NCBI GenBank assembly: GCA_019186985.1
Contig: JABARQ010000026.1
Location: 62,001 to 126,000, forward strand
Length of the DNA: 64,000 nucleotides
Direction: 5' to 3'
Source of the DNA: Prosthecobacter sp.
GTDB taxonomy: Bacteria; Verrucomicrobiota; Verrucomicrobiia; Verrucomicrobiales; Verrucomicrobiaceae
Below the pieces are notes generated by a model. It saw only the letters and a list, made by a program, of their open reading frames with translations, did no database searches and had not been told where the DNA came from. The stretch's first letter is position 1. The number at the start of each line of letters is the position of its first letter. A program made the translations under genes and the position numbers. Shown here piece after piece: positions 1-64,000 of the stretch.

Positions 1-1
1 G

Positions 2-814
2 GAGGGCTTCACCACCGGACATCATGCCTCGCCGCACAAGGGCTTCAGCGTTGAGTTCCGCCAGCACCGGCCCTATGTGCAGGGGGATGACATCCGGCGC
101 CTGGACTGGAAGATCTTCGGGCGTGCCGACCGGTTTTACATCCGCGAGTATGACGAGGAGACGAACCTGCGCGCCACGCTGGTGCTCGACGCCAGCGGCA
201 GCATGAACTACCGCGGCCAGAAGGGTGTTCTTAAATTTGATTATGCCAGGAAGCTCGCGGCCGCGCTGTCCTACCTGCTGATGAGCCAGCAGGACGCCGT
301 GGGTCTTGTGACCTTTGACACCAGGGTGCGGGAGTTCATCCCCAACCGCACCCGCATCACCCACCTTCACCATCTCCTGGAGACGATGATCAGGACCGAG
401 CCGGGCAGGGACACGGCGCTGGCCCCGGTGCTGGAATCCCTGGCCCAGCGGCTGAAGCGGCGCGGGCTGGTGATCCTGATCAGCGACTTCTTCGATGATC
501 CGGCGGCGATCCTGAAGGCCATCGGCGTGCTGCGCAAGCAGGGGCATGAGATCATCGCCATCCAGCTCTGGGACCGCGATGAGCTCGAGTTTCCCTTCGG
601 CCAGTGGGCGCGTTTTGAAAACCTGGAGAAGGATGACGACTTTCTGCTTCTGGACCCGGCTGCGGTGCGGCTGCGTTATCTGGAGGTCCGCCGCGGCTTC
701 GAGGAGCAGCTCAAGGAGGGCTTCCGGCGGCATCAGGTCGACTACCTGCCGCTGGCCACCGATGAGCCGCATTCCGCCGCCCTGCGCAGCTACCTGGCCT
801 TGCGCATGCGTTGA
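2..814 (+). CDS. DUF58 domain protein, 5' end outside window
   Basis: This is the C-terminal 270 residues of a DUF58 protein; the frame is open from base 2, so the start lies upstream. The family signature is visible at the beginning: KGFSVEF, then RPYVQGDDIRRLDWK. A VWA-like fold follows, with a DASGSM metal-site motif near base 190 and a later LVILISDFFDDP strand. DUF58 proteins are usually encoded next to MoxR-type AAA ATPases and VWA membrane proteins and are thought to act with them in chaperone-like assembly at the membrane; the next two genes fit that context. An internal ATG at 77 should not be taken as the start, because the conserved motif begins before it. Function beyond the family level is inference. 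Confidence 0.9.
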   Translation, partial: EGFTTGHHASPHKGFSVEFRQHRPYVQGDDIRRLDWKIFGRADRFYIREYDEETNLRATLVLDASGSMNYRGQKGVLKFDYARKLAAALSYLLMSQQDAVGLVTFDTRVREFIPNRTRITHLHHLLETMIRTEPGRDTALAPVLESLAQRLKRRGLVILISDFFDDPAAILKAIGVLRKQGHEIIAIQLWDRDELEFPFGQWARFENLEKDDDFLLLDPAAVRLRYLEVRRGFEEQLKEGFRRHQVDYLPLATDEPHSAALRSYLALRMR

Positions 815-953
815 GCCGGCCTCTGTCGCCGGAATCCACCGCGACAGCTTGAACAAACCTTCGGGTGCATTTCGTTGTTAGAAGGCCGCCTCCGGGCCGC
901 AGATCTTCCCCCCCCTCTGCGGAACGCATCCTGCATTCATTCATCCCATCCGT

Positions 954-3326
954 TTGACCACTCTCGTCATCCAGCATCCGGAGCGTCTATGGCTCGCCGT
1001 CCTCAGCCTGGTGCTGGTGGCCGCGCTGCTCTGGCGCGGGCTGCGGGGACGGTCCGTCCGGCGTGGCGCGGCGGGCCTGGCCGTGCTTTGCAAGCTGGGG
1101 GTCGCGGCACTCCTGGCCCTGCTGCTGACCGATCCCGTCTGGTCCAGGAAGCAGCCGAAGTCCGGGGAAAACGAAGTGATCCTGCTGGCGGACAACAGCG
1201 CCTCGATGAACGTGGCGGAGACACCTGGGGGGCGAACGCGCGGCGACCTGGTCCGCGAAGCCCTGGGCGGAGGCAGCGCGGGACGTCCTTCGTGGATGGA
1301 AAAGCTCGGGCTGCAGTTCCGGCTTAACCAACAGCTTGTTCATGAGAGGCTGGAGGGCGCCTCCGATTTTTCGGGGCTGGGTTTTGAGGGGAGGAAATCA
1401 GAGCTTCACCGTGCCCTGGGCACCCTGCTGAAGGGCGGCCCGGGAACGCGTACGGCGGCGGTGGTGCTGGTGACGGACGGTCTGGCCACGGATGCGGCGG
1501 CGCTGGCCGGCCAGGCGGGAAAGTCCGTGCCGGTCTTTCCGGTCATCGTGGGTGAATCCGCCCCGGCGCCAGACCTTGGAATCGTGGAGCATTCCGTGGC
1601 GCAGACCGCCTTTGAAGACACTCCGGCCACCGTCACCGCCCGCATCAGTGCGTCGGGCTGGGCCGGTCGTGAAGCCGCCGTCCTGGTGCTGGATGAGTCG
1701 GGCAAAGCCCTGGTCACCGAAAAGGTGAGGCTGGGTCGTGATGACGAAACCAGGACCGTGCGGCTGAAGCTGCCGGCGCTGAAGCCGGGCATCGGCTTTT
1801 ACCGCCTGCTGACCCTGGACGCCCGTCTTGCGGGGCTTGTGGGCAGGGAGGACTGGAAGCCGAAGTCGGGCGAGGCCGTGCTGGCGAACAATGAACGTCA
1901 CCTGGTCGTGGACCGTGGTTCGGGGCCCTACCGCGTGCTGTACCTCTCCGGTCGTCCGAACTGGGAGTACAAGTTCATGAGGCGCGCATTGGCGGCGGAC
2001 TCCGAGGTGCAGGTCCCCACGCTCATCCGCATCGCGAGGCGGGAGCCCAAGTTCGAATGGCGCGGGCGCACCGGGGAGACAAGCAACCCGTTGTTCCGCG
2101 GCTTCGGCGAGCAGGGCGCGGCCCAGCGCTATGATCAGCCGGTGCTCATTCGTCTCGGCACCAAGGACGCCCTTGAACTTGCCGACGGATTTCCGAAGTC
2201 GGCCGAACAACTCTTTGGGGAATACCGGGCGGTCATCCTGGATGACATCGAGGCGGACTTCTTCACCCAGGAGCAGATGAACCTGATCGAGCGGTTTGTG
2301 AGCGAGCGCGGGGGTGCGCTGCTGACCCTGGGCGGGCAGGAGAGCTACCAGCCCGGCGGCTATGAGCACACCCCGGTGGGGCGGATGCTGCCGCTCTATC
2401 TTGACCGTGTCACCTCGGCGCCCGCCGTTGAAAACGCACGCTTTGACCTGACCCGCGAAGGCTGGCTGGAGCCCTGGACAAGGGTTCGTTCCTCGCGCGG
2501 GGAGGACGAGGCACGGCTGGCCACGATGCCCGGCTTCTTTGCCGTCAACCAGACCTTTTCAATCAAGCCGGGGGCGAGCGTTCTGGCCACGGTCAAGGCG
2601 GGCGATGATGCGGCCTCCGCCTGGCCGGCCCTGGTGGCGCAGCGCTTCGGCGAGGGACGGGTGGTGTCGGTGACCGTCGCAGACCTGTGGCGCTGGGGGA
2701 TGCGTGATGAGCAGGCGCGGGTTGATTTTGAAAAGGCCTGGCGTCAGCTCATGCGCTGGCTGGTCGTGGACGTGCCGGACCGGCTCCAGGTTTCGACGAC
2801 GCCTGCCGGTGACCTGAGGCGGCTGGAGGTGAGGGTGCGCGACGCCTCCTTTCAGCCGCAGGATGATGCCGTCGTGAGGATCGAGGTGACCGGTCCGGAC
2901 GGTGGAAAGAGCGAGCTCTTCGCCGAACCAAGCTTGAAGGAAGCCGGGCTCTTTGAGGCGGAGCACCACGCCCGGGCCGCAGGTGCGCACCGTGCCGAGG
3001 TCCGGGTCCGGACGCTGGGGCCTGACGGCAGGTCTCAGGAGGCGGTGGAATCCCGTCAGACAGGATGGGTTCACGACCCGCAGGCGGCTGAGTTTGCCAG
3101 GCTCAGGCCCGGGGTCGAGTGGGCGGAAAACCTGGCCAACCTGACGGGTGGCAGGGTGCTGAAGCTGCAGGACCTGCCCGGGCTTCCCGAGGTTTTGAAG
3201 GACATCCGTGCGCCGGTCGAGGAGACGCTGTCGACACCGCTCTGGCACACGCCTTGGTTTTTCGGCCTGGTCCTGGCCCTGCTGGGTTCGGAATGGGCGC
3301 TGCGCCGCCGGGGAGGACTTTCATGA
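954..3326 (+). CDS. Membrane-anchored VWA / glutamine amidotransferase-like protein
   Basis: A 790-residue protein that starts with TTG at 954, the best start I can see, with no clear Shine-Dalgarno. Two hydrophobic segments lie near the N-terminus (about residues 10-28 and 40-60), followed by a VWA-like domain with the DNSASM (DxSxS) metal-site motif. The middle (about 320-480) resembles the class I amidotransferase-like region of such proteins (VLYLSGRPNWEYKF, then FVSERGGALLTLGG). A final transmembrane helix and an Arg-rich tail end the protein (WFFGLVLALLGSEWALRRR). This architecture is common beside DUF58 and MoxR genes in Planctomycetes and Verrucomicrobia. It overlaps the next gene by 4 bp (ATGA). 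Catalytic activity is unlikely or unknown; the call rests on architecture and context. Confidence 0.82.
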   Translation: MTTLVIQHPERLWLAVLSLVLVAALLWRGLRGRSVRRGAAGLAVLCKLGVAALLALLLTDPVWSRKQPKSGENEVILLADNSASMNVAETPGGRTRGDLVREALGGGSAGRPSWMEKLGLQFRLNQQLVHERLEGASDFSGLGFEGRKSELHRALGTLLKGGPGTRTAAVVLVTDGLATDAAALAGQAGKSVPVFPVIVGESAPAPDLGIVEHSVAQTAFEDTPATVTARISASGWAGREAAVLVLDESGKALVTEKVRLGRDDETRTVRLKLPALKPGIGFYRLLTLDARLAGLVGREDWKPKSGEAVLANNERHLVVDRGSGPYRVLYLSGRPNWEYKFMRRALAADSEVQVPTLIRIARREPKFEWRGRTGETSNPLFRGFGEQGAAQRYDQPVLIRLGTKDALELADGFPKSAEQLFGEYRAVILDDIEADFFTQEQMNLIERFVSERGGALLTLGGQESYQPGGYEHTPVGRMLPLYLDRVTSAPAVENARFDLTREGWLEPWTRVRSSRGEDEARLATMPGFFAVNQTFSIKPGASVLATVKAGDDAASAWPALVAQRFGEGRVVSVTVADLWRWGMRDEQARVDFEKAWRQLMRWLVVDVPDRLQVSTTPAGDLRRLEVRVRDASFQPQDDAVVRIEVTGPDGGKSELFAEPSLKEAGLFEAEHHARAAGAHRAEVRVRTLGPDGRSQEAVESRQTGWVHDPQAAEFARLRPGVEWAENLANLTGGRVLKLQDLPGLPEVLKDIRAPVEETLSTPLWHTPWFFGLVLALLGSEWALRRRGGLS

Positions 3327-4255
3327 AGCATTGTTGGTTCATCCTTTCCCTGCTTGCATGGCTCCTGGTGACGGGCGCAGGTGCGCTGGCTGCGCGTGAC
3401 GTGGAGGTGCTGGTCGTCTCCGGCGCATCGGGGGAGGCGCAGTATGAAAAGCTGTTCGCGGAGCAGAGGGACGCCTGGAAGTCCGCCTGTGAGCGGGCCG
3501 GGGCGGCCTTCACGGCCCTGGGCGGAGGCGACCGGGACGCCGTGCTGCTGGAGGAGGCCTTGAAGAAGGCGGCGGCAAAATCCGAGGGGCAGTTCTGGCT
3601 GGTGCTTGTCGGCCATGGCACCTTTGACGGACGCGAGGCAAAGTTCAACCTGCGCGGGCCGGATGTGACGGCGAAGCAGCTCGCCCTGTGGTGCGCGCCG
3701 GTCCGGCGTGAGATGGTCGTGGTTCACGGAGGCTCGGCCAGCGCGGCCTTCCTCACCGCCCTGGCGGGCAGGAACCGGATCCTGGTCAGCGCCACCCAAA
3801 GTGCGGATGAAATCTACTTCACGCGCTTCGGCGGCCACTTTGCCGAAGCCATCGCCGGCGACCTGCGGGCGGACCTTGACCAGGACCGGCAGGTGTCGGT
3901 GCTGGAGGCCTTCCGTCATGCGAGCCGTCAGGCGGCGGAGTTTTATGAAAAGGAGGAGCGCATCGCCACCGAACATGCGCTGCTGGAGGACAATGGGGAC
4001 GGCGTGGGGACGCGTGCCGAGGTGTTCACCACCCGTCCGAAGGAGGCGAAGGACGGGGCGCGTGCCGCGCAGGTGGCGCTGGTGCTCAGCGAGGAGGAGA
4101 GGCGCCTGACCGATGCTCAGCGGCTGAAACGCGATGAACTGGAAAGGAAGCTGGAGGCCTTGAAGGGCAGGCGGGGCGAGATGGCGGAGGATGCCTATTA
4201 CCGGGAGATGGAGGTCCTGCTGCGTGAACTGGCACAAGTGTATGGAGATTCGTGA
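3323..4255 (+). CDS. Secreted caspase-like (C13-type) protein, probably inactive
   Basis: I chose the ATG at 3323 because it overlaps the upstream stop codon (ATGA) and gives a clean signal peptide (MKHCWFILSLLAWLLVTGAGALA). The mature part has a caspase/C13-like pattern: a strand ending in LVLVGHGTFDG, where the catalytic His would sit, then VVVHGGSASAAFL, where the catalytic Cys would be expected but Gly/Ser is found. It continues with SATQSADE, a DQDRQVSVLEAF segment and a charged C-terminal coiled coil rich in Glu, Arg and Leu (about residues 245-305). It is the third gene of the DUF58/VWA cluster. The caspase-like fold is an inference from the pattern; if correct, the missing Cys argues for a pseudoenzyme. 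Confidence 0.72.
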   Translation: MKHCWFILSLLAWLLVTGAGALAARDVEVLVVSGASGEAQYEKLFAEQRDAWKSACERAGAAFTALGGGDRDAVLLEEALKKAAAKSEGQFWLVLVGHGTFDGREAKFNLRGPDVTAKQLALWCAPVRREMVVVHGGSASAAFLTALAGRNRILVSATQSADEIYFTRFGGHFAEAIAGDLRADLDQDRQVSVLEAFRHASRQAAEFYEKEERIATEHALLEDNGDGVGTRAEVFTTRPKEAKDGARAAQVALVLSEEERRLTDAQRLKRDELERKLEALKGRRGEMAEDAYYREMEVLLRELAQVYGDS

Positions 4256-4304
4256 TGGCAGGAAAGGTCTGGCGTCGTAGTCTCGCCCTTCCTTTTTCCC
4301 AATC

Positions 4305-5078
4305 ATGTTCTCGCTCTCCTCCAAGACCGTCGTCATCACCGGAGCAGGCTCCGGCATCGGCCAGGCCATCGCTGTGTTGTTCGCCCGCCAGGGCGCGCAT
4401 GTCGAGGTGCTGGACCTGAAGCTCGAATCCGCCCAGGGCACGGTGGACCTGATCACGGCCGCCGGCGGCAGCGCCCGCGCGGGGGCGGTGGATGTTGGAG
4501 ACCAGGCCGCCGTGAAGGCGGTGTTTTCAGACATCAAGGCGAGGCTGCCCAGGCTGGACATCCTGGTCAACAACGCCGGCATCGCGCACATCGGCACGGT
4601 GCTGACGACGCAGGAGGCGGACATGGACCGGCTCTACCAGGTGAACATCAAGGGCGTCTACAACTGCGCCCAGTCGGCGGTGGAGATCATGGCGGCGCAG
4701 GGCGGCGGCGTTGTGCTGAACATGTGCAGCATCGCCGCGCAGATGGGCCTGTCCGACCGTTTTGCCTACTCGATGACCAAGGGGGCGGTGCTGATGATGA
4801 CCTATTCGATCGCCAAGGACTTCATCAAGCAGGGCGTGCGCTGCAACTGCATCTGCCCGGCCCGCGTGCACACACCGTTTGTTGACGGCTACCTGGCGGC
4901 GACCTACCCGGGCCGCGAACAAGAAATGTTTCAAAAGCTCAGCGAAGCCCAGCCGATCGGCCGCATGGCCAAGCCGGACGAGATCGCCGCGCTGGCGCTT
5001 TACCTGTGCAGCGACGAGGCCTCGTTCGTGACCGGCAGCTCCTACCCGATTGACGGCGGTGCGGTGAACCTGCGCTGA
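4305..5078 (+). CDS. SDR family NAD(P)-dependent oxidoreductase
   Basis: A classical short-chain dehydrogenase/reductase of 257 residues, the usual length. The cofactor motif TGAGSGIG is at residues 12-19, NNAG at 89-92, a catalytic Ser near 142 (CSIAAQ), and the YSMTK catalytic Tyr155/Lys159. The acidic residue at the end of strand 2 (VEVLDLK) suggests NAD rather than NADP. The C-terminus ends with the family pattern VTGSSYPIDGGAVNLR. The substrate cannot be read from sequence; close SDR groups act on sugars, hydroxy acids or fatty-acyl intermediates. It lies about 50 bp after the caspase-like gene and converges with the next leftward gene. Confidence 0.93.
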   Translation: MFSLSSKTVVITGAGSGIGQAIAVLFARQGAHVEVLDLKLESAQGTVDLITAAGGSARAGAVDVGDQAAVKAVFSDIKARLPRLDILVNNAGIAHIGTVLTTQEADMDRLYQVNIKGVYNCAQSAVEIMAAQGGGVVLNMCSIAAQMGLSDRFAYSMTKGAVLMMTYSIAKDFIKQGVRCNCICPARVHTPFVDGYLAATYPGREQEMFQKLSEAQPIGRMAKPDEIAALALYLCSDEASFVTGSSYPIDGGAVNLR

Positions 5079-5088
5079 AGCCCGTGCT

Positions 5089-5493
5089 TCAGCGTGCCTG
5101 CGGCAGCGGGGAGGGAATCAGCATCATCCCCAGGGTCAGCAGGCCCAGGAGCACGCAGGCGGCCAGGAACCAGACCACCCAGGCGGGGCGGTAGCGGTGC
5201 TTCACAAAGGCGACCAGGATCATGGCGACTCCGATGAAGCTGATGAGGGTGCCGATCATGCTGCTGGCCATCGCGGCGTGCATCGCCTGGTTGAGGGTTT
5301 CGGCCCAGCGGGTGACCAGCTCCAGGCTGGGCATGCCGCCTGTGGCGGCTTCGGAGTAGAACTTCCGGATCAGCGGCCACACCTGGCGGACGGTTTCACC
5401 GATTCCAATCAGGGGGGCGAGCTGAAGCCACAGGCCGATGCGGGCAAGGCGGGCGCCCGGCGGGGAGGGAAGGGGCGGCGGCTGGTCGGGCAT
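5089..5493 (-). CDS. Small multi-pass membrane protein, unknown function
   Basis: A 134-residue protein beginning with a Pro-rich cytosolic tail (MPDQPPPLPSPP). It has about three hydrophobic segments: IGLWLQLAPLIGIGE, MIGTLISFIGVAMILVAF, and VVWFLAACVLLGLLTLGMML. I do not recognise the family. It is convergent with the SDR gene and 86 bp downstream of the Gfo/Idh gene, but a strong terminator hairpin at 5523-5552 separates it from that gene, so it probably has its own promoter. Base composition matches its neighbours. Confidence 0.75.
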   Translation of the reverse strand: MPDQPPPLPSPPGARLARIGLWLQLAPLIGIGETVRQVWPLIRKFYSEAATGGMPSLELVTRWAETLNQAMHAAMASSMIGTLISFIGVAMILVAFVKHRYRPAWVVWFLAACVLLGLLTLGMMLIPSPLPQAR

Positions 5494-5522
5494 GGGGTGG
5501 ATGTTATATCAAGACAGGCCAG

Positions 5523-5552
5523 AAGCAAAAGAGCACCGGCAAACCGGTGCTC
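5523..5552 (-). terminator. Rho-independent terminator after the Gfo/Idh gene
   Basis: Read on the minus strand there is a perfect 9-bp stem (GAGCACCGG / CCGGTGCTC) with a TTTG loop at 5531-5552, followed at once by TTTTGCTT. It lies 28 bp past the stop of the leftward oxidoreductase gene, the right place for an intrinsic terminator. Confidence 0.85.
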
Positions 5553-5579
5553 CTTGCATGAGTGGCGGGCGAGGAAGGC

Positions 5580-6743
5580 TCAGACGTCGAGCTTGGTCCA
5601 GGCGGCGTTTTTCTTCGAGGAGGCGACGACCGCCTCGATGAAGGCCATGCCGCGGACGCCGTCCTCGATCTTCGGGAAGTCGTTGGCGGGGTCGTCCTTG
5701 GCCAGCTTCACCTTGCCGATGCGGGCGCGGATGGCGCTGGCGAAGTTCTTGTAGATGTTGGCGAAGGCCTCGAGGTAGCCTTCCGGGTGGGCGGGAGGCG
5801 TGCGCGTGGCGGCGGCGGCGTTTTTGCCCAGGTAGCCGTTGGCGGTGCGGTAGACCTGCATCGGCTGGTCGAGCCATTTGACCAGCATCGTGTTCGGCTC
5901 CTTCTGGTGCCATTCGATGCCGCCCAGCTCGCCATAGACGCGGATGTTGAGGTTGTTCTCCTCGCCGACGCTGATCTGGGAGCTGTGCAGGACGCCCTTG
6001 GCACCGTTGGAGAAGCGCAGGAGCACGTTGACGTCGTCGTCGAGCTTGCGGCCCTTCACGAAGGAGGTGATGTCGGCGGCGAGCTCCTTGATCTTCAGGC
6101 CGGTGATGTATTCGGCCAGGTTTTCAGCATGCGTGCCGATGTCGCCCACGCAGCCGCCGGCGCCGCTCTTCTTGGGGTCGGTGCGCCAGGAGGCCTGCTT
6201 CTGGCCGCTTTCCTCAAGGCGCGTGGCCAGCCAGCCCTGCGGATACTCGACGACGACCTTGCGGATCTTGCCGAGCTTGCCGTCCTTGATCATGTCGCGC
6301 GCCTGCTTCACCAGCGGGTAGCCGGTGTAGTTGTGGGTGAGGCCGTAAAGCAGGCCGCTCTTCTTGACGATGGCGGCCAGCTCCTTGGACTCCTTGAGGT
6401 TGAAGGTGGCGGGCTTGTCGCTCAGCACATGGAAGCCGTGCTCAAGGGCCATCTTCGCCGGCGGGAAGTGCATGTGGTTCGGCGTGACGATGGCGATGAA
6501 GTCCATGCGTTCGTCGGCGGGCAGGGCGGCCTCGGCCTTGATCATCTCCTCGTAGCTGCCGTAGCAGCGGTTGGCAGGAAGGAAGAAGTCGGCACCGCTG
6601 GCCCTGGACTTCTCGGGATCCGAGGAAAAGGCTCCGCAGACGAGTTCGATCTGCTGGTCCATCGCGGCGGCGATGCGATGCACGGCGCCGATGAAGGCTC
6701 CGCGTCCGCCGCCGACCATGCCATAACGAATTTTTCGGCTCAT
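5580..6743 (-). CDS. Gfo/Idh/MocA family oxidoreductase
   Basis: A 387-residue NAD(P)-dependent sugar or inositol dehydrogenase-like enzyme. The start at 6743 puts the Rossmann motif (YGMVGGGRGAFIG) right at the N-terminus; an in-frame start further upstream would add an unconserved tail. The DKP motif (HVLSDKPAT) replaces the usual EKP and carries the expected Lys. The C-terminal alpha/beta domain includes GAGGCVGDIGTHAENL, with the conserved Asp and His of the active site, and ends with a region typical of the C-terminal domain. Verrucomicrobia carry many copies of this family, generally for sugar or polyol catabolism; the substrate is unknown. A terminator follows it. Confidence 0.93.
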   Translation of the reverse strand: MSRKIRYGMVGGGRGAFIGAVHRIAAAMDQQIELVCGAFSSDPEKSRASGADFFLPANRCYGSYEEMIKAEAALPADERMDFIAIVTPNHMHFPPAKMALEHGFHVLSDKPATFNLKESKELAAIVKKSGLLYGLTHNYTGYPLVKQARDMIKDGKLGKIRKVVVEYPQGWLATRLEESGQKQASWRTDPKKSGAGGCVGDIGTHAENLAEYITGLKIKELAADITSFVKGRKLDDDVNVLLRFSNGAKGVLHSSQISVGEENNLNIRVYGELGGIEWHQKEPNTMLVKWLDQPMQVYRTANGYLGKNAAAATRTPPAHPEGYLEAFANIYKNFASAIRARIGKVKLAKDDPANDFPKIEDGVRGMAFIEAVVASSKKNAAWTKLDV

Positions 6744-6802
6744 GACGTTGGGTTGTGTGAGTGGGTTGGAGAGGGAAGGGGCGGCGCGGCGGCCATGCCG
6801 GA

Positions 6803-7969
6803 TCAATGCTGCGAGCAGAACTCCTCGAAGCGGTCCATGCCGGCGTTGATCACGTCGAGGCCGGTGGCGTAGCTGAAGCGAAGGGTGTATTCGCTGCCGA
6901 AGGCGACGCCGGGGACGGCGGCCACGCGCGCCTTGCTGAGCAGCTTCTCGCAGAAGTTCACGGACTTGATGCCGATGGGCTCGATGTCCACGAGGAAGTA
7001 GAAGGCTCCGAGGGGCTCGACGACACGCACGTTCTTGATGGCCTGGAGGCGGCTCAGCATGTACTGGCGGCGGACGTCGAACTCATCGCGCATGTCAGCC
7101 ACGATCTGCTGGTCGCCGGTGAGGGCGGCGAGGGCGCCGTACTGGGCGAAGGTGGTGACGTTGCTGGTGGTGTGGCTCTGGATCGTGTCGATGGCGTCGG
7201 CGATCTTCTTGGGGGCGGCGGTGTAGCCGAGGCGCCAGCCGGTCATGGCGTAGGCCTTGGAGAAGCCGTTGATGGTGATGGTGTGGTCGAAGATGTCCTT
7301 GCTGATGCTGGCGATCGAGACGTGCTTCTGGCCGGCGTAGACGAGCTTCTCGTAGATTTCGTCGGAGAGGATGAGGATGTCCTCGGAGGCGGCGATCTCA
7401 CCGATGGCCTGGAGCTCCTCCTTGGAATAGACGGAGCCGGTGGGGTTGCCGGGGCTGTTGATGATCACCATCTTGGTCATCGGGGACATGGCGTCCTCGA
7501 ACTCCTCAGGGGTCATCTTCCAGCCGTTTTCGCGCTTGGTTTCGACGATGACGGGGATGCCGCCGACGATCTTCACCATTTCAGGATAGCTGGTCCAGTA
7601 AGGGGCGGGGATGATCACTTCATCACCTGGGTTCACGACGGCGGCGATGGCGTTGTAGCAGCTGTGCTTGGCGCCGCAGTTGACGCTGATCATCGAGGGG
7701 TCGTACTGCAGGCCGTTGTCCACGAGGAGCTTGGCGGCGATGGCTTCGCGAAGCTCAAGAAGGCCGTTGCTTTCGGTGTAGCGTGTCTTGCCGCCCTGCA
7801 GGGCCTCGATGGCGGCGAGGGTGATGTGGTCGGGGGTGTTGAAATCCGGTTCGCCGGCTCCGAAGCTCAGCACGTCGATGCCCTGCTTCTTGAGTGCCTT
7901 GGCCTGGCTGGTGATGGCAAGGGTCATGGAAGGGGCGAGTTCGGCGATGTTTTTGGCGATGAAGTCCAT
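6803..7969 (-). CDS. Class I/II pyridoxal-phosphate aminotransferase (aspartate aminotransferase type)
   Basis: A 388-residue fold-type I aminotransferase. The start at 7969 gives the family N-terminus (LAPSMTLAITSQAKALKKQG, then FGAGEPDFNTP). PLP-site motifs are present: NSPGNPTG near residues 171-178, LSDEIYE near 201-207, the Schiff-base lysine K238 in GFSKAYAMTGWR, and the C-terminal Arg in LRFSYAT. These match prokaryotic aspartate/prephenate aminotransferases, which exchange amino groups between aspartate or an aromatic precursor and 2-oxoglutarate. It lies 59 bp upstream of the Gfo/Idh gene on the same strand and may be co-transcribed with it. Exact substrate is not determined. Confidence 0.93.
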   Translation of the reverse strand: MDFIAKNIAELAPSMTLAITSQAKALKKQGIDVLSFGAGEPDFNTPDHITLAAIEALQGGKTRYTESNGLLELREAIAAKLLVDNGLQYDPSMISVNCGAKHSCYNAIAAVVNPGDEVIIPAPYWTSYPEMVKIVGGIPVIVETKRENGWKMTPEEFEDAMSPMTKMVIINSPGNPTGSVYSKEELQAIGEIAASEDILILSDEIYEKLVYAGQKHVSIASISKDIFDHTITINGFSKAYAMTGWRLGYTAAPKKIADAIDTIQSHTTSNVTTFAQYGALAALTGDQQIVADMRDEFDVRRQYMLSRLQAIKNVRVVEPLGAFYFLVDIEPIGIKSVNFCEKLLSKARVAAVPGVAFGSEYTLRFSYATGLDVINAGMDRFEEFCSQH

Positions 7970-8145
7970 AGGAGGGTTGAAAGGTGCTGGCTGGGTGAAC
8001 AAACTCCGGGCTGCCCCGGAAAGGGCAGGTAAAAAGGAGCGGGTGGAGGCTTTGTCAACGCCGGGGGAGGTCCCTGTTGCCGCCATTCAGGAAAAGCCCG
8101 GGCGTGCCAGGGCGGTTCATGCGTCCTTTCCCCGGAAATTGAGCT

Positions 8146-9441
8146 TCATGCATCCGCTTCCGGGCTGCCTGAAGCCATCTTGAAGCTTTTCTGGTTGGGC
8201 CGGACGAGCAGCATCAGGACTCCGCACACGATCATTCCCGCCGCAGCGGCCTGGAACAGGGTGTCAACGCCGATCCGGGCGTCGCGAAGGGCTCCGCCGG
8301 CATACACGGTCAAGCCGCCGACCAGGCAGGAAAAAAGGTTCAGCACGCCGTAGCCGGTCGCCCGGTAGCGGCCGTCCGCCACCTGGCAGAGGATGGGCAT
8401 GAGGTTGGCGTCGGAGAAGGAGCGTGTCAGGCCGTAGATGGAAAGCCCGGCGATGGCGAAGGCGAGCATGCTGGTCCTGGCCAGCAGCAGGATGGCGGGC
8501 GCGGCGATGAACAGGCCGATGGCGGGCACCAGGATGCGGGCGCGGTCATGGGTCCGGCTCCAACGGTCCGCCCAGAACCCGCCGACAAGCTTCCCGGTCA
8601 GCATCGCCGCGGCAAGATAGCTGGTGGCGGAGATGCCCGCCTGGCCCTGGTCGAGCTGGAACTGTTCCTTGAAATACGTCGGCATCCAGCCGGCCACGGC
8701 CCATCCCGCGAGCGCCAGCAGGCCCCAGAAGACGAGCAGAAGCCAGAACGATCCGCTGGAGAAAAGGCTGCGCAGCGCATCACCCAGACGCGGCGGCTCG
8801 GCGGCGGCAGGGTGGCCATCTTGCTCCGCAGGATGAGCCTCGGGTTCGCGCATGGCGAGAGGGCCGCTTTGATCTGCCGGATCACGCAGCACAAACCAAA
8901 GCACCACGGCATAGGCGACGCCCAGCCATCCGAAGACATCGAAGGCGAAGCGCCAGCCCTGCTTCTCCGCCAGCCAACCTCCGATGCCGGCGAGCCCGGT
9001 GCCGACGCTCAATCCTGTCATGTGGATGCCCGTGGCGAGGGAACGTGTGTCGCCCCGATGATAATCGGCGATCAAGGCCAGCGCCGCAGGCAGATAGGCG
9101 GCTTCGCTCAGACCCATGAGCGCACGCACGACGAGGAGTTCCTCGAAATTCCGCGCATGTCCCGTGAGCCAGGTCAGCAGGGACCAGATGAGCAGGCTCA
9201 GCACGATGAGCCGGCTGCGGTTGAACCGGTCCGCCAGGAATCCGGCCAGCGGGCTTAGCAAACCATACACCCACAGGAAGACCGAGGTCAGCAGGCCGAA
9301 CTGCGCATCCGTCATGGGCACCGCCTGCGTGAGCGAGTCACGCATGGTGGTGATCATGATGCGGTCCAGGTAGTTCAGCGCCGCGACCACCCAGAGCACG
9401 CCGACAATGAGCCAGGCGCGGGGAAGGCGGTCCGCGGTCAT
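8146..9441 (-). CDS. MFS transporter, anion:cation symporter-like
   Basis: A 431-residue, 12-helix major facilitator. The N-terminus (ALNYLDRIMITTM) and the loop 2-3 motif (GFLADRFNRSRLI) are typical of the sugar-acid/organic-anion symporter branch, and the second half repeats the motif less well (GKLVGGFWADRWSRTHDRAR). The start codon overlaps the stop of the upstream sialidase-like gene by 4 bp (ATGA), so the two are almost certainly translated as a pair. That suggests import of a sugar acid or sialic-acid-like product, but the substrate is an inference from the neighbour. Confidence 0.9.
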   Translation of the reverse strand: MTADRLPRAWLIVGVLWVVAALNYLDRIMITTMRDSLTQAVPMTDAQFGLLTSVFLWVYGLLSPLAGFLADRFNRSRLIVLSLLIWSLLTWLTGHARNFEELLVVRALMGLSEAAYLPAALALIADYHRGDTRSLATGIHMTGLSVGTGLAGIGGWLAEKQGWRFAFDVFGWLGVAYAVVLWFVLRDPADQSGPLAMREPEAHPAEQDGHPAAAEPPRLGDALRSLFSSGSFWLLLVFWGLLALAGWAVAGWMPTYFKEQFQLDQGQAGISATSYLAAAMLTGKLVGGFWADRWSRTHDRARILVPAIGLFIAAPAILLLARTSMLAFAIAGLSIYGLTRSFSDANLMPILCQVADGRYRATGYGVLNLFSCLVGGLTVYAGGALRDARIGVDTLFQAAAAGMIVCGVLMLLVRPNQKSFKMASGSPEADA

Positions 9442-10514
9442 CTCACCGCCTCCCAGTCCAGGTCGATTCGCACGATGTCCGGTGCCTTCTTCGCGCCGCT
9501 TTTATAAGTGATGACATGGAAGGCCGTGCGGCCGTCCTTTTTCGTCCAATAGGCCTGGGCGTAGTAGCCGTCGGCAACGCGCCGCTTCTCCGTGTTGTCG
9601 AGCACGACGTGCTTCGTGATGGCGAGCGTCCCGGGATCGAACTTGAAGAGCGCGAGCTGCATGACGCCCTTTTCGATCCAGTTCCGTCCAAGCAGGTAGC
9701 AGCCGCCATCACGCGCAAACAGCCTGGGCCGGCCGATGTGCGAGGTGATGAATTCATGAGCGGCATTCAAATCGATCTTCTGGAGCGTTTTGAACGTCGC
9801 ATCCGTGCGCAGGAGCCACTGGCGGCTGTCGTAGCCTCGTGCGGTGATGATGAAGCCGTCGCCATGGGGCATGAAGGCGCTTTCATTGACCGGCGCCCCG
9901 CCCAGTTCGGCGGTGATGCTGCGGACAAATCGCCAGGTGAGGCCGTTGTCATCGCTGCGGATGACATCGACGGAGCCGGGCTGGCTCCTGGTCCTGAAGA
10001 CGAGCTTCCCGCCCGGGAGGTTCGCAAAGCTCATCACCAGCATCCACGTTGTCGGGCCGCGCGTGATCGAATCGAAGGCATAGCCGTACTCCACGCCGTC
10101 GATCACGCCCGCCCGCTGCACCGGGCCGAAGGTTCTGCCGCCATCATTCGACCTTACCACCGCCAGCCCGGTCCGCAGCGACCCCTGCGCCGACTGGGCG
10201 TCGATGTAGTTCGCCACGTCGCCGTTAGCAAACCTCACCCACTCGCCCATCTGCATGATCTCGCCCTCCACCTTCGCGAGGGTGCCGGAGCCGAGCACCC
10301 TGCCCGAAGCCTTCTCCAGCCTCAGCAGGTCCTGGGTGGCTCCGGAGTCCGCCGCATGGGATTTTCCGCGCTTGAAGCTGACCAGCACTTCCTCACCCAG
10401 CTCGACCACGGCCGGAAACGCAAGGTAGTCTTCTCCTGATGCCAGGGTGTGAACCTCCTGCGCCGGAAGGAACTTGGCAGACAGGGCGAGGGCCGTGATA
10501 AGCAGACGTGACAT
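9438..10514 (-). CDS. Secreted sialidase/BNR-repeat-like protein
   Basis: A 358-residue protein; the ATG at 10514 is chosen because it begins a signal peptide (MSRLLITALALSAKFLPAQ). The body has Asp-box-like turns of a beta-propeller (VVRSNDGGRTFG and VIRSDDNGLTWRF), the SxDxGxxW pattern of BNR repeats found in sialidases. A full set of active-site Arg residues cannot be verified by eye, so glycosidase activity is not certain. It is translationally coupled to the MFS transporter and lies 73 bp downstream of an AraC-type regulator on the same strand; together they look like a small glycan-use unit. Confidence 0.83.
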   Translation of the reverse strand: MSRLLITALALSAKFLPAQEVHTLASGEDYLAFPAVVELGEEVLVSFKRGKSHAADSGATQDLLRLEKASGRVLGSGTLAKVEGEIMQMGEWVRFANGDVANYIDAQSAQGSLRTGLAVVRSNDGGRTFGPVQRAGVIDGVEYGYAFDSITRGPTTWMLVMSFANLPGGKLVFRTRSQPGSVDVIRSDDNGLTWRFVRSITAELGGAPVNESAFMPHGDGFIITARGYDSRQWLLRTDATFKTLQKIDLNAAHEFITSHIGRPRLFARDGGCYLLGRNWIEKGVMQLALFKFDPGTLAITKHVVLDNTEKRRVADGYYAQAYWTKKDGRTAFHVITYKSGAKKAPDIVRIDLDWEAVR

Positions 10515-10587
10515 GAGCGGCGAACAAACGTTGCCAAACCGCCTGTCCGTGCATCCATCCTGCAGGCCGGTTTCCAATGGGCGACGC

Positions 10588-11439
10588 CTACAGGCCGCGA
10601 CGCCGGTGCTGCCGGGTGCGGTATTCGGCCGGGCCGCAGCCTGCCTGGCGTGCAAACATCCGGGTGAAGTAATGCCTGTTGGGGAAGCCGTTCTCTGCGG
10701 CGATCTGGTCGATGGTCCTGTCGGTCAGGGCCAGCGCCTGTCCGGCCAGGCGGAGGCGGGTGGCGAGAACATAGGCGGCGGGCGTGCTGCCGACATGTTC
10801 ACGGAAGCTGCGGATGAAGCGCTCGATGCCCATGCCGGCACGTTCGGCCAGAAAGGCGTTGGAGAGGTCGGCGTGCGGCGCGCGCTGGATGATGGAGAGT
10901 ATTTCCAGCAGGCGCTCCGGAATCCCGGGCGTGTCGGGCAGCCTCCATTCGGCGAAGACCGCATGCAGCAGGGACATGCTGAGGTGGTGGATTCGCTGGT
11001 CATGGCCCTGTCCCGGCCCGGCCTCGTGGGCTTCAATGGCCGCCTGCGCCAGGCTGAGGAGCAGTGGAGTGGCGGGCAGCACGACCGGGCTCTCCTCGAC
11101 ATCACCCACCAGGCGCATGGCGGTGAAGTGCAGCCAGAAGTGGCAGGCCTTCACCGGTCCATGGCAGTTGAAGACGGTGTTGGCCGGGATGAGCACGAAG
11201 ATCTCCGGCCCGAGCGGGATGTCCCGTCCCTGGAAGCTGATGTGACAGCCGGGCCTGGGGTTGTGGTACAGACGCCAGAACGGGCTGTCCACGCCTTCAT
11301 GGTTCCAGTCATCCAGGGCCGCCTGATAACCTGATTCATGGAGGAGGAAGCCGGACCAGCCTGTCCTGGCCACGCGTGACAGGCTTACCCCCCAGGGAGT
11401 CGTGTAGTTCAGGTACTTGTATTTGCGCTGGGCTGGCAT
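10588..11439 (-). CDS. AraC family transcriptional regulator
   Basis: A 283-residue regulator with an N-terminal cupin-like sensing domain (about residues 20-150) and a C-terminal double helix-turn-helix of the AraC/XylS type (about 175-278). The latter includes LSNAFLAERAGMGIERFIR for the first HTH and IDQIAAENGFPNRHYFTRMF for the second, the latter matching the family signature well. It is the first gene of a leftward group with the sialidase-like protein and MFS transporter, and probably controls them in response to a sugar ligand. It is divergent from chrB; the 129-bp intergenic region holds the chrB operator. Confidence 0.93.
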   Translation of the reverse strand: MPAQRKYKYLNYTTPWGVSLSRVARTGWSGFLLHESGYQAALDDWNHEGVDSPFWRLYHNPRPGCHISFQGRDIPLGPEIFVLIPANTVFNCHGPVKACHFWLHFTAMRLVGDVEESPVVLPATPLLLSLAQAAIEAHEAGPGQGHDQRIHHLSMSLLHAVFAEWRLPDTPGIPERLLEILSIIQRAPHADLSNAFLAERAGMGIERFIRSFREHVGSTPAAYVLATRLRLAGQALALTDRTIDQIAAENGFPNRHYFTRMFARQAGCGPAEYRTRQHRRRGL

Positions 11440-11530
11440 GGGGCTTTGAAAACCAAGGTTGTGCAGACTTCCAGGTTTGTCATCAGCCCGGTTGCTCGAG
11501 GCGCTTGGGAAATTTTGGCTGGACAGCTTT

Positions 11531-11565
11531 TGTAACAGTTGTTAATAGATGTAACACATGTTACA
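11531..11565 (+). promoter_or_regulatory. Tandem inverted-repeat operator in front of chrB
   Basis: A perfect palindrome with arms TGTAACA and TGTTACA around CA lies at 11550-11565, ending 3 bp before the chrB ATG at 11569. A second, imperfect copy (TGTAACA, GT, TGTTAAT) begins 19 bp upstream at 11531. Two copies spaced about two helical turns apart, overlapping the translation start, suggest a dimeric repressor that binds cooperatively. ChrB itself is a known chromate-responsive regulator in other bacteria, so autoregulation is plausible; the identity of the binder is inference. Confidence 0.65.
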
Positions 11566-11568
11566 AGA

Positions 11569-12507
11569 ATGAAGGCGAAGCTTGCGTGGATTCTTCTGCT
11601 TTACAGCCTGCCAAGCAAGAGCGGCGCGCTGCGGCTTTCGCTATGGCGGCAGCTGAAGCACCTGGGGGCCGTCTCGCTCAAGACCTCGGCCTGCGTGCTG
11701 CCGGACAGGCCGGAGCTGCATGAGGCCATGCAATGGCTGGCGCAGGAAGTGAGGAGGCAGGGCGGGGATGCCACGCTGGTTCGGACGGAGGACATTGAAG
11801 GCATCACGGATGAGGAGATCACCGGGCTTTTCCTGCAGGCAAGGACTGCGGACTATGAGGAGATCCTGGCGGGGTTGAGGGGGCTGCCGTTGCGGCGTGG
11901 CAGGGCGGCCCGGATGCCTCCGGAGGGGCTGGAGAAATGGTCGGCGCGATTTCAGGCGGTGCGGAGGGTGGATTATTTTGATTGTGCCGCCGCCGCACGT
12001 GTGGAGGAGGCCTTGAGACGGCTGAGCGGGGCCGGGGACGCCCGCAGGCCGGTGGTGCTGAGGACCCGGGATTATCAGGGGCGCGTCTGGCTTACCCGGC
12101 CCCGTCCGGAGGTTGACCGTGTCGGCTCCGCGTGGCTGATCCGGCGGTTCATTGATGCGCAAGCCACCTTCGTCTTTGCCAGCGATGCCGCCGCGAATCC
12201 TGAAGCGCTGCCCTATGACATGGTCGGCGTCGAGTTCGGCCATCATGGCGACGACTGCACCTTCGAGACGTTGATCAAGCGCTTCACCCTCGACGAGCCA
12301 GGGTTGAAAAAAATCGCCGCCATCATCCACGATGCCGACCTCGGCGACGGACGCCACGGCACGCAGGAAGGCGCAGGCCTCCTGGCCATCTTCCGCGGCT
12401 GGGCGCAGATGGGCTGGACTGACCACGACATCCTCGCGCGCGGCTTCGAGTGCTTTGACGCCCTGCACCGCCAGTTCTCCACCCGCAAGACCTCCAAGAA
12501 ACCATGA
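11569..12507 (+). CDS. chrB: Chromate resistance protein ChrB
   Basis: A 312-residue ChrB-type protein. The ATG at 11569 is preferred over a TTG at 11539 because the operator palindrome lies between them. The N-terminal part (about 1-150) has the ChrB start pattern LLYSLPSKSGALRLSLWRQL; the C-terminal chromate-resistance domain has WLTRPRPEVDRVGSAWLIRR, then FGHHGDDCTFETLI and IHDADLGDGR, conserved acidic and His residues. In Ochrobactrum and Cupriavidus, ChrB senses chromate and controls chrA. Here it overlaps chrA by 4 bp. The pair plus the efflux genes downstream form a likely metal-resistance island. Confidence 0.9.
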   Translation: MKAKLAWILLLYSLPSKSGALRLSLWRQLKHLGAVSLKTSACVLPDRPELHEAMQWLAQEVRRQGGDATLVRTEDIEGITDEEITGLFLQARTADYEEILAGLRGLPLRRGRAARMPPEGLEKWSARFQAVRRVDYFDCAAAARVEEALRRLSGAGDARRPVVLRTRDYQGRVWLTRPRPEVDRVGSAWLIRRFIDAQATFVFASDAAANPEALPYDMVGVEFGHHGDDCTFETLIKRFTLDEPGLKKIAAIIHDADLGDGRHGTQEGAGLLAIFRGWAQMGWTDHDILARGFECFDALHRQFSTRKTSKKP

Positions 12508-13808
12508 GCACTGAAACTCCCCTCATGCCGACTTTTGCCCAAGCCCTCCGTTACTGGCTCAAGCTCGGCTTCATCAGCTTCGGCGGCCCCGCCGGGCAGA
12601 TCGCCATCATGCACAAGGAACTCGTCGACAAGCGCCGCTGGATCAGCGACGGGCATTTCCTTCACGCGCTGAATTTCTGCATGCTCCTCCCCGGTCCCGA
12701 GGCGCAGCAGCTCGCCACCTACCTCGGCTGGCGCCTGCATGGCGCCAGGGGGGGCATCGCGGCGGGCGCCTTGTTTGTGCTGCCTTCGATGTTCATTTTG
12801 TTTGGCCTGAGCTGGCTCTACATGGCGGGCGGGCATCTGCCCTGGCTTGCGGCGGTTTTTCACGGACTGCTCGCCGCCGTCATCGCCGTGGTGGCGGAGG
12901 CCGTGCTGCGCATCGGCAGGAAGGCGCTGAAAAGCCCCACCCTCTGGGGCATGGCGGTGGCGAGCTTCACCGCCATCCACTTCTTCCACGTTTCGTTTGT
13001 CTTCATCATCCTCGCCGCCGCCTTGCTCGGCTTCATCGGCAACCGCCTTGATCCCAGGCAGTTCCCCGCCGGCAAAGGCCACGGTGCGGCCAGGGATGAC
13101 GTCACCGCCCTCGATCTTCCGCCAGCTCCCCAGGCCTCCTGGTCACGCAGCCTCCTCATCACCGCGCTCTGCCTGACGCTTTGGTGGCTGCCCGTTTTCG
13201 CCCTCGCCTCCTGGCTTGGGTGGGGCAGCACCCCTGCGCAGCAGGGCCTGTTTTTCAGCAAGGCCTCCCTTGTCACGTTTGGCGGTGCCTATGCGGTGCT
13301 GCCTTACGTCGCCCAGCAGGCGGTGGAGGTCCACGGCTGGCTTTCTCACCCGCAGATGATGAGCGGGCTCGCCCTGGCGGAGACCACGCCCGGGCCCCTG
13401 ATCATGGTTCTTCAGTTTGTCGGCTTCGTCGGCGGCTGGCAGCATCCCGGAGTGCTCAGTCCGCCCGCCGCCGCCGCCCTCGGCGCCGCCATCACCACCT
13501 GGGTCACCTTTTTGCCATGCTTTTTGTTCGTCTTCCTCGGCGCTCCCCATGTTGAACGGCTCGGCGAGCAGCCCCGGTTCGGCGCTGCGCTCACCGCGAT
13601 CACGGCGGCGGTCGTGGGCGTGATCCTGAACCTGGGCGTGCATTTCACCCGTAATGCCCTGTGGCCTGCCGCCGGAGGCTTTGACGTCTTTGCCGCCGTG
13701 CTGGCCGTCGCGGCCTTTGCGGCCATGCAGCGCTTCAAGGTCGGCATCATCCCCGTGATCGCAGCCTGCGCCCTCCTTGGGCTGCTGAAGCAGCTCGCGG
13801 GCTTGTGA
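12504..13808 (+). CDS. chrA: Chromate transporter ChrA (two-domain)
   Basis: A 434-residue CHR-family membrane transporter of the long, duplicated type, which exports chromate from the cytoplasm. Both halves carry the family motif: FISFGGPAGQIAIMH near residue 25 in the first, and LVTFGGAYAVLPYVAQQAV near 255 in the second. The PGPEAQQLATYLGW and TTPGPLIMVLQFVGF segments are the paired proline-rich helices. About ten to twelve hydrophobic segments are visible. It starts inside the chrB stop (ATGA overlap) and is followed by a hairpin at 13821. Confidence 0.95.
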   Translation: MSTETPLMPTFAQALRYWLKLGFISFGGPAGQIAIMHKELVDKRRWISDGHFLHALNFCMLLPGPEAQQLATYLGWRLHGARGGIAAGALFVLPSMFILFGLSWLYMAGGHLPWLAAVFHGLLAAVIAVVAEAVLRIGRKALKSPTLWGMAVASFTAIHFFHVSFVFIILAAALLGFIGNRLDPRQFPAGKGHGAARDDVTALDLPPAPQASWSRSLLITALCLTLWWLPVFALASWLGWGSTPAQQGLFFSKASLVTFGGAYAVLPYVAQQAVEVHGWLSHPQMMSGLALAETTPGPLIMVLQFVGFVGGWQHPGVLSPPAAAALGAAITTWVTFLPCFLFVFLGAPHVERLGEQPRFGAALTAITAAVVGVILNLGVHFTRNALWPAAGGFDVFAAVLAVAAFAAMQRFKVGIIPVIAACALLGLLKQLAGL

Positions 13809-13820
13809 GAGTTTGCTGAA

Positions 13821-13839
13821 AGACGGACCTGGTCCGTCT
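13821..13839 (+). terminator. Hairpin after chrA
   Basis: An 8-bp perfect stem (AGACGGAC / GTCCGTCT) with a 3-nt CTG loop, followed by GTTTA, lies 12 bp after the chrA stop and 24 bp before the RND gene start. The T-tract is short, so it may attenuate rather than fully end transcription into the efflux genes. Confidence 0.6.
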
Positions 13840-13862
13840 GTTTAACCCCGCCCATTTCCCGC

Positions 13863-16800
13863 ATGTCCCTCCCCCGCCTCGCCCTCCGCCATCCCTGGAC
13901 CCTTGTCGTCATCGTCGTGGCGGTCCTGCTCGGCGCCTGGCAGGCGGCCAGCAGGATGGCCCGGGACGTCTTCCCTCCGCTCGGCATTCCGACAATCTAC
14001 GTCGCCCAGCCCTACGGCGGCATGGATGCGGCGCAGATGGAGGGTTATCTGACCTATTATTACGAGTACCATTTCCTCTACATCGCGGGCATCGAGCATG
14101 TGGAGTCGAAGAACATCCAGGGGGCCTCGATCATGAAGCTCCAGTTCCATCCGGGAACCGACATGTCGGCGGCGCTTTCCGAAACGATCGCCTATGTGAA
14201 CCGCAGCCGCAGCTTCATGCCGCCGGGAACGCCGGGCGCCTTCGTGACACGGTTTGACGCAGGCAGCGTGCCGGTGGGCAACCTGGTCTTCTCGACGGAC
14301 AATCCGGCGCGCACCGTCGGTCAGATGCAGGATGCAGCCCTGAACATGGTCAGGCCTCTTTTTGCGACGCTGCCCGGCGTGTCCGCCCCGCCCCCCTTCG
14401 GCGGCAGCGCCCGCACCATCCTGATCAACGTGAAGCCAGACCGGCTGCGTGCCTATGGACTGTCCCCCGATGATGTGGTCAGGGCGATGACCGAGGCGAA
14501 CACGATGAGCCCCAGCGGCAACCTGGCCCTGCCCGGCGGCTATCCCATCGTGCCCACCAATGCGGTGGTGAAAAACATCCAGGATCTGGCTGCGGTGCCG
14601 CTGAAGGTCACGGACAAGGGGGCGGTGTATGTGCGTGACGTGGGCGAGGTCAGCGACGGCAGCGACCAGGTGACCAGCATCGCCATCGTCAACGGGCGGC
14701 GCACGGTTTACATGCCCGTCACCAAACGCAGCGATGCCTCGACCCTGAGCGTCGTGGAGCTGGTCAAGGCGAACCTGGGCAAGTTCAAGGCGGCCTGTCC
14801 CGAGGACATCAACGTCACCTTTGAGTTCGACCAGAGCCCCTGGATCATCCGCGCCATCAACGACCTCGTCAAAGAAGGCATCCTCGGCGCCTGCCTCACC
14901 GGCCTCATGGTGCTGCTCTTCCTGCGGGATCTGCGCAGCGTCTTCATCGTGGTGCTGAACATCCCCATCGCCATCGCGGCGGCGCTGCTCGCCCTTTGGA
15001 TCACCGGCTACACGGTCAACCTGATGACGCTCGGCGGCCTGGCGCTGGCGGTCGGCATCCTGGTCGATGAGGCGACGGTCGAGATCGAGAACATCCACCG
15101 GCGCATGAAGCAGGGCGGGGGGCACAGCCTGCGCCGCATGGTGCTGGATGCCTCCGAGGAGACCATCGGTCCGCGCTCGCTGAGCATGCTCTGCATCCTC
15201 GCGGTGTTTGTGCCCAGCTTCTTCATGACCGGGGCGGCAAAGGCCTTGTTCCTGCCGCTTTCGCTGGCGGTGGGCTTCAGCATGGTCTCCAGCTACCTGC
15301 TCTCCTCCACCCTGGTGCCGATCCTGAGCATCTGGTGGCACCGTGAGCCGAAGGCGCAGCGCGTGGTCAAGGAGGCGCGTGAGTCGGCGCTGCGCTGGCT
15401 GTTCCTGCCCTCGCTCACCACGCGTCATATCCTGGTGCCGACTTATCTGGGCGGCGTGCTGTTTGCCATCAGCGTGATCCTGCCCTTTCTCGGCACGGAG
15501 ATTTTTCCGCAGATTGATGCAGGCCAGCTTCAGCTGCGTCTGCGGGCGCCCACGGGCACAAGGCTGGAGAAGACGGAGCAGATTGCCACACGCGTGCTGG
15601 GGATCATCGGAGAAGAATCGCCCATCGAGACCAGCATGGGCCTGATCGGCGTGCATGCGCCGAACTATCCGGTGAACCTGATCCACCAGTGGAACAGCGG
15701 CCCGGAGGAGGCCATGCTGCAAATCCAGCTGAAGCCTGGCTCAAAGCCCGTCGCAGATCTGCGTGAGACACTGCGCGCCCGGCTGGTCCGGGATCTGCCG
15801 GACGTCCTTTTCTCCTTTGAGCCTGCGGATATTGTCAGCCGCGTGATGGCGCTTGGCTCACCGACGCCCGTCGAGGTGGCGGTGAGCGGCAAGGACTTCG
15901 CCGCCAGCCGCGCCCATGCCGAAACCCTGCGCGCCAGGCTGGTGGATCTGAAGGACCTGCGCGACGTGCAGTTCAGCCAGACGCTGGATTATCCAAGCGT
16001 GGACGTTCACATCGACCGCGAGCGGGCTGGTTTGCTGGGGGTGAAGATGAGCGACGCCACGCGCAGCCTGGTGGCGGCGACGGCCAGCAGCCGCTTCACG
16101 GTGCCGAACTACTGGGCGGACCCGAAGACCGGCACGAGCTTCTCCCTGCAGGTGCAGGTGCCGCAGACGCTGATGACGGGCCTTGAGGACCTGCGGAACC
16201 TGCCGGTGACCGCTGAGGGCCGCCCGCCTGTGCCGCTGCGCAACATCGCCAAAGTCAGCGAGGGCAGCACCATCGGCCAGTATGACCGCTACAACATGGC
16301 GCGCACGATTTCCATCACGGCGAACCTTCATGACCAGCCGCTGGGCAGCATCGCGAGGCAGGTGGAAAAAGTCATCGCTGACACGCCCGCTCCCGCCGGC
16401 GTGAACGTGGCGCTGCGCGGCCAGGTGCCACCGATGAAGGAACTGCAGGCAGGGCTGCGGACCGGCCTCATGATCGCCATCGTGACGATCTTCCTGCTGC
16501 TGGTGGCCAACTTCCAGAGCCTGCGCCTGGCCTTCATCGTGCTGACCACGCTGCCCGCCGCGCTGCTTGGCGTGGTGCTCGCCCTGATGCTCACCGGCAC
16601 CACGGTGAACATCCAGAGCTTCATGGGCGCCATCATGGCCGTGGGCGTGGCCGTGGCGAACGCCATCCTGCTCGTCACCTTCGCCCATCGCGCGCAGCTC
16701 GCCGGACTGAACAAAAAGGACGCCGCCCTGGAATCCGCCACCACCCGTCTGCGCCCCATCCTGATGACCAGCCTGGCCATGATCGCGGGCATGGTCCCCA

Positions 16801-16955
16801 TGGCCCTCGCGAAGTCACAGACCAGCCCGCTCGCCATCGCCACCATCGGCGGCCTGGCCCTGGCCACTGTGGCCACACTTTTGGTTCTTCCCGCCGTCTA
16901 TGCCCTGCTGGCCGCCTCGAACGCCAAGGAGGCTTCACTGGAACCGAGGGATTGA
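13863..16955 (+). CDS. RND efflux pump inner-membrane subunit (AcrB/CzcA superfamily)
   Basis: A 1030-residue RND transporter, the standard length. There is an N-terminal TM helix (PWTLVVIVVAVLLGAW), the first periplasmic porter domain, a six-helix block starting near residue 340 (GILGACLTGLMVLLFL) with the GILVDEATVEIENIHR signature on helix 4, the second porter domain, and the final helix block (MIAIVTIFLLLVANFQSLRL to the end). It would export substrates from inner membrane or periplasm through a TolC channel, driven by protons. The specificity class is not decidable by eye; the chrBA neighbours do not prove metal export. Adaptor and TolC genes follow directly. Confidence 0.95.
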   Translation: MSLPRLALRHPWTLVVIVVAVLLGAWQAASRMARDVFPPLGIPTIYVAQPYGGMDAAQMEGYLTYYYEYHFLYIAGIEHVESKNIQGASIMKLQFHPGTDMSAALSETIAYVNRSRSFMPPGTPGAFVTRFDAGSVPVGNLVFSTDNPARTVGQMQDAALNMVRPLFATLPGVSAPPPFGGSARTILINVKPDRLRAYGLSPDDVVRAMTEANTMSPSGNLALPGGYPIVPTNAVVKNIQDLAAVPLKVTDKGAVYVRDVGEVSDGSDQVTSIAIVNGRRTVYMPVTKRSDASTLSVVELVKANLGKFKAACPEDINVTFEFDQSPWIIRAINDLVKEGILGACLTGLMVLLFLRDLRSVFIVVLNIPIAIAAALLALWITGYTVNLMTLGGLALAVGILVDEATVEIENIHRRMKQGGGHSLRRMVLDASEETIGPRSLSMLCILAVFVPSFFMTGAAKALFLPLSLAVGFSMVSSYLLSSTLVPILSIWWHREPKAQRVVKEARESALRWLFLPSLTTRHILVPTYLGGVLFAISVILPFLGTEIFPQIDAGQLQLRLRAPTGTRLEKTEQIATRVLGIIGEESPIETSMGLIGVHAPNYPVNLIHQWNSGPEEAMLQIQLKPGSKPVADLRETLRARLVRDLPDVLFSFEPADIVSRVMALGSPTPVEVAVSGKDFAASRAHAETLRARLVDLKDLRDVQFSQTLDYPSVDVHIDRERAGLLGVKMSDATRSLVAATASSRFTVPNYWADPKTGTSFSLQVQVPQTLMTGLEDLRNLPVTAEGRPPVPLRNIAKVSEGSTIGQYDRYNMARTISITANLHDQPLGSIARQVEKVIADTPAPAGVNVALRGQVPPMKELQAGLRTGLMIAIVTIFLLLVANFQSLRLAFIVLTTLPAALLGVVLALMLTGTTVNIQSFMGAIMAVGVAVANAILLVTFAHRAQLAGLNKKDAALESATTRLRPILMTSLAMIAGMVPMALAKSQTSPLAIATIGGLALATVATLLVLPAVYALLAASNAKEASLEPRD

Positions 16956-16960
16956 AATTC

Positions 16961-17016
16961 GAATGCCGAATGCCGAATGCCGAATGCCGAATGCCGAATG
17001 CCGAATGCCGAATGCG
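16961..17016 (+). repeat. Eight tandem 7-bp units before the adaptor gene
   Basis: GAATGCC is repeated seven times, with an eighth unit ending in G instead of C, filling the 60-bp gap between the RND stop and the adaptor start. The repeat carries in-frame ATGs, so slippage could change spacing or the apparent N-terminus. Confidence 0.95.
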
Positions 17017-17018
17017 CC

Positions 17019-18089
17019 ATGACTCCCTCCCTTAAATTCATCGATTGTTCCTCCATGTCTCCTGTCCTGCGTCTCTCCTCACTGGTTCGGATTTCGGAAT
17101 TCGGACTTCGAATTTTACTCCTGTTGTTCGCTGGCGTTTCCGCACAGGCCCTTGAGCTGCCGGCAGCCAGGCCCACGCGCGGCAGCATTCATCGCTGGGT
17201 GTCGCTGCCTGCGACCCTCGCCCCCTGGCAGCAGACGGTGCTTCATGCCAAGGTCACGGGTTACATCGCCACGATGACCGTGGACAAGGGCGATGCCGTG
17301 AAGGCGGGCCAGGTTCTCGCCACGCTCGAAGTCCCTGAACTCCAGGCCGACATCGCCAGGGCGAAGGCGGAGGTCACGGCGGCGCAGATCGAAGTGAAGC
17401 GCCTGCATGAAGCGCGTGCAAAGTCGCCTGACCTGGTGCTTCCGCAGTCGGTCGATGACGCGGAGGCGAAGCTGGCCATCGCCAGGGCCGGGCTCGAACG
17501 CAGCGAGACCCTGATCCAGTTCGCCACACTGAAGGCTCCCTTCGACGGCATCATCACCGCCCGGTTTGCCGATCCAGGATCGCTCGCCACCGCGAACACG
17601 ACAAGGCTGCTCGAAGTCACCGACCTCAGCACGCTGCGCCTGCAAATTCCCGTGACCGAACTCGAAACCGGCCATGTGACCGTCGGCAAGCCGGTGAAGG
17701 CTCAAATCGACGCCGCAGGCCCTGCTCCGGTCGAGGCCAGCATCAGCCGCATTGCCTACGCCCTGGACCCCGCCACGCGCACGATGCTGGCCGAGGCCGA
17801 TCTGAAAAACGCCGAGGTCAAGCTCCGTCCCGGCATGTATGCGATGACCAAGGTCGCCGTCGAGAAGCATGACGATGCCACGCTCATTCCTGTCGGAGCC
17901 CTGGTCATGGAAAAGACCAATGCCTTTGTCTTCAGGCATGTGGACGGCAAGGCGATGAAAACCGCCGTCAAGATCAGCTTTAACGACGGCGTGAATGTCG
18001 AGGTGCCGGAGCTTAAAGCCGATGACGTGCTGCTGGTGCCTGGAACCGCCACGTTGACTGACAAGCAGGCGGTGACGGTGAAGCCGTAA
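17019..18089 (+). CDS. RND efflux periplasmic adaptor (membrane fusion protein)
   Basis: A periplasmic adaptor of about 356 residues that links the RND pump to the outer-membrane channel. After a signal sequence (hydrophobic RILLLLFAGVSAQA) come a lipoyl-like half (VTGYIATMTVDKGDAVKAGQ), a coiled-coil hairpin rich in Ala, Glu and Lys (AKAEVTAAQIEVKRL), a second lipoyl half (LKAPFDGIITARFADPGS) and a beta-barrel domain. The start is uncertain: ATG at 17019 is just after the tandem repeat, and ATG at 17055 gives a shorter signal peptide. The sequence between looks like spacer DNA (repeated GAATT/CGAA words), so 17055 is a real alternative. Confidence 0.9.
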   Translation: MTPSLKFIDCSSMSPVLRLSSLVRISEFGLRILLLLFAGVSAQALELPAARPTRGSIHRWVSLPATLAPWQQTVLHAKVTGYIATMTVDKGDAVKAGQVLATLEVPELQADIARAKAEVTAAQIEVKRLHEARAKSPDLVLPQSVDDAEAKLAIARAGLERSETLIQFATLKAPFDGIITARFADPGSLATANTTRLLEVTDLSTLRLQIPVTELETGHVTVGKPVKAQIDAAGPAPVEASISRIAYALDPATRTMLAEADLKNAEVKLRPGMYAMTKVAVEKHDDATLIPVGALVMEKTNAFVFRHVDGKAMKTAVKISFNDGVNVEVPELKADDVLLVPGTATLTDKQAVTVKP

Positions 18090-18173
18090 AAACGAAGCTC
18101 GAAACTCGAAATCCGATTCTCGAAGCAGGGAACTTGGAACCTGAAACTTGAAACTTTGAAATCCTTCCCCGCC

Positions 18174-19502
18174 ATGTCCCGCCGCCTTTGGTCATCGCTC
18201 CTGTCGCTTCGTGTCCTGCCCCTGCTTCTGGCCTCCGGGCTGGCGGCTGTGGACAACGTTTTTTCGGCTCCCATGCATGTGGATCTTCCCACGGTCATGA
18301 AGCTAGCCGGAGCAAACAATGATGAGATTCAGCTCGCGCGTGCGAAGCACACCGAGGCCCTGGCGGAGTCGAAGCTGGCCTGGCAGCGTTTCTGGCCCAG
18401 CCTGACCCTCGGAGCCGGTTACAGGCGCACGGATGGCAACGTCCAGGACATCGCAGGCGCGGTCTTTGATGTCAGCAAACAGCAGTACTCCGTGGGGCCG
18501 AACCTCATGATCGACTGGTCGCCAGGCGACATATATTACTCGGCGCTCGCGGCGAAGCAGAAGGCTCTCGCCGCCGAGCAGCTCGCCGAGAAGGCTCGAC
18601 GCGACATCGTCACGCAGTCGACAGGCCGTTATTATGACCTCCTTGCCGCCGAGGCCTCGCTGGCGATCATCAAGGACGATCTCAGGCTGACCCAGGATTA
18701 CGAAAAGCAGATCGGCGGTGCGGTGGATGCGGGCACGGCCTTCCGCGCGGACCTGCTGCGTGTGAAGACCCAGGTGAGCCGCGAGAAGCTGTCGATTCGT
18801 CAGCATGAGGAGGCGCGTGACCTCGCGGCGGCGGCGCTGGCGGAGATTCTGCGTCTTCCTGCCGAGACCGAGCTCCGGCCTGCGAAGGCGGACCTGGTGC
18901 CCGTGCGTCTGCTGGACCGCAGGACGGGAGTGGCCACGCTCATTTCGCAGGCGGCGCGTGAGCGTCCGGAGATGAAGGCTGCGGAGGCGGTGAACAGTGC
19001 TGCGGGCCTGGAAAGCGAGCGCGCCCGGGTGGCGCCGATGATTCCCAGCGTGCAGGCAGGCTACGGCTTCGGCGGACTTGGCGGCGGCTACAACGGGGAC
19101 ATGGGGAACTTCGATGAAACGCAGAACGTCTTCATCGGCCTCGGCTGGAAGATCGGGCCCGGGGGTTTGTTTGACAGGCAGCGCAAGGTGATCGCCGGCG
19201 CCCAGGAGGAGGCCGCCGGTCTTCAGGCCGCGCAGGTGAAGGCTGCGATTGGCCGTGAGGTGGTCGAGGCGGCCGCGAAGTCGCAGAGCGCGCACGACCA
19301 GATCGCCATCAACGACGAAGCCGTGGGTGCTGCCGAAGAAATGGTGAAGCTCGCGAGGGAGCGACAGGCCAGCCAGCTCGGTGTCGTGCTTGAATATCTT
19401 TTGGCCCGTGAGGAGCTGACCCGCGCCCGACAGAGCCGTGTGCAGTCCGTGACGCGCTTCAACAAGGCCCAGCACGAACTGAAACGCGCAGCAGGCAGGT
19501 GA
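18174..19502 (+). CDS. TolC-family outer-membrane efflux protein
   Basis: A 442-residue outer-membrane efflux protein with two OEP repeats. The ATG at 18174 gives a signal peptide (MSRRLWSSLLSLRVLPLLLASG). Long amphipathic helices follow (IQLARAKHTEALAESKLAW; YYSALAAKQKALAAEQLAEK) with short beta segments such as WPSLTLGAGYRRT and VQAGYGFGG, as expected for a trimeric channel. It is the third part of the tripartite pump with the RND and adaptor genes. The intergenic region before it (18090-18173) is rich in short CGAAACTTGAAA-like words similar to those around the adaptor start. Confidence 0.92.
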   Translation: MSRRLWSSLLSLRVLPLLLASGLAAVDNVFSAPMHVDLPTVMKLAGANNDEIQLARAKHTEALAESKLAWQRFWPSLTLGAGYRRTDGNVQDIAGAVFDVSKQQYSVGPNLMIDWSPGDIYYSALAAKQKALAAEQLAEKARRDIVTQSTGRYYDLLAAEASLAIIKDDLRLTQDYEKQIGGAVDAGTAFRADLLRVKTQVSREKLSIRQHEEARDLAAAALAEILRLPAETELRPAKADLVPVRLLDRRTGVATLISQAARERPEMKAAEAVNSAAGLESERARVAPMIPSVQAGYGFGGLGGGYNGDMGNFDETQNVFIGLGWKIGPGGLFDRQRKVIAGAQEEAAGLQAAQVKAAIGREVVEAAAKSQSAHDQIAINDEAVGAAEEMVKLARERQASQLGVVLEYLLAREELTRARQSRVQSVTRFNKAQHELKRAAGR

Positions 19503-19586
19503 TCCTGATCGGCTGCAGGTCGACCTTTCGGGATCCTCTGCCGCATGCTTCAAACCATCGAGCACGGCGCGCAGCGCTTTGGAGTG

Positions 19587-19602
19587 CGGCAGCCTGCTGC
19601 CG
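19587..19602. other. Short palindromic hairpin between tolC-like gene and array
   Basis: CGGCAGC, CT, GCTGCCG forms a 7-bp inverted repeat just after TTTGGAGTGCGG. It has no T-tract on either side, so intrinsic termination is doubtful. Similar GCGGCAGCAGG words recur at 49760-49840, so this may be a dispersed palindromic element. Confidence 0.4.
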
Positions 19603-19640
19603 TGAGTGACGCTTGATGCAGGCGTGTGGGAGCGCTGTGA

Positions 19641-19652
19641 GAGTGCGGAGAG
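19641..19652. repeat. Degenerate terminal CRISPR repeat remnant
   Basis: GAGTGCGGAGAG matches the last 12 bases of the array repeat exactly and is followed by a 37-nt spacer-sized segment (19653-19689) before the first intact repeat. The 5' part, beginning with GCTT at 19611, is strongly diverged. A decayed unit at this end marks it as the leader-distal (oldest) end of the array. Confidence 0.75.
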
Positions 19653-21248
19653 TTTGTTCCGCCATGATGCTTGGTGCCGTTCTCGCTGAGCTTCAACGGG
19701 GCCGCACTCGTTGGAGTGCGGAGAGGAAAGGGGACAAATGGTGCACATGGCGCGATTTGTGGCTTCAACGGGGCCGCACTCGTTGGAGTGCGGAGAGCGG
19801 CACTATCTGGCCCTAGCGACTCCCGAAAAAGAGGCTTCAACGGGGCCGCACTCGTTGGAGTGCGGAGAGCCTTTCCAGCCTGGCGACCAACGCGCCGGAC
19901 GTGGCGCTTCAACGGGGCCGCACTCGTTGGAGTGCGGAGAGTTGCTCCGGTCCTGCATGCTGTGAACCGCGTTTTCCCGCCTGCTTCAACGGGGCCGCAC
20001 TCGTTGGAGTGCGGAGAGGCTGCATGATGGTCGTGCGGTTGCGCAGGATGTCGATGCTTCAACGGGGCCGCACTCGTTGGAGTGCGGAGAGCTCACGCAG
20101 CCGGAGGCTGCTGCGGCACTGGATTTGCTTCAACGGGGCCGCACTCGTTGGAGTGCGGAGAGGCTATTCACCGCCGCGACGATCTACGAGCCCGCGCCTG
20201 CTTCAACGGGGCCGCACTCGTTGGAGTGCGGAGAGCCAGGCCGTCCGGCGCATGGAGGTCGTGCCGACCCACGCTTCAACGGGGCCGCACTCGTTGGAGT
20301 GCGGAGAGGCGCGGCGGCGGCGGCTTCCGTCATCCGCGTCTTCTGGCTTCAACGGGGCCGCACTCGTTGGAGTGCGGAGAGAACGGGGGAGGGTTCGCAG
20401 CCCTCCCCCTAAACCTTGCTTCAACGGGGCCGCACTCGTTGGAGTGCGGAGAGATCGCAGCCATGACGCTCACGGAAGAGCAATACTTGGCTTCAACGGG
20501 GCCGCACTCGTTGGAGTGCGGAGAGCGCCTGTGAGAGACTGTCGCTTTTCGCAACGGGCGCAGCTTCAACGGGGCCGCACTCGTTGGAGTGCGGAGAGCC
20601 CCACGCGCTGAGGGGTAGGGAAGCAGCTCGCCTCCGCTTCAACGGGGCCGCACTCGTTGGAGTGCGGAGAGCGAGACGGTCGTGAACGAGTGGCGAACCG
20701 CTGGCATGCTTCAACGGGGCCGCACTCGTTGGAGTGCGGAGAGGACGCTGGGGCCTGACTGGCAGCCCGTCGATGACGTGCTTCAACGGGGCCGCACTCG
20801 TTGGAGTGCGGAGAGTGGCTGATTTTTCTTCTTCTTGTTTTACGCAATGACAATGCTTCAACGGGGCCGCACTCGTTGGAGTGCGGAGAGATGCCGCCCT
20901 GCCTGTAGTAGGTCTCGTCACGCATGGCTTCAACGGGGCCGCACTCGTTGGAGTGCGGAGAGCCGCCCATAATGCCCGCCAGTATTCTCATTTTTGAGCT
21001 TCAACGGGGCCGCACTCGTTGGAGTGCGGAGAGATCATAGGGTCGTGGACGACGAGACCATGCGCGAGGCTTCAACGGGGCCGCACTCGTTGGAGTGCGG
21101 AGAGGTCCGCGTGAGCCAGGAGCGTCCGGAGCAGGCTGAGCTTCAACGGGGCCGCACTCGTTGGAGTGCGGAGAGAGAGAAGCATCCAGGAGAGCTGATC
21201 GAACGACGCCGTGCTTCAACGGGGCCGCACTCGTTGGAGTGCGGAGAG

Positions 21249-21362
21249 GAGCGAGACAAGGCTAAGGCTGAACTGCTTCAAGCTAAGGCTTCAACGGGGC
21301 CGCACTCGTTGGAGTGCGGAGAGGAGCGAGACAAGGCTAAGGCTGAACTGCTTCAAGCTAAG
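21249..21362. repeat. Tandem duplication of one repeat-spacer unit
   Basis: The 39-nt spacer at 21249-21287 is repeated exactly at 21324-21362, with one intact repeat between. The repeat after the second copy carries the only point change I saw in the array (21388). The spacer itself contains GCTTCAAGC, which resembles the repeat start and may have helped misalignment. Confidence 0.95.
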
Positions 21363-21471
21363 GCTTCAACGGGGCCGCACTCGTTGGGGTGCGGAGAGTG
21401 GGCCTTTGGTGACGTCCTGAAACAGACCTATGCAAGCTTCAACGGGGCCGCACTCGTTGGAGTGCGGAGAG

Positions 21472-21481
21472 GTGCGGAGAG
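21472..21481. repeat. Duplicated repeat end inside a spacer
   Basis: GTGCGGAGAG, the last ten bases of the repeat, is present a second time immediately after the intact repeat ending at 21471. Only 25 nt of non-repeat sequence remain in this spacer, so it looks like a slippage or deletion product. Confidence 0.85.
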
Positions 21482-23475
21482 CAGGCTGCCGATGATCAGC
21501 AGGATGGCTTCAACGGGGCCGCACTCGTTGGAGTGCGGAGAGGTCATCATCGTGGACGAGTGCCACCACGCTGCCGCCGGCTTCAACGGGGCCGCACTCG
21601 TTGGAGTGCGGAGAGAACCGACGCAGAGCTGCCCGCCTGTCAGCTCGTGCAGCTTCAACGGGGCCGCACTCGTTGGAGTGCGGAGAGGCGATAGGCACAA
21701 CCGAAACATGACGCCCAAAGCTCGGCTTCAACGGGGCCGCACTCGTTGGAGTGCGGAGAGCTTACACCTTCCAGCACACGCCGCCTACTGATTGCCTGGC
21801 TTCAACGGGGCCGCACTCGTTGGAGTGCGGAGAGGTGGTTGGGTTTGGGCACCGGCTCGTCCTCGGACGTGCCGCTTCAACGGGGCCGCACTCGTTGGAG
21901 TGCGGAGAGGGGCACCAACTTGGAGGCAATCGAAATCTGCCTTCAGGCTTCAACGGGGCCGCACTCGTTGGAGTGCGGAGAGTGCAAATGCCGCCTAGCC
22001 TGCCCCGTCCAAATACCTGCTTCAACGGGGCCGCACTCGTTGGAGTGCGGAGAGATGCGCAGCATACAACCTGCGTGCTGCTCGTCGCTTTCTCGCTTCA
22101 ACGGGGCCGCACTCGTTGGAGTGCGGAGAGGCTTCACTCACGCGGACGTTGGTGTCGTGGACTACGATGCTTCAACGGGGCCGCACTCGTTGGAGTGCGG
22201 AGAGCCGTGAGGCCGGGCACCGCCGGACATGCAGGCCATGAGGCTTCAACGGGGCCGCACTCGTTGGAGTGCGGAGAGCCGCGATAATCGACTGCGTGAG
22301 TTTGCTTACGTCTTTGCTTCAACGGGGCCGCACTCGTTGGAGTGCGGAGAGTTGCAAGCGCGAGGGCATAAGGTCATCCGCACTCGCATGCTTCAACGGG
22401 GCCGCACTCGTTGGAGTGCGGAGAGGACGAAACCCCCTAACGGCTGACGGCCCCGGTGGTGCTTCAACGGGGCCGCACTCGTTGGAGTGCGGAGAGACCT
22501 CCTTCCAGCGCGGCGTCATCTTGCAATGGGATCTGCTTCAACGGGGCCGCACTCGTTGGAGTGCGGAGAGCGGACTCAAAGCCGAACTTGCCGCCATGAG
22601 CGTCGAGCTTCAACGGGGCCGCACTCGTTGGAGTGCGGAGAGGCAATCTATCTGCCCATGCTTCTTTCTAAGGGGTTGCTTCAACGGGGCCGCACTCGTT
22701 GGAGTGCGGAGAGCCAATCATGCAGAGCACTCCAAGGAGCGTCACGCCGAGCTTCAACGGGGCCGCACTCGTTGGAGTGCGGAGAGGTCGCAGCGGGCCA
22801 TCTTCTCCGGCCAGCCCCCCCAGGCTTCAACGGGGCCGCACTCGTTGGAGTGCGGAGAGGCGCGGGCGCTTGTCGGCAAACTTCTCCGATGCGTGCATGG
22901 CTTCAACGGGGCCGCACTCGTTGGAGTGCGGAGAGGCGACCTGGCGAAGTAGGAAGCTCGGGCCGCGATACGTGCTTCAACGGGGCCGCACTCGTTGGAG
23001 TGCGGAGAGCGCGAATCGTTCGTGGACATTTATGAGGCCCGTCTTGCTTCAACGGGGCCGCACTCGTTGGAGTGCGGAGAGTCATAAGGAGCGGGACGGG
23101 CGACTTACCGCGATGGAAGCTTCAACGGGGCCGCACTCGTTGGAGTGCGGAGAGCATCGGCTTCCGCCTGGGTGACGTGACCAGCCCGGCGCTTCAACGG
23201 GGCCGCACTCGTTGGAGTGCGGAGAGCTTGGCAAGCCCGGCGGCCGTGAAGCTGGTCGGCTTGCTTCAACGGGGCCGCACTCGTTGGAGTGCGGAGAGTG
23301 CCCGGAGTGTCCAGGAAGTAGCACAAGGCCGTCTTGCTTCAACGGGGCCGCACTCGTTGGAGTGCGGAGAGTGCGTGTCTGTTGCCCAGACTCCCATCCT
23401 TTGAAGTAGGCTTCAACGGGGCCGCACTCGTTGGAGTGCGGAGAGGCAGCCTCGATGCAGCATCGCGGACCCAGC

Positions 23476-23492
23476 CGTTGGAGTGCGGAGAG
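23476..23492. repeat. Truncated CRISPR repeat
   Basis: Only the last 17 bases of the repeat (CGTTGGAGTGCGGAGAG) remain. The distance from the previous repeat end is 47 nt instead of about 72, so roughly 25 bp covering the end of a spacer and the first half of this repeat have been lost. Confidence 0.9.
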
Positions 23493-26400
23493 TGCCACTG
23501 GCGTAGCCCGGTAACGATCATGGAGCCGTGCTTCAACGGGGCCGCACTCGTTGGAGTGCGGAGAGCTGAATCAAAGCTCGCCGCCATCTTCGCCCACTGC
23601 CGTGCTTCAACGGGGCCGCACTCGTTGGAGTGCGGAGAGCGTGCGTTGGATCAATCCTAGATCATCCGCGCATCCGCTTCAACGGGGCCGCACTCGTTGG
23701 AGTGCGGAGAGCCTGGCGGATCCTGTCTCAGGGTGGCTGCACGGATGAGCTTCAACGGGGCCGCACTCGTTGGAGTGCGGAGAGCAAAGCCCCAGGCGAT
23801 GTCGTTGATCAGCCAGTCGATGCTTCAACGGGGCCGCACTCGTTGGAGTGCGGAGAGGCCCGCGCTCTCATCACCTGACGCAACACAAACTACTCGCTTC
23901 AACGGGGCCGCACTCGTTGGAGTGCGGAGAGGTTCGGCTTCCATTCCTGCGGCGATTTTCTCGCCTTCAAGCTTCAACGGGGCCGCACTCGTTGGAGTGC
24001 GGAGAGTTACGAGGGCAAAACATACGCCGCGCCTCCAAAGCTGCTTCAACGGGGCCGCACTCGTTGGAGTGCGGAGAGAAAAGGCGGTGTCGGGCTGCTG
24101 CGCACAAGGAGCAAGCTTCAACGGGGCCGCACTCGTTGGAGTGCGGAGAGTCAGCTCTGGAAATTCAGATTGCTGCACCGCGCGTCGCTTCAACGGGGCC
24201 GCACTCGTTGGAGTGCGGAGAGCTGCTGCAAGGCGTGTGCATGTTGACATTCACCCCGCTTCAACGGGGCCGCACTCGTTGGAGTGCGGAGAGCCGCAAG
24301 AACGGGAAAAGGTCTTGGAGCTGCTCGAACGGCTTCAACGGGGCCGCACTCGTTGGAGTGCGGAGAGGCAACGTAGAGAGGGGCGCGGGAGTCGCGCAGG
24401 GCGAAGCTTCAACGGGGCCGCACTCGTTGGAGTGCGGAGAGTCCGTGCGGACGAAGCTAAACAGCGTCATCGGCGAGGTGCTTCAACGGGGCCGCACTCG
24501 TTGGAGTGCGGAGAGAATTCTTGAATCCTAGTTGCAACCTCATTGCGGTTAGGCTTCAACGGGGCCGCACTCGTTGGAGTGCGGAGAGTAGGCCAGCTTT
24601 CTTTTAGCCTCGCCACGCTCTTCCTTGCTTCAACGGGGCCGCACTCGTTGGAGTGCGGAGAGGTGGCGCTTAATAACGAGAACATGGCCGGTCTTGTGTC
24701 GCTTCAACGGGGCCGCACTCGTTGGAGTGCGGAGAGTCGCCGCCGAGGTGCCTGAGAAATCCGCCTTGGACGCTGTGCTTCAACGGGGCCGCACTCGTTG
24801 GAGTGCGGAGAGTTCCGTCGTAAACTGTTGGCGTCCAGCCTCTAGGTTGCTTCAACGGGGCCGCACTCGTTGGAGTGCGGAGAGCAGGACGGGAGGCCTT
24901 TTGCAAGCACCAGCTCGCGGTGCTTCAACGGGGCCGCACTCGTTGGAGTGCGGAGAGAGCGCGCTTTTTGACAGCGTCGAGCTCCTCGTCCGTGCTTCAA
25001 CGGGGCCGCACTCGTTGGAGTGCGGAGAGCGACATTTGCCCGACGCCGGGATGCCCTTATGCCGGGCTTCAACGGGGCCGCACTCGTTGGAGTGCGGAGA
25101 GCAAACACCATGAGCACACAACTAGCCACCCTGAAAAGCTTCAACGGGGCCGCACTCGTTGGAGTGCGGAGAGGCGAGGAAGGCGCGGAGACCGGCACAA
25201 AAATCAACCGTGGCTTCAACGGGGCCGCACTCGTTGGAGTGCGGAGAGGATGACGTCCCCCCACCTCCAGCACTTTGACTGCGCTTCAACGGGGCCGCAC
25301 TCGTTGGAGTGCGGAGAGCGATTGCAGCCATGATGAGGAGTAGGAGGTGAAAAGTGCTTCAACGGGGCCGCACTCGTTGGAGTGCGGAGAGGGCCGGGCC
25401 ACATCTGGGGCGCGTCCCATTTTTCAGAGCTTCAACGGGGCCGCACTCGTTGGAGTGCGGAGAGACGATCTGCTCCTGAAGTTTGAGAACCTCTTTCATA
25501 GCTTCAACGGGGCCGCACTCGTTGGAGTGCGGAGAGGGCGGCGCCGCGGGCATGGGCCATCATCGGGGCCATGCTTCAACGGGGCCGCACTCGTTGGAGT
25601 GCGGAGAGGAAAAAGAAGTCTCCGTTTGTGCGGGCCTTGCGCGTGCTTCAACGGGGCCGCACTCGTTGGAGTGCGGAGAGCAAACATCTCCACACCCGTC
25701 TCCAGCTCGGCCGCCTGGCTTCAACGGGGCCGCACTCGTTGGAGTGCGGAGAGCATGACTTGTTTTCGCTGCGCCTGCCGTCCGAGTCTTGCTTCAACGG
25801 GGCCGCACTCGTTGGAGTGCGGAGAGGACGGCGATTATGAGTGGCGCGATCCCACCGACGTGCTTCAACGGGGCCGCACTCGTTGGAGTGCGGAGAGCTG
25901 ACGATCCGTGTGGTGTCGCTGCGCATGAAATCGCTTCAACGGGGCCGCACTCGTTGGAGTGCGGAGAGGAAACCGCGATGTGAGCGACGGGCTCGTCGCC
26001 AACGCTTCAACGGGGCCGCACTCGTTGGAGTGCGGAGAGCAGCTCTTCAAGCCCGAATCGCTTAAGCAGATGATTCGCAGCTTCAACGGGGCCGCACTCG
26101 TTGGAGTGCGGAGAGGCCGTGCCTGAAGTAGTCAGCACGTCGACCATGCCGCGCTTCAACGGGGCCGCACTCGTTGGAGTGCGGAGAGGTGCGCGCCGGT
26201 CGATGTTCCACCGGCGCCGCAGAGCTTCAACGGGGCCGCACTCGTTGGAGTGCGGAGAGCGGAGGAGGCATCACGCCCGCGCCGTCCCACGAAGTTGCTT
26301 CAACGGGGCCGCACTCGTTGGAGTGCGGAGAGGCCGCCGGCATCGGGGCCGTCGCCATCGTCATCTAGCTTCAACGGGGCCGCACTCGTTGGAGTGCGGA

Positions 26401-29400
26401 GAGGAATGGCTGGACGGCTCAGCAGTGCTGCTGCCCTATGCTTCAACGGGGCCGCACTCGTTGGAGTGCGGAGAGGCCGTGCAATGCGCCTGCACCTGCA
26501 TTGCCCAGGCGGTGCTTCAACGGGGCCGCACTCGTTGGAGTGCGGAGAGCGAGCTGCACCGTGGACTACTACCCACGCCCGGGCGAGCTTCAACGGGGCC
26601 GCACTCGTTGGAGTGCGGAGAGTTCGCCTCAGCCATCCTCCGCCGATGCTCGACCTGCTTCAACGGGGCCGCACTCGTTGGAGTGCGGAGAGATCGCCGC
26701 CATGGACGTGCTCAGGCAACGCGGCATGCTTCAACGGGGCCGCACTCGTTGGAGTGCGGAGAGTTCCCGCCAGGGCCAGGAAATGCGCCTCCAGATCGCT
26801 GCTTCAACGGGGCCGCACTCGTTGGAGTGCGGAGAGAAGCCCGGCGGCAAGGAAAGCCGCTCCCCACTCCCATGCTTCAACGGGGCCGCACTCGTTGGAG
26901 TGCGGAGAGCCCCCTCCTCAAGCACGGGAATGGCGGCACCACCGATGCTTCAACGGGGCCGCACTCGTTGGAGTGCGGAGAGGCTCAGGTCGAACGCACA
27001 GCATCCATCGAGCCGACTGGCTTCAACGGGGCCGCACTCGTTGGAGTGCGGAGAGGTGACGAACGAGGCGATGGCCGGGCCCAGGTTCTCCATGCTTCAA
27101 CGGGGCCGCACTCGTTGGAGTGCGGAGAGCAGCGTCCAGACGAGCGCCATCGGCTCCGGCCAGGCTCAGCTTCAACGGGGCCGCACTCGTTGGAGTGCGG
27201 AGAGGGCGACCAGACGCGAGGACGCGGAGCCCAAAGCCAGGCTTCAACGGGGCCGCACTCGTTGGAGTGCGGAGAGGCCGGATTCTGCGACGGCGCGGTG
27301 ACGTTGATCTGGCTTCAACGGGGCCGCACTCGTTGGAGTGCGGAGAGCCGCGCCGTTCTCTCCGGCTCGCTACTCCGACGCCATGCTTCAACGGGGCCGC
27401 ACTCGTTGGAGTGCGGAGAGTGCCTTCGAGGAGTTGGTGAGTGCGGCGTTTGCTCAGCTTCAACGGGGCCGCACTCGTTGGAGTGCGGAGAGGCGAGGAG
27501 CGTCACCGCCCTCACGCTTGGCACCGATGCTTCAACGGGGCCGCACTCGTTGGAGTGCGGAGAGGCTTCCCTGACGCTAGCAGCCACTTCCTGACCTGCC
27601 GGCTTCAACGGGGCCGCACTCGTTGGAGTGCGGAGAGCGCCGTAGGAGTGGACAAGGCTGCTGATCGGCGAGGCAGCTTCAACGGGGCCGCACTCGTTGG
27701 AGTGCGGAGAGCCCTGAGGGGCAGGCCGGCGGTCCGGCTTCCTCTCCGCGCTTCAACGGGGCCGCACTCGTTGGAGTGCGGAGAGCAGGGCACCATCGTT
27801 CTCAAGGATGCCAAGGACACCAAGCTTCAACGGGGCCGCACTCGTTGGAGTGCGGAGAGGGCCGCCGCGAACTCGGCCACGAGCGGATGACCGACCTCGC
27901 TTCAACGGGGCCGCACTCGTTGGAGTGCGGAGAGAGACAGCTTGGGAGGCATCGCAGTCTCTGCGGATTGTGCTTCAACGGGGCCGCACTCGTTGGAGTG
28001 CGGAGAGGCCATGTATCTGGACGGCCTGGAAGCCATCACCGGCGAGCTTCAACGGGGCCGCACTCGTTGGAGTGCGGAGAGGTCCACCGAGTTCAGGACG
28101 TAGTCCATCACCACGGCGTCGCTTCAACGGGGCCGCACTCGTTGGAGTGCGGAGAGCTCGACAACGCGCACAACACACACACCACCACCTCATGCTTCAA
28201 CGGGGCCGCACTCGTTGGAGTGCGGAGAGACTCCCTCCAGCGGATAGAGCACGCGCCCGCCGATCTGCTTCAACGGGGCCGCACTCGTTGGAGTGCGGAG
28301 AGTGCCTTGCGGCCAGGCTCGTCAGCATCCGGCCAGATCGGCTTCAACGGGGCCGCACTCGTTGGAGTGCGGAGAGCTGTCGCTAACAACACGCCACTGA
28401 ACCTCGCCACCATGCTTCAACGGGGCCGCACTCGTTGGAGTGCGGAGAGGCGGCATAGGAACGGCGGTTCCGACTCCTGAGCGATGCTTCAACGGGGCCG
28501 CACTCGTTGGAGTGCGGAGAGTGCCTGCGCTCGATCTCGGTCGGCCTGGGCGTGTCCTAGCTTCAACGGGGCCGCACTCGTTGGAGTGCGGAGAGAAGGG
28601 CATGTAAGGCTGCCATTCGGGCGGGAGCATGGCTTCAACGGGGCCGCACTCGTTGGAGTGCGGAGAGCTGGAACGTGGTGCCAGTCAGGCTCAGTGCCAC
28701 GGATGCTTCAACGGGGCCGCACTCGTTGGAGTGCGGAGAGAACATCGTATTCTTTCCCTTCGGACACCGATGGCTTGCTTCAACGGGGCCGCACTCGTTG
28801 GAGTGCGGAGAGTGATGCTTGAATTCGTGCCAATGCCTGCGGTTGACCTGCTTCAACGGGGCCGCACTCGTTGGAGTGCGGAGAGGAGCTGAAGCCAGGC
28901 GTCCACCAGAAGCTTGAAGTCGCTTCAACGGGGCCGCACTCGTTGGAGTGCGGAGAGGTGACGGCGTGGTCAACCCGAAGCCAGGCATCGCCATGCTTCA
29001 ACGGGGCCGCACTCGTTGGAGTGCGGAGAGGCGAACGCCGGGTGGATCGGTGAGGACGAGCAGGCTCCGCTTCAACGGGGCCGCACTCGTTGGAGTGCGG
29101 AGAGGCGGCATGAGTCTATGCAAGGCCTCGGGATTGAGGAGCTTCAACGGGGCCGCACTCGTTGGAGTGCGGAGAGCGCGGAGATTCTGTATATCGACCT
29201 CGCACAGCCACGGCTTCAACGGGGCCGCACTCGTTGGAGTGCGGAGAGCTTGAGATCATTTCAAAATGCTCAGGGGCCAGAGGATAGCTTCAACGGGGCC
29301 GCACTCGTTGGAGTGCGGAGAGTGCACGGCTGCTGGAAATCCACATAAATCATGGCTCAGCTTCAACGGGGCCGCACTCGTTGGAGTGCGGAGAGTTGTG

Positions 29401-32400
29401 CGTTTTCTGGGCCTCAAGGAACAGCCTGCCGAGCTTCAACGGGGCCGCACTCGTTGGAGTGCGGAGAGTTGCTGCGAAGTACGGGACTCTCGGCGATAAC
29501 TGGAGCTTCAACGGGGCCGCACTCGTTGGAGTGCGGAGAGGAAGCGAGGCTGGAGACAGGCCTGGCTCAACTGGCTGCTTCAACGGGGCCGCACTCGTTG
29601 GAGTGCGGAGAGCAAAGCTGTCGAAATAGTTTAGACAGCTCGCATGCCCAGCTTCAACGGGGCCGCACTCGTTGGAGTGCGGAGAGACCTGCGAGCAGGG
29701 CATGAAGGCGCTCGAAGCCGCGTGGCTTCAACGGGGCCGCACTCGTTGGAGTGCGGAGAGGTTGTTGTGTGTGGGTGTGGGATTTCGTAACATGATGGCT
29801 TCAACGGGGCCGCACTCGTTGGAGTGCGGAGAGGCGTGGCGCAGTAGGCCGTGATGCTTTTCTTTTTGCGCTTCAACGGGGCCGCACTCGTTGGAGTGCG
29901 GAGAGCTGAATATTGTCTTGAACTCTTTCTCTTTCAGTAAGCTTCAACGGGGCCGCACTCGTTGGAGTGCGGAGAGAACTTCACCACAAAGACAGGTGGC
30001 AGCTCTGCCAACGCTTCAACGGGGCCGCACTCGTTGGAGTGCGGAGAGACGCCGCGACTCAGACCAACGTCCTGGCCGCCATCGAGCTTCAACGGGGCCG
30101 CACTCGTTGGAGTGCGGAGAGTCGCCGCGCTTGTAGGTGTGTCCGCTCATTGTCCGCAGCTTCAACGGGGCCGCACTCGTTGGAGTGCGGAGAGATGATC
30201 GTCGAACTCCTCCAGCGAACCGCCGTCATCGCTTCAACGGGGCCGCACTCGTTGGAGTGCGGAGAGCTCACCGGCCACACTCACCACGTCGCGCCCATCG
30301 CTGCTTCAACGGGGCCGCACTCGTTGGAGTGCGGAGAGAGCGCCCAAAAGGTACGCGTCGCGCGCGGCTTGCCGCTTCAACGGGGCCGCACTCGTTGGAG
30401 TGCGGAGAGGGGCTCACTTTCAAGGGGGAGGGGTTGCGCTTCCGGGCTTCAACGGGGCCGCACTCGTTGGAGTGCGGAGAGTTGTTGACGGCAATGGTGC
30501 ATACGTCGGTGAGTTCGTGCTTCAACGGGGCCGCACTCGTTGGAGTGCGGAGAGGCGGCGCCATCCCCGCGTCCACCGGCGCTCATCACAAGGCTTCAAC
30601 GGGGCCGCACTCGTTGGAGTGCGGAGAGCATTGCTCTGAATTTGATCACCGGGCGCCTCATGCAGCTTCAACGGGGCCGCACTCGTTGGAGTGCGGAGAG
30701 CGACGGGAAGCTGATCAAGCGCATCCGCATGTCGAAGCTTCAACGGGGCCGCACTCGTTGGAGTGCGGAGAGTTATCGGCAACAAGCATGTGCCTGATCT
30801 TTACAAGATGCTTCAACGGGGCCGCACTCGTTGGAGTGCGGAGAGGCTCCTTGCTGCCATAGATGACGATTGCCTTACTCGCAAGCTTCAACGGGGCCGC
30901 ACTCGTTGGAGTGCGGAGAGATGCCAAAAACTCTCAGGGTAGTACGCGAGAGAGAAAGCTTCAACGGGGCCGCACTCGTTGGAGTGCGGAGAGCCTGGGG
31001 TGGGGCGTTCCACCGTGCCCGGCATGACGTGCTTCAACGGGGCCGCACTCGTTGGAGTGCGGAGAGTCGGGTGTCTTGATGTGAAGGTATCCTCCACAGG
31101 TGCTTCAACGGGGCCGCACTCGTTGGAGTGCGGAGAGCAAAATCCACCTCGCTCTCACGGGCAAGGCCGGGAAGCTTCAACGGGGCCGCACTCGTTGGAG
31201 TGCGGAGAGAAGTAATGACGGGGCAGTCCAACGCCACCCATTTTGCTTCAACGGGGCCGCACTCGTTGGAGTGCGGAGAGACGTCGCCCGGGCTGCTGTG
31301 CAAGCATCTCATCCACAGCGGGCTTCAACGGGGCCGCACTCGTTGGAGTGCGGAGAGCAACTGCTCCTCGACCTTCGCCGGTCGCGCGAAAGCTACGCTT
31401 CAACGGGGCCGCACTCGTTGGAGTGCGGAGAGTGCGAGACGATCATCGAGATCCCGGGCCAGGCCTACGCTTCAACGGGGCCGCACTCGTTGGAGTGCGG
31501 AGAGGTCCTCTGCCCCAAGGAGTGTTGGATCCTCCTTGTCGCTTCAACGGGGCCGCACTCGTTGGAGTGCGGAGAGCCGACCTCCTGGAGGCCGTCAACA
31601 AGCGCAACGCTGCTTCAACGGGGCCGCACTCGTTGGAGTGCGGAGAGGCTCCAGAAAGGAAACTCTCAGCTCGTCAGCGAGCTGCTTCAACGGGGCCGCA
31701 CTCGTTGGAGTGCGGAGAGGAGCCGAAGCGCTCGAACTGGAAGCCGTCGCGAAGTCGCTTCAACGGGGCCGCACTCGTTGGAGTGCGGAGAGGTGTCCGC
31801 ACATTGTCCGCACTCGGCGGCGTTTGGCCGCTTCAACGGGGCCGCACTCGTTGGAGTGCGGAGAGCATCTTGTCGGCAGCAGCCGCGCAGGCTTCCAGCT
31901 CGCTTCAACGGGGCCGCACTCGTTGGAGTGCGGAGAGCCAGAGCTTGTCAGGCTTCAGTCCTCTCTGCGGCGTGCTTCAACGGGGCCGCACTCGTTGGAG
32001 TGCGGAGAGGACCCGCTTGCCAAGCTGGAAGAACGTGCGATTAATGCTTCAACGGGGCCGCACTCGTTGGAGTGCGGAGAGGGCGATCAGCCCGGCCAGT
32101 GGCGCTGGCCGCAAGTCGCTTCAACGGGGCCGCACTCGTTGGAGTGCGGAGAGCACGCTGATCGCGGTGGCCGTGGACCTCTTCGTCAGGCTTCAACGGG
32201 GCCGCACTCGTTGGAGTGCGGAGAGAACGTTCAGAATTGCCTGCCCGGTTTCCACCATTTGCGCTTCAACGGGGCCGCACTCGTTGGAGTGCGGAGAGCC
32301 GCCTGACCGCAGGCAACTACGCCGCCAGCCTCCGCGCTTCAACGGGGCCGCACTCGTTGGAGTGCGGAGAGCAGCCCAGGTGCGGAAATAAGCGGTGGCG

Positions 32401-33167
32401 GCTTTTTTGCTTCAACGGGGCCGCACTCGTTGGAGTGCGGAGAGTCCAGCATGTTTGAAGGAGACGACGACGACGAGAAGCTTCAACGGGGCCGCACTCG
32501 TTGGAGTGCGGAGAGGAGAACCCGCCGCTCGTGGTTTCATCCTAACGCAAAGCTTCAACGGGGCCGCACTCGTTGGAGTGCGGAGAGCTCGACACCCTGC
32601 GCCGCTCCATCCGCACCGACCGTGCTTCAACGGGGCCGCACTCGTTGGAGTGCGGAGAGTCCTCCTTCGGTGAAGAAGTCCACCCATCCAAGCAGCTTCA
32701 ACGGGGCCGCACTCGTTGGAGTGCGGAGAGAGGGTGAGATGCTGCGCTGCACGTTTGAGCACAACGGCGCTTCAACGGGGCCGCACTCGTTGGAGTGCGG
32801 AGAGGCAGCGCAGCCTTGTGTGACAAAAACGCGGTGATCAGCTTCAACGGGGCCGCACTCGTTGGAGTGCGGAGAGAACGTGTGGTCATTTGCAGGCGGC
32901 AACTTCACTTTTAGCTTCAACGGGGCCGCACTCGTTGGAGTGCGGAGAGGGCACCATCAGCGGCGGAAAGACGTTCTTTTCGATAGGCTTCAACGGGGCC
33001 GCACTCGTTGGAGTGCGGAGAGCTGGATCAACATCACCGAAGCGGATCTGCTCAGCACAGCTTCAACGGGGCCGCACTCGTTGGAGTGCGGAGAGTGCAT
33101 CTTCTCGCGGGCAGCCGCGAGCGACAGGCCAGCTTCAACGGGGCCGCACTCGTTGGAGTGCGGAGAG

Positions 33168-33495
33168 TGATCCAGCGATGGCCTGAGCCCCGGTGAGCCG
33201 CCGGCTTCAACGGGGCCGCACTCGTTGGAGTGCGGAGAGTCCGCATCGGCACGGGTGGGACTGTCACGCTGGGCCTGCTTCAACGGGGCCGCACTCGTTG
33301 GAGTGCGGAGAGCCCTCCAGCAGGCCAGCGCCACGCCCCCCGCCCTCAAGCTTCAACGGGGCCGCACTCGTTGGAGTGCGGAGAGGTTCGAAGCACCGGC
33401 GAATGACAACCAGGGCGACGGCGCTTCAACGGGGCCGCACTCGTTGGAGTGCGGAGAGGTGATCCAGCGATGGCCTGAGCCCCGGTGAGCCGCCG
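33168..33495. repeat. Same spacer present twice, three units apart
   Basis: The 36-nt spacer at 33168-33203 recurs at 33459-33495 with one extra G at its plus-strand 5' end; three different spacers lie between. The 1-nt offset suggests a second uptake from the same protospacer, or recombination followed by a change. Confidence 0.9.
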
Positions 33496-36400
33496 GCTTC
33501 AACGGGGCCGCACTCGTTGGAGTGCGGAGAGGAACGCGGGATCGAGGCGCTGGAAGCCTACCACACGCTTCAACGGGGCCGCACTCGTTGGAGTGCGGAG
33601 AGTGCCTCTTCTCAGTGGGGCGATGCGATGCTTGATGATGCTTCAACGGGGCCGCACTCGTTGGAGTGCGGAGAGGGAAGTGGTGATGATGATGAAGGTT
33701 TGCGTCGGAGGAGCTTCAACGGGGCCGCACTCGTTGGAGTGCGGAGAGGATGTAGTGCGCTGTGACCGGCACCGCGTCCTGCTGCTTCAACGGGGCCGCA
33801 CTCGTTGGAGTGCGGAGAGACCCGTCGTCGCGAGAAGCTGAGGCTGCGTCTCCGGGCTTCAACGGGGCCGCACTCGTTGGAGTGCGGAGAGATCAAACAA
33901 CTTTGCTTGAATTATATCATCGTTTGTAGCTTCAACGGGGCCGCACTCGTTGGAGTGCGGAGAGAGAGGAACGCCGTCTGAAATTAAACTCTTTGCTCAG
34001 CTTCAACGGGGCCGCACTCGTTGGAGTGCGGAGAGCCTCTTGTAGATTTCGCCCTGGGTCTTGAGTTTGCCGCGCTTCAACGGGGCCGCACTCGTTGGAG
34101 TGCGGAGAGATGAACATGCAGGCCGTTCCAAGACCCCAAAGATCGCTTCAACGGGGCCGCACTCGTTGGAGTGCGGAGAGTCACTCCATGCCTGATCCCG
34201 CAGCAAAGCGATGGACGCTTCAACGGGGCCGCACTCGTTGGAGTGCGGAGAGGACGCCTATCAGAGCCAAGCGCATCCCGTGCAGCGCCCGCTTCAACGG
34301 GGCCGCACTCGTTGGAGTGCGGAGAGGGCCGCATCAACGGCTACAGCTTCGCGCATGAGGACGCTTCAACGGGGCCGCACTCGTTGGAGTGCGGAGAGGG
34401 AACGACTAAGAGCGCCATCATCCGCTTGCTGGCTAGCTTCAACGGGGCCGCACTCGTTGGAGTGCGGAGAGAACGAGCTGCTGAGCGACGACGTCACCGG
34501 CGTGGTGGGCTTCAACGGGGCCGCACTCGTTGGAGTGCGGAGAGCAGCCAGAGCGACGACCGCGCCGGGAATCTTCCATTCCCGCTTCAACGGGGCCGCA
34601 CTCGTTGGAGTGCGGAGAGCAATGCTGGCGGCGGTGGTGGCTCCTCGAAAGAGGAAGCTTCAACGGGGCCGCACTCGTTGGAGTGCGGAGAGCCATGGAC
34701 GGGCATGACACTTATCCGCGCATCCTGGCTTCAACGGGGCCGCACTCGTTGGAGTGCGGAGAGGGGTGTTGTCCCGTGCCTCATCAAGCTGGCGATTCGC
34801 TTCAACGGGGCCGCACTCGTTGGAGTGCGGAGAGCTGACGGATTCATCACCGCAAGGTATCGCAGAACGTGCTTCAACGGGGCCGCACTCGTTGGAGTGC
34901 GGAGAGGTCGGCCAGCGACCTGAACTTGCGCCTGTTGGAGTAGCTTCAACGGGGCCGCACTCGTTGGAGTGCGGAGAGGAGTGGAACGAATATTGAAGAA
35001 ATCGCCAAAGAAGAAGCTTCAACGGGGCCGCACTCGTTGGAGTGCGGAGAGCTCATGAATCCGCGCCGCGACTGCCTGTTCACGACACAGCTTCAACGGG
35101 GCCGCACTCGTTGGAGTGCGGAGAGGTCGCGACCGGTGGAGATGGCGGCGGCCAAGTCCATGCTTCAACGGGGCCGCACTCGTTGGAGTGCGGAGAGCCA
35201 CCCTGGACCGCGTCACCAAAGCGATCAAGGCCGCCGCTTCAACGGGGCCGCACTCGTTGGAGTGCGGAGAGAGCTCGACTCCGCCATCCTCATCCGCGCC
35301 ATGAGCGCTTCAACGGGGCCGCACTCGTTGGAGTGCGGAGAGTCCATCAAGCATGATGCGGCCGGTAGCCTTCGGACTGCTTCAACGGGGCCGCACTCGT
35401 TGGAGTGCGGAGAGTTTGTCCCCCTACTATTACTATATCTCAATATTCTCAGCTTCAACGGGGCCGCACTCGTTGGAGTGCGGAGAGCAGCATACGCCAG
35501 TATTGCGTCACCGAAAGGACCGCTGTGCTTCAACGGGGCCGCACTCGTTGGAGTGCGGAGAGGGATGGCCGGCCAACCGCGGATGCGGCGGGAAGAGAGG
35601 CTTCAACGGGGCCGCACTCGTTGGAGTGCGGAGAGAACGAACGCAACCAACAACCTGAGGGACACAGACCATGGCTTCAACGGGGCCGCACTCGTTGGAG
35701 TGCGGAGAGGTTCAAGAACGCCGCGTGACGCTGCAGCTCCGTGATGCTTCAACGGGGCCGCACTCGTTGGAGTGCGGAGAGCTGGTTCCTCGACGCCGTG
35801 TCCCACGCTCTGCCCAATGCTTCAACGGGGCCGCACTCGTTGGAGTGCGGAGAGTCAAGGTGTCCTTCCTCGTTCATGACGCTTGTGACGGGCTTCAACG
35901 GGGCCGCACTCGTTGGAGTGCGGAGAGATCAGCCATGGTCCTCGCGCAAGCTGGAGAGCATGATGCTTCAACGGGGCCGCACTCGTTGGAGTGCGGAGAG
36001 ACCGACCTGTCGTTCCTGGCCGCGCATCCTGACCTCATGCTTCAACGGGGCCGCACTCGTTGGAGTGCGGAGAGGGGAAATTGGTCAGCTGGAATGAACA
36101 CGATGCGCGCCGCTTCAACGGGGCCGCACTCGTTGGAGTGCGGAGAGAACCCTTCATCACCCCAGGAGCATGAGCGCTAAAAGGAGCTTCAACGGGGCCG
36201 CACTCGTTGGAGTGCGGAGAGGGTGGTATCGGTAAGAGCAGCCATAATCGTGTTGTGTGCTTCAACGGGGCCGCACTCGTTGGAGTGCGGAGAGGCGTTG
36301 AGGTCGTTCAGGTAGTCTGGAAGTTGTTCTGCTTCAACGGGGCCGCACTCGTTGGAGTGCGGAGAGCCAAAGGGAGCTCCTGCTTTGCGTGGGCCATCGG

Positions 36401-36949
36401 CGCTTCAACGGGGCCGCACTCGTTGGAGTGCGGAGAGACCTGGACATGTTTCAGATGTTCAGCATGAACGCTGCGCTTCAACGGGGCCGCACTCGTTGGA
36501 GTGCGGAGAGCTGGAGCACGGCGGCGTACCAAGGGGCGCGAGGGGCGCTTCAACGGGGCCGCACTCGTTGGAGTGCGGAGAGCTCTCAGCCTTCTCGCCG
36601 CATGATTTCGGCACCCGTCGCTTCAACGGGGCCGCACTCGTTGGAGTGCGGAGAGGGCGGAGTTGAGAAAATGCGCGAGCTTGTGGGCGCATGCTTCAAC
36701 GGGGCCGCACTCGTTGGAGTGCGGAGAGACCTGGGTCAGCGACGAGAACGGAAACACAACATTCACCTGGCTTCAACGGGGCCGCACTCGTTGGAGTGCG
36801 GAGAGCCGTTCCGCGATTCCTGGAATGAGACCTTCGAGAAGCTTCAACGGGGCCGCACTCGTTGGAGTGCGGAGAGAGGCTTTCAAGCCCTTCACTCCTC
36901 GCTCACAGGCTGGGCTTCAACGGGGCCGCACTCGTTGGAGTGCGGAGAG

Positions 36950-37164
36950 TGTCGCTTCTGGAATCTCGCAGGTTTGGGGCTTGCCGGTGCGCTTTGCGAG
37001 CGGCGGAAGCCTCGGATGCCTGCGAAACAGGAGGGACGGGACGAGGGGTGGCGAATGTCTTCACTTTCAAGGCGCGAGCGCGTGCGGGGGCTGAAAGCAC
37101 CACCGAGGCGCTCGCGATTGATGATTTGGAGATGTAAAAGATCGAAAGCCTGGACGTGGGTGTT
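36950..37164 (-). promoter_or_regulatory. Probable CRISPR leader
   Basis: A 215-bp region between the intact right end of the array and the cas2 stop codon. By position and by the perfect repeats beside it, this is where the leader (array promoter and integration signals) should lie. It is not AT-rich as many leaders are; the most AT-rich part is 37118-37146 (around GATTGATGATTTGGAGATG). A near-perfect inverted repeat (ACGTGGGTGT / ACACCACGT) overlaps the cas2 stop. No confident -35/-10 pair was seen. Part of the region looks like an old coding sequence on the plus strand. Confidence 0.5.
37021..37137 (+). pseudogene. Possible C-terminal gene fragment in the leader region
   Basis: On the plus strand the frame ending at 37137 reads VANVFTFKARARAGAEST then TEALAIDDLEM and stop. 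This has the composition of a real protein end (some secreted beta-sandwich domains end with IDD/IDN-L patterns). No start or upstream gene body exists because the array begins before it. It may be a relic of the gene into which the locus was inserted, or chance. Confidence 0.25.
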
Positions 37165-37482
37165 CTACACCACGTAGCAGGGCGCATCAAACCGCGAATA
37201 GGGCAAGCCGAGGGAGGAGATCACGCGGTCGCCGCGACCCTCGGCGGGCCCCAGGGAGACGAAGATGACCTGATCCTCGTCCTGTTTGATGAGCGCCTTG
37301 AGCTCACGTTGCAGCACCGTCAGCTCGCGCGAGGTGAGGTCGCACTCGAAGACGGAAAACTGGAGATGGGTGCCGTGGTTCTTGCACACCTTGAAAACCT
37401 TCTTCAGCCGCCGGTCGTTCGCGATGTCATAGCACACCAGGTAAGTCTGGCGGGCGCTGATCACCGTGGCTCGGTCGGACAT
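37165..37482 (-). CDS. cas2: CRISPR-associated endonuclease Cas2
   Basis: A 105-residue Cas2, slightly longer than the usual 85-100. The ferredoxin-like first strand with its key acidic residue is TYLVCYDIANDRRLKKVFKV; the second strand is HLQFSVFECDL, and later QVIFVSLGP. A short N-terminal extension (MSDRATVISARQ) precedes strand 1. Cas2 dimers bridge two Cas1 dimers to integrate new spacers. It is the last gene of the leftward locus, 44 bp after cas4-cas1 and about 215 bp from the array, as expected for an adaptation module beside the leader. Confidence 0.96.
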   Translation of the reverse strand: MSDRATVISARQTYLVCYDIANDRRLKKVFKVCKNHGTHLQFSVFECDLTSRELTVLQRELKALIKQDEDQVIFVSLGPAEGRGDRVISSLGLPYSRFDAPCYVV

Positions 37483-37526
37483 GGGATTTCAAATCTTGAG
37501 GTTTGCGGCTTCCAAGGGTCGTCGGC

Positions 37527-39728
37527 CTACCGTGTCACCATCGGCACATAGTCGGGGATTTCACCGGTGAGCCAGCGGGCGAGCAGGCGGGCCTGAAGCT
37601 CCAGCACTCGCCGATAGCTCACCTTGTAATCAAAGACCGGATGGGTGATGAGGGCGTTCATGCGCTGTTCATAGGCGTGGAAAAAGGCCCTGCGCCCATG
37701 CGGCGTGAGGTTCACGGCGTCGCCTGCCCGGACAAAATGGCCTGAGGTGATCATGCGGTTGTTGATGGCGGTCAGCACGGCGCTTTCCGCCACAAGCGGG
37801 CGGAATTCCTCCATCAGATCAAGCGCAAGGGCCGGGCGTCCGTGGCGTGGCTGATGATAAAAGCCGACATAGGGATCAAAGCCAACGGCCAGGGCGGCGA
37901 TGGTGCAATCCTTCGCCAGCAGGCTGTAAGCAAGCGAGAGCAGGGCGTTCACGGGATCGGTCGGCGGCCGACGCCGGCGATGGGTGAAGTCGAAGTTGAA
38001 GGCTTCCGTCTCGGCTTTTCGCCTCGCCTGGGCCTTCGGGTTGTCATCCAGGCCAGGAATCTCGTCATCCATGTCATCCTCGCCCACCTTGATCATGCCG
38101 GTGAAGTGCTGGAAGTAGAGCGCCGCAGCCGCGCCTTCCATGCCGAGAAGCTCATCCAGGCCGCGGGCATTGCTCACGCGTGCGGCGATTTCCTTCAGGC
38201 CCACCACGGCGGTGCCGGGGGGCTGTGTGTGCAGGCGCATCAGCATCGTGCGGTGGTTGCGGATTTTGGCCTGCACGATCTTCTGGGCCACGGCCAGGCA
38301 TTGCAGCGGGTTCGAGGCCGCGGCGAACTGCTGGATGCGTGTGTGCACGTTCTTGAGGCCATGCCCTCGGGTCAGTCCGTAAAACCAGCCGCCCATGCTG
38401 AAGTAGGCCACCGGAATCTCCTGCTCACAGAGTTCCTGCACGGCCTGGGTGCTGAGCTGGATGTTGCCAAACAGCGCGACATGCGTCACGTCGTTCAGGC
38501 GGATTTCGTCGATCACGCTGTCGCCGTCCTTGATGACCAGGCGCTCGGATTTGATGCCCACACGATGGCCCTGCGTGTTCAGGTAGAGGGCACGTTCGTC
38601 GTCGCGGGCGGCGATGAGACGACGAGGGGGAGTCTGGGTGCGAAGGGCGGAGATCTGGGAAGGGGAGGGCTGGCTCTGCGCGCGGGGCTGGGCCGTCCAG
38701 CTTTGAGTGCCACGATTGCCAATCGTGGCTGCGGACAGCAGTCGCGTCTCATCCGGCAGGCAAACGGGAGCCAGGGAGCAGCGGACGCATTTGGGGTTGT
38801 TCACCAGCGGCGGCGGGATGGTGGGGGATGCGGCCAGTTCGCGTGCCCTGGCGATCTGGTCCATGATCCATGCCTCGATTTCCGGCGTCATGCGCAGGGG
38901 CACGCGCTGCCTGGTGGCACGATAATAAATGATGCCTTCATCGCAGGCGTAGCCGTTGTCGCGCAGGATCAGGATTTGCAGTCCCAGCTGCATCTTGTCC
39001 GCATCCCACAGCTCGTTTGCCTCCCGTCCGATCTTCGGTGCGCCGGCCTTGTAATCCACCGGCGTCACGCTTTGCACCTCACGGCTGGAAAAGAGGTCAT
39101 CCGGGCGGCGGGCGGACATTTTCACCTCGACCAGGTCCATCTTGGCCACCACGCCCAGACGTGCCGAGCTGAGCATCGCGGAGCGGGAGTGGATCGTCTC
39201 CTCCTTGGGAGCGTTCTCCTCCGGCGCGTGCGTTTTCAGGTCGGCGAGGTCGGGTTCGCCGGTTTCAGTGGTTGGGGCTTCGACGGCAGTTTCCGCATCA
39301 GCGGCGGTTTCTTCCTCGGCCTCCGCCTTCTTCCGGGCCTTCGGCAGCGATCCTTTGCCACGATCCACCTTTTCATGGATGGCAGAGCCGCGTTCGGTGT
39401 CCGCATTGCTCACGAAGACGCCTTCCACCTGCTCGTAGTAGAAAAGGCGCGGGCAATAGACGAACTCGTTCAGCATCCGGGCTCGCAGAAGCTCGGCGTG
39501 CGCAGTTTCAGGTTTCAGGTTAAAAGTTGAAAGTGGCTCAGAGGCAGGATCACACCAGCCGCTGCGATCATCGGCTTCATTCTCCCGACGCACGCGGTCG
39601 ATGCCCCACAGGTCCAGCTCGGGATGATCCGCAGGGATGGGCAAGGGCTCATAAAGAAACTCCGGCTCCCAAAGATCGGCGCGACCTGGATAAAGGGCGC
39701 GGGCGCTGCGGTAAGATGGCGGATTCAT
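37527..39728 (-). CDS. cas4-cas1: Cas4-Cas1 fusion protein
   Basis: A 733-residue fusion typical of type I-G. After about 75 variable residues, the Cas4 RecB-like nuclease part begins at MLNEFVYCPRLFYYEQVEG (first cluster Cys), continues with RGSAIHEKVD and TPVDYKAGAPK (nuclease His, Asp, Lys) and closes with CVRCSLAPVC, the remaining Fe-S cysteines. An acidic and Ala-rich insertion separates HEKV from the next block. Cas1 starts near residue 380 (ALYLNTQGHRVGIKSERLVI) and carries the catalytic residues in LLGMEGAAAALYF (Glu) and YHQPRHGRPALALDLMEEF (His, Asp). Cas4 trims prespacers and selects for the PAM; Cas1 integrates them. In Geobacter I-G such fusions control PAM choice. No frameshift is seen. 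Confidence 0.97.
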   Translation of the reverse strand: MNPPSYRSARALYPGRADLWEPEFLYEPLPIPADHPELDLWGIDRVRRENEADDRSGWCDPASEPLSTFNLKPETAHAELLRARMLNEFVYCPRLFYYEQVEGVFVSNADTERGSAIHEKVDRGKGSLPKARKKAEAEEETAADAETAVEAPTTETGEPDLADLKTHAPEENAPKEETIHSRSAMLSSARLGVVAKMDLVEVKMSARRPDDLFSSREVQSVTPVDYKAGAPKIGREANELWDADKMQLGLQILILRDNGYACDEGIIYYRATRQRVPLRMTPEIEAWIMDQIARARELAASPTIPPPLVNNPKCVRCSLAPVCLPDETRLLSAATIGNRGTQSWTAQPRAQSQPSPSQISALRTQTPPRRLIAARDDERALYLNTQGHRVGIKSERLVIKDGDSVIDEIRLNDVTHVALFGNIQLSTQAVQELCEQEIPVAYFSMGGWFYGLTRGHGLKNVHTRIQQFAAASNPLQCLAVAQKIVQAKIRNHRTMLMRLHTQPPGTAVVGLKEIAARVSNARGLDELLGMEGAAAALYFQHFTGMIKVGEDDMDDEIPGLDDNPKAQARRKAETEAFNFDFTHRRRRPPTDPVNALLSLAYSLLAKDCTIAALAVGFDPYVGFYHQPRHGRPALALDLMEEFRPLVAESAVLTAINNRMITSGHFVRAGDAVNLTPHGRRAFFHAYEQRMNALITHPVFDYKVSYRRVLELQARLLARWLTGEIPDYVPMVTR

Positions 39729-39952
39729 AAAAGTGGTCCGCAGCAGTCCCCCCTGCGGATTCGTGTAAGTGAATCTGAGGCCTTAAAACTAACCTGCCGA
39801 GTTAGATTCGTAAAGGCTGGATGCAGGGTTCATGGCAGGGAGACACATGCCGCCGACACCGCAGCCGGGCCCGATGACATCCCTGCAGGTCTTTCTCCAG
39901 GCAAACGGGAGGCGTTTGAGGCCGGCAGTTTGACAGTCCCGCTGCGTCCTCT

Positions 39953-40345
39953 TTATGACCACAGCGTTCGAAGCCTGGGAAAACTGGCAAAGGCCGGGTC
40001 CATGGTCACCAGCATGGCGTCTTCAATGACGGCCTGGGCGGCCAGCAGACGGTCAAACGGGTCGCGATGATCTGAAGGAAAGCTCCCGGCAAGAAGGGAA
40101 TGAGGGACGGTGACCGGCAACTCCGTCCAACGTTCCTGCGAAACCACCTGTTCAAACTGTCCTAACAGGGCCGCAGGCAGGCTCAACTTGCCCAGGCGAT
40201 GCTTGTAGGCCACCTCGTAGGCCGACACAGCACTGGCCAGGATCTCTGTTCCGGCATGACTCAACAGAGACAGGGTGGGCTGGGGCAGGCGCTCGGGAGC
40301 CGTCCACCACCATAGCATGGCATGGGTGTCCAGGAGCAGCTTCAT
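39953..40345 (-). CDS. PIN-domain toxin (VapC-like)
   Basis: A 130-residue PIN RNase-like toxin. Conserved acidic residues are present: LLLDTHAMLWWW (first Asp), an internal Glu in SAVSAYEVAYKHRLGKL, and DHRDPFDRLLAAQAVIEDAMLVTMD (the DPFDR motif and last Asp). This belongs to the group of PIN proteins paired with Phd/YefM-type antitoxins. It follows the antitoxin gene by 44 bp on the same strand and sits between the effector and adaptation cas genes. The 224 bp between it and cas4-cas1 hold a CCGCAG / CTGCGG hairpin at 39738-39758 and no gene I can support. Confidence 0.92.
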   Translation of the reverse strand: MKLLLDTHAMLWWWTAPERLPQPTLSLLSHAGTEILASAVSAYEVAYKHRLGKLSLPAALLGQFEQVVSQERWTELPVTVPHSLLAGSFPSDHRDPFDRLLAAQAVIEDAMLVTMDPAFASFPRLRTLWS

Positions 40346-40389
40346 GAGTTGGCGGAATCGCGGTGGGTGAGGGTGTTGGAATCGTGCGG

Positions 40390-40692
40390 CTATTCCCCGT
40401 TCACTCCCTTTCCTGGAAGATGGGCGGGAGTTGGATGGGCGAGGGGATCCGCTGCATGGCCACAGGTCCAGAGGTCTGCGTCCTCGGGTTGTAAGGGGTC
40501 GAACAGGGCCTCGACGCCATGGATTTGTCCGCGAAACCGTCCAGGCGTGCGTGGTCGAGGGCTTGAGGCCGGAATGAGCCGGGCCATGGGCACGCCATTC
40601 TTGGCAATGACCACCTCATCCCCACCGGCCACACGAGCCAGAAGGCGGGAGAGATGAGTTTTTGCTTCGTGGATATTGACCGTGCTCGTCAT
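40390..40692 (-). CDS. Phd/YefM/VapB-type antitoxin
   Basis: A 100-residue antitoxin. The N-terminal DNA-binding part is typical: VNIHEAKTHLSRLLARVAGG, then DEVVIAKNGVPMARLIP. The C-terminal toxin-binding segment is less usual: after GRFRGQIHG the expected short acidic tail is replaced by a longer Pro- and His-rich end (ADPLAHPTPAHLPGKGVNGE), which could reflect a late frameshift. It precedes the PIN toxin and has a palindromic operator 11 bp upstream, consistent with autoregulation by the toxin-antitoxin complex. Confidence 0.88.
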   Translation of the reverse strand: MTSTVNIHEAKTHLSRLLARVAGGDEVVIAKNGVPMARLIPASSPRPRTPGRFRGQIHGVEALFDPLQPEDADLWTCGHAADPLAHPTPAHLPGKGVNGE

Positions 40693-40702
40693 GTTGTAGC
40701 AT

Positions 40703-40721
40703 TAGTCTAGTTTATGGACTA
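40703..40721 (-). promoter_or_regulatory. Palindromic operator of the toxin-antitoxin pair
   Basis: An inverted repeat TAGTC-N9-GACTA in an AT-rich stretch lies just upstream of the antitoxin start. Its position and size fit an autoregulatory site for a Phd/VapB antitoxin and imply that the pair has its own promoter inside the cas locus. Confidence 0.6.
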
Positions 40722-40745
40722 AGTCAACGCGGCCATGTATCGACG

Positions 40746-40904
40746 CTATTCCCACTGAACTGTCTCAATGTAGGGTGGAAGATCAAGGGGGCAGGCATGA
40801 TCGATAGGGACGAAGAGGCGGAGAACGGCCCGCGGGCTAAAGGCGACTGGTTGGAGAGTTTGAGGGTGAGGTGGTGTTCGGTCATGGGGCAAGCAGTCAA
40901 ACAT
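40746..40904 (-). CDS. Small ORF (52 aa) overlapping the end of the 296-aa gene
   Basis: The ATG at 40904 overlaps the stop of the upstream gene by 8 bp. The product ends with a protein-like segment, AVLRLFVPIDHACPLDLPPY then IETVQWE; the N-terminal half is Pro/His-rich and less convincing. In another frame an ATG at 40885 gives MTEHHLTLKLSNQSPLA, which also looks coding and could join the other frame by a shift near 40835. The sequence may therefore be one small gene with a frameshift, or two chance ORFs. I do not recognise a family. Confidence 0.4.
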   Translation of the reverse strand: MFDCLPHDRTPPHPQTLQPVAFSPRAVLRLFVPIDHACPLDLPPYIETVQWE

Positions 40905-41787
40905 GACACGGATATGAACCTTGGAGCCAAAGCAATCCGCTCACCAGGTCTCCTTTTTTCGGCAGGTACCCAGCCTCCAAGGCGGGTGGAAACACATAGA
41001 CGGGCAGGCTTCGGCCTGTGCCGTGGTCATCGTGACGGCATTCCAGTTCAACGCGCCAGCCTTTCACCATTGAGCCAAGACCGGTCTGTGCCACTCGGAG
41101 CACCTTGCCAACGAATTCATGATGGTCATGAAATGACGAAAAGATGGTTCTCAATGTTTCTGTTACATAGGTCACCGATAATTGAGGATCCGCCGCCTCC
41201 TGGTGGCGGCCTTCAGCCTTGAGCCGCGCCCTCAATTCTTCGACCCTGGGCCCCTCATGAAGGATGTACGGCTCAGCGTCGAAGCGCCTCATGGAAAGCG
41301 CCAGTCCCGCCAGATTTACGTCCACTGTTCCACCTGCACGCCACGCAGCTGCATTTCGGGCAAAATGCGGATCAAACCATTGCAGCGGGTGCCCAGTGTC
41401 TGCCGTGGCATCGACCACGCCTTCGAAAGGCCCGTAGCTGTCAGAGACACCGTCAATTTTGAGCTTCCATGCCGAGGTTCGGGACAGGATTGGAAAAGCC
41501 GAGAGAATATGCAGGCTTTCTTCCTTGGGTGGCTTTCCGAGCAGAAGCGACAGGCTGATTTCCTTCCAAGGCAGCTCCATCTGAACCAGCTTTTCCATCT
41601 TCGCGCCGGGCCAGGGCGGATTCAGGTTCTCCACCTGCGACGCCGCTTGAGCAATTTCCTCTAGCAACCGGATCAAATCATCCCCTTCAAAGCCCAGGGC
41701 CTGCCAGTGATCACCATGCCCGAGAGGCTCACCTGTCTTGCGAGAGGTCTTTCTTTTTCGTGATTTGGAGGTGGATTTCTTTTTCAT
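40897..41787 (-). CDS. Unrecognised 296-aa protein in the cas locus
   Basis: It begins with a strongly basic tail (KKKSTSKSRKRKTSRK), suggesting nucleic-acid or ribosome contact. It continues with a helical segment (DDLIRLLEEIAQAASQVENL), a mixed alpha/beta middle (WKLKIDGVSDSYGPFEGVVD) and a beta-rich end (GKVLRVAQTGLGSMVKGWRV, then LPKKGDLVSGLLWLQGSYP) that could be an OB-like barrel. No catalytic motif is evident. It lies 47 bp downstream of the Cas8-position gene and is followed by the 52-aa ORF. It matches no core type I-G protein I know; it could be an accessory Cas protein or a passenger gene. Confidence 0.7.
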   Translation of the reverse strand: MKKKSTSKSRKRKTSRKTGEPLGHGDHWQALGFEGDDLIRLLEEIAQAASQVENLNPPWPGAKMEKLVQMELPWKEISLSLLLGKPPKEESLHILSAFPILSRTSAWKLKIDGVSDSYGPFEGVVDATADTGHPLQWFDPHFARNAAAWRAGGTVDVNLAGLALSMRRFDAEPYILHEGPRVEELRARLKAEGRHQEAADPQLSVTYVTETLRTIFSSFHDHHEFVGKVLRVAQTGLGSMVKGWRVELECRHDDHGTGRSLPVYVFPPALEAGYLPKKGDLVSGLLWLQGSYPCHV

Positions 41788-41834
41788 GATGCGGTGCCTG
41801 GAGCTGGGACGAAGAGACCGAGGCCGAAGTGGGG

Positions 41835-42932
41835 CTACACAGCGAAAGCCGGGGTGAAGTTACGGAACTTGCCTTGAGTGAAACGTTCGCAGCGATAGAG
41901 GCCGAAGATGCCACGAGGACGAAGTTGGTTGTGGTCGGGTTCCGTTTTCTGGATGTCTGATAGGGAGATTATGCTGCGGGCCGTGGCAAGGTCGATGGGC
42001 GGCTCCCACAAGGACCATGTCCAAGTGGTGGCTCTTTTGATCTCGCTAAATCCCGTAGTGTGGAGACCAGACTGGCGGGGGTGGACGGGGTGGAGTGGGA
42101 GTCCGGCTACGGCGAGAGCACTGGCTCCAATCATGCCGCCTTGGCTCTTGCGAAGAGGATCACCGCTTGGATTCCGCCAGCGTAGGGCGTAACGAACGTC
42201 ATCAAGCGGGTCCCAGCGCAGACTGAGGGCTTCTGTGGGGTCGTCATAGGCCCAGGGGGCAAAGAGTGTCTTGGTTAAGTGCTCGGGAGTGAGGGTAAGG
42301 AGCTGGTTGATCATGTGCTTCAAGAAATGTTGACGTCCAGTCCCTCGCATAGTGCGAAAGGCTGTGTCTTCGGCATCACCTTCTTCATCTTCACATGCGC
42401 TGCTGCACAGAGCGGCTAGAATGTTGATGTGAAAGGGCCGTTCATAGGCCGTGGCCTGGGCTTGCTGCTCATAGGCACGCCACACTTCGGCTTTGAATTT
42501 GGTATCAGGACCGTAGTTGAGGTGCGGGGCAGAGTGTTCTAGCCAGCGGCGTTGCAGTTCGGCAAGTTCGGCATCCAGGGTCTCCTTGCGAGCTTTGAGT
42601 TCCACCTTGGTAAGGTTCTTGTCTTTGCTGAGTTGCTTGAGACTGATCTCGATTTGCTCGGTGCGAGTGCGGAGGAGTTCGCGGGCAGTGAGTCCTGCGT
42701 CGGGATTAGTGGGGCCACCGATAAGAGCTGTGTGCAGGCTATCCACAAGCTCGGCTTCGGTGATTGGATGCGTGGTATGCAGTCTGGCTTTCTCGGTCTG
42801 GGCATCCCATGAGAGCTTTGGCTTCCAGCCAGGACGATGATGCGCGAGTAGGCGCAGTGTGCCGAGTGCGGCAAGGTATCCGACACCGTTGCCACCTTCT
42901 AGGCCGATGAGTGTAAGAGGGTTAGTGCTCAT
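41835..42932 (-). CDS. Compact large-subunit-like type I-G protein (Csx17/Cas8 position)
   Basis: A 365-residue protein that starts inside the cas3 stop codon (4-bp overlap). Its N-terminus, LIGLEGGNGVGYLAALGTLR followed by LLA, resembles the start of Csx17, the type I-G large subunit, which has a YLxALGxLRL pattern. A coiled-coil-like segment follows (about residues 90-125, rich in Lys, Glu, Leu), then FHINILAALCSSACED and a C-terminal GIFGLYRCERFTQGKF. Typical Csx17 proteins are, as I recall, about twice this long, and no other large-subunit candidate exists here. Families called Csb3 or Cas3-extension are alternative names for such short versions. A role in PAM recognition and Cas3 recruitment is inferred from position. 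Confidence 0.75.
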   Translation of the reverse strand: MSTNPLTLIGLEGGNGVGYLAALGTLRLLAHHRPGWKPKLSWDAQTEKARLHTTHPITEAELVDSLHTALIGGPTNPDAGLTARELLRTRTEQIEISLKQLSKDKNLTKVELKARKETLDAELAELQRRWLEHSAPHLNYGPDTKFKAEVWRAYEQQAQATAYERPFHINILAALCSSACEDEEGDAEDTAFRTMRGTGRQHFLKHMINQLLTLTPEHLTKTLFAPWAYDDPTEALSLRWDPLDDVRYALRWRNPSGDPLRKSQGGMIGASALAVAGLPLHPVHPRQSGLHTTGFSEIKRATTWTWSLWEPPIDLATARSIISLSDIQKTEPDHNQLRPRGIFGLYRCERFTQGKFRNFTPAFAV

Positions 42933-45900
42933 GCGGGCTGGATAGGGGTTTGTTCGTTGGCACTGACTTGCTGGTCAGCGAGACGGAAAAGAGCTTCCAG
43001 CCAAGCTAGCCCCCAGGAGCCGAAGCGGGCTTGGAGTTGCCAGAAGCGTTCGCCGATGCCGCTGTCGAGTCGTTCTAGGCCGGTCGCGGCAGGATGACTG
43101 AGGGTTTGGTTGGCGGCTTGGCAGGTGACGATAAGTTTGGCTCCGTAGCTGTCTTCGATGATGGGAGCGAAAGGGCGGCAGTAACCATGGTGACTGGCGA
43201 TGAGGTGGAGAACGAGGTCTTTTTCCTCAACATCTTGCCATAACTCAGCAGCATTTTCGCTGAGGCGGGTGCTGAGCAATTCGTGGCGGCCGCCTTTGGG
43301 ATAGCCAGCAGCCTCGCGTTGAGTTTCGGCCTCTTTGCGGCTTTGCGGGAGCCGGGCTGACTTCGCCAAAAAGTGATCTGCGGTAGGAATGAAGCCTGGC
43401 GAGCCCGCAACAAGCATGGCCTGAAAGCGGGGGTCTGCTTTGCCAGTGTCGTGCAAAATACCTGCGAGGTAGAAGGCACGAATGATAGAATCGGGAAGAC
43501 CGGCGGCTCTGGCGTGCTGAGCAGCACGTTCAGCAACAGCTAGGCTGTGAGTGCCGAGCAAAACTGGTTCGGAGCTGCGTGAACTGCTGAAGCTGTCGTC
43601 CGGCGTAGGATCGTCTTCTTGATTGTCGATTCGATAGCGGCGGGTACTACGGAGGATGAAGCCAGTGCCGGGGTGATGGATGGCTCCGTCAAGGCGACGC
43701 TGGTCATTGATCTCTTTTTGGAGGGCGCCACAGGTCTGAGCAAGCCATGTGTGATCTGGGATCTGCTCAGCGCAGACTTTGAGGCTATTGAGGATAGCTT
43801 GAAGCTGAACTTTCGCTTGGGCGAGGTCTTCGAGGTGAGGCTCGATGCTGTCGGCTTCGAGCCAAGGTTCCAGAAGTTCGGGCCACTGAGGTTCGTCATC
43901 ACTAGCAGTCCTGGATTTGGGCCATTGAGCGGTGAGAGCTTTGTGAAAGCGGAGGGTTGGGCGGCCACGGGCGCTCTGCTGAACGCGGTCGCCGAGGTCG
44001 AGGTTCGGGCCTGGCTTGTCACCTTTTCCAGCTATTTCCTCACCAAGCCAGAACTGGGCGCTGGTGAGTTCGCACAGAACTAGAGTGTCGTTCGGTTTGA
44101 GTCGTTTTAGATCAGCCACACTGCGGAGTATGAAGCTCCGCTCCTCGGTTTCGGTTTTGGCTGTGGGGATGCCGCGCCAGCAGATGGCGAAGAGGGGCTT
44201 GTCAGAGTCATCGGGTTTTGGTTCTCCAGCAGTGTCGTCGCTTTCAAGGGTAAGCGTCTTGTCGATGCGCTTGGAGCCAGCGTCGGACTGAGTGGCAAAC
44301 CACTGTTGAACGGCCCAGCGTGGCGCAGTGAGACACTCTGCAGATGCAGGCGGGCATAGAGCGAGGCGGTCGAAGATTCTGGCTTCGAGTGATTCGCTAT
44401 CTGTTTCTTCGATGTCGAGTCGCCAGCAGAGACTGATCTCAGGGGCACTGGTGTTTCTTCCGTGGAGGAAAATGCTCGGTTCAGGCTCGCAGTGAGGCTT
44501 CGGGCTGGTTTGGCTCCAGGCTTCGATGTGTGCTGGGAGCATCACTGGAGCATCACTTGGCGTAAGGCGCAGCTTGGCGGCTGCGGTAGGTTCTAGGCTG
44601 TCTAGTTTGGGCTGGAGGGCGTCAATACCAAAGTCGAGTTGCTCTTCATTTGCCTTCAGCCATGCCCAGGTTTCGGGAAGGGCGTGGGCATAGACGGGAT
44701 CGAGGTTCTTGACGTCACTGGGCACTATGGCCTGATCGGCACGGATGACGACGGTACCACGTGCCTGGATGGGGCGGCCACCTCGATTCAGGCGACCAAA
44801 ACGCTGGCGCAGAGCATCAAGGCTAGCGCATTCGCTAACGAGGCCATCGAAGTCCATGTCGGCCCCAACCTCTAGGCACTGGGTTGCGATGATGAAGACA
44901 GGACTACGCTGTGGGTGTTTGGCGGCGGCACTGGTGCTGAGGTGGTAGGCTTCTTCAGCCTTTCTGACGACGCTATCGCGGTCGTAGGGGCGCATCCGGC
45001 CCGTGAGCAGGATTTGTGGACTGTCTTTGAGCAATTCAGCGACCCTCTTCGCAGTAGCCACACGGTTCACGAGAATCGCAATGACGTGGCGGCCGTCGCT
45101 TTGGAGACCCTTGGCTTCCGCTATCAATTTGGCGGCGAGCTTATCAACAAAGTCGGCTTGTTTGGTGCCTTCTGCGATGGCGAGAGTCGTGGGCTTGCTG
45201 GCGGACCAGCGTTTACCGAGGACTGGGTGAGCGCGATCAGGGGCCAGCTCGGCGTCTGTCGAAGGGAAGCGGTCGTTGCAGGCCTCCGGCGGCGTGGCGG
45301 ACATCACAACGAAGCGGAAGGGCGCTGGGAGCACCTGTTGGGCATGGCTACGATAGCGAGCAATCGCGTTGACGGTCTGGAGGAAGGGCTCGGCAATGTG
45401 GGCTTCGTCCAAGAGGATGAGCATGTCATTCCCGACAAGTCCGGCATGGATTGGCCAAGCGCCGGGGCTGACTCCATAGCCCCGGAAGAGAAGGCGTGAG
45501 CCGAGTTGATCGACTGTCGAACAAAGAACGAGGGGCTGAAGCGGGTTGGTGCTCCAGGTTTGATCGCGGAAGACGCCTCCTCGCAGGGTGACGACACGCA
45601 GAGGGTCTTCGGCGAAGTCTCCTGCGAGCACACGCAATCGACGAGCTACAGCTTCGACGATAGCCGATTTCTTTGCACTGGGCTTGAGGGCTGCGGCGAT
45701 CTTTTCTGCACGAGCGCTGGCTTCATCTACGATGATGCGACGATCCACGACAAAGGCGATGCGCCTTGGGGCGGTGCGTTTATCTGCGGGGAGGTCAGTT
45801 TGAGCAGCAAGAGCAAAGAGTGCGATGTCGATGCAGGATGTCTTGCCGCTAGCGGTGGGCAGCGTGATGGCCTGGGGCCAGTCTTTACCCGCGTCCATGA

Positions 45901-45994
45901 CACGCTGCATAAGCCTCTGCTGCCAGGGGAACGGTAACACGCCATGCACTGCATGGAAGAACTCGCTGAATTGGTCTGCGGTGAGAGTGCTCAT
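42929..45994 (-). CDS. cas3: Cas3 helicase-nuclease (type I-G, C-terminal HD)
   Basis: A 1021-residue Cas3 with the type I-G order: SF2 helicase first, HD nuclease last. Walker A is LPTASGKT at residues 45-52, the DEAH box is in LILLDEAHIAEPF, and motif VI is RQRFGRLNRGG. The HD domain near the C-terminus has AGILHDTGKADPRF and LIASHHGYCRPF, the metal-binding His/Asp residues. Cas3 is recruited to the R-loop and degrades the target DNA. It overlaps csb2 and the Cas8-position gene by 4 bp each. The coding region looks lower in GC by eye than the host-like genes outside the locus. Confidence 0.97.
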   Translation of the reverse strand: MSTLTADQFSEFFHAVHGVLPFPWQQRLMQRVMDAGKDWPQAITLPTASGKTSCIDIALFALAAQTDLPADKRTAPRRIAFVVDRRIIVDEASARAEKIAAALKPSAKKSAIVEAVARRLRVLAGDFAEDPLRVVTLRGGVFRDQTWSTNPLQPLVLCSTVDQLGSRLLFRGYGVSPGAWPIHAGLVGNDMLILLDEAHIAEPFLQTVNAIARYRSHAQQVLPAPFRFVVMSATPPEACNDRFPSTDAELAPDRAHPVLGKRWSASKPTTLAIAEGTKQADFVDKLAAKLIAEAKGLQSDGRHVIAILVNRVATAKRVAELLKDSPQILLTGRMRPYDRDSVVRKAEEAYHLSTSAAAKHPQRSPVFIIATQCLEVGADMDFDGLVSECASLDALRQRFGRLNRGGRPIQARGTVVIRADQAIVPSDVKNLDPVYAHALPETWAWLKANEEQLDFGIDALQPKLDSLEPTAAAKLRLTPSDAPVMLPAHIEAWSQTSPKPHCEPEPSIFLHGRNTSAPEISLCWRLDIEETDSESLEARIFDRLALCPPASAECLTAPRWAVQQWFATQSDAGSKRIDKTLTLESDDTAGEPKPDDSDKPLFAICWRGIPTAKTETEERSFILRSVADLKRLKPNDTLVLCELTSAQFWLGEEIAGKGDKPGPNLDLGDRVQQSARGRPTLRFHKALTAQWPKSRTASDDEPQWPELLEPWLEADSIEPHLEDLAQAKVQLQAILNSLKVCAEQIPDHTWLAQTCGALQKEINDQRRLDGAIHHPGTGFILRSTRRYRIDNQEDDPTPDDSFSSSRSSEPVLLGTHSLAVAERAAQHARAAGLPDSIIRAFYLAGILHDTGKADPRFQAMLVAGSPGFIPTADHFLAKSARLPQSRKEAETQREAAGYPKGGRHELLSTRLSENAAELWQDVEEKDLVLHLIASHHGYCRPFAPIIEDSYGAKLIVTCQAANQTLSHPAATGLERLDSGIGERFWQLQARFGSWGLAWLEALFRLADQQVSANEQTPIQPA

Positions 45995-47484
45995 GCGAAG
46001 GCTCCTCCTGTGAGAGGTCGAAACAAGCCATAGCCGCGATAGCGACCTGCTCCGAGCATCAGTGGGCCTCTCACTTCATCGGTGAATGTGATGGAGACGT
46101 GGCTATGGTGGATATTGCCGCCAGATTTGCGTTGGAGGCACGGGAAGCCGCGATTGGCAGGGCTTCCAATGTGGGCAGAAACGGGCATGATGTTTACGGA
46201 GCGGATGATTTGCCGTGCAAGACCCACTCGCTCGCAGGCGTCCATGACCATCTTCTCGATCTCATCGAAAGCGTTTTCGCCTCGGCCTTTAGGATGGCGG
46301 TCAAAGGCCATGGGGGTGACGGTGGCCCATCGTTTGCTAGGTTTTGTCCAAACTTCGGGGAGCAAGGTCTGCGGGCGTGAGGCACAGGCGAGTTCGAGCT
46401 GCATTTCGCCAAGTTTACCGAGGGTGAGATTCAGAACCCGGGGTTCAGCACCATCGAAGAGGATGGCGTGGAGCAATGGTGTTTGCAGCTCAGCAGGTGG
46501 TGCCAGGGCGAAACCCATGATGCGACCATCGCCGTGAGCGTGCCCCACATTCGCTAGAGGCAGGAAAGCAAGGTGCGGGCGATCTGTAGGTTGGCCGGGC
46601 TCACTATGGCCCGAAAGCCACTCTGGCGCGGGCTGTGCCGGACTCAGAGCCATAAGAGTATCCCTCAAGGCTCGAGTAAGCTGTGGAGTGCTTTCCAAGC
46701 CGTAGCGGCGACCACCTGTCTGACGTAGGACGATGAGATCAGGCGAGAAAACGGTGCGGTGGCTGCAAGCGATCTCTTCGGGCTCGGTGGATTCCACATC
46801 ATAAGCCTCTGATTTGGAAGGCTTTGGGCGCAAACCTTGCCCATAGAGTCGTTCGAGTTCATCAAAGCGCCCTTTGGTTGGGACACGGAGACGGCTGGCT
46901 GTGAGGCGAGTGGAGCCAGGTTTCCACAGCGGCAGATTCTCAGCTACTTCAGGAACAGCGCTGCCCGTCCAACACTCCACAGGAGACGAGGAGTGGCCGA
47001 GATAAGTCACTCGACGGCAAAGATCGTTCAGGGCATCACGATCTTCTGGCGTGGGATCAGTTTCCCAAACGAAGACAACGACAGTGGAATCGGTGCCATC
47101 CTGTGCAGCAAGTGGGCGCACCGAAGGAAAGAAGCGCGGCTGCTTGCCGCGTTTGTCGGGCAGGACAGTTAGACCATCGGCCATCACCTCATTGGAGGTC
47201 TTGTCATCGACCTTCTTCGGCGTGCTGGCGTCATTCGTGGGCACGAAGACGGTGACAACATCACGGCGATGAATGTCAGAGGCAGCACGCAACTCTGGCG
47301 CGGGCTGCTGCTCCAGCCAACGCATGGCTGCGATAGCCGCAGGCGAGCGATGAGTCTCGCCCCAAGCAGCAACAAGTGCCATGAAGAGGCGGTCTGGGTG
47401 AGGCGGCCACTCTGCTAGCTCGTAGCTGCTCGGATGTGTGGCAACTGCTCGCCCCATCAGGTAGCGAACACAGATGGCAATCAT
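45991..47484 (-). CDS. csb2: Csb2 (Cas5-Cas6 fusion) of type I-G Cascade
   Basis: A 497-residue GSU0054-family protein. The N-terminus is diagnostic (GRAVATHPSSYELAEWPPHP followed by DRLFMALVAAW). The Cas5-like half is followed by a Cas6-like half that ends with a glycine-rich loop, LMLGAGRYRGYGLFRPL, and carries a His-containing HHSHVSITF strand. It is expected to cut the pre-crRNA at the repeat hairpin and cap the 5' handle of the crRNA in the effector complex. It overlaps csb1 and cas3 by 4 bp each (ATGA), implying tight translational coupling and fixed stoichiometry. Confidence 0.95.
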   Translation of the reverse strand: MIAICVRYLMGRAVATHPSSYELAEWPPHPDRLFMALVAAWGETHRSPAAIAAMRWLEQQPAPELRAASDIHRRDVVTVFVPTNDASTPKKVDDKTSNEVMADGLTVLPDKRGKQPRFFPSVRPLAAQDGTDSTVVVFVWETDPTPEDRDALNDLCRRVTYLGHSSSPVECWTGSAVPEVAENLPLWKPGSTRLTASRLRVPTKGRFDELERLYGQGLRPKPSKSEAYDVESTEPEEIACSHRTVFSPDLIVLRQTGGRRYGLESTPQLTRALRDTLMALSPAQPAPEWLSGHSEPGQPTDRPHLAFLPLANVGHAHGDGRIMGFALAPPAELQTPLLHAILFDGAEPRVLNLTLGKLGEMQLELACASRPQTLLPEVWTKPSKRWATVTPMAFDRHPKGRGENAFDEIEKMVMDACERVGLARQIIRSVNIMPVSAHIGSPANRGFPCLQRKSGGNIHHSHVSITFTDEVRGPLMLGAGRYRGYGLFRPLTGGAFA

Positions 47485-48698
47485 GATTCAGTAGGGGTTT
47501 TGGCTGCGATATTCTGGCTGCGGCGGATGAGTTCGACTAGCTGAGCTGAGGCTGTGAGTTCGACTTCTTCATCGTGCCAGGGGAGTTTAGCAGATTTGGC
47601 ATCCGCCAGTGCTTCCGTGAAAAGCTTGAGGGCTTGAGGGCGGTCAAGACTGAAAGGTGTGCCAGAATTACCTGGAGAAAGAATCTCCCACTTGGGCGTC
47701 TCTGTAGCGTGGAGCTGGCAGCGGGAACGAAGGTCAGAGTTTTGCTCGGAAGCTAGAACAGCGGCACAAAGGCCAAGTGCGGCTAGGAGAGTGCGGGCCT
47801 TGTCATCGGTAGCTGTGTCTGAAGTTGAGCCGGGCGTGAGAGGAAAGCAAAGACGGCGGAGTGCAGTAAGGGAGAGAACTACGGTTTGCTCAGCTTTCTC
47901 GAAGATGATCCCACCTTCTGTGATGGATGGCGCAACGTTTCCATGATTGGCTTCAGAAGGCTTACCGTCCTTACCAAGTAGCACAGCTTTGCCTTTTTCT
48001 TTGAGAGCCTCCTTCTCATCCAAAGTCCAGCCGCCATTAGGTGCGGCGTAAATCAATGCAGAGTCTTTCCGGATTTCAGCAGGATCAATTCGGCTGCTGG
48101 TCTTCTTCCCAAGCTGAATCGTGTGAGCGACCACCTCGGACACTAAGGCTCGGGCAAATTTAACGCCAAGCCCCCCTTTTGGCCCCGTGCTGTCCCAGAC
48201 GCCAAACACCAGTGCGGTTGGGCAATATTGCAGCAGTGGAGTTGCATTTTTAAGATCAACGCTGTCGAGACTCTTGCCAACTTCTGACTCGCGGAATTTA
48301 ACGCCTTTATTGGTGATGCTGTCGCGAAGCAGTGCGTCAGCAATACGATGAGGAGCCTCCAGGCTGGAAACACTGAACTGTTTCAAAAGGCCATCGCCCT
48401 CAATCTTCGTTGTGATGACGGGCAGCGAAAGCTGGCCGCGGCGCTTTGCCTCCAAGAGAGCAAGCTCCATACGGTTCGCCTGGGCCTGGACGGAATCGAG
48501 CAGCACACGGGATGCGGTGCCAGCTTCCTTGTTGTGCCCTTCAAGGGCATATTTTCCTCCTTCATAGGTGGGGGGAAATACCTTTGTGCCATCTCCAGCA
48601 GCCGGCTCATAGGGGATGCGACTGCGAATAGCTGTGGAACCATCAGTGATGGCGGCTTTCAGAATGTCCAGGGTCAGGATGGCGGATGTAGTGCTCAT
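47481..48698 (-). CDS. csb1: Csb1 (Cas7 backbone subunit) of type I-G
   Basis: A 405-residue GSU0053-family protein. Characteristic segments are RSRIPYEPAAGDGTKVFPPT, ASRVLLDSVQAQANRMELAL, SSLEAPHRIADALLRDS and FGVWDSTGPKGGLGVKFARA. Several copies polymerise along the crRNA to form the Cascade backbone. It is the first core gene of the operon, and its start codon overlaps the stop of a 55-aa ORF (ATGA). No truncation is evident. Confidence 0.96.
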   Translation of the reverse strand: MSTTSAILTLDILKAAITDGSTAIRSRIPYEPAAGDGTKVFPPTYEGGKYALEGHNKEAGTASRVLLDSVQAQANRMELALLEAKRRGQLSLPVITTKIEGDGLLKQFSVSSLEAPHRIADALLRDSITNKGVKFRESEVGKSLDSVDLKNATPLLQYCPTALVFGVWDSTGPKGGLGVKFARALVSEVVAHTIQLGKKTSSRIDPAEIRKDSALIYAAPNGGWTLDEKEALKEKGKAVLLGKDGKPSEANHGNVAPSITEGGIIFEKAEQTVVLSLTALRRLCFPLTPGSTSDTATDDKARTLLAALGLCAAVLASEQNSDLRSRCQLHATETPKWEILSPGNSGTPFSLDRPQALKLFTEALADAKSAKLPWHDEEVELTASAQLVELIRRSQNIAAKTPTES

Positions 48699-48862
48699 TT
48701 TGTATTTTGTTTGGGATCGGGTTGCGGATTGGAAGGCAGGCTATTTGAAATTGCATCTGGGATGACGAGTGGAAGTGGAGCTGACAGTGAGGCTGCCTCT
48801 TCAAGCTGCTCAATGAAGGCGTACGGGTTTTGAAACAGTCTGCGAACTTCTCGAAGCGTCAT
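48695..48862 (-). CDS. Small ORF (55 aa) coupled to csb1
   Basis: The frame opens at ATG 48862, two codons after an in-frame stop, and ends in a TGA that overlaps the csb1 ATG by 4 bp, the same junction used by every core gene of this operon. The product has a helical, charged N-terminal half (MTLREVRRLFQNPYAFIEQL, then EEAASL) and a Pro/Asn/Gln-rich tail. It has no recognisable motif. Coupling and composition support a real gene, perhaps a small Cas-associated or leader-peptide product; I do not recognise a family. Confidence 0.6.
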   Translation of the reverse strand: MTLREVRRLFQNPYAFIEQLEEAASLSAPLPLVIPDAISNSLPSNPQPDPKQNTK

Positions 48863-48895
48863 GCCTCAGGAAGGCACATAGCATCGAATTAGCAA

Positions 48896-49285
48896 TTACT
48901 CTTTAAGAGGAAAAGGAGTTTGAGGAAAAACTTGAATCTCCCAAAATACCGATAAAGCTGGCGTTGCGCTCCAGCGCGGGTGGCCTCGTTGAAGTAGAGG
49001 CAATGGTGATGCTGACACGGCGGCATTCCAAAGCCACTCCCCTGCCTGGAGCGCCCGTGTCAGAAACTCGATGCTTCGCCGAAGACTAGAGCGGGCTGGA
49101 TTCGTTTTCCCAAAGCCGGTGGGGACATTGATCAGGCGGTTTTCGCAGGGACCAGACGACCGGAGCCAATCGCTTTCACTCTGGCCCTGCTGCTTTTCAC
49201 CACAAGCAAGGCGCTGTTGGTAGACATAGGGCTTGCGCTTGTCTGTAAAGGCGGTGGAGAAGAAGGCTTTGAAGTCTTCGGGCAT
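48896..49285 (-). pseudogene. Broken Cas3-like helicase N-terminus
   Basis: The first 60 residues look like the start of a CRISPR helicase: MPEDFKAFFSTAFTDKRKPY, then VYQQRLA and a Walker A loop LINVPTGFGKT. They are similar in pattern but not identical to the N-terminus of the intact cas3 downstream. After GKT the reading frame continues for about 65 residues of non-helicase sequence and ends at 48896; none of the later helicase motifs is present. It is best read as a remnant of a second or earlier cas3, joined to unrelated (possibly dispersed-repeat) sequence. Confidence 0.6.
48960..48995 (-). repeat. Isolated CRISPR-repeat-like sequence upstream of csb1
   Basis: Read on the minus strand, this 36-bp stretch matches the plus-strand array repeat at 24 of 36 positions without gaps (23 of the first 30), including CTTCAACG and TGGAG. 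It lies inside the broken helicase ORF. The array hairpin is not conserved as such, though a different one (GCGCT / AGCGC) is possible. It could be a solo decayed repeat or a dispersed element that happens to resemble the repeat. Confidence 0.4.
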
Positions 49286-49706
49286 GGCGGGGACACAATA
49301 ACTTTGAGATTTCGGCTCGTCAGGGCATCCAAACTAGATGAGGAAGAGGGATGGGTTGGAGTGTTTTTCTGGGGAATTTTGAGTATTTGTATATTGATTG
49401 CCATGTCTTTTTCTTACAATCAGAATGTGTCGTGAGCTGATTGGAGGATGGATGGAAATGTGGGCTGGCGGGAGGCTTCCACTTTGTGGAGGGCTCTATG
49501 GAGGGACTCATGATCTGTGGAATCTGCCATCGGGGGTGGGACATTTGCTGGGGGAGGTTCCGAGTTTTTTTGGTTTTTTTGTTTAAGATGGGTGAAGCGT
49601 TCTTGAGGGGGATTGGAATCCAACCGGTTCCCGGGAGGTGTGGGGACGCTTTCGTGTGGGTGAAAGTCAGGCCGCACAGAGGATCCAGGGGACCGAGCGC
49701 CAGCAG
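49286..49706. other. Non-coding region upstream of the cas locus
   Basis: No convincing gene here. Locally AT-rich sequence (49360-49430; on the minus strand it includes TTGTAAGAAAAAGACATGG and AATATACAAAT) is the best place for a leftward promoter driving the cas operon, but a -35/-10 pair cannot be fixed. A run of T at 49563-49583 (TTTTTTTGGTTTTTTTG-like) lies further right. Confidence 0.4.
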
Positions 49707-49850
49707 GGCTGCAGCAGTCCAAAGAGGGCTTTTGCGCCAGCAGGGCTGGCTTGGGGAAGGCGGCAGCAGGGCTGCAGCAGTCCAAGGAGGGCTTTTGCGC
49801 CAGCAGGGCTGGCTAGGGGAAAGCGGCAGCAGGCTGCAGCAGTCCAAGGA
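49707..49850. repeat. Imperfect 62-63 bp tandem repeat
   Basis: Two full and one partial unit, each containing GGCTGCAGCAGTCCAA, then GAGGGCTTTTGCGCCAGCAG and a GGCTGGCT segment; unit starts are 63 and 62 bp apart (GCAGCAG at 49711, 49774 and 49836). It lies between the glcD-like gene end and the cas locus. Frames across it stay open on both strands by composition, but they are not genes. Confidence 0.85.
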
Positions 49851-49921
49851 AAAGAGGGCCCTCAGGGCTGGCTCAGTCCAAGGAAAGGCGGGCGGGGCCC
49901 TCAAGGATGAGCGTGCGTGTT

Positions 49922-51295
49922 TCAGCCCAGGAACTTGCCGGGATTTAGGATGCCCTTGGGATCGAGGGCGGCCTTGACCTTCAGATGGGCTTCATGGGCG
50001 GCGTCGCTGACGGCGTGACGCCACCAGCGTTTTTTGGCGATGCCGACGCCGTGCTCGCCGGTGATGGCGCCGTTCCAGGCGATGATCTGATGGAAAAGCG
50101 CGTCGAGCGCCTCCTCGGCGCGTTCCCGGATGGCGGGTTCGTCCATGGTCGGCACCATGATGTTGACGTGGATGTTGCCGTCGCCGGCATGACCAAAGCA
50201 GGCCACGGGGAAGCCGTGCCTGGCCTGAAGCTGCTCGGCGAAGTCCACCAGGTCCACCAGCCGGCTGCGTGGTACCACGATGTCCTCGTTGAGCTTGATG
50301 AGGCCGGTGTTGCGCAGGCTGTAGCTGAACTCGCGGCGCAGCTTCCAGAAACGCTCGCAGGCCTCCTCGCCCAGGGCTTCCTCCAGCTCGATGCAGCCCA
50401 GGCTGCGGACGAGATCTGCGAGGAGCGCGAGTTCACCCTTCACCGACGATTCATGGCCGTCGATCTCCACCAGCAGATGCGCGTCACCCCGGGGCGTGAC
50501 GGATTCTCCGAGATACTCACGGGCGGCGCGCAGGGTGAACTTGTCGGCGATTTCCAGGGCGCTGGGCAGGAAGCCGGAGTTCAGGATGCGCTGCACCGCG
50601 TTGGCGGCCTCGGCAAAGGTGCGGAATCCGGCGGAGAGCATCGCGCGCGTCGGCGGATGCGGGATCAGGCGCAGCGTGGCCTGGGTGACGACGCCCAGCA
50701 TGCCTTCGCTGCCGACCATGAGGCCGACGAGGTCAAAGCCGGTCTTGTTCTTGTGGCAGCGACCGCCCGCCTTCACGAGGCTGCCGTCCGCCAGCACGGC
50801 CTCCAAACCGAGCACATAATGACGGGTCACGCCATACTTCAGGCAGCGCGGGCCGCCGGCATTGGTGGCGATGTTGCCACCGAGGCTGCATTCCTTCAGG
50901 GAGGCGGGGTCGGGCGGATAAAACCAGCCCAGCTCGCGCACCGCCTTCTGAAGGTCGCCGGTGATGACGCCGGGCTCGACGACGGCCACGCCATCGGCCG
51001 TGTTCACCTCGAGGATCCGGTTCATGCCAAGCACGGAGAGGGCGATGCCGCCCTGGGCGGGCACGCAGCCGCCGACGTAGCCGACCCTGGCGCCCTGGGG
51101 CGTGACCGGCACGCCGTGTTCGGTGGCATAACGAAGAGTTTGGGCGACGTCCTCCGCCGACTTCGCATGAACCACGACCTGCGGCGGGCTGGAGGCAAAC
51201 CACTTGTCCGTGGCATGGGCGGCGAGGTCGGGCACGGAGACGGAGATGCGGCCGGGTCCGAGCAGGGAGGAGAGGTCGTCGGCGAGGGAGGACAT
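49922..51295 (-). CDS. glcD: FAD-binding oxidase, glycolate/D-lactate type (GlcD-like)
   Basis: A 457-residue flavoprotein of the vanillyl-alcohol oxidase superfamily. The FAD-binding PCMH domain (about residues 40-220) includes PVTPQGARVGYVGGCVPAQG, the VVEPGVITGD segment and SLGGNIATNAGGPRCLKYG. The C-terminal FAD-oxidase domain has the metal-binding CFGHAGDGNIHVNIM and ends with GAITGEHGVGIAKKRWW. Such enzymes oxidise glycolate or D-lactate to the keto acid and pass electrons to quinone, sometimes with GlcE/GlcF, which are not seen here. It is divergent from the DUF1501 gene. Confidence 0.92.
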   Translation of the reverse strand: MSSLADDLSSLLGPGRISVSVPDLAAHATDKWFASSPPQVVVHAKSAEDVAQTLRYATEHGVPVTPQGARVGYVGGCVPAQGGIALSVLGMNRILEVNTADGVAVVEPGVITGDLQKAVRELGWFYPPDPASLKECSLGGNIATNAGGPRCLKYGVTRHYVLGLEAVLADGSLVKAGGRCHKNKTGFDLVGLMVGSEGMLGVVTQATLRLIPHPPTRAMLSAGFRTFAEAANAVQRILNSGFLPSALEIADKFTLRAAREYLGESVTPRGDAHLLVEIDGHESSVKGELALLADLVRSLGCIELEEALGEEACERFWKLRREFSYSLRNTGLIKLNEDIVVPRSRLVDLVDFAEQLQARHGFPVACFGHAGDGNIHVNIMVPTMDEPAIRERAEEALDALFHQIIAWNGAITGEHGVGIAKKRWWRHAVSDAAHEAHLKVKAALDPKGILNPGKFLG

Positions 51296-51438
51296 GGGCT
51301 CTTCCTTAATGCAGGGCGGGGGATGGGCAAGCGGCCTCCTGCGGCCCTGTCGTCGTCCTGGGATTAAATCACAAAAACCGTCCGCCTCCTGACAATCCAG
51401 GAAAGGTCGCAGCGTAGGTTAGGGCGCTCCGCCAGACC

Positions 51439-52872
51439 ATGCATACGCCGCTTTTCCGTCCTTCGATGGATCGCCGGGCCTTTCTCACGGCCTCGACGAT
51501 GGGCCTGGCATCCCTGGGGTTCCGGGGCGGTTTGAAGGGCACCACGGCCGCGCCGGCGGCCCTGCCGACCCTGGCGAAACCCGCGAAATCGACGGTGCTG
51601 TTCTTCTTGTGCGGCGGTTCGTCGCACATCGACATGTGGGACATGAAGCCGCAGGCGCCCCTGGAATACCGTGGCGAGTTCAAGCCCATGCGCACGACGG
51701 GTGATGAGATCGTGCTGTGCGAGCACCTGCCGCTGCTGGCGAAGCAGGCGCATCGTTTTGCGATGGTGCATGGCGTCACCGACGGCGGCCGGGCGACGGG
51801 CGATCATCACGCCGGCTATTATTACAACCTCACCGGTCACGCTCCGGACCCGACCTTCAAGCAGCAGGGCAACGATCGTCGGCCGTATCCGGAGGACTGG
51901 CCCTACATGGGCAGCGTGGTGGCGATGAAGCGGGCCGCGCATCCGACATTGCCTTCCCTGATCACGCTGCCGCACAAGCCGAGCAAGCTGCCCTTCACCC
52001 GGCCCGGCCAGTTCGCCGGGCGCATCGGCATGGAGCACGACCCGTTTTTCCTGAACGGGAACTTTGACGAGCCGCTGAAGTTTGCCTCGCCGACCCTTTC
52101 CATGGCAGGCGGCATGTCCGCCGCGAGAATGCAGGACCGCAAGTCGCTGCTGGCCGCGATGAACGAGGCACGCCGGGAGCTGGATCACGAGATGGCGATT
52201 CAAAACTACGCCAGGCAGCAGGAGCGGGCCTTTGACCTCCTTTCCTCCAGCAGCACCGCCAATGCCTTTGACATCCAGAGCGAACCCCAGGCGCTGCGGG
52301 AGCGTTACGGCCAGGACATCAACGGCATGAGCCTGCTGATGGCGCGGCGGCTGGTCGAGGCGGGCGTGCCTTTCGTCACCGTCTTCTGGAAGGAGGACGA
52401 GCGTCTGCACAACCAGTGCAAGAGCGCGGGCGGCTGGGACACGCATGGCGACAACTTCAACTGCCTGCGCCAGCATCTGCTGCCCAAGTTTGACCGGGGA
52501 TTCAGCGCGTTCCTGGAGGACATGTCCTCGCGTGGCCTGCTGGATGAAACCCTCGTTTTGGTCACCAGCGAAATGGGGCGCATGCCCAAGGTGGGTGACC
52601 GTCGCAGCGGTGGCCCCGGTGGTGCGGGCCGTGATCACTGGACCTCCTGCATGAGCGTCCTCATGGCCGGAGCCGGAGTGCAGGGGGGCAGGGTGGTGGG
52701 TGAAACCGACGCCCGGGCTGAATTCCCGAAGGACCGGCCCATCTATCCGGAGGACGTCACCCGCACGGTTTATTATGCCATGGGCCTCGAAAACCTTGAT
52801 GCCCAGGATCGTTTGGGACGCGTCTACAATCTTCTGGAGGAGGGCAGGCCGTTGGTGGAACTGTTTGGTTGA
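51439..52872 (+). CDS. DUF1501 family protein with Tat signal
   Basis: A 477-residue DUF1501 protein (alkaline-phosphatase-like fold, abundant in Planctomycetes and Verrucomicrobia). A twin-arginine-like signal is visible (DRRAFLTASTMGLASLG); the ATG at 51466 just before it is an alternative start. Family landmarks are LCGGSSHIDMWDMKP, FKPMRTTGDEIVLCEHLPLL, GGWDTHGDNFNCLR and LVTSEMGRMPKV. These proteins usually pair with DUF1553 cytochrome-like proteins; none is adjacent here. Biochemical role is not established; export and possible sulfatase-like metal site are inferred. Confidence 0.92.
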   Translation: MHTPLFRPSMDRRAFLTASTMGLASLGFRGGLKGTTAAPAALPTLAKPAKSTVLFFLCGGSSHIDMWDMKPQAPLEYRGEFKPMRTTGDEIVLCEHLPLLAKQAHRFAMVHGVTDGGRATGDHHAGYYYNLTGHAPDPTFKQQGNDRRPYPEDWPYMGSVVAMKRAAHPTLPSLITLPHKPSKLPFTRPGQFAGRIGMEHDPFFLNGNFDEPLKFASPTLSMAGGMSAARMQDRKSLLAAMNEARRELDHEMAIQNYARQQERAFDLLSSSSTANAFDIQSEPQALRERYGQDINGMSLLMARRLVEAGVPFVTVFWKEDERLHNQCKSAGGWDTHGDNFNCLRQHLLPKFDRGFSAFLEDMSSRGLLDETLVLVTSEMGRMPKVGDRRSGGPGGAGRDHWTSCMSVLMAGAGVQGGRVVGETDARAEFPKDRPIYPEDVTRTVYYAMGLENLDAQDRLGRVYNLLEEGRPLVELFG

Positions 52873-52978
52873 GTAGTACCCGGGCAGGGGAAAGGCTGGA
52901 AACCCCTTTTGCAAAAGCAGGCGGCGACGTTATAGGAGCGGCTGACGTAATTGTTTTCTCCCCCCATCCACCATTCTC

Positions 52979-55060
52979 ATGTCTGACGATCCATCCCCCC
53001 GCAATGACGGACCCAGCCGGCGCAACCAGGAGCCGCCGTTCAATTGGAAGGGTTTCCTCCTGCTGGCGGTTGTCGTCCTGCTGGTGGGGTCCGGCCTGAT
53101 GGTCGGCAAGGAGGCCACCCGCCCCCAGGAGATCACCTACCGTGAGTTCGTGCAATACGTCGAGGGTGACAAGATCGACCGTGAGCAGGATCTGAAGCTC
53201 ATCCAGCAGGACACCACCTCGGCGGAGTACATCGAGGGGTATGCGCTTCGTTCCAAGTCTCCTGAGACTGCGGCGACTGGAGCAGCACCTGAAAAGCCCA
53301 CGGCCGCCGTGGCGCGTCGCAATGTGGCGAAGTTCACCGTTCCCGTCTCGATCCAGTATCAGAAGGAGGAGCTGCAGGAGCTGCTGAAGAAGCACAACCT
53401 GGTGCTCATCCCCCAGTATAAAAACGATCCCTGGGGCGCGATTTTGATCTCGATGCTGCCCATCATGATGGTGCTGCTGCTCATCTACTTCCTGGTTCGT
53501 CAGCAGATCAAGACCGCGGGCCGCGGGGCGCTGAACTTCGGCAAAAGCCGCGCCAAGATGCTGTCCCAGGACCGCAACAAGGTGACCTTCAAGGACGTGG
53601 CCGGGGTCGAGGAGGCCAAGGACGAGGTTCAGGAGCTGGTCGAGTTCCTGAAGGATCCGAAGAAGTTTCAGAAGCTGGGCGGCAAGATCCCGAAGGGCGT
53701 GCTCATGAACGGCCCGCCTGGAACCGGCAAGACCCTGCTCGCCAGGGCCATCGCCGGAGAGGCGGACGTGCCCTTCTTCAGCATCAGCGGCTCGGACTTT
53801 GTGGAAATGTTTGTCGGCGTCGGCGCCAGCCGCGTGCGCGACATGTTTGAGCAGGGCAAGAAGAACGCGCCCTGCCTGATCTTCATCGATGAGATCGACG
53901 CCGTGGGCCGTCACCGTGGCCACGGCCTTGGCGGCGGGCACGATGAGCGTGAGCAGACGCTGAACGCGCTGCTGGTGGAGATGGACGGCTTTGACACCCA
54001 GGAGGGCATCATCATCATCGCCGCCACCAACCGCCCGGACGTCCTGGATCCCGCGCTGCTGCGCCCCGGCCGTTTTGACCGCCAGGTCACGGTGTCCCTG
54101 CCGGACGTGAAGGGCCGCGAGGAGATCCTGCGCGTGCATTCCAAGAAGGTGAAGCTGAGTGAAAACGCCGACCTCAACAAGATCGCCAGGGGCACGCCCG
54201 GCTTCTCCGGCGCCGAGCTGGCGAACCTGATCAACGAGGCCGCCCTGCTCGCCGCCCGCCGCAGCATGAAGGCCATCACCAGCGCCGAGCTGGAGGAGGC
54301 CCGCGACAAGGTGCGCTGGGGCCGTGAGCGCCGCAGCCTGGCGCTCAGCGACAAGGAGAAGGAGAACACCGCCTACCATGAGGCCGGTCATGCCATCCTC
54401 ATCGAGCTTCTGGAGCACACCTCACCGCTGCACAAGGTCACCATCATCCCGCGCGGCCCCAGCCTGGGCTCCACGATGTGGCTGCCTGAGGAGGACAAGT
54501 TCACGCACCGCAAGAGCGAGCTGCTCGACGACCTCGTGGTCGCCATGGGCGGCCGTGTGGCCGAGGAGATCCAGTTTGGCGACGTGACGAACGGCGCGAT
54601 GGGCGACATCCGCCAGGCCACCGGCATCGCCCGCAACATGGTCTGCGCCTGGGGCATGAGCGAGAAGATGGGCATGGTCGAGTACAGCGACGGCGACCAG
54701 GCGGTCTTCCTGGCGCGTGATCTTGGACGCAGCCGCGGCTACAGCGGCGCCACGGCCCAGAAGATCGACGAGGAGGTGAAGCGCCTGATTGACGAGGCCT
54801 ACCAGAAGGCGCGTGACATCCTGCTTTCGAACAAGGACAAGCTGGACGCCATCGCCCATGCCCTGCTCGAATACGAGACGCTCGACGGCGCCCACATCAA
54901 GGAGATCATGGAGCACGGGCGGATTCTCAATCCTCCGTCCAACAAGCTGCCGCCCTCGCAGCCGCCGCCGATTCCGAAGGCGGCGGACACGCGTTCGCCG
55001 AACCAGGACAGCGAGGATGAGGCCGGTCTTCCCGGCGGGCTCATCGGCGTGCCCACCTGA
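52979..55060 (+). CDS. ftsH: ATP-dependent zinc metalloprotease FtsH
   Basis: A 693-residue membrane AAA+ protease. It has an N-terminal TM helix ([18 protein letters not shown]), a periplasmic domain to about residue 150, a second TM ([18 protein letters not shown]), the AAA module with Walker A GPPGTGKT at 245-252 and Walker [12 protein letters not shown], the arginine-finger region LLRPGRFDR, and the zinc site HEAGH at 467-471. The C-terminal tail is Pro-rich and short. FtsH hexamers degrade misassembled membrane proteins and regulatory proteins. The periplasmic part contains an Ala/Thr-rich insert (about residues 95-115). The start is ATG at 52979. Confidence 0.98.
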
Positions 55061-55141
55061 TGACGCCAGGTTTCCTGGTTGAGACCGCTCCTGTGCGGCG
55101 GGGAAGCCCGGACCGGACTCCGCCCCAACCCTTCTTTTTTC

Positions 55142-55675
55142 ATGCCCAGCCAGTTTGACATCGAATACGCCGTGGAGAACACGCAGGTCCTTCACGAGCC
55201 GGACCGCCGCATCGACACCTTTGGTTCGACCCGGTTTGAGTTCCAGCTTGTCTCGGAGCTGATGGACCGTGTGAACGCCACCCGCATCCGCAGCGGCCAG
55301 ATCCTGGCGGAGAAGCCCATGATCGTCAGGCCCGACCCTGAGTCGGTCGCCAGCTTTGACTTTGAAGGCTTCGGCCCGCAGGGCGAGGCGTTTGGCGACT
55401 TCCTGAAGGAGAATGTCCACCGGCTGGCGCTCCTGAAGTATGGCTTCCGCTTCCAGATGCAGGACATGCAGGAGGACATCGTCCATGAGTCCATGAGCGT
55501 GGTCTGCGACAAGCTCCTGGAGGATGTCCGGCGCACCGGCAACCCCATGCGGGCCATCATCGCGGGCGTGGACGACACCTGGGAGATCAGCCTGCTCAAG
55601 TTCACGGTCGAGATGATCGAGAAGTCCCACAAGATCAACCTCTTCGACTTCAAGCGCCGCGGCCTGCTGGGCTGA
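55142..55675 (+). CDS. Conserved hypothetical protein (177 aa)
   Basis: The ATG at 55142 follows a purine-poor leader but gives the compact protein start MPSQFDIEYAVENTQVLHEP. The product is soluble, alpha/beta, with no membrane segment or catalytic motif I can name: VSELMDRVNATRIRSGQIL, then FRFQMQDMQEDIVHESMSVV and MRAIIAGVDDTWEISLLKFT. It sits between ftsH and the LysM gene, and only 13 bp separate it from the latter, so the two are probably co-transcribed. I do not recognise the family. Confidence 0.8.
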   Translation: MPSQFDIEYAVENTQVLHEPDRRIDTFGSTRFEFQLVSELMDRVNATRIRSGQILAEKPMIVRPDPESVASFDFEGFGPQGEAFGDFLKENVHRLALLKYGFRFQMQDMQEDIVHESMSVVCDKLLEDVRRTGNPMRAIIAGVDDTWEISLLKFTVEMIEKSHKINLFDFKRRGLLG

Positions 55676-55688
55676 AGATTGAAACGAG

Positions 55689-56609
55689 ATGGCCCGCACG
55701 CAGCTCAAGCTCCTTCTTTTTCTGATCGTGCTCGGCATCACGCTGGGCTGCATGGCCGCCGCGTACTACATTTACGAAAAGGTCCTGCGGCCCGAGAAGC
55801 TGATCCAGCAGGAGATGGCGGCGATCAAGAAGGTGGACATGCCGCGCATCGACCCCGGCGCGAAAAGGTTTGAGGCCGCCGTGGCGATGATCAAGGAGGG
55901 CCGGGTGCCCGAGGGCCGGGACGCGCTTTACAAGCTCCTGAAGCAGTTCCCCGACTCCGCCACCTGCGCCGAGGCCAAGCGCATCATCGGCGAGATCAAC
56001 CTGGACGAGCTGTTTTCCACCGACCTGAAGTCCGGGCGCAGGGACTACATCGTGCAGCCTGGCGACTCCCTGGCCCTGATCGCCGGGCGGCAGAACACGA
56101 CCATCGACATGATCGTGAAGCTGAACGGGCTGATGGGGACGGTGCTTCAGCCCGGGGATCACCTGGCCATCGTGCCGCTGGAGTTTTCCGTGGACGTGGA
56201 TGTCTCCAACAAGACGGTCACGCTGTTCCGGAACGTGGGTGACAAGCGTTATTTCTTCAAGGAGTACCAGGCCCGCGACCTCCGGCTGCCGCCAGGGATG
56301 AAGGTGCCGGCCGAGATGGAGGTGAAGGGCAAGTCCGCCTCCGTGGACGGCAGGTCCGTGCTGTCCACCGACCCGCGATACGTCGAGGCCGAGAAGTGGC
56401 TGCCCGGCAGCCGTCCCGGAGTGGTTTTGCGCACTCCGCCGGTGTCCAGGGCCGTGCCCGTGCCTGAAAATCCGCCAGTTGCCCCCGGGGCCGAACTGGC
56501 CGACCCGTCCGCGTTTGCCCCTGAATCCGGCGTCTTTTTGGAGCGCGCCGACCTCGAAGAACTGTTTGCGCTCGTCCGCAACGGCTCAAAACTCCACTTC
56601 ATCCGCTGA
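55689..56609 (+). CDS. LysM protein with a truncated L,D-transpeptidase-like segment
   Basis: A 306-residue membrane-anchored protein. An N-terminal TM anchor (LLLFLIVLGITLGCMAAAYY) is followed by a TPR-like helical pair (about residues 60-105), then a LysM domain (about 117-165: DYIVQPGDSLALIAGRQNTT, LNGLMGTVLQPGDHLAIVP) that should bind peptidoglycan. After it, FSVDVDVSNKTVTLFRNVGD resembles the first strands of an L,D-transpeptidase domain, but the catalytic HG/SHGC motif never appears and the protein ends in a Pro-rich linker. It is probably a cell-wall-binding structural or regulatory protein. It ends 23 bp before accA. Confidence 0.8.
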   Translation: MARTQLKLLLFLIVLGITLGCMAAAYYIYEKVLRPEKLIQQEMAAIKKVDMPRIDPGAKRFEAAVAMIKEGRVPEGRDALYKLLKQFPDSATCAEAKRIIGEINLDELFSTDLKSGRRDYIVQPGDSLALIAGRQNTTIDMIVKLNGLMGTVLQPGDHLAIVPLEFSVDVDVSNKTVTLFRNVGDKRYFFKEYQARDLRLPPGMKVPAEMEVKGKSASVDGRSVLSTDPRYVEAEKWLPGSRPGVVLRTPPVSRAVPVPENPPVAPGAELADPSAFAPESGVFLERADLEELFALVRNGSKLHFIR

Positions 56610-56632
56610 CCGCCCCAACCAACCCTTTGATC

Positions 56633-57592
56633 ATGAAGCAAGTCCTGGAATTCGAAAAGCCCGCCATCAAGCTCCGCGAGGAGCTCGAAGACCTCCGCAA
56701 GAAGCAAGCGTCGAAGCCCTCCGACCGCCTGGCGGCCCAGATCAACGAACTCGAGCTGAAGCTGGAGAACCTGATGCGGGACATCCACAACAACCTCAAC
56801 CCCTGGCAGCGCGTGCAAATCTCCCGCCACATCAACCGGCCCTTCATGCTGGATTACGTGAAGCACTGCTGTGATGAATTCATCGAGATCCATGGCGACC
56901 GCCATATTGGTGACGACGCCGCCATGCCGGCCGGCTTTGCCATCTGGGGAGGCCGCAGGGTCGTGGTCATCGGCCATCAGAAGGGCAGGGACACCAAGGA
57001 AAACCTGCTGCGCAACTTCGGCAGCGCCCACCCGGAAGGCTACCGCAAGGCGCTGCGCGTCATGAAGCTCGCTGAAAAGTTCGGCCTGCCCGTCGTCACC
57101 CTGATCGACACCCCCGGGGCCTTCCCCGGCATCGGCGCCGAGGAGCGCAACATCGCCGAGGCCATCGCCTTCAACCTTCGTGAAATGATGACCCTGCGCA
57201 CGCCCGTTGTCGCCGTGGTCATCGGCGAGGGCGGCTCCGGAGGCGCCCTGGGCATCGGCATCGCCGACAGGGTGCTCATGATGGAGAACGCCTATTACAG
57301 CGTGATCAGCCCCGAAGGCTGCGCCGCCATCCTCTGGAAGCATCGCGAGCACGCCCCCGAAGCCGCCTCTGCGCTGAAGCTCAGCGCCCAGGACCTTTCG
57401 GCGCTCGGCATCATTGACGGCGTGGTTCCCGAGCCGATCGGCGGCGCGCATCATGATCATGCGACGGCGGCGGCGGCGCTGAAGGATGCCGTGCTCCAGG
57501 CCATCGCCGGGCTGGAAAACATCCCCGCGCAGGAACTGCTGGACCAGCGTTATCAGAAGTTCCGCGCCCTGGGCAAGTACACGGAGAACTGA
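56633..57592 (+). CDS. accA: Acetyl-CoA carboxylase carboxyltransferase subunit alpha
   Basis: A 319-residue AccA. The ATG at 56633 gives the standard start (MKQVLEFEKPAIKLREELED). The crotonase-like carboxyltransferase core is well conserved: QISRHINRPFMLDYV, FIEIHGDRHIGDDAAM, LIDTPGAFPGIGAEERN, IGEGGSGGALGIGIADRVLM and SPEGCAAILWK. With AccD it transfers the carboxyl group from biotin to acetyl-CoA, the first step of fatty-acid synthesis. The subunit is separate, not fused to AccD. Confidence 0.97.
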   Translation: MKQVLEFEKPAIKLREELEDLRKKQASKPSDRLAAQINELELKLENLMRDIHNNLNPWQRVQISRHINRPFMLDYVKHCCDEFIEIHGDRHIGDDAAMPAGFAIWGGRRVVVIGHQKGRDTKENLLRNFGSAHPEGYRKALRVMKLAEKFGLPVVTLIDTPGAFPGIGAEERNIAEAIAFNLREMMTLRTPVVAVVIGEGGSGGALGIGIADRVLMMENAYYSVISPEGCAAILWKHREHAPEAASALKLSAQDLSALGIIDGVVPEPIGGAHHDHATAAAALKDAVLQAIAGLENIPAQELLDQRYQKFRALGKYTEN

Positions 57593-57635
57593 AGCTTGAA
57601 ACGCCCCGGCAGTTCATGACAGGCCGTGTCTCGGG

Positions 57636-57782
57636 TCAGGATCGCGGGCTGTCCTGACGGCCCTGGTCGAGCCTGGCAAGCATCGCGCGGATGTCCCTGG
57701 CCCCCTTGACGGCGACAAGGACGGTGGCGCTGGCATACCAGGCCAGCGCGGAAAGGGTGAGGACGAACCAGAAGGCGGCCAT
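57636..57782 (-). CDS. Small single-pass membrane protein (48 aa)
   Basis: A short leftward gene convergent with accA. The product begins with a TM helix (MAAFWFVLTLSALAWYASAT followed by VLVAV) and ends in a basic, polar tail (KGARDIRAMLARLDQGRQDS). Codon use is like the host's, with G or C in nearly every third position, which supports coding. Family unknown; such small proteins are often missed by gene finders. Confidence 0.6.
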   Translation of the reverse strand: MAAFWFVLTLSALAWYASATVLVAVKGARDIRAMLARLDQGRQDSPRS

Positions 57783-57825
57783 GGCCAGGTGATAACGGCT
57801 TGACCGAACCAAGTTTGCAAAAGAT

Positions 57826-57853
57826 CCAGGGGCTTGAAGGCGGAGGCCCCTGG
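57826..57853. terminator. Inverted repeat before the TPR gene
   Basis: CCAGGGGC and GCCCCTGG pair as an 8-bp stem with a 12-nt loop. There is no T-run after it. A second palindrome, CCCGGCATGCCGGG at 57917-57930, is followed by GATTTT. Either could end transcription from accA into the large TPR gene. Confidence 0.4.
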
Positions 57854-57999
57854 GCGCCGGGATTCGAGGGGCAGCCTGGATTCAGCACCTGCCCCGTCGT
57901 TTCAACCCCTCCTTTTCCCGGCATGCCGGGGATTTTGGCTGGTTCCGTGACGGCGGCGTGATAGCCTGGGCGTTGTTCGTATTGGTTGTGTCTCCTGTG

Positions 58000-60900
58000 A
58001 TGGCTTTTCGAATCCTGCTGCTTCGTCGGACCGCGTTGAGGGCGGTGGCGGCGGGTATTGGGCTCATGGGGCTGATGCCGTGCGGCGCTGAGGCGCAAGG
58101 CCAGGCGCGGACGGGTGCGCTTCCCTGGGCGGAACGGGAGACTCGGCTGGCGAACGAATACCTGTCGCTCCTGGTCGGGCAGCCGGAATACGGCCGCGTG
58201 GTGGACCTGCTGTGGGCGCTCTATGAAAAGCATGAGGCCACGGCCCTGCTCATGGAAAGCGTGACGGCCCAGGTGCAGGCGCAGCGGCATCCGTCGGTGG
58301 TCCTGGTGCTGGGGCACCTGCTGCGGAAGTCGGGCGACCTGAAAAAGGCGGCAGCCACCTATGAGCAGGTGCTCGGCAACGACAGTTACAAGGCCCTGGC
58401 GCTGCAATCCCTGGCGGACGTGGCCCAGGAGCTGGGCGATCCGGCAAAGGCGCAGCAGTGGACCGGCCGTCTCAACGAGCTGCTGCCCGACACGGACCCT
58501 CAGAAGGTCGATGTCCTGCTGCGGCTGGGAACCCTGGCCTTGTCGGCCCAGAAGAATGAAGAGGCGGTGAAGGCCTGGGAGCAGGCGGCGAAGCTGAAGC
58601 CGGCGGACTTCCAGCTTGTGCGGCAGGTGGCCGAACTGATTTTGCGCGCGGGTTTTCCCGAGCGTGCCGCAGCCTTCTACACGACGCTGGCGGATCAGGG
58701 CGATCCGCAGAAGCGGCTGGACGCGCTCTACGACCTTGCGCGCATTCACGAGCATGCCGACCAGTTTGAAAAGGCCGACGCAGCCTTGAAGAAAGGCCTG
58801 GCGCTGCTCGATTTCCGCGATGTCCGCTACACGGACTTCTTCCGCCGTCGCGTACGGCTGCATGAGCGTTTTGGCACGCTGGAGGACCTGAGGCAGCTGC
58901 TCGTCAAGGCCGCCGCAGCACGGCCGCCGGACGAGCAGGCCCTGCGCGACCTTGCCCGTTTCGAGGAGATGACGGCGGATTCCGACGCCCATGTCAAGAC
59001 CATGCGCGAGCTGGTCAAGGTGGCGCCGCAGGTGGATGACTACCGCTGGGAGCTGGTGCGGCTGCTGCTTGACCATGACGGCACCGCCGAGGCTGCGAAG
59101 CTGCTGGATGAACGGCTCAGGGGGGATGGCGGCGACCTGCCGGTGATCGTCTTCCTGCGTTGCGAGGCCGACCTGCGCAGCGGCCGGCAGAAGGAGGCCG
59201 TCGAGAGGCTGCGCCGCCTGCTGGAGTCCGGCGGCGGCAATGCCGAGGTGGAGAAGCAGGCCCTGGCCTTCGCCCAGCAGCGGGCGCTGGACGAGATCGT
59301 CGAGGCGATCCTCAAGGCGCGTGTCGGGCGCGATCCGGGCCGTGCCGAGGCGGTGTTTGAGCTTGCGGCCTTTCACCGGGCCCGCAAGGACATGGCGGCG
59401 GCGGACGCCCTGCTGCGCCGCTTCACCCGGGACGCGCCCAACGAACAGGAGCGTCAGCGGCGGCTGAACGAGGCCGCAGGCTTCATGGCCACGGGCAGCG
59501 ACCTCGACACCGCGATCATCCTGGCGCGTGAAGCCGTGGCAAAGCCCGGGGCCGGGCGTGAGGAGTTCCTGCGGCTGGCCGACCTGCTCACCGAGCATGC
59601 CGAGCCCGAGGAGGCCCTGGAGTGGCTGGAGAAGGCGTGGAAGGCCTCGAAGAACGAGGAGGAGGGCGTGGACGTGGACGAGAGGATTTACTCCTTGTTG
59701 TTAGGCGAGAGGAAGAAGGAGGCGCCTAGGCAGCGCGGCACGGGCGGCGACTTCCAGCTGCCGGAAATCTTCACCGGCAAGGGCTTTGCCATGACCGAGG
59801 AAAAGCCCGCCGGAGCGGCTGAAACCGCCGAGGAGGTGCTGAACCAGGCCGGGCGGCTGGTGAAGTCCGCGGCCGTGGAAACGCAGCCGCTGGTTCTTTA
59901 CCGCGCCGCCTGGTGGGCGCTCAGGGCGGAGCAGTGGGAGGAGGCCTACGCCGTGATGCGCAGGCTGGAGGCGGTTTCCCCGGGGCGCAGCCTGCCGCCG
60001 GAGGCGGAGAAGCTGCTGCTGGAGCTGACGCTGGCCGACAAGAACACCGCCCTGGCCATGCGCGTGCTGCGCCGCCTCATCGCCAAGGATCCCGCCAACG
60101 TCATCCGCTACACGCTGCGGCTGAGCGAGCTGCTGCTGGAGGATGAGCAGACGGCCTCCGCCGCCGTCAACGTCGGCCTTTCCCATGAGCGCACGGGCTG
60201 GCGCATGGCCACCGAATCCCCGCCTCCCGGCAGGGCCGCCACGCTGCTGCTGGAGCGCGCCTACCGCGAGTCTCCGGATTCCGAGCAGCTGCTGAACGCC
60301 CTCACTCAATGTTATGCCCTGCAGCGGCGCGCGGATGATGCGTTGAAGCTTTGGCAGCAGGCGATCGGCCGCTCCACGGGCGGTGCGGCGTCGGCGCTGA
60401 TGCAGCGTTATGCGGAGATGCTGCTGCAGCGCGGCATGCTGCCCGGGCATGTGGACGTGCAGCTCCGCATTGTCGAGCAGGAGACCGACGTGAAGCGCCG
60501 CCGCGAGGCCTTCACACGCTTCCTCGACCGCTTCTTGTGGGCTGGGGAGGGGGGCGGCGAGCTGCCCGAGGAGGTGATGAAGGAGCGGCTTGAGCTGATC
60601 CGGGACTCGCTGCTGGCCCTGGTGAAGAAGCATCCCTTCGACGGCTTCTATCACGAGGCCCTGGCGCATGTCCATGAACGCTCGGGTGATGTGGCGAAGG
60701 CGTTTGCGGCGATGAAGCAGGCCTACTACACCGCGCCGGACACGCCGTTTTCACTCGACCAGCTGCGCGAGGCCGCGCTGAAGGTGAACGATCTCAAGTC
60801 GGCGATCTACTTTCAGAAGCAGGTCGCCGCAGGTGCCGCGCCGGGGCAGGTCGCGGCGGAGTCGAGGAGGCTCGTGGAGATGCTGGAGCAGACCTTTCAA

Positions 60901-63900
60901 ATCGCCGAGGCGGACCGCGTGCGTCGTCGTCTGGAGAGCCGGTTTTCCCAGGATGCAGCGGCGCTGGAGGACCTGGCGGAGCATTATCGCAGCACGGGCC
61001 AGGACGAGGCCGAGCGGCGGGTGTATGAGCAGATTTCGCGCGTGCGGCCCTGGGATGCGAAGTCGGAGCTGCGGCTGGCGCTGAAGTGCCTGCGGCTGGC
61101 AGATGAAGAAGGGGCGAGAAAGCATCTGGCGGAGATCCTGCGCCGCACCCAGGCCAAGGCCTTCATGCCGCCGGAGGAGGGGGCTCCGGAACGCCTGCCG
61201 CTGCCGCTGGCCGAGCAGCGCAAGGCAGGCCCGCCGGGGCCTGTGACCGAGGTGCTGGGCGAACTGGACGCCGTGCCGGCGCTGAAGACGGCGGAGGTGG
61301 CCGTGCTGCGCAGCTTCCTCAGCCTGCCAAGGCCCGAGTTCAGCGAGCTGCCGGATGAAGTGCCCCACCTGCGCCTGCGGGCGGTCGAGGAGCTGGCGAG
61401 GCTGAACCAAAAGTCTGGCACGACACAGGCCTGGAAGCAGGAGACGGAGACCTGGAAGTCGCCGGTGGAAAGGCTGTGGGCGCTGTATTTCGCCAGGCTG
61501 GGCGGACCCTTCCGCAGCCTGCTGGAGCAGGTGATGAACCCGGCTGAAAAGGCGTCCGAGAGCCTTGAGGCGGTGTTCTGCCGCACCTGGCTGACGATCC
61601 GGTCCGGCGGCATGGCGGAGGCGATGGACCGGGCAACCCAGACAGGGCTGGATGGCGGGCTTCTCGAACAGAGGCAGCGCATGGTGCTCGCAGTATGTGG
61701 CGTGCTGGCGGACCTGGACGGCTTCCGCTTTGCCAAGGGCGGCCTGGCCCGGCTGGGCACGCTGCGCAGCGTGTCGGTGCTCGACATCCTGCGGCGGCTG
61801 CAGGACCAGCAGCGCTATGCCGAGGCGCTGGAGCTCGGGGAGAGCCTGAGCGAGCACAATCCGGCGCTGGGCAGCGCCTTTGTGTTCTCGCTGGCGCGCA
61901 TCGCCGAGTCGGCGGAGCGCTGGGACGTGGCGCGGGAATACCTGGGCCGGGTGGTGCGCGGAGCCGTGCAGCCGGAGGCCTACCGGGGCACCTATGACCC
62001 TTATCTGTTCAGCCTGAGCGCCGCCAACCGCCTGGCCGTCAGCGCCGCCGAGCGCGAACAAAATGTGCGTTCAGCCTGGCGGCGCCTGCAGGCCGTGCCG
62101 CCCTCCTCGATGACCACGCTGCGCAAGGCGGCGGTGGCCGGGCTGGCCGGGGCGCCCGACAAGGCGGCGGCGGAGATGGAGGCCCTGCTGACAGGCGGCT
62201 TCCTGCCCGCCCGGCAGATGGGCGAGCCGAAGGGCATGCTGATGCCGCAGGGGTCGCCGCGCTGGGAGGAGCCGATGCACCTGCGCAGCCTGTGGGAGGA
62301 GACGAGGGAGATCGAGGCGCGCTTCACGAACGAGGGGCTCGGCCAGGTGGTGCAGCAGGTGAACGAGCGGCTGTCCGCGCGCTGGGGCGGCGTGGCGCTG
62401 AGCTCGCGGTCCGGACTGGAGTTTGGCGAATGGCGGCTCGGGCACCTGATCCGGCGCATGAGGACCGCCGATTACCCGACGCGGGTGCGGCTTTTGCGCG
62501 AGCATCTGGCGAGCGTGGACATGCGCCAGGAGGTGTCGGTGGACACCTTGAGCGAGCTGGGCGGCCGGCTGGAGGCGGCGGGCATGTCGCGGGAGGCGAT
62601 CGAGGTTTATGGCATGCTGCCGGGCCGTGCCCCGGCCAACCCGGAGTATGCGCAGTGGCTGATCCGGGTTTCCGAGGCCGCGCTGGACACCCGGACCGGG
62701 CTGAAGTTCACGCTGCAGCTGCTGGAGGCGGAGCCGCCCTACAAGCCGCCGCAGCCGGGGGATGAAGTGCTGCGTGAGAAGCATTCGCACTTCCTGGCGC
62801 TGGAACATGACGTGAACGAGCTGCACCGCCGGGGCTACCTGCCCGCCCCGACCCGTGTGCTGCAGGGGCGCATCCCGCATGAGGTGCCGTATCTGCGCGA
62901 GCTGGCGCTGCTTTATGAAAGGACCGGCCAGGACCGGCTGGCCCTCGACGCCTGGAACCGGCTGCACGAGGCCTTTGTGGCGAACGAGGAGAGCGGCGTG
63001 ATCCCCGACGCCGAGAGCTCGGTGCATCGTGCGCAGCTTTTGGTTCGGCAGAAGCAGCCCGCCGCCGCGCTGGAGGCCCTGCGCAGCGTGCCGCTGGTCG
63101 AGAAGTCGGGGGCTCAGGGCAGGGAGGCGCTCAAGCTGCGCGCCGAACTGGCCGCCGAGGCCGGACGGTGGGAGGAGTTCCGCGAGATGATGACCGTGGC
63201 GGTGGACCTGAAGGCCATCGACGCCATCACGCATCTCACCGCGCTGTGCCGGCGGCATTCACGGGCGGCCGAGGGGCTGAACTTCCTGACCCAGGCTGAA
63301 CGAACCATGAAGGAGGATGCCGAGCGCTTCCGTCTGCGGCTTGAGCTGCTTCGCCTGCTGGCCGCCGACGCCGGCTGGTCGCCGGACCGGGGCCGGGCGC
63401 AGGTGGCGTCCTTCTTCCGGGTGAGGCACCGGGGGCGTGAGGCGCTGAACCAGCTTTCCGACTGGATGAACACCGAGGCTGCAGGGAAAAACCGCGCCGC
63501 CTGGCTGACGATCCTGCGTGCCGAAACCCGTGCGGGAACCGACAGGCCGCTCGCCGCCCTGGCCCTGAGCGCCTTTGCGGACAAGGCGCCGGGCTCGCTG
63601 GCCGACGACCTGGCCGTCGGCTGGCAGAACCTGGCGGATGGCGACCGCATCTGCGTGGAGCTGGCGGCGGAGAACCTGTTGAAAAAGAAGCGGCCCGACC
63701 TGGCCTGGAAGGCCTGCCAGGTGATGCAGGAGCTGCCCTCGATGCGCCTGGAAAGCCGCAAGCAGCCCCTGATGCTGCGCGTCGCCCATGCCATGAAGGA
63801 CCGGACCATCGTGCAGGAGCTGTTTGCCGAAGTCGTGCGCATGCCGATGCCGGGAGGCAGCCAGACGGCGGCCTGGGCGCAGGCGCTTCAGGATTGTGGT

Positions 63901-64000
63901 GAACTGCAGATGGCGCGTGAGCTTTATCAGACCGCCCTGCAACGGCTGGAGGCCACGCAGGCCACCCAGCCCGACATCGTCATCGCCTGGGCCCGTTTTC
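58000..64000 (+). CDS. Very large secreted TPR-repeat protein, 3' end outside window
   Basis: The frame is open from the ATG at 58000 to the window end: 2000 codons without a stop. It has a signal peptide (about residues 1-33, LRAVAAGIGLMGLMPCGAEA) and then almost only helical repeats of the TPR type, for example SGDLKKAAATYEQVL near residue 110, NEEAVKAWEQAAKLKP near 185 and RSGRQKEAVERLRRLLES near 390. The long repeat superhelix suggests a scaffold in the periplasm or on the cell surface; no enzyme domain is seen in the visible part. Minus-strand ORFs across it are composition artefacts. The start has an alternative in-frame ATG at 58066, but 58000 gives the signal peptide. Confidence 0.88.
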   Translation, partial: MAFRILLLRRTALRAVAAGIGLMGLMPCGAEAQGQARTGALPWAERETRLANEYLSLLVGQPEYGRVVDLLWALYEKHEATALLMESVTAQVQAQRHPSVVLVLGHLLRKSGDLKKAAATYEQVLGNDSYKALALQSLADVAQELGDPAKAQQWTGRLNELLPDTDPQKVDVLLRLGTLALSAQKNEEAVKAWEQAAKLKPADFQLVRQVAELILRAGFPERAAAFYTTLADQGDPQKRLDALYDLARIHEHADQFEKADAALKKGLALLDFRDVRYTDFFRRRVRLHERFGTLEDLRQLLVKAAAARPPDEQALRDLARFEEMTADSDAHVKTMRELVKVAPQVDDYRWELVRLLLDHDGTAEAAKLLDERLRGDGGDLPVIVFLRCEADLRSGRQKEAVERLRRLLESGGGNAEVEKQALAFAQQRALDEIVEAILKARVGRDPGRAEAVFELAAFHRARKDMAAADALLRRFTRDAPNEQERQRRLNEAAGFMATGSDLDTAIILAREAVAKPGAGREEFLRLADLLTEHAEPEEALEWLEKAWKASKNEEEGVDVDERIYSLLLGERKKEAPRQRGTGGDFQLPEIFTGKGFAMTEEKPAGAAETAEEVLNQAGRLVKSAAVETQPLVLYRAAWWALRAEQWEEAYAVMRRLEAVSPGRSLPPEAEKLLLELTLADKNTALAMRVLRRLIAKDPANVIRYTLRLSELLLEDEQTASAAVNVGLSHERTGWRMATESPPPGRAATLLLERAYRESPDSEQLLNALTQCYALQRRADDALKLWQQAIGRSTGGAASALMQRYAEMLLQRGMLPGHVDVQLRIVEQETDVKRRREAFTRFLDRFLWAGEGGGELPEEVMKERLELIRDSLLALVKKHPFDGFYHEALAHVHERSGDVAKAFAAMKQAYYTAPDTPFSLDQLREAALKVNDLKSAIYFQKQVAAGAAPGQVAAESRRLVEMLEQTFQIAEADRVRRRLESRFSQDAAALEDLAEHYRSTGQDEAERRVYEQISRVRPWDAKSELRLALKCLRLADEEGARKHLAEILRRTQAKAFMPPEEGAPERLPLPLAEQRKAGPPGPVTEVLGELDAVPALKTAEVAVLRSFLSLPRPEFSELPDEVPHLRLRAVEELARLNQKSGTTQAWKQETETWKSPVERLWALYFARLGGPFRSLLEQVMNPAEKASESLEAVFCRTWLTIRSGGMAEAMDRATQTGLDGGLLEQRQRMVLAVCGVLADLDGFRFAKGGLARLGTLRSVSVLDILRRLQDQQRYAEALELGESLSEHNPALGSAFVFSLARIAESAERWDVAREYLGRVVRGAVQPEAYRGTYDPYLFSLSAANRLAVSAAEREQNVRSAWRRLQAVPPSSMTTLRKAAVAGLAGAPDKAAAEMEALLTGGFLPARQMGEPKGMLMPQGSPRWEEPMHLRSLWEETREIEARFTNEGLGQVVQQVNERLSARWGGVALSSRSGLEFGEWRLGHLIRRMRTADYPTRVRLLREHLASVDMRQEVSVDTLSELGGRLEAAGMSREAIEVYGMLPGRAPANPEYAQWLIRVSEAALDTRTGLKFTLQLLEAEPPYKPPQPGDEVLREKHSHFLALEHDVNELHRRGYLPAPTRVLQGRIPHEVPYLRELALLYERTGQDRLALDAWNRLHEAFVANEESGVIPDAESSVHRAQLLVRQKQPAAALEALRSVPLVEKSGAQGREALKLRAELAAEAGRWEEFREMMTVAVDLKAIDAITHLTALCRRHSRAAEGLNFLTQAERTMKEDAERFRLRLELLRLLAADAGWSPDRGRAQVASFFRVRHRGREALNQLSDWMNTEAAGKNRAAWLTILRAETRAGTDRPLAALALSAFADKAPGSLADDLAVGWQNLADGDRICVELAAENLLKKKRPDLAWKACQVMQELPSMRLESRKQPLMLRVAHAMKDRTIVQELFAEVVRMPMPGGSQTAAWAQALQDCGELQMARELYQTALQRLEATQATQPDIVIAWARF

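Follow-up and report, generated by a model that had tools for sequence, protein, structure and literature searches.

A very long type I-G CRISPR array in Prosthecobacter beside an effector operon that was probably replaced in place

CRISPR array

The window, a 64,000-nt stretch of a Prosthecobacter sp. contig, carries a CRISPR array (19690..36949; leader end at 36949) next to a leader and a set of cas genes. All features described here lie on the minus strand, which is also the sense of the crRNA. The array has 238 repeat places (237 full repeats and one half) and 237 spacers. The 36-mer GCTTCAACGGGGCCGCACTCGTTGGAGTGCGGAGAG is found exactly at 236 of the 238 places, and the repeat at 21363 differs from it by a single mismatch, the sole substitution across the 237 full repeats. 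The half repeat (23477..23492), of which only the right end of about 16 nt is left, is probably the remnant of a small deletion within the array. It accounts for the one interval of 11 nt among the 237 intervals between repeats, which otherwise measure 34–41 nt. Distinct spacer strings number 236 of 237, the single recurring string belonging to neighbouring spacers 22 and 23; spacer 190 equals spacer 186 with one additional base at its left end. Just beyond the array lies a degenerate, leader-distal repeat fragment of 12 nt (19641..19652), followed by a 37-nt spacer-like stretch. A search of the own genome with the array repeat (≤3 mismatches) gave 237 matches on one strand, the array's own count, and none on the other, while the reversed repeat pattern, used as a control, gave 0. 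The array combines regular, near-identical repeats and unique spacers with a leader adjoining cas genes and, opposite the leader, a degenerate terminal repeat; its origin by chance is excluded.

An earlier note on this DNA had placed about 238 repeats between the same two positions and remarked on the near absence of repeat drift. The recount agrees with it to the base and to the truncated copy. The note also invoked strong repeat homogenisation, which is superfluous: each acquisition event copies the repeat at the leader end, so that young spacers and normal adaptation suffice to explain the identical repeats. Continuing spacer acquisition is plausible. The lineage, which the note called poorly sampled, is so only in a relative sense, since the comparison set covered 48 genomes of the genus, including this one.

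In a sample of 387 genomes of the phylum, a repeat-end pattern ranks this array as the largest, and the notion that it is one of the larger CRISPR arrays is upheld: it is very large, single and intact. It is nevertheless no record, as published arrays reach 587 spacers. That array, in Haliangium ochraceum (587 spacers, 588 repeats; PMC7145573, PMC8047081, PMC4869251), is more than twice as long; the arrays described for that species in these sources resemble ours, by the array alone, in their 36-bp repeats and hundreds of units per array. A csb2 search of genome contigs gave 22 loci at 33–43% identity, where several arrays are cut by the fetched flanks and their sizes are therefore lower bounds.

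The cas locus and leader

The leader (36950..37164) shares 72% identity (215 positions) with that of congener G011, and 61% and 53% with those of G058 and G019. It is followed by cas2 (37165..37482; profile match) and a cas4-cas1 fusion (Cas4g/Cas1g; 37527..39728; NF049935, 699 bits, cutoff 560), both of which the earlier note had recognized as intact. Next come adjacent genes for a PIN-domain (VapC-like) toxin (39953..40345; 73% identical to the copy in locus L177) and a Phd/YefM antitoxin (40390..40692; 74% identical to the L177 copy), a toxin-antitoxin module with PF01850 and PF02604 both above cutoffs. A 296-aa ORF (40897..41787) had no family found for it, and tblastn gave no match in the loci of four relatives. 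The effector genes are cas8g of the short type, encoding the large subunit (41835..42932; profile match), cas3g, encoding a helicase-nuclease with a C-terminal HD domain (42929..45994; TIGR02621, 742 bits, cutoff 400), csb2, a Cas5-Cas6 fusion (45991..47484; TIGR02165, 299 bits, cutoff 45), and csb1, encoding Cas7 (47481..48698; TIGR02570, 82.1 bits, cutoff 38). Farther upstream of the effector operon is an element (49523..49588) that is common to loci with other effector types. Rfam and tRNA scans of the window found nothing.

PADLOC gave subtype-G models as best matches for all six cas genes over nearly the whole model length, and NCBIfam gave I-G models for five of them and a generic model for cas2. 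By these profile matches, the genes beside the array are a complete cas locus of type I-G, formerly called I-U. With csb1, csb2, cas3g with a C-terminal HD domain, short cas8g, a cas4-cas1 fusion, cas2, a 36-nt repeat and a TTN-type PAM (see below), it resembles the GSU0051-0054 variant. Unlike that variant, it has an adaptation lineage that serves csx17-type effectors in most of the genus loci compared, and it bears csx17-type scars on both sides. The system type, the toxin-antitoxin pair inside the operon and the effector scars all go beyond the earlier note.

The repeat consists of a hairpin, then CCCC, then GTTGAAGC. This layout fits the published I-G processing, in which crRNA is cut 4 nt after the hairpin, leaving an 8-nt handle (PMC9638904). 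The I-G system of Thioalkalivibrio sulfidiphilus, as portrayed in that source, shares with the window the Csb2 processing geometry (in the window, as read from the repeat), a TTN PAM, and toxin-antitoxin genes between csb2 and cas4-1; its Cas8g is the largest variant, whereas that of the window is short (PMC9638904).

Spacer targets and PAM

Against 187 viral loci, 7 of 236 spacers matched phage loci at ≤8 mismatches, while reversed and complemented spacers both gave 0, which agrees with the earlier view of the spacers as a record of invading DNA. Four of the seven (spacers 5, 34, 48 and 57 of 237) lie in the old quarter of the array. Examination of the protospacer flanks, as that note had proposed, points to a TTN-type PAM: NAA flanks six of the seven best matches (GAA in five), and the exception is GAG. 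NAA flanks fit the expected 5′-TTN PAM, and TTN and GAA are published I-G PAMs (PMC9638904; PMC10504553). The PAM rests on few sites, seven of 236 spacers having a good target and one of these being unfitting. Matches at 9–10 mismatches were left out of its derivation; among spacers with a best match at exactly 9 mismatches, only one of nine had NAA, and at 10 mismatches 36 real spacers matched, versus 5 and 5 for the two controls.

Phage records, searched with the array in three stretches (E 0.1), yielded matches to spacer 5 alone, located in the capsid genes of 5 records. Plasmid records, searched with 19690–27650 and 27600–35500 (the array up to its last ~1.4 kb), returned weak matches, including spacer 5 once more, where a Roseomonas plasmid carries a phage capsid gene. 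The whole-array search against the genus scored only 6 candidates per genome, so that some spacers may also target the own genome or prophages.

Probable remains of an older effector operon

Upstream of csb1 lies what appears to be the start of an older cas3, its first 61 codons (49104..49289), ending at the codons for GxGKT (helicase motif I) and 84% identical over 186 nt to cas3 of G011. At the other edge, 1 nt past the cas8g stop, are the last codons of an older csb2 (41806..41833; 27 of 28 nt as in G011). A second scar (40792..40823; 91% over 32 positions to G011) joins an older csb2 tail to the start of a ~220-aa ORF, of which another small remnant is found at 39849..39938 (74% over 91 positions to locus L175), where relatives have the ORF itself. 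Both edges of the effector genes carry such pieces, as an exchange in place would leave them.

Old-cas3 starts upstream of csb1 are present in 9 of 17 loci examined, including the window, with 13, 20, 45, 54, 61, 79, 86, 92 and 96 aligned positions, two of the nine being very short; a 7-aa match in a tenth locus, L174, was left out of the count. As controls, four internal Cas3 segments each gave 0 of 17 loci, reversed queries 0, and ten shuffles 0–3 loci. Our literature search found no report of effector-exchange scars in type I-G.

Conflicting trees and alternative alleles

The adaptation genes are of a lineage shared within the host genus; the effector genes form a different cassette with a separate history. 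In the Cas4-Cas1 tree, the window falls beside congener G028 (support 100/99), whose row has data in only 40% of the columns; three long-branch rows were omitted from a second Cas4-Cas1 tree. In the effector tree, computed without L021, a clade of window, G019 and G028 is rejected (p-AU 2.5e-65), whereas a single clade of the nine verrucomicrobial GSU-type effectors is not (p-AU 0.185). A foreign donor of the cassette was considered and, in view of the latter value, is not claimed. The Cas4-Cas1 data weakly reject window plus G019 (p-AU 0.031). Both L021 and L022 were omitted from the AU tests of the effector tree. The clades tested were picked after the trees had been seen, so that none of these p-values comes from a blind test. 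Among 12 genus loci compared, the adaptation lineage of the window serves csx17-type effectors in 7, by our own grouping.

In G028, the flanks on contigs C67 and C68 are 95.3% identical over 748 positions and 96.1% over 1580, while the effectors between them differ. The bin that contains this pair has 8% contamination, and the contigs may derive from two strains, which would still make two alleles, though not within one cell.

Discussion

We propose, with a probability of about 80%, that the window holds a complete type I-G locus with a very long array, whose effector operon was replaced in place while the leader, cas2 and cas4-cas1 were kept. Gene content, array, leader, PAM-like flank, tree conflict, scars and alternative congener alleles are the observations behind this proposal. 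Cas4-Cas1 and Cas2 would write new spacers at the leader end (36949), choosing them beside a 5′-TTC (TTN) PAM, and transcription would run from the leader toward 19690. Csb2 is predicted to cut each repeat 4 nt past the hairpin, yielding the 8-nt handle, and Csb1, Csb2, Cas8g and Cas3 to destroy the DNA of tailed phages with these guides. An older csx17-type I-G operon (cas3-csx17-csb1-csb2) would have given way to the present csb1-csb2-cas3-cas8g cassette, with the old cas3 start surviving on one side and the old csb2 tail on the other. The array presumably stayed as well, although its repeat stem differs from that of G011 and the two leaders are 72% identical, so that the older effector may have worked with another array. 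Locus activity, crRNA processing and survival of the array through the exchange are inferred from sequence.

That the array owes its length to the assembly is very improbable. Arrays are hard to assemble, and in G011, G058 and G002 arrays of such kind sit at contig ends, but this one is interior to a single 194-kb contig (193,888 bases), and repeat expansion, the doubt raised in the earlier note, would duplicate spacers, of which nearly all are distinct. A dead archive, with adaptation or interference lost, is unlikely, though the least so of the alternatives. It could draw on the mostly old phage matches, on the interruption of the operon by scars and a toxin-antitoxin pair, and on repeats that are no less clean at the old end than at the leader end, which could mean a young array or a recently frozen one; the near-full-length model matches of six cas genes and the single substitution in 237 full repeats speak against it.

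Vertical inheritance of a type I-G locus with a large array and fast-evolving effector genes, with no exchange at all, is improbable. Evolution may be faster in effector genes than in cas1, and the nine verrucomicrobial GSU-type effectors may form one clade, yet this reading has to face different gene orders (csb1-csb2-cas3-cas8g versus cas3-csx17-csb1-csb2), terminal pieces of the other operon on both sides, two cassettes between nearly identical flanks in G028, and the rejected clade of window, G019 and G028. Somewhat less improbable, but still unlikely, is that the cas3 fragment is a conserved, functional small gene carried with the GSU-type cassette. Its recurrence in nine loci, the Chloroflexota locus L173 among them, and an open frame of some 60–120 codons in some copies would suit such a gene. 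Against it, the window fragment is closer to the intact cas3 of the csx17-type G011 operon (84% nt) than to five other remnants compared (50–69%), fragment length is uneven (13 to 96 aligned positions), and C68 of G028 shares its flank and the very beginning of cas3 with the intact cas3 locus on C67.

The proposed replacement in place accords with the partly independent histories of adaptation and effector modules and with module shuffling, as outlined in PMC6452270. It differs from the shuffling outlined there in occurring within one subtype, in place and with sequence scars, and the genus loci differ in offering an allele pair between near-identical flanks.

A broader reading, to which we give even odds, is that the I-G array with Cas4-Cas1, Cas2 and leader acts as a standing memory bank. 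Effector operons would then be cassettes repeatedly swapped in place at a preferred seam, from inside the cas3 start to the csb2 end, that also collects toxin-antitoxin genes, and old memory would stay readable through a common handle, hairpin design and PAM. If so, evasion of phage anti-CRISPR proteins would be an obvious gain from such swaps. Conflicting trees are the usual ground for inferring an exchange of CRISPR modules; in this locus, what is left of the replaced operon is still legible, and in a congener both versions stand between near-identical flanks. It thereby becomes testable whether immune memory can outlast its reading machinery and whether a different effector can use old guides immediately. 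The long array is well suited to such tests, because its far end retains phage spacers with the right PAM.

Array size and spacer content

The array at 19690-36949 holds 238 repeat places, comprising 236 perfect repeats, one with a single substitution (21363) and one half repeat (23477-23492), in agreement with the earlier note, which had counted about 238 (237 full and one truncated). When the whole genome was searched with up to three mismatches, the repeat was matched 237 times, which equals the number of full repeats in the array. The old far end is recognizable by a 12-nt repeat end (19641-19652) and the 37 nt that come after it. Beyond it, at 11539-19502, lie ChrB-like, chromate-transporter-like and RND efflux genes.

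Spacers number 237, with 227 of them 35-39 nt long, and a single string occurs twice, at adjacent positions. Had the array been expanded in the assembly, its spacers would repeat; since 236 strings are distinct, such an expansion does not explain its length. Spacers 186 and 190 share an identical right (PAM-side) end and differ at the left by one extra base in 190, the pattern expected of two separate captures, and it seems that one target was captured twice.

According to PMC7145573, PMC8047081 and PMC4869251, bacterial arrays typically have fewer than 50 spacers, and the longest, from Haliangium ochraceum, has 587 (588 repeats). The homologous array in the congener G019 has 84 repeats. In a survey of 387 genomes sampled from the phylum, the repeat-end pattern GGCNNNRTTGAAGC gave 261 reverse matches in our genome and 102 and 95 in the next-highest. 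Among ten genomes carrying other type I-G loci, the highest one-strand count was 140. Background matches to this pattern range from a few to some tens in each genome, and repeats of other types escape it.

We compared the spacers with 187 partly overlapping viral loci (2.4 Mb) fetched via related phage proteins. With up to eight mismatches, seven of 236 spacers matched, compared with none of the reversed and none of the complemented spacers; because the loci were picked by phage gene, this fraction does not estimate the share of spacers with known targets. Spacer 5 matches capsid genes in phage records, and spacer 168 the same capsid gene. The target gene of spacer 34 looks ParB-like by eye, and spacer 57 matches a portal gene in a congener. 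The contig with that portal target (G061:C158, locus L043) has lambda-type portal and ClpP-like genes, present also in IMG/VR viral contigs. The PAM-side flank of the best match was GAA for five spacers (57, 5, 34, 48 and 168), CAA for spacer 224 and GAG for spacer 178. On the opposite strand GAA and CAA read 5'-TTC and 5'-TTG, and GAG falls outside TTN; spacer 48 has an additional weaker site flanked by ATC. At exactly nine mismatches nine further spacers matched, with NAA at the best match in one of them, and at ten mismatches the total was 36, compared with five in each control.

Type and organization of the locus

NCBIfam and PADLOC models identify the locus as type I-G, and as judged from its genes it is an intact system with a long array. 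The minus-strand order is leader, cas2, cas4-cas1, PIN toxin and Phd antitoxin, a 296-aa ORF, cas8g, cas3g, csb2 and csb1. The repeat is predicted to fold into a hairpin followed by CCCC and then GTTGAAGC. The geometry of the window's repeat, read here from sequence, agrees with the I-G crRNA cut described in PMC9638904, 4 nt past the hairpin and leaving an 8-nt handle. Relatives' repeats mostly conserve their outermost bases and the terminal GTTGAAGC, and the hairpin stems vary on both sides. The repeat of the array in locus L175 differs from ours by one loop base, though its Csb2 is only 36% identical. The same genome carries a second CRISPR system, of type III-B, with Cmr1, Cmr4, Cmr5, Cmr6, CARF proteins and its own cas1 (G000:C27, L047 3302-10008) and a 30-unit array (14565-16793 of L047+L048).

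Adaptation and effector genes have different histories

Cas4-Cas1 was matched at E 1e-60 or better in 13 of 48 genus genomes, our own included, one of the 13 (G009) being distant at 36-40% identity. A csb2 search of 56 genomes (our own and 34 others of the genus among them) gave matches in four besides our own, the single close one being G019 (80%). In the Cas4-Cas1 tree the window joins the congener G028 (100/99), then G017 (81/78), then G019 (100/99), the G028 row occupying 40% of the alignment columns. In a quick effector tree with SH-aLRT support only, the window and G019 are separate from G028, which groups with two other Verrucomicrobiaceae. Constraining the effectors of the window, G019 and G028 to one clade cost 332 log units (p-AU 2.5e-65). 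For Cas4-Cas1, forcing G028 to loci L175 and L177 was rejected (p-AU 0.00017) and forcing the window to G019 weakly rejected (p-AU 0.031). In the effector tree, a single clade of all nine verrucomicrobial effectors of the present, GSU type was not rejected (p-AU 0.185). The constrained clades were chosen after the trees had been viewed.

Beneath one adaptation lineage (12 loci, 11 genomes of the genus) we distinguish five effector classes: the window and G019; G028 contig C68; G011, G018 and G021; G028 contig C67, G059, G056 and, more loosely, G002; and G017 with G058. This grouping is our own, from identities, with PADLOC names for the G011 and C67 proteins only.

The two G028 contigs are 95.3% identical over 748 upstream positions and 96.1% over 1580 downstream positions, and between these flanks C67 has csx17-type effectors, C68 GSU-type. 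Both stop at one identical point within cas4-cas1, like two branches of one assembly. Because the bin has 8% contamination, they are probably two strains of one population.

Remnants of an older effector operon

Upstream of csb1 lies the beginning of another cas3 (49104-49289), which shares 84% identity over 186 nt with its counterpart in G011, where the operon order is cas3, csx17-type cas8, csb1, csb2. It spans 4 nt ahead of the start codon through codon 61, ending at the GxGKT motif. On the other side, 28 nt starting one base past the cas8g stop match the final codons of G011 csb2 at 27 positions. The present cassette thus sits between an old cas3 beginning and an old csb2 end. At 40792-40823 the csb2 tail occurs a second time, together with the first part of the ORF that follows it. 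The 296-aa ORF (40897-41787), of no known family, lies between cas8g and the toxin-antitoxin pair, placed between the two csb2 tails as though inserted there.

The region upstream of csb1 was surveyed in 17 loci with the GSU-type cassette (E 0.01 or better). Ten matched the cas3 start; a 7-residue match in L174 was set aside, leaving nine: the window, L177, L178, L188, L189, L020, L179, L173 and G019. Two are very short (G019, 13 residues; L020, 20 residues, about 12 of which seem to precede the start that relatives use). At this threshold L175, L180, L168, L169, L176, L182 and L186 had no match. Four other old-Cas3 parts matched 0/17 loci each, reversed queries none, and ten shuffled queries 0, 0, 2, 0, 0, 3, 0, 0, 0 and 0. 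In G058, a 29-residue end piece of another csb2 (86% to G059) lies directly behind its own csb2. A short element upstream of the effector operon (49523-49588, core TGTCCCACCCCC), a possible control site, is common to loci with different effector types.

Toxin-antitoxin genes at the seam

In type I-G loci, varied toxin-antitoxin families recur where the effector genes meet the adaptation genes: Phd and PIN in the window (39953-40692) and L177 (15784-16448), Fic in L175 (15803-16552) and G011, a toxin-antitoxin in L273 (3777-4526), and an AbiEii toxin in L182 (11350-11778), its presumed AbiEi partner being under the cutoff. Other type I-G loci have short seams without them. In the T. sulfidiphilus I-G locus, too, csb2 and cas4-1 are separated by two toxin-antitoxin systems (PMC9638904). 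Between the window and L177 the pair is 73-74% identical and the effectors just 32-44%, which suggests that the toxin-antitoxin genes remain linked to the adaptation side. Small fragments of a ~220-aa ORF border several seam insertions. This ORF, with no Pfam match, lies directly upstream of cas4-cas1 in several relatives (L177 17226-17900; L175 16563-17237; L020 939-1595); the window has pieces only.

Probable exchange of the effector in place

Module shuffling is already known (PMC6452270), and our literature search, with subscription journals mostly outside its scope, found no paper on exchange scars like these. Taken together, the sequence comparisons indicate that the effector of this type I-G locus was exchanged in place. 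Since the leader and adaptation genes have been kept, we infer that the array itself would have outlived the exchange.
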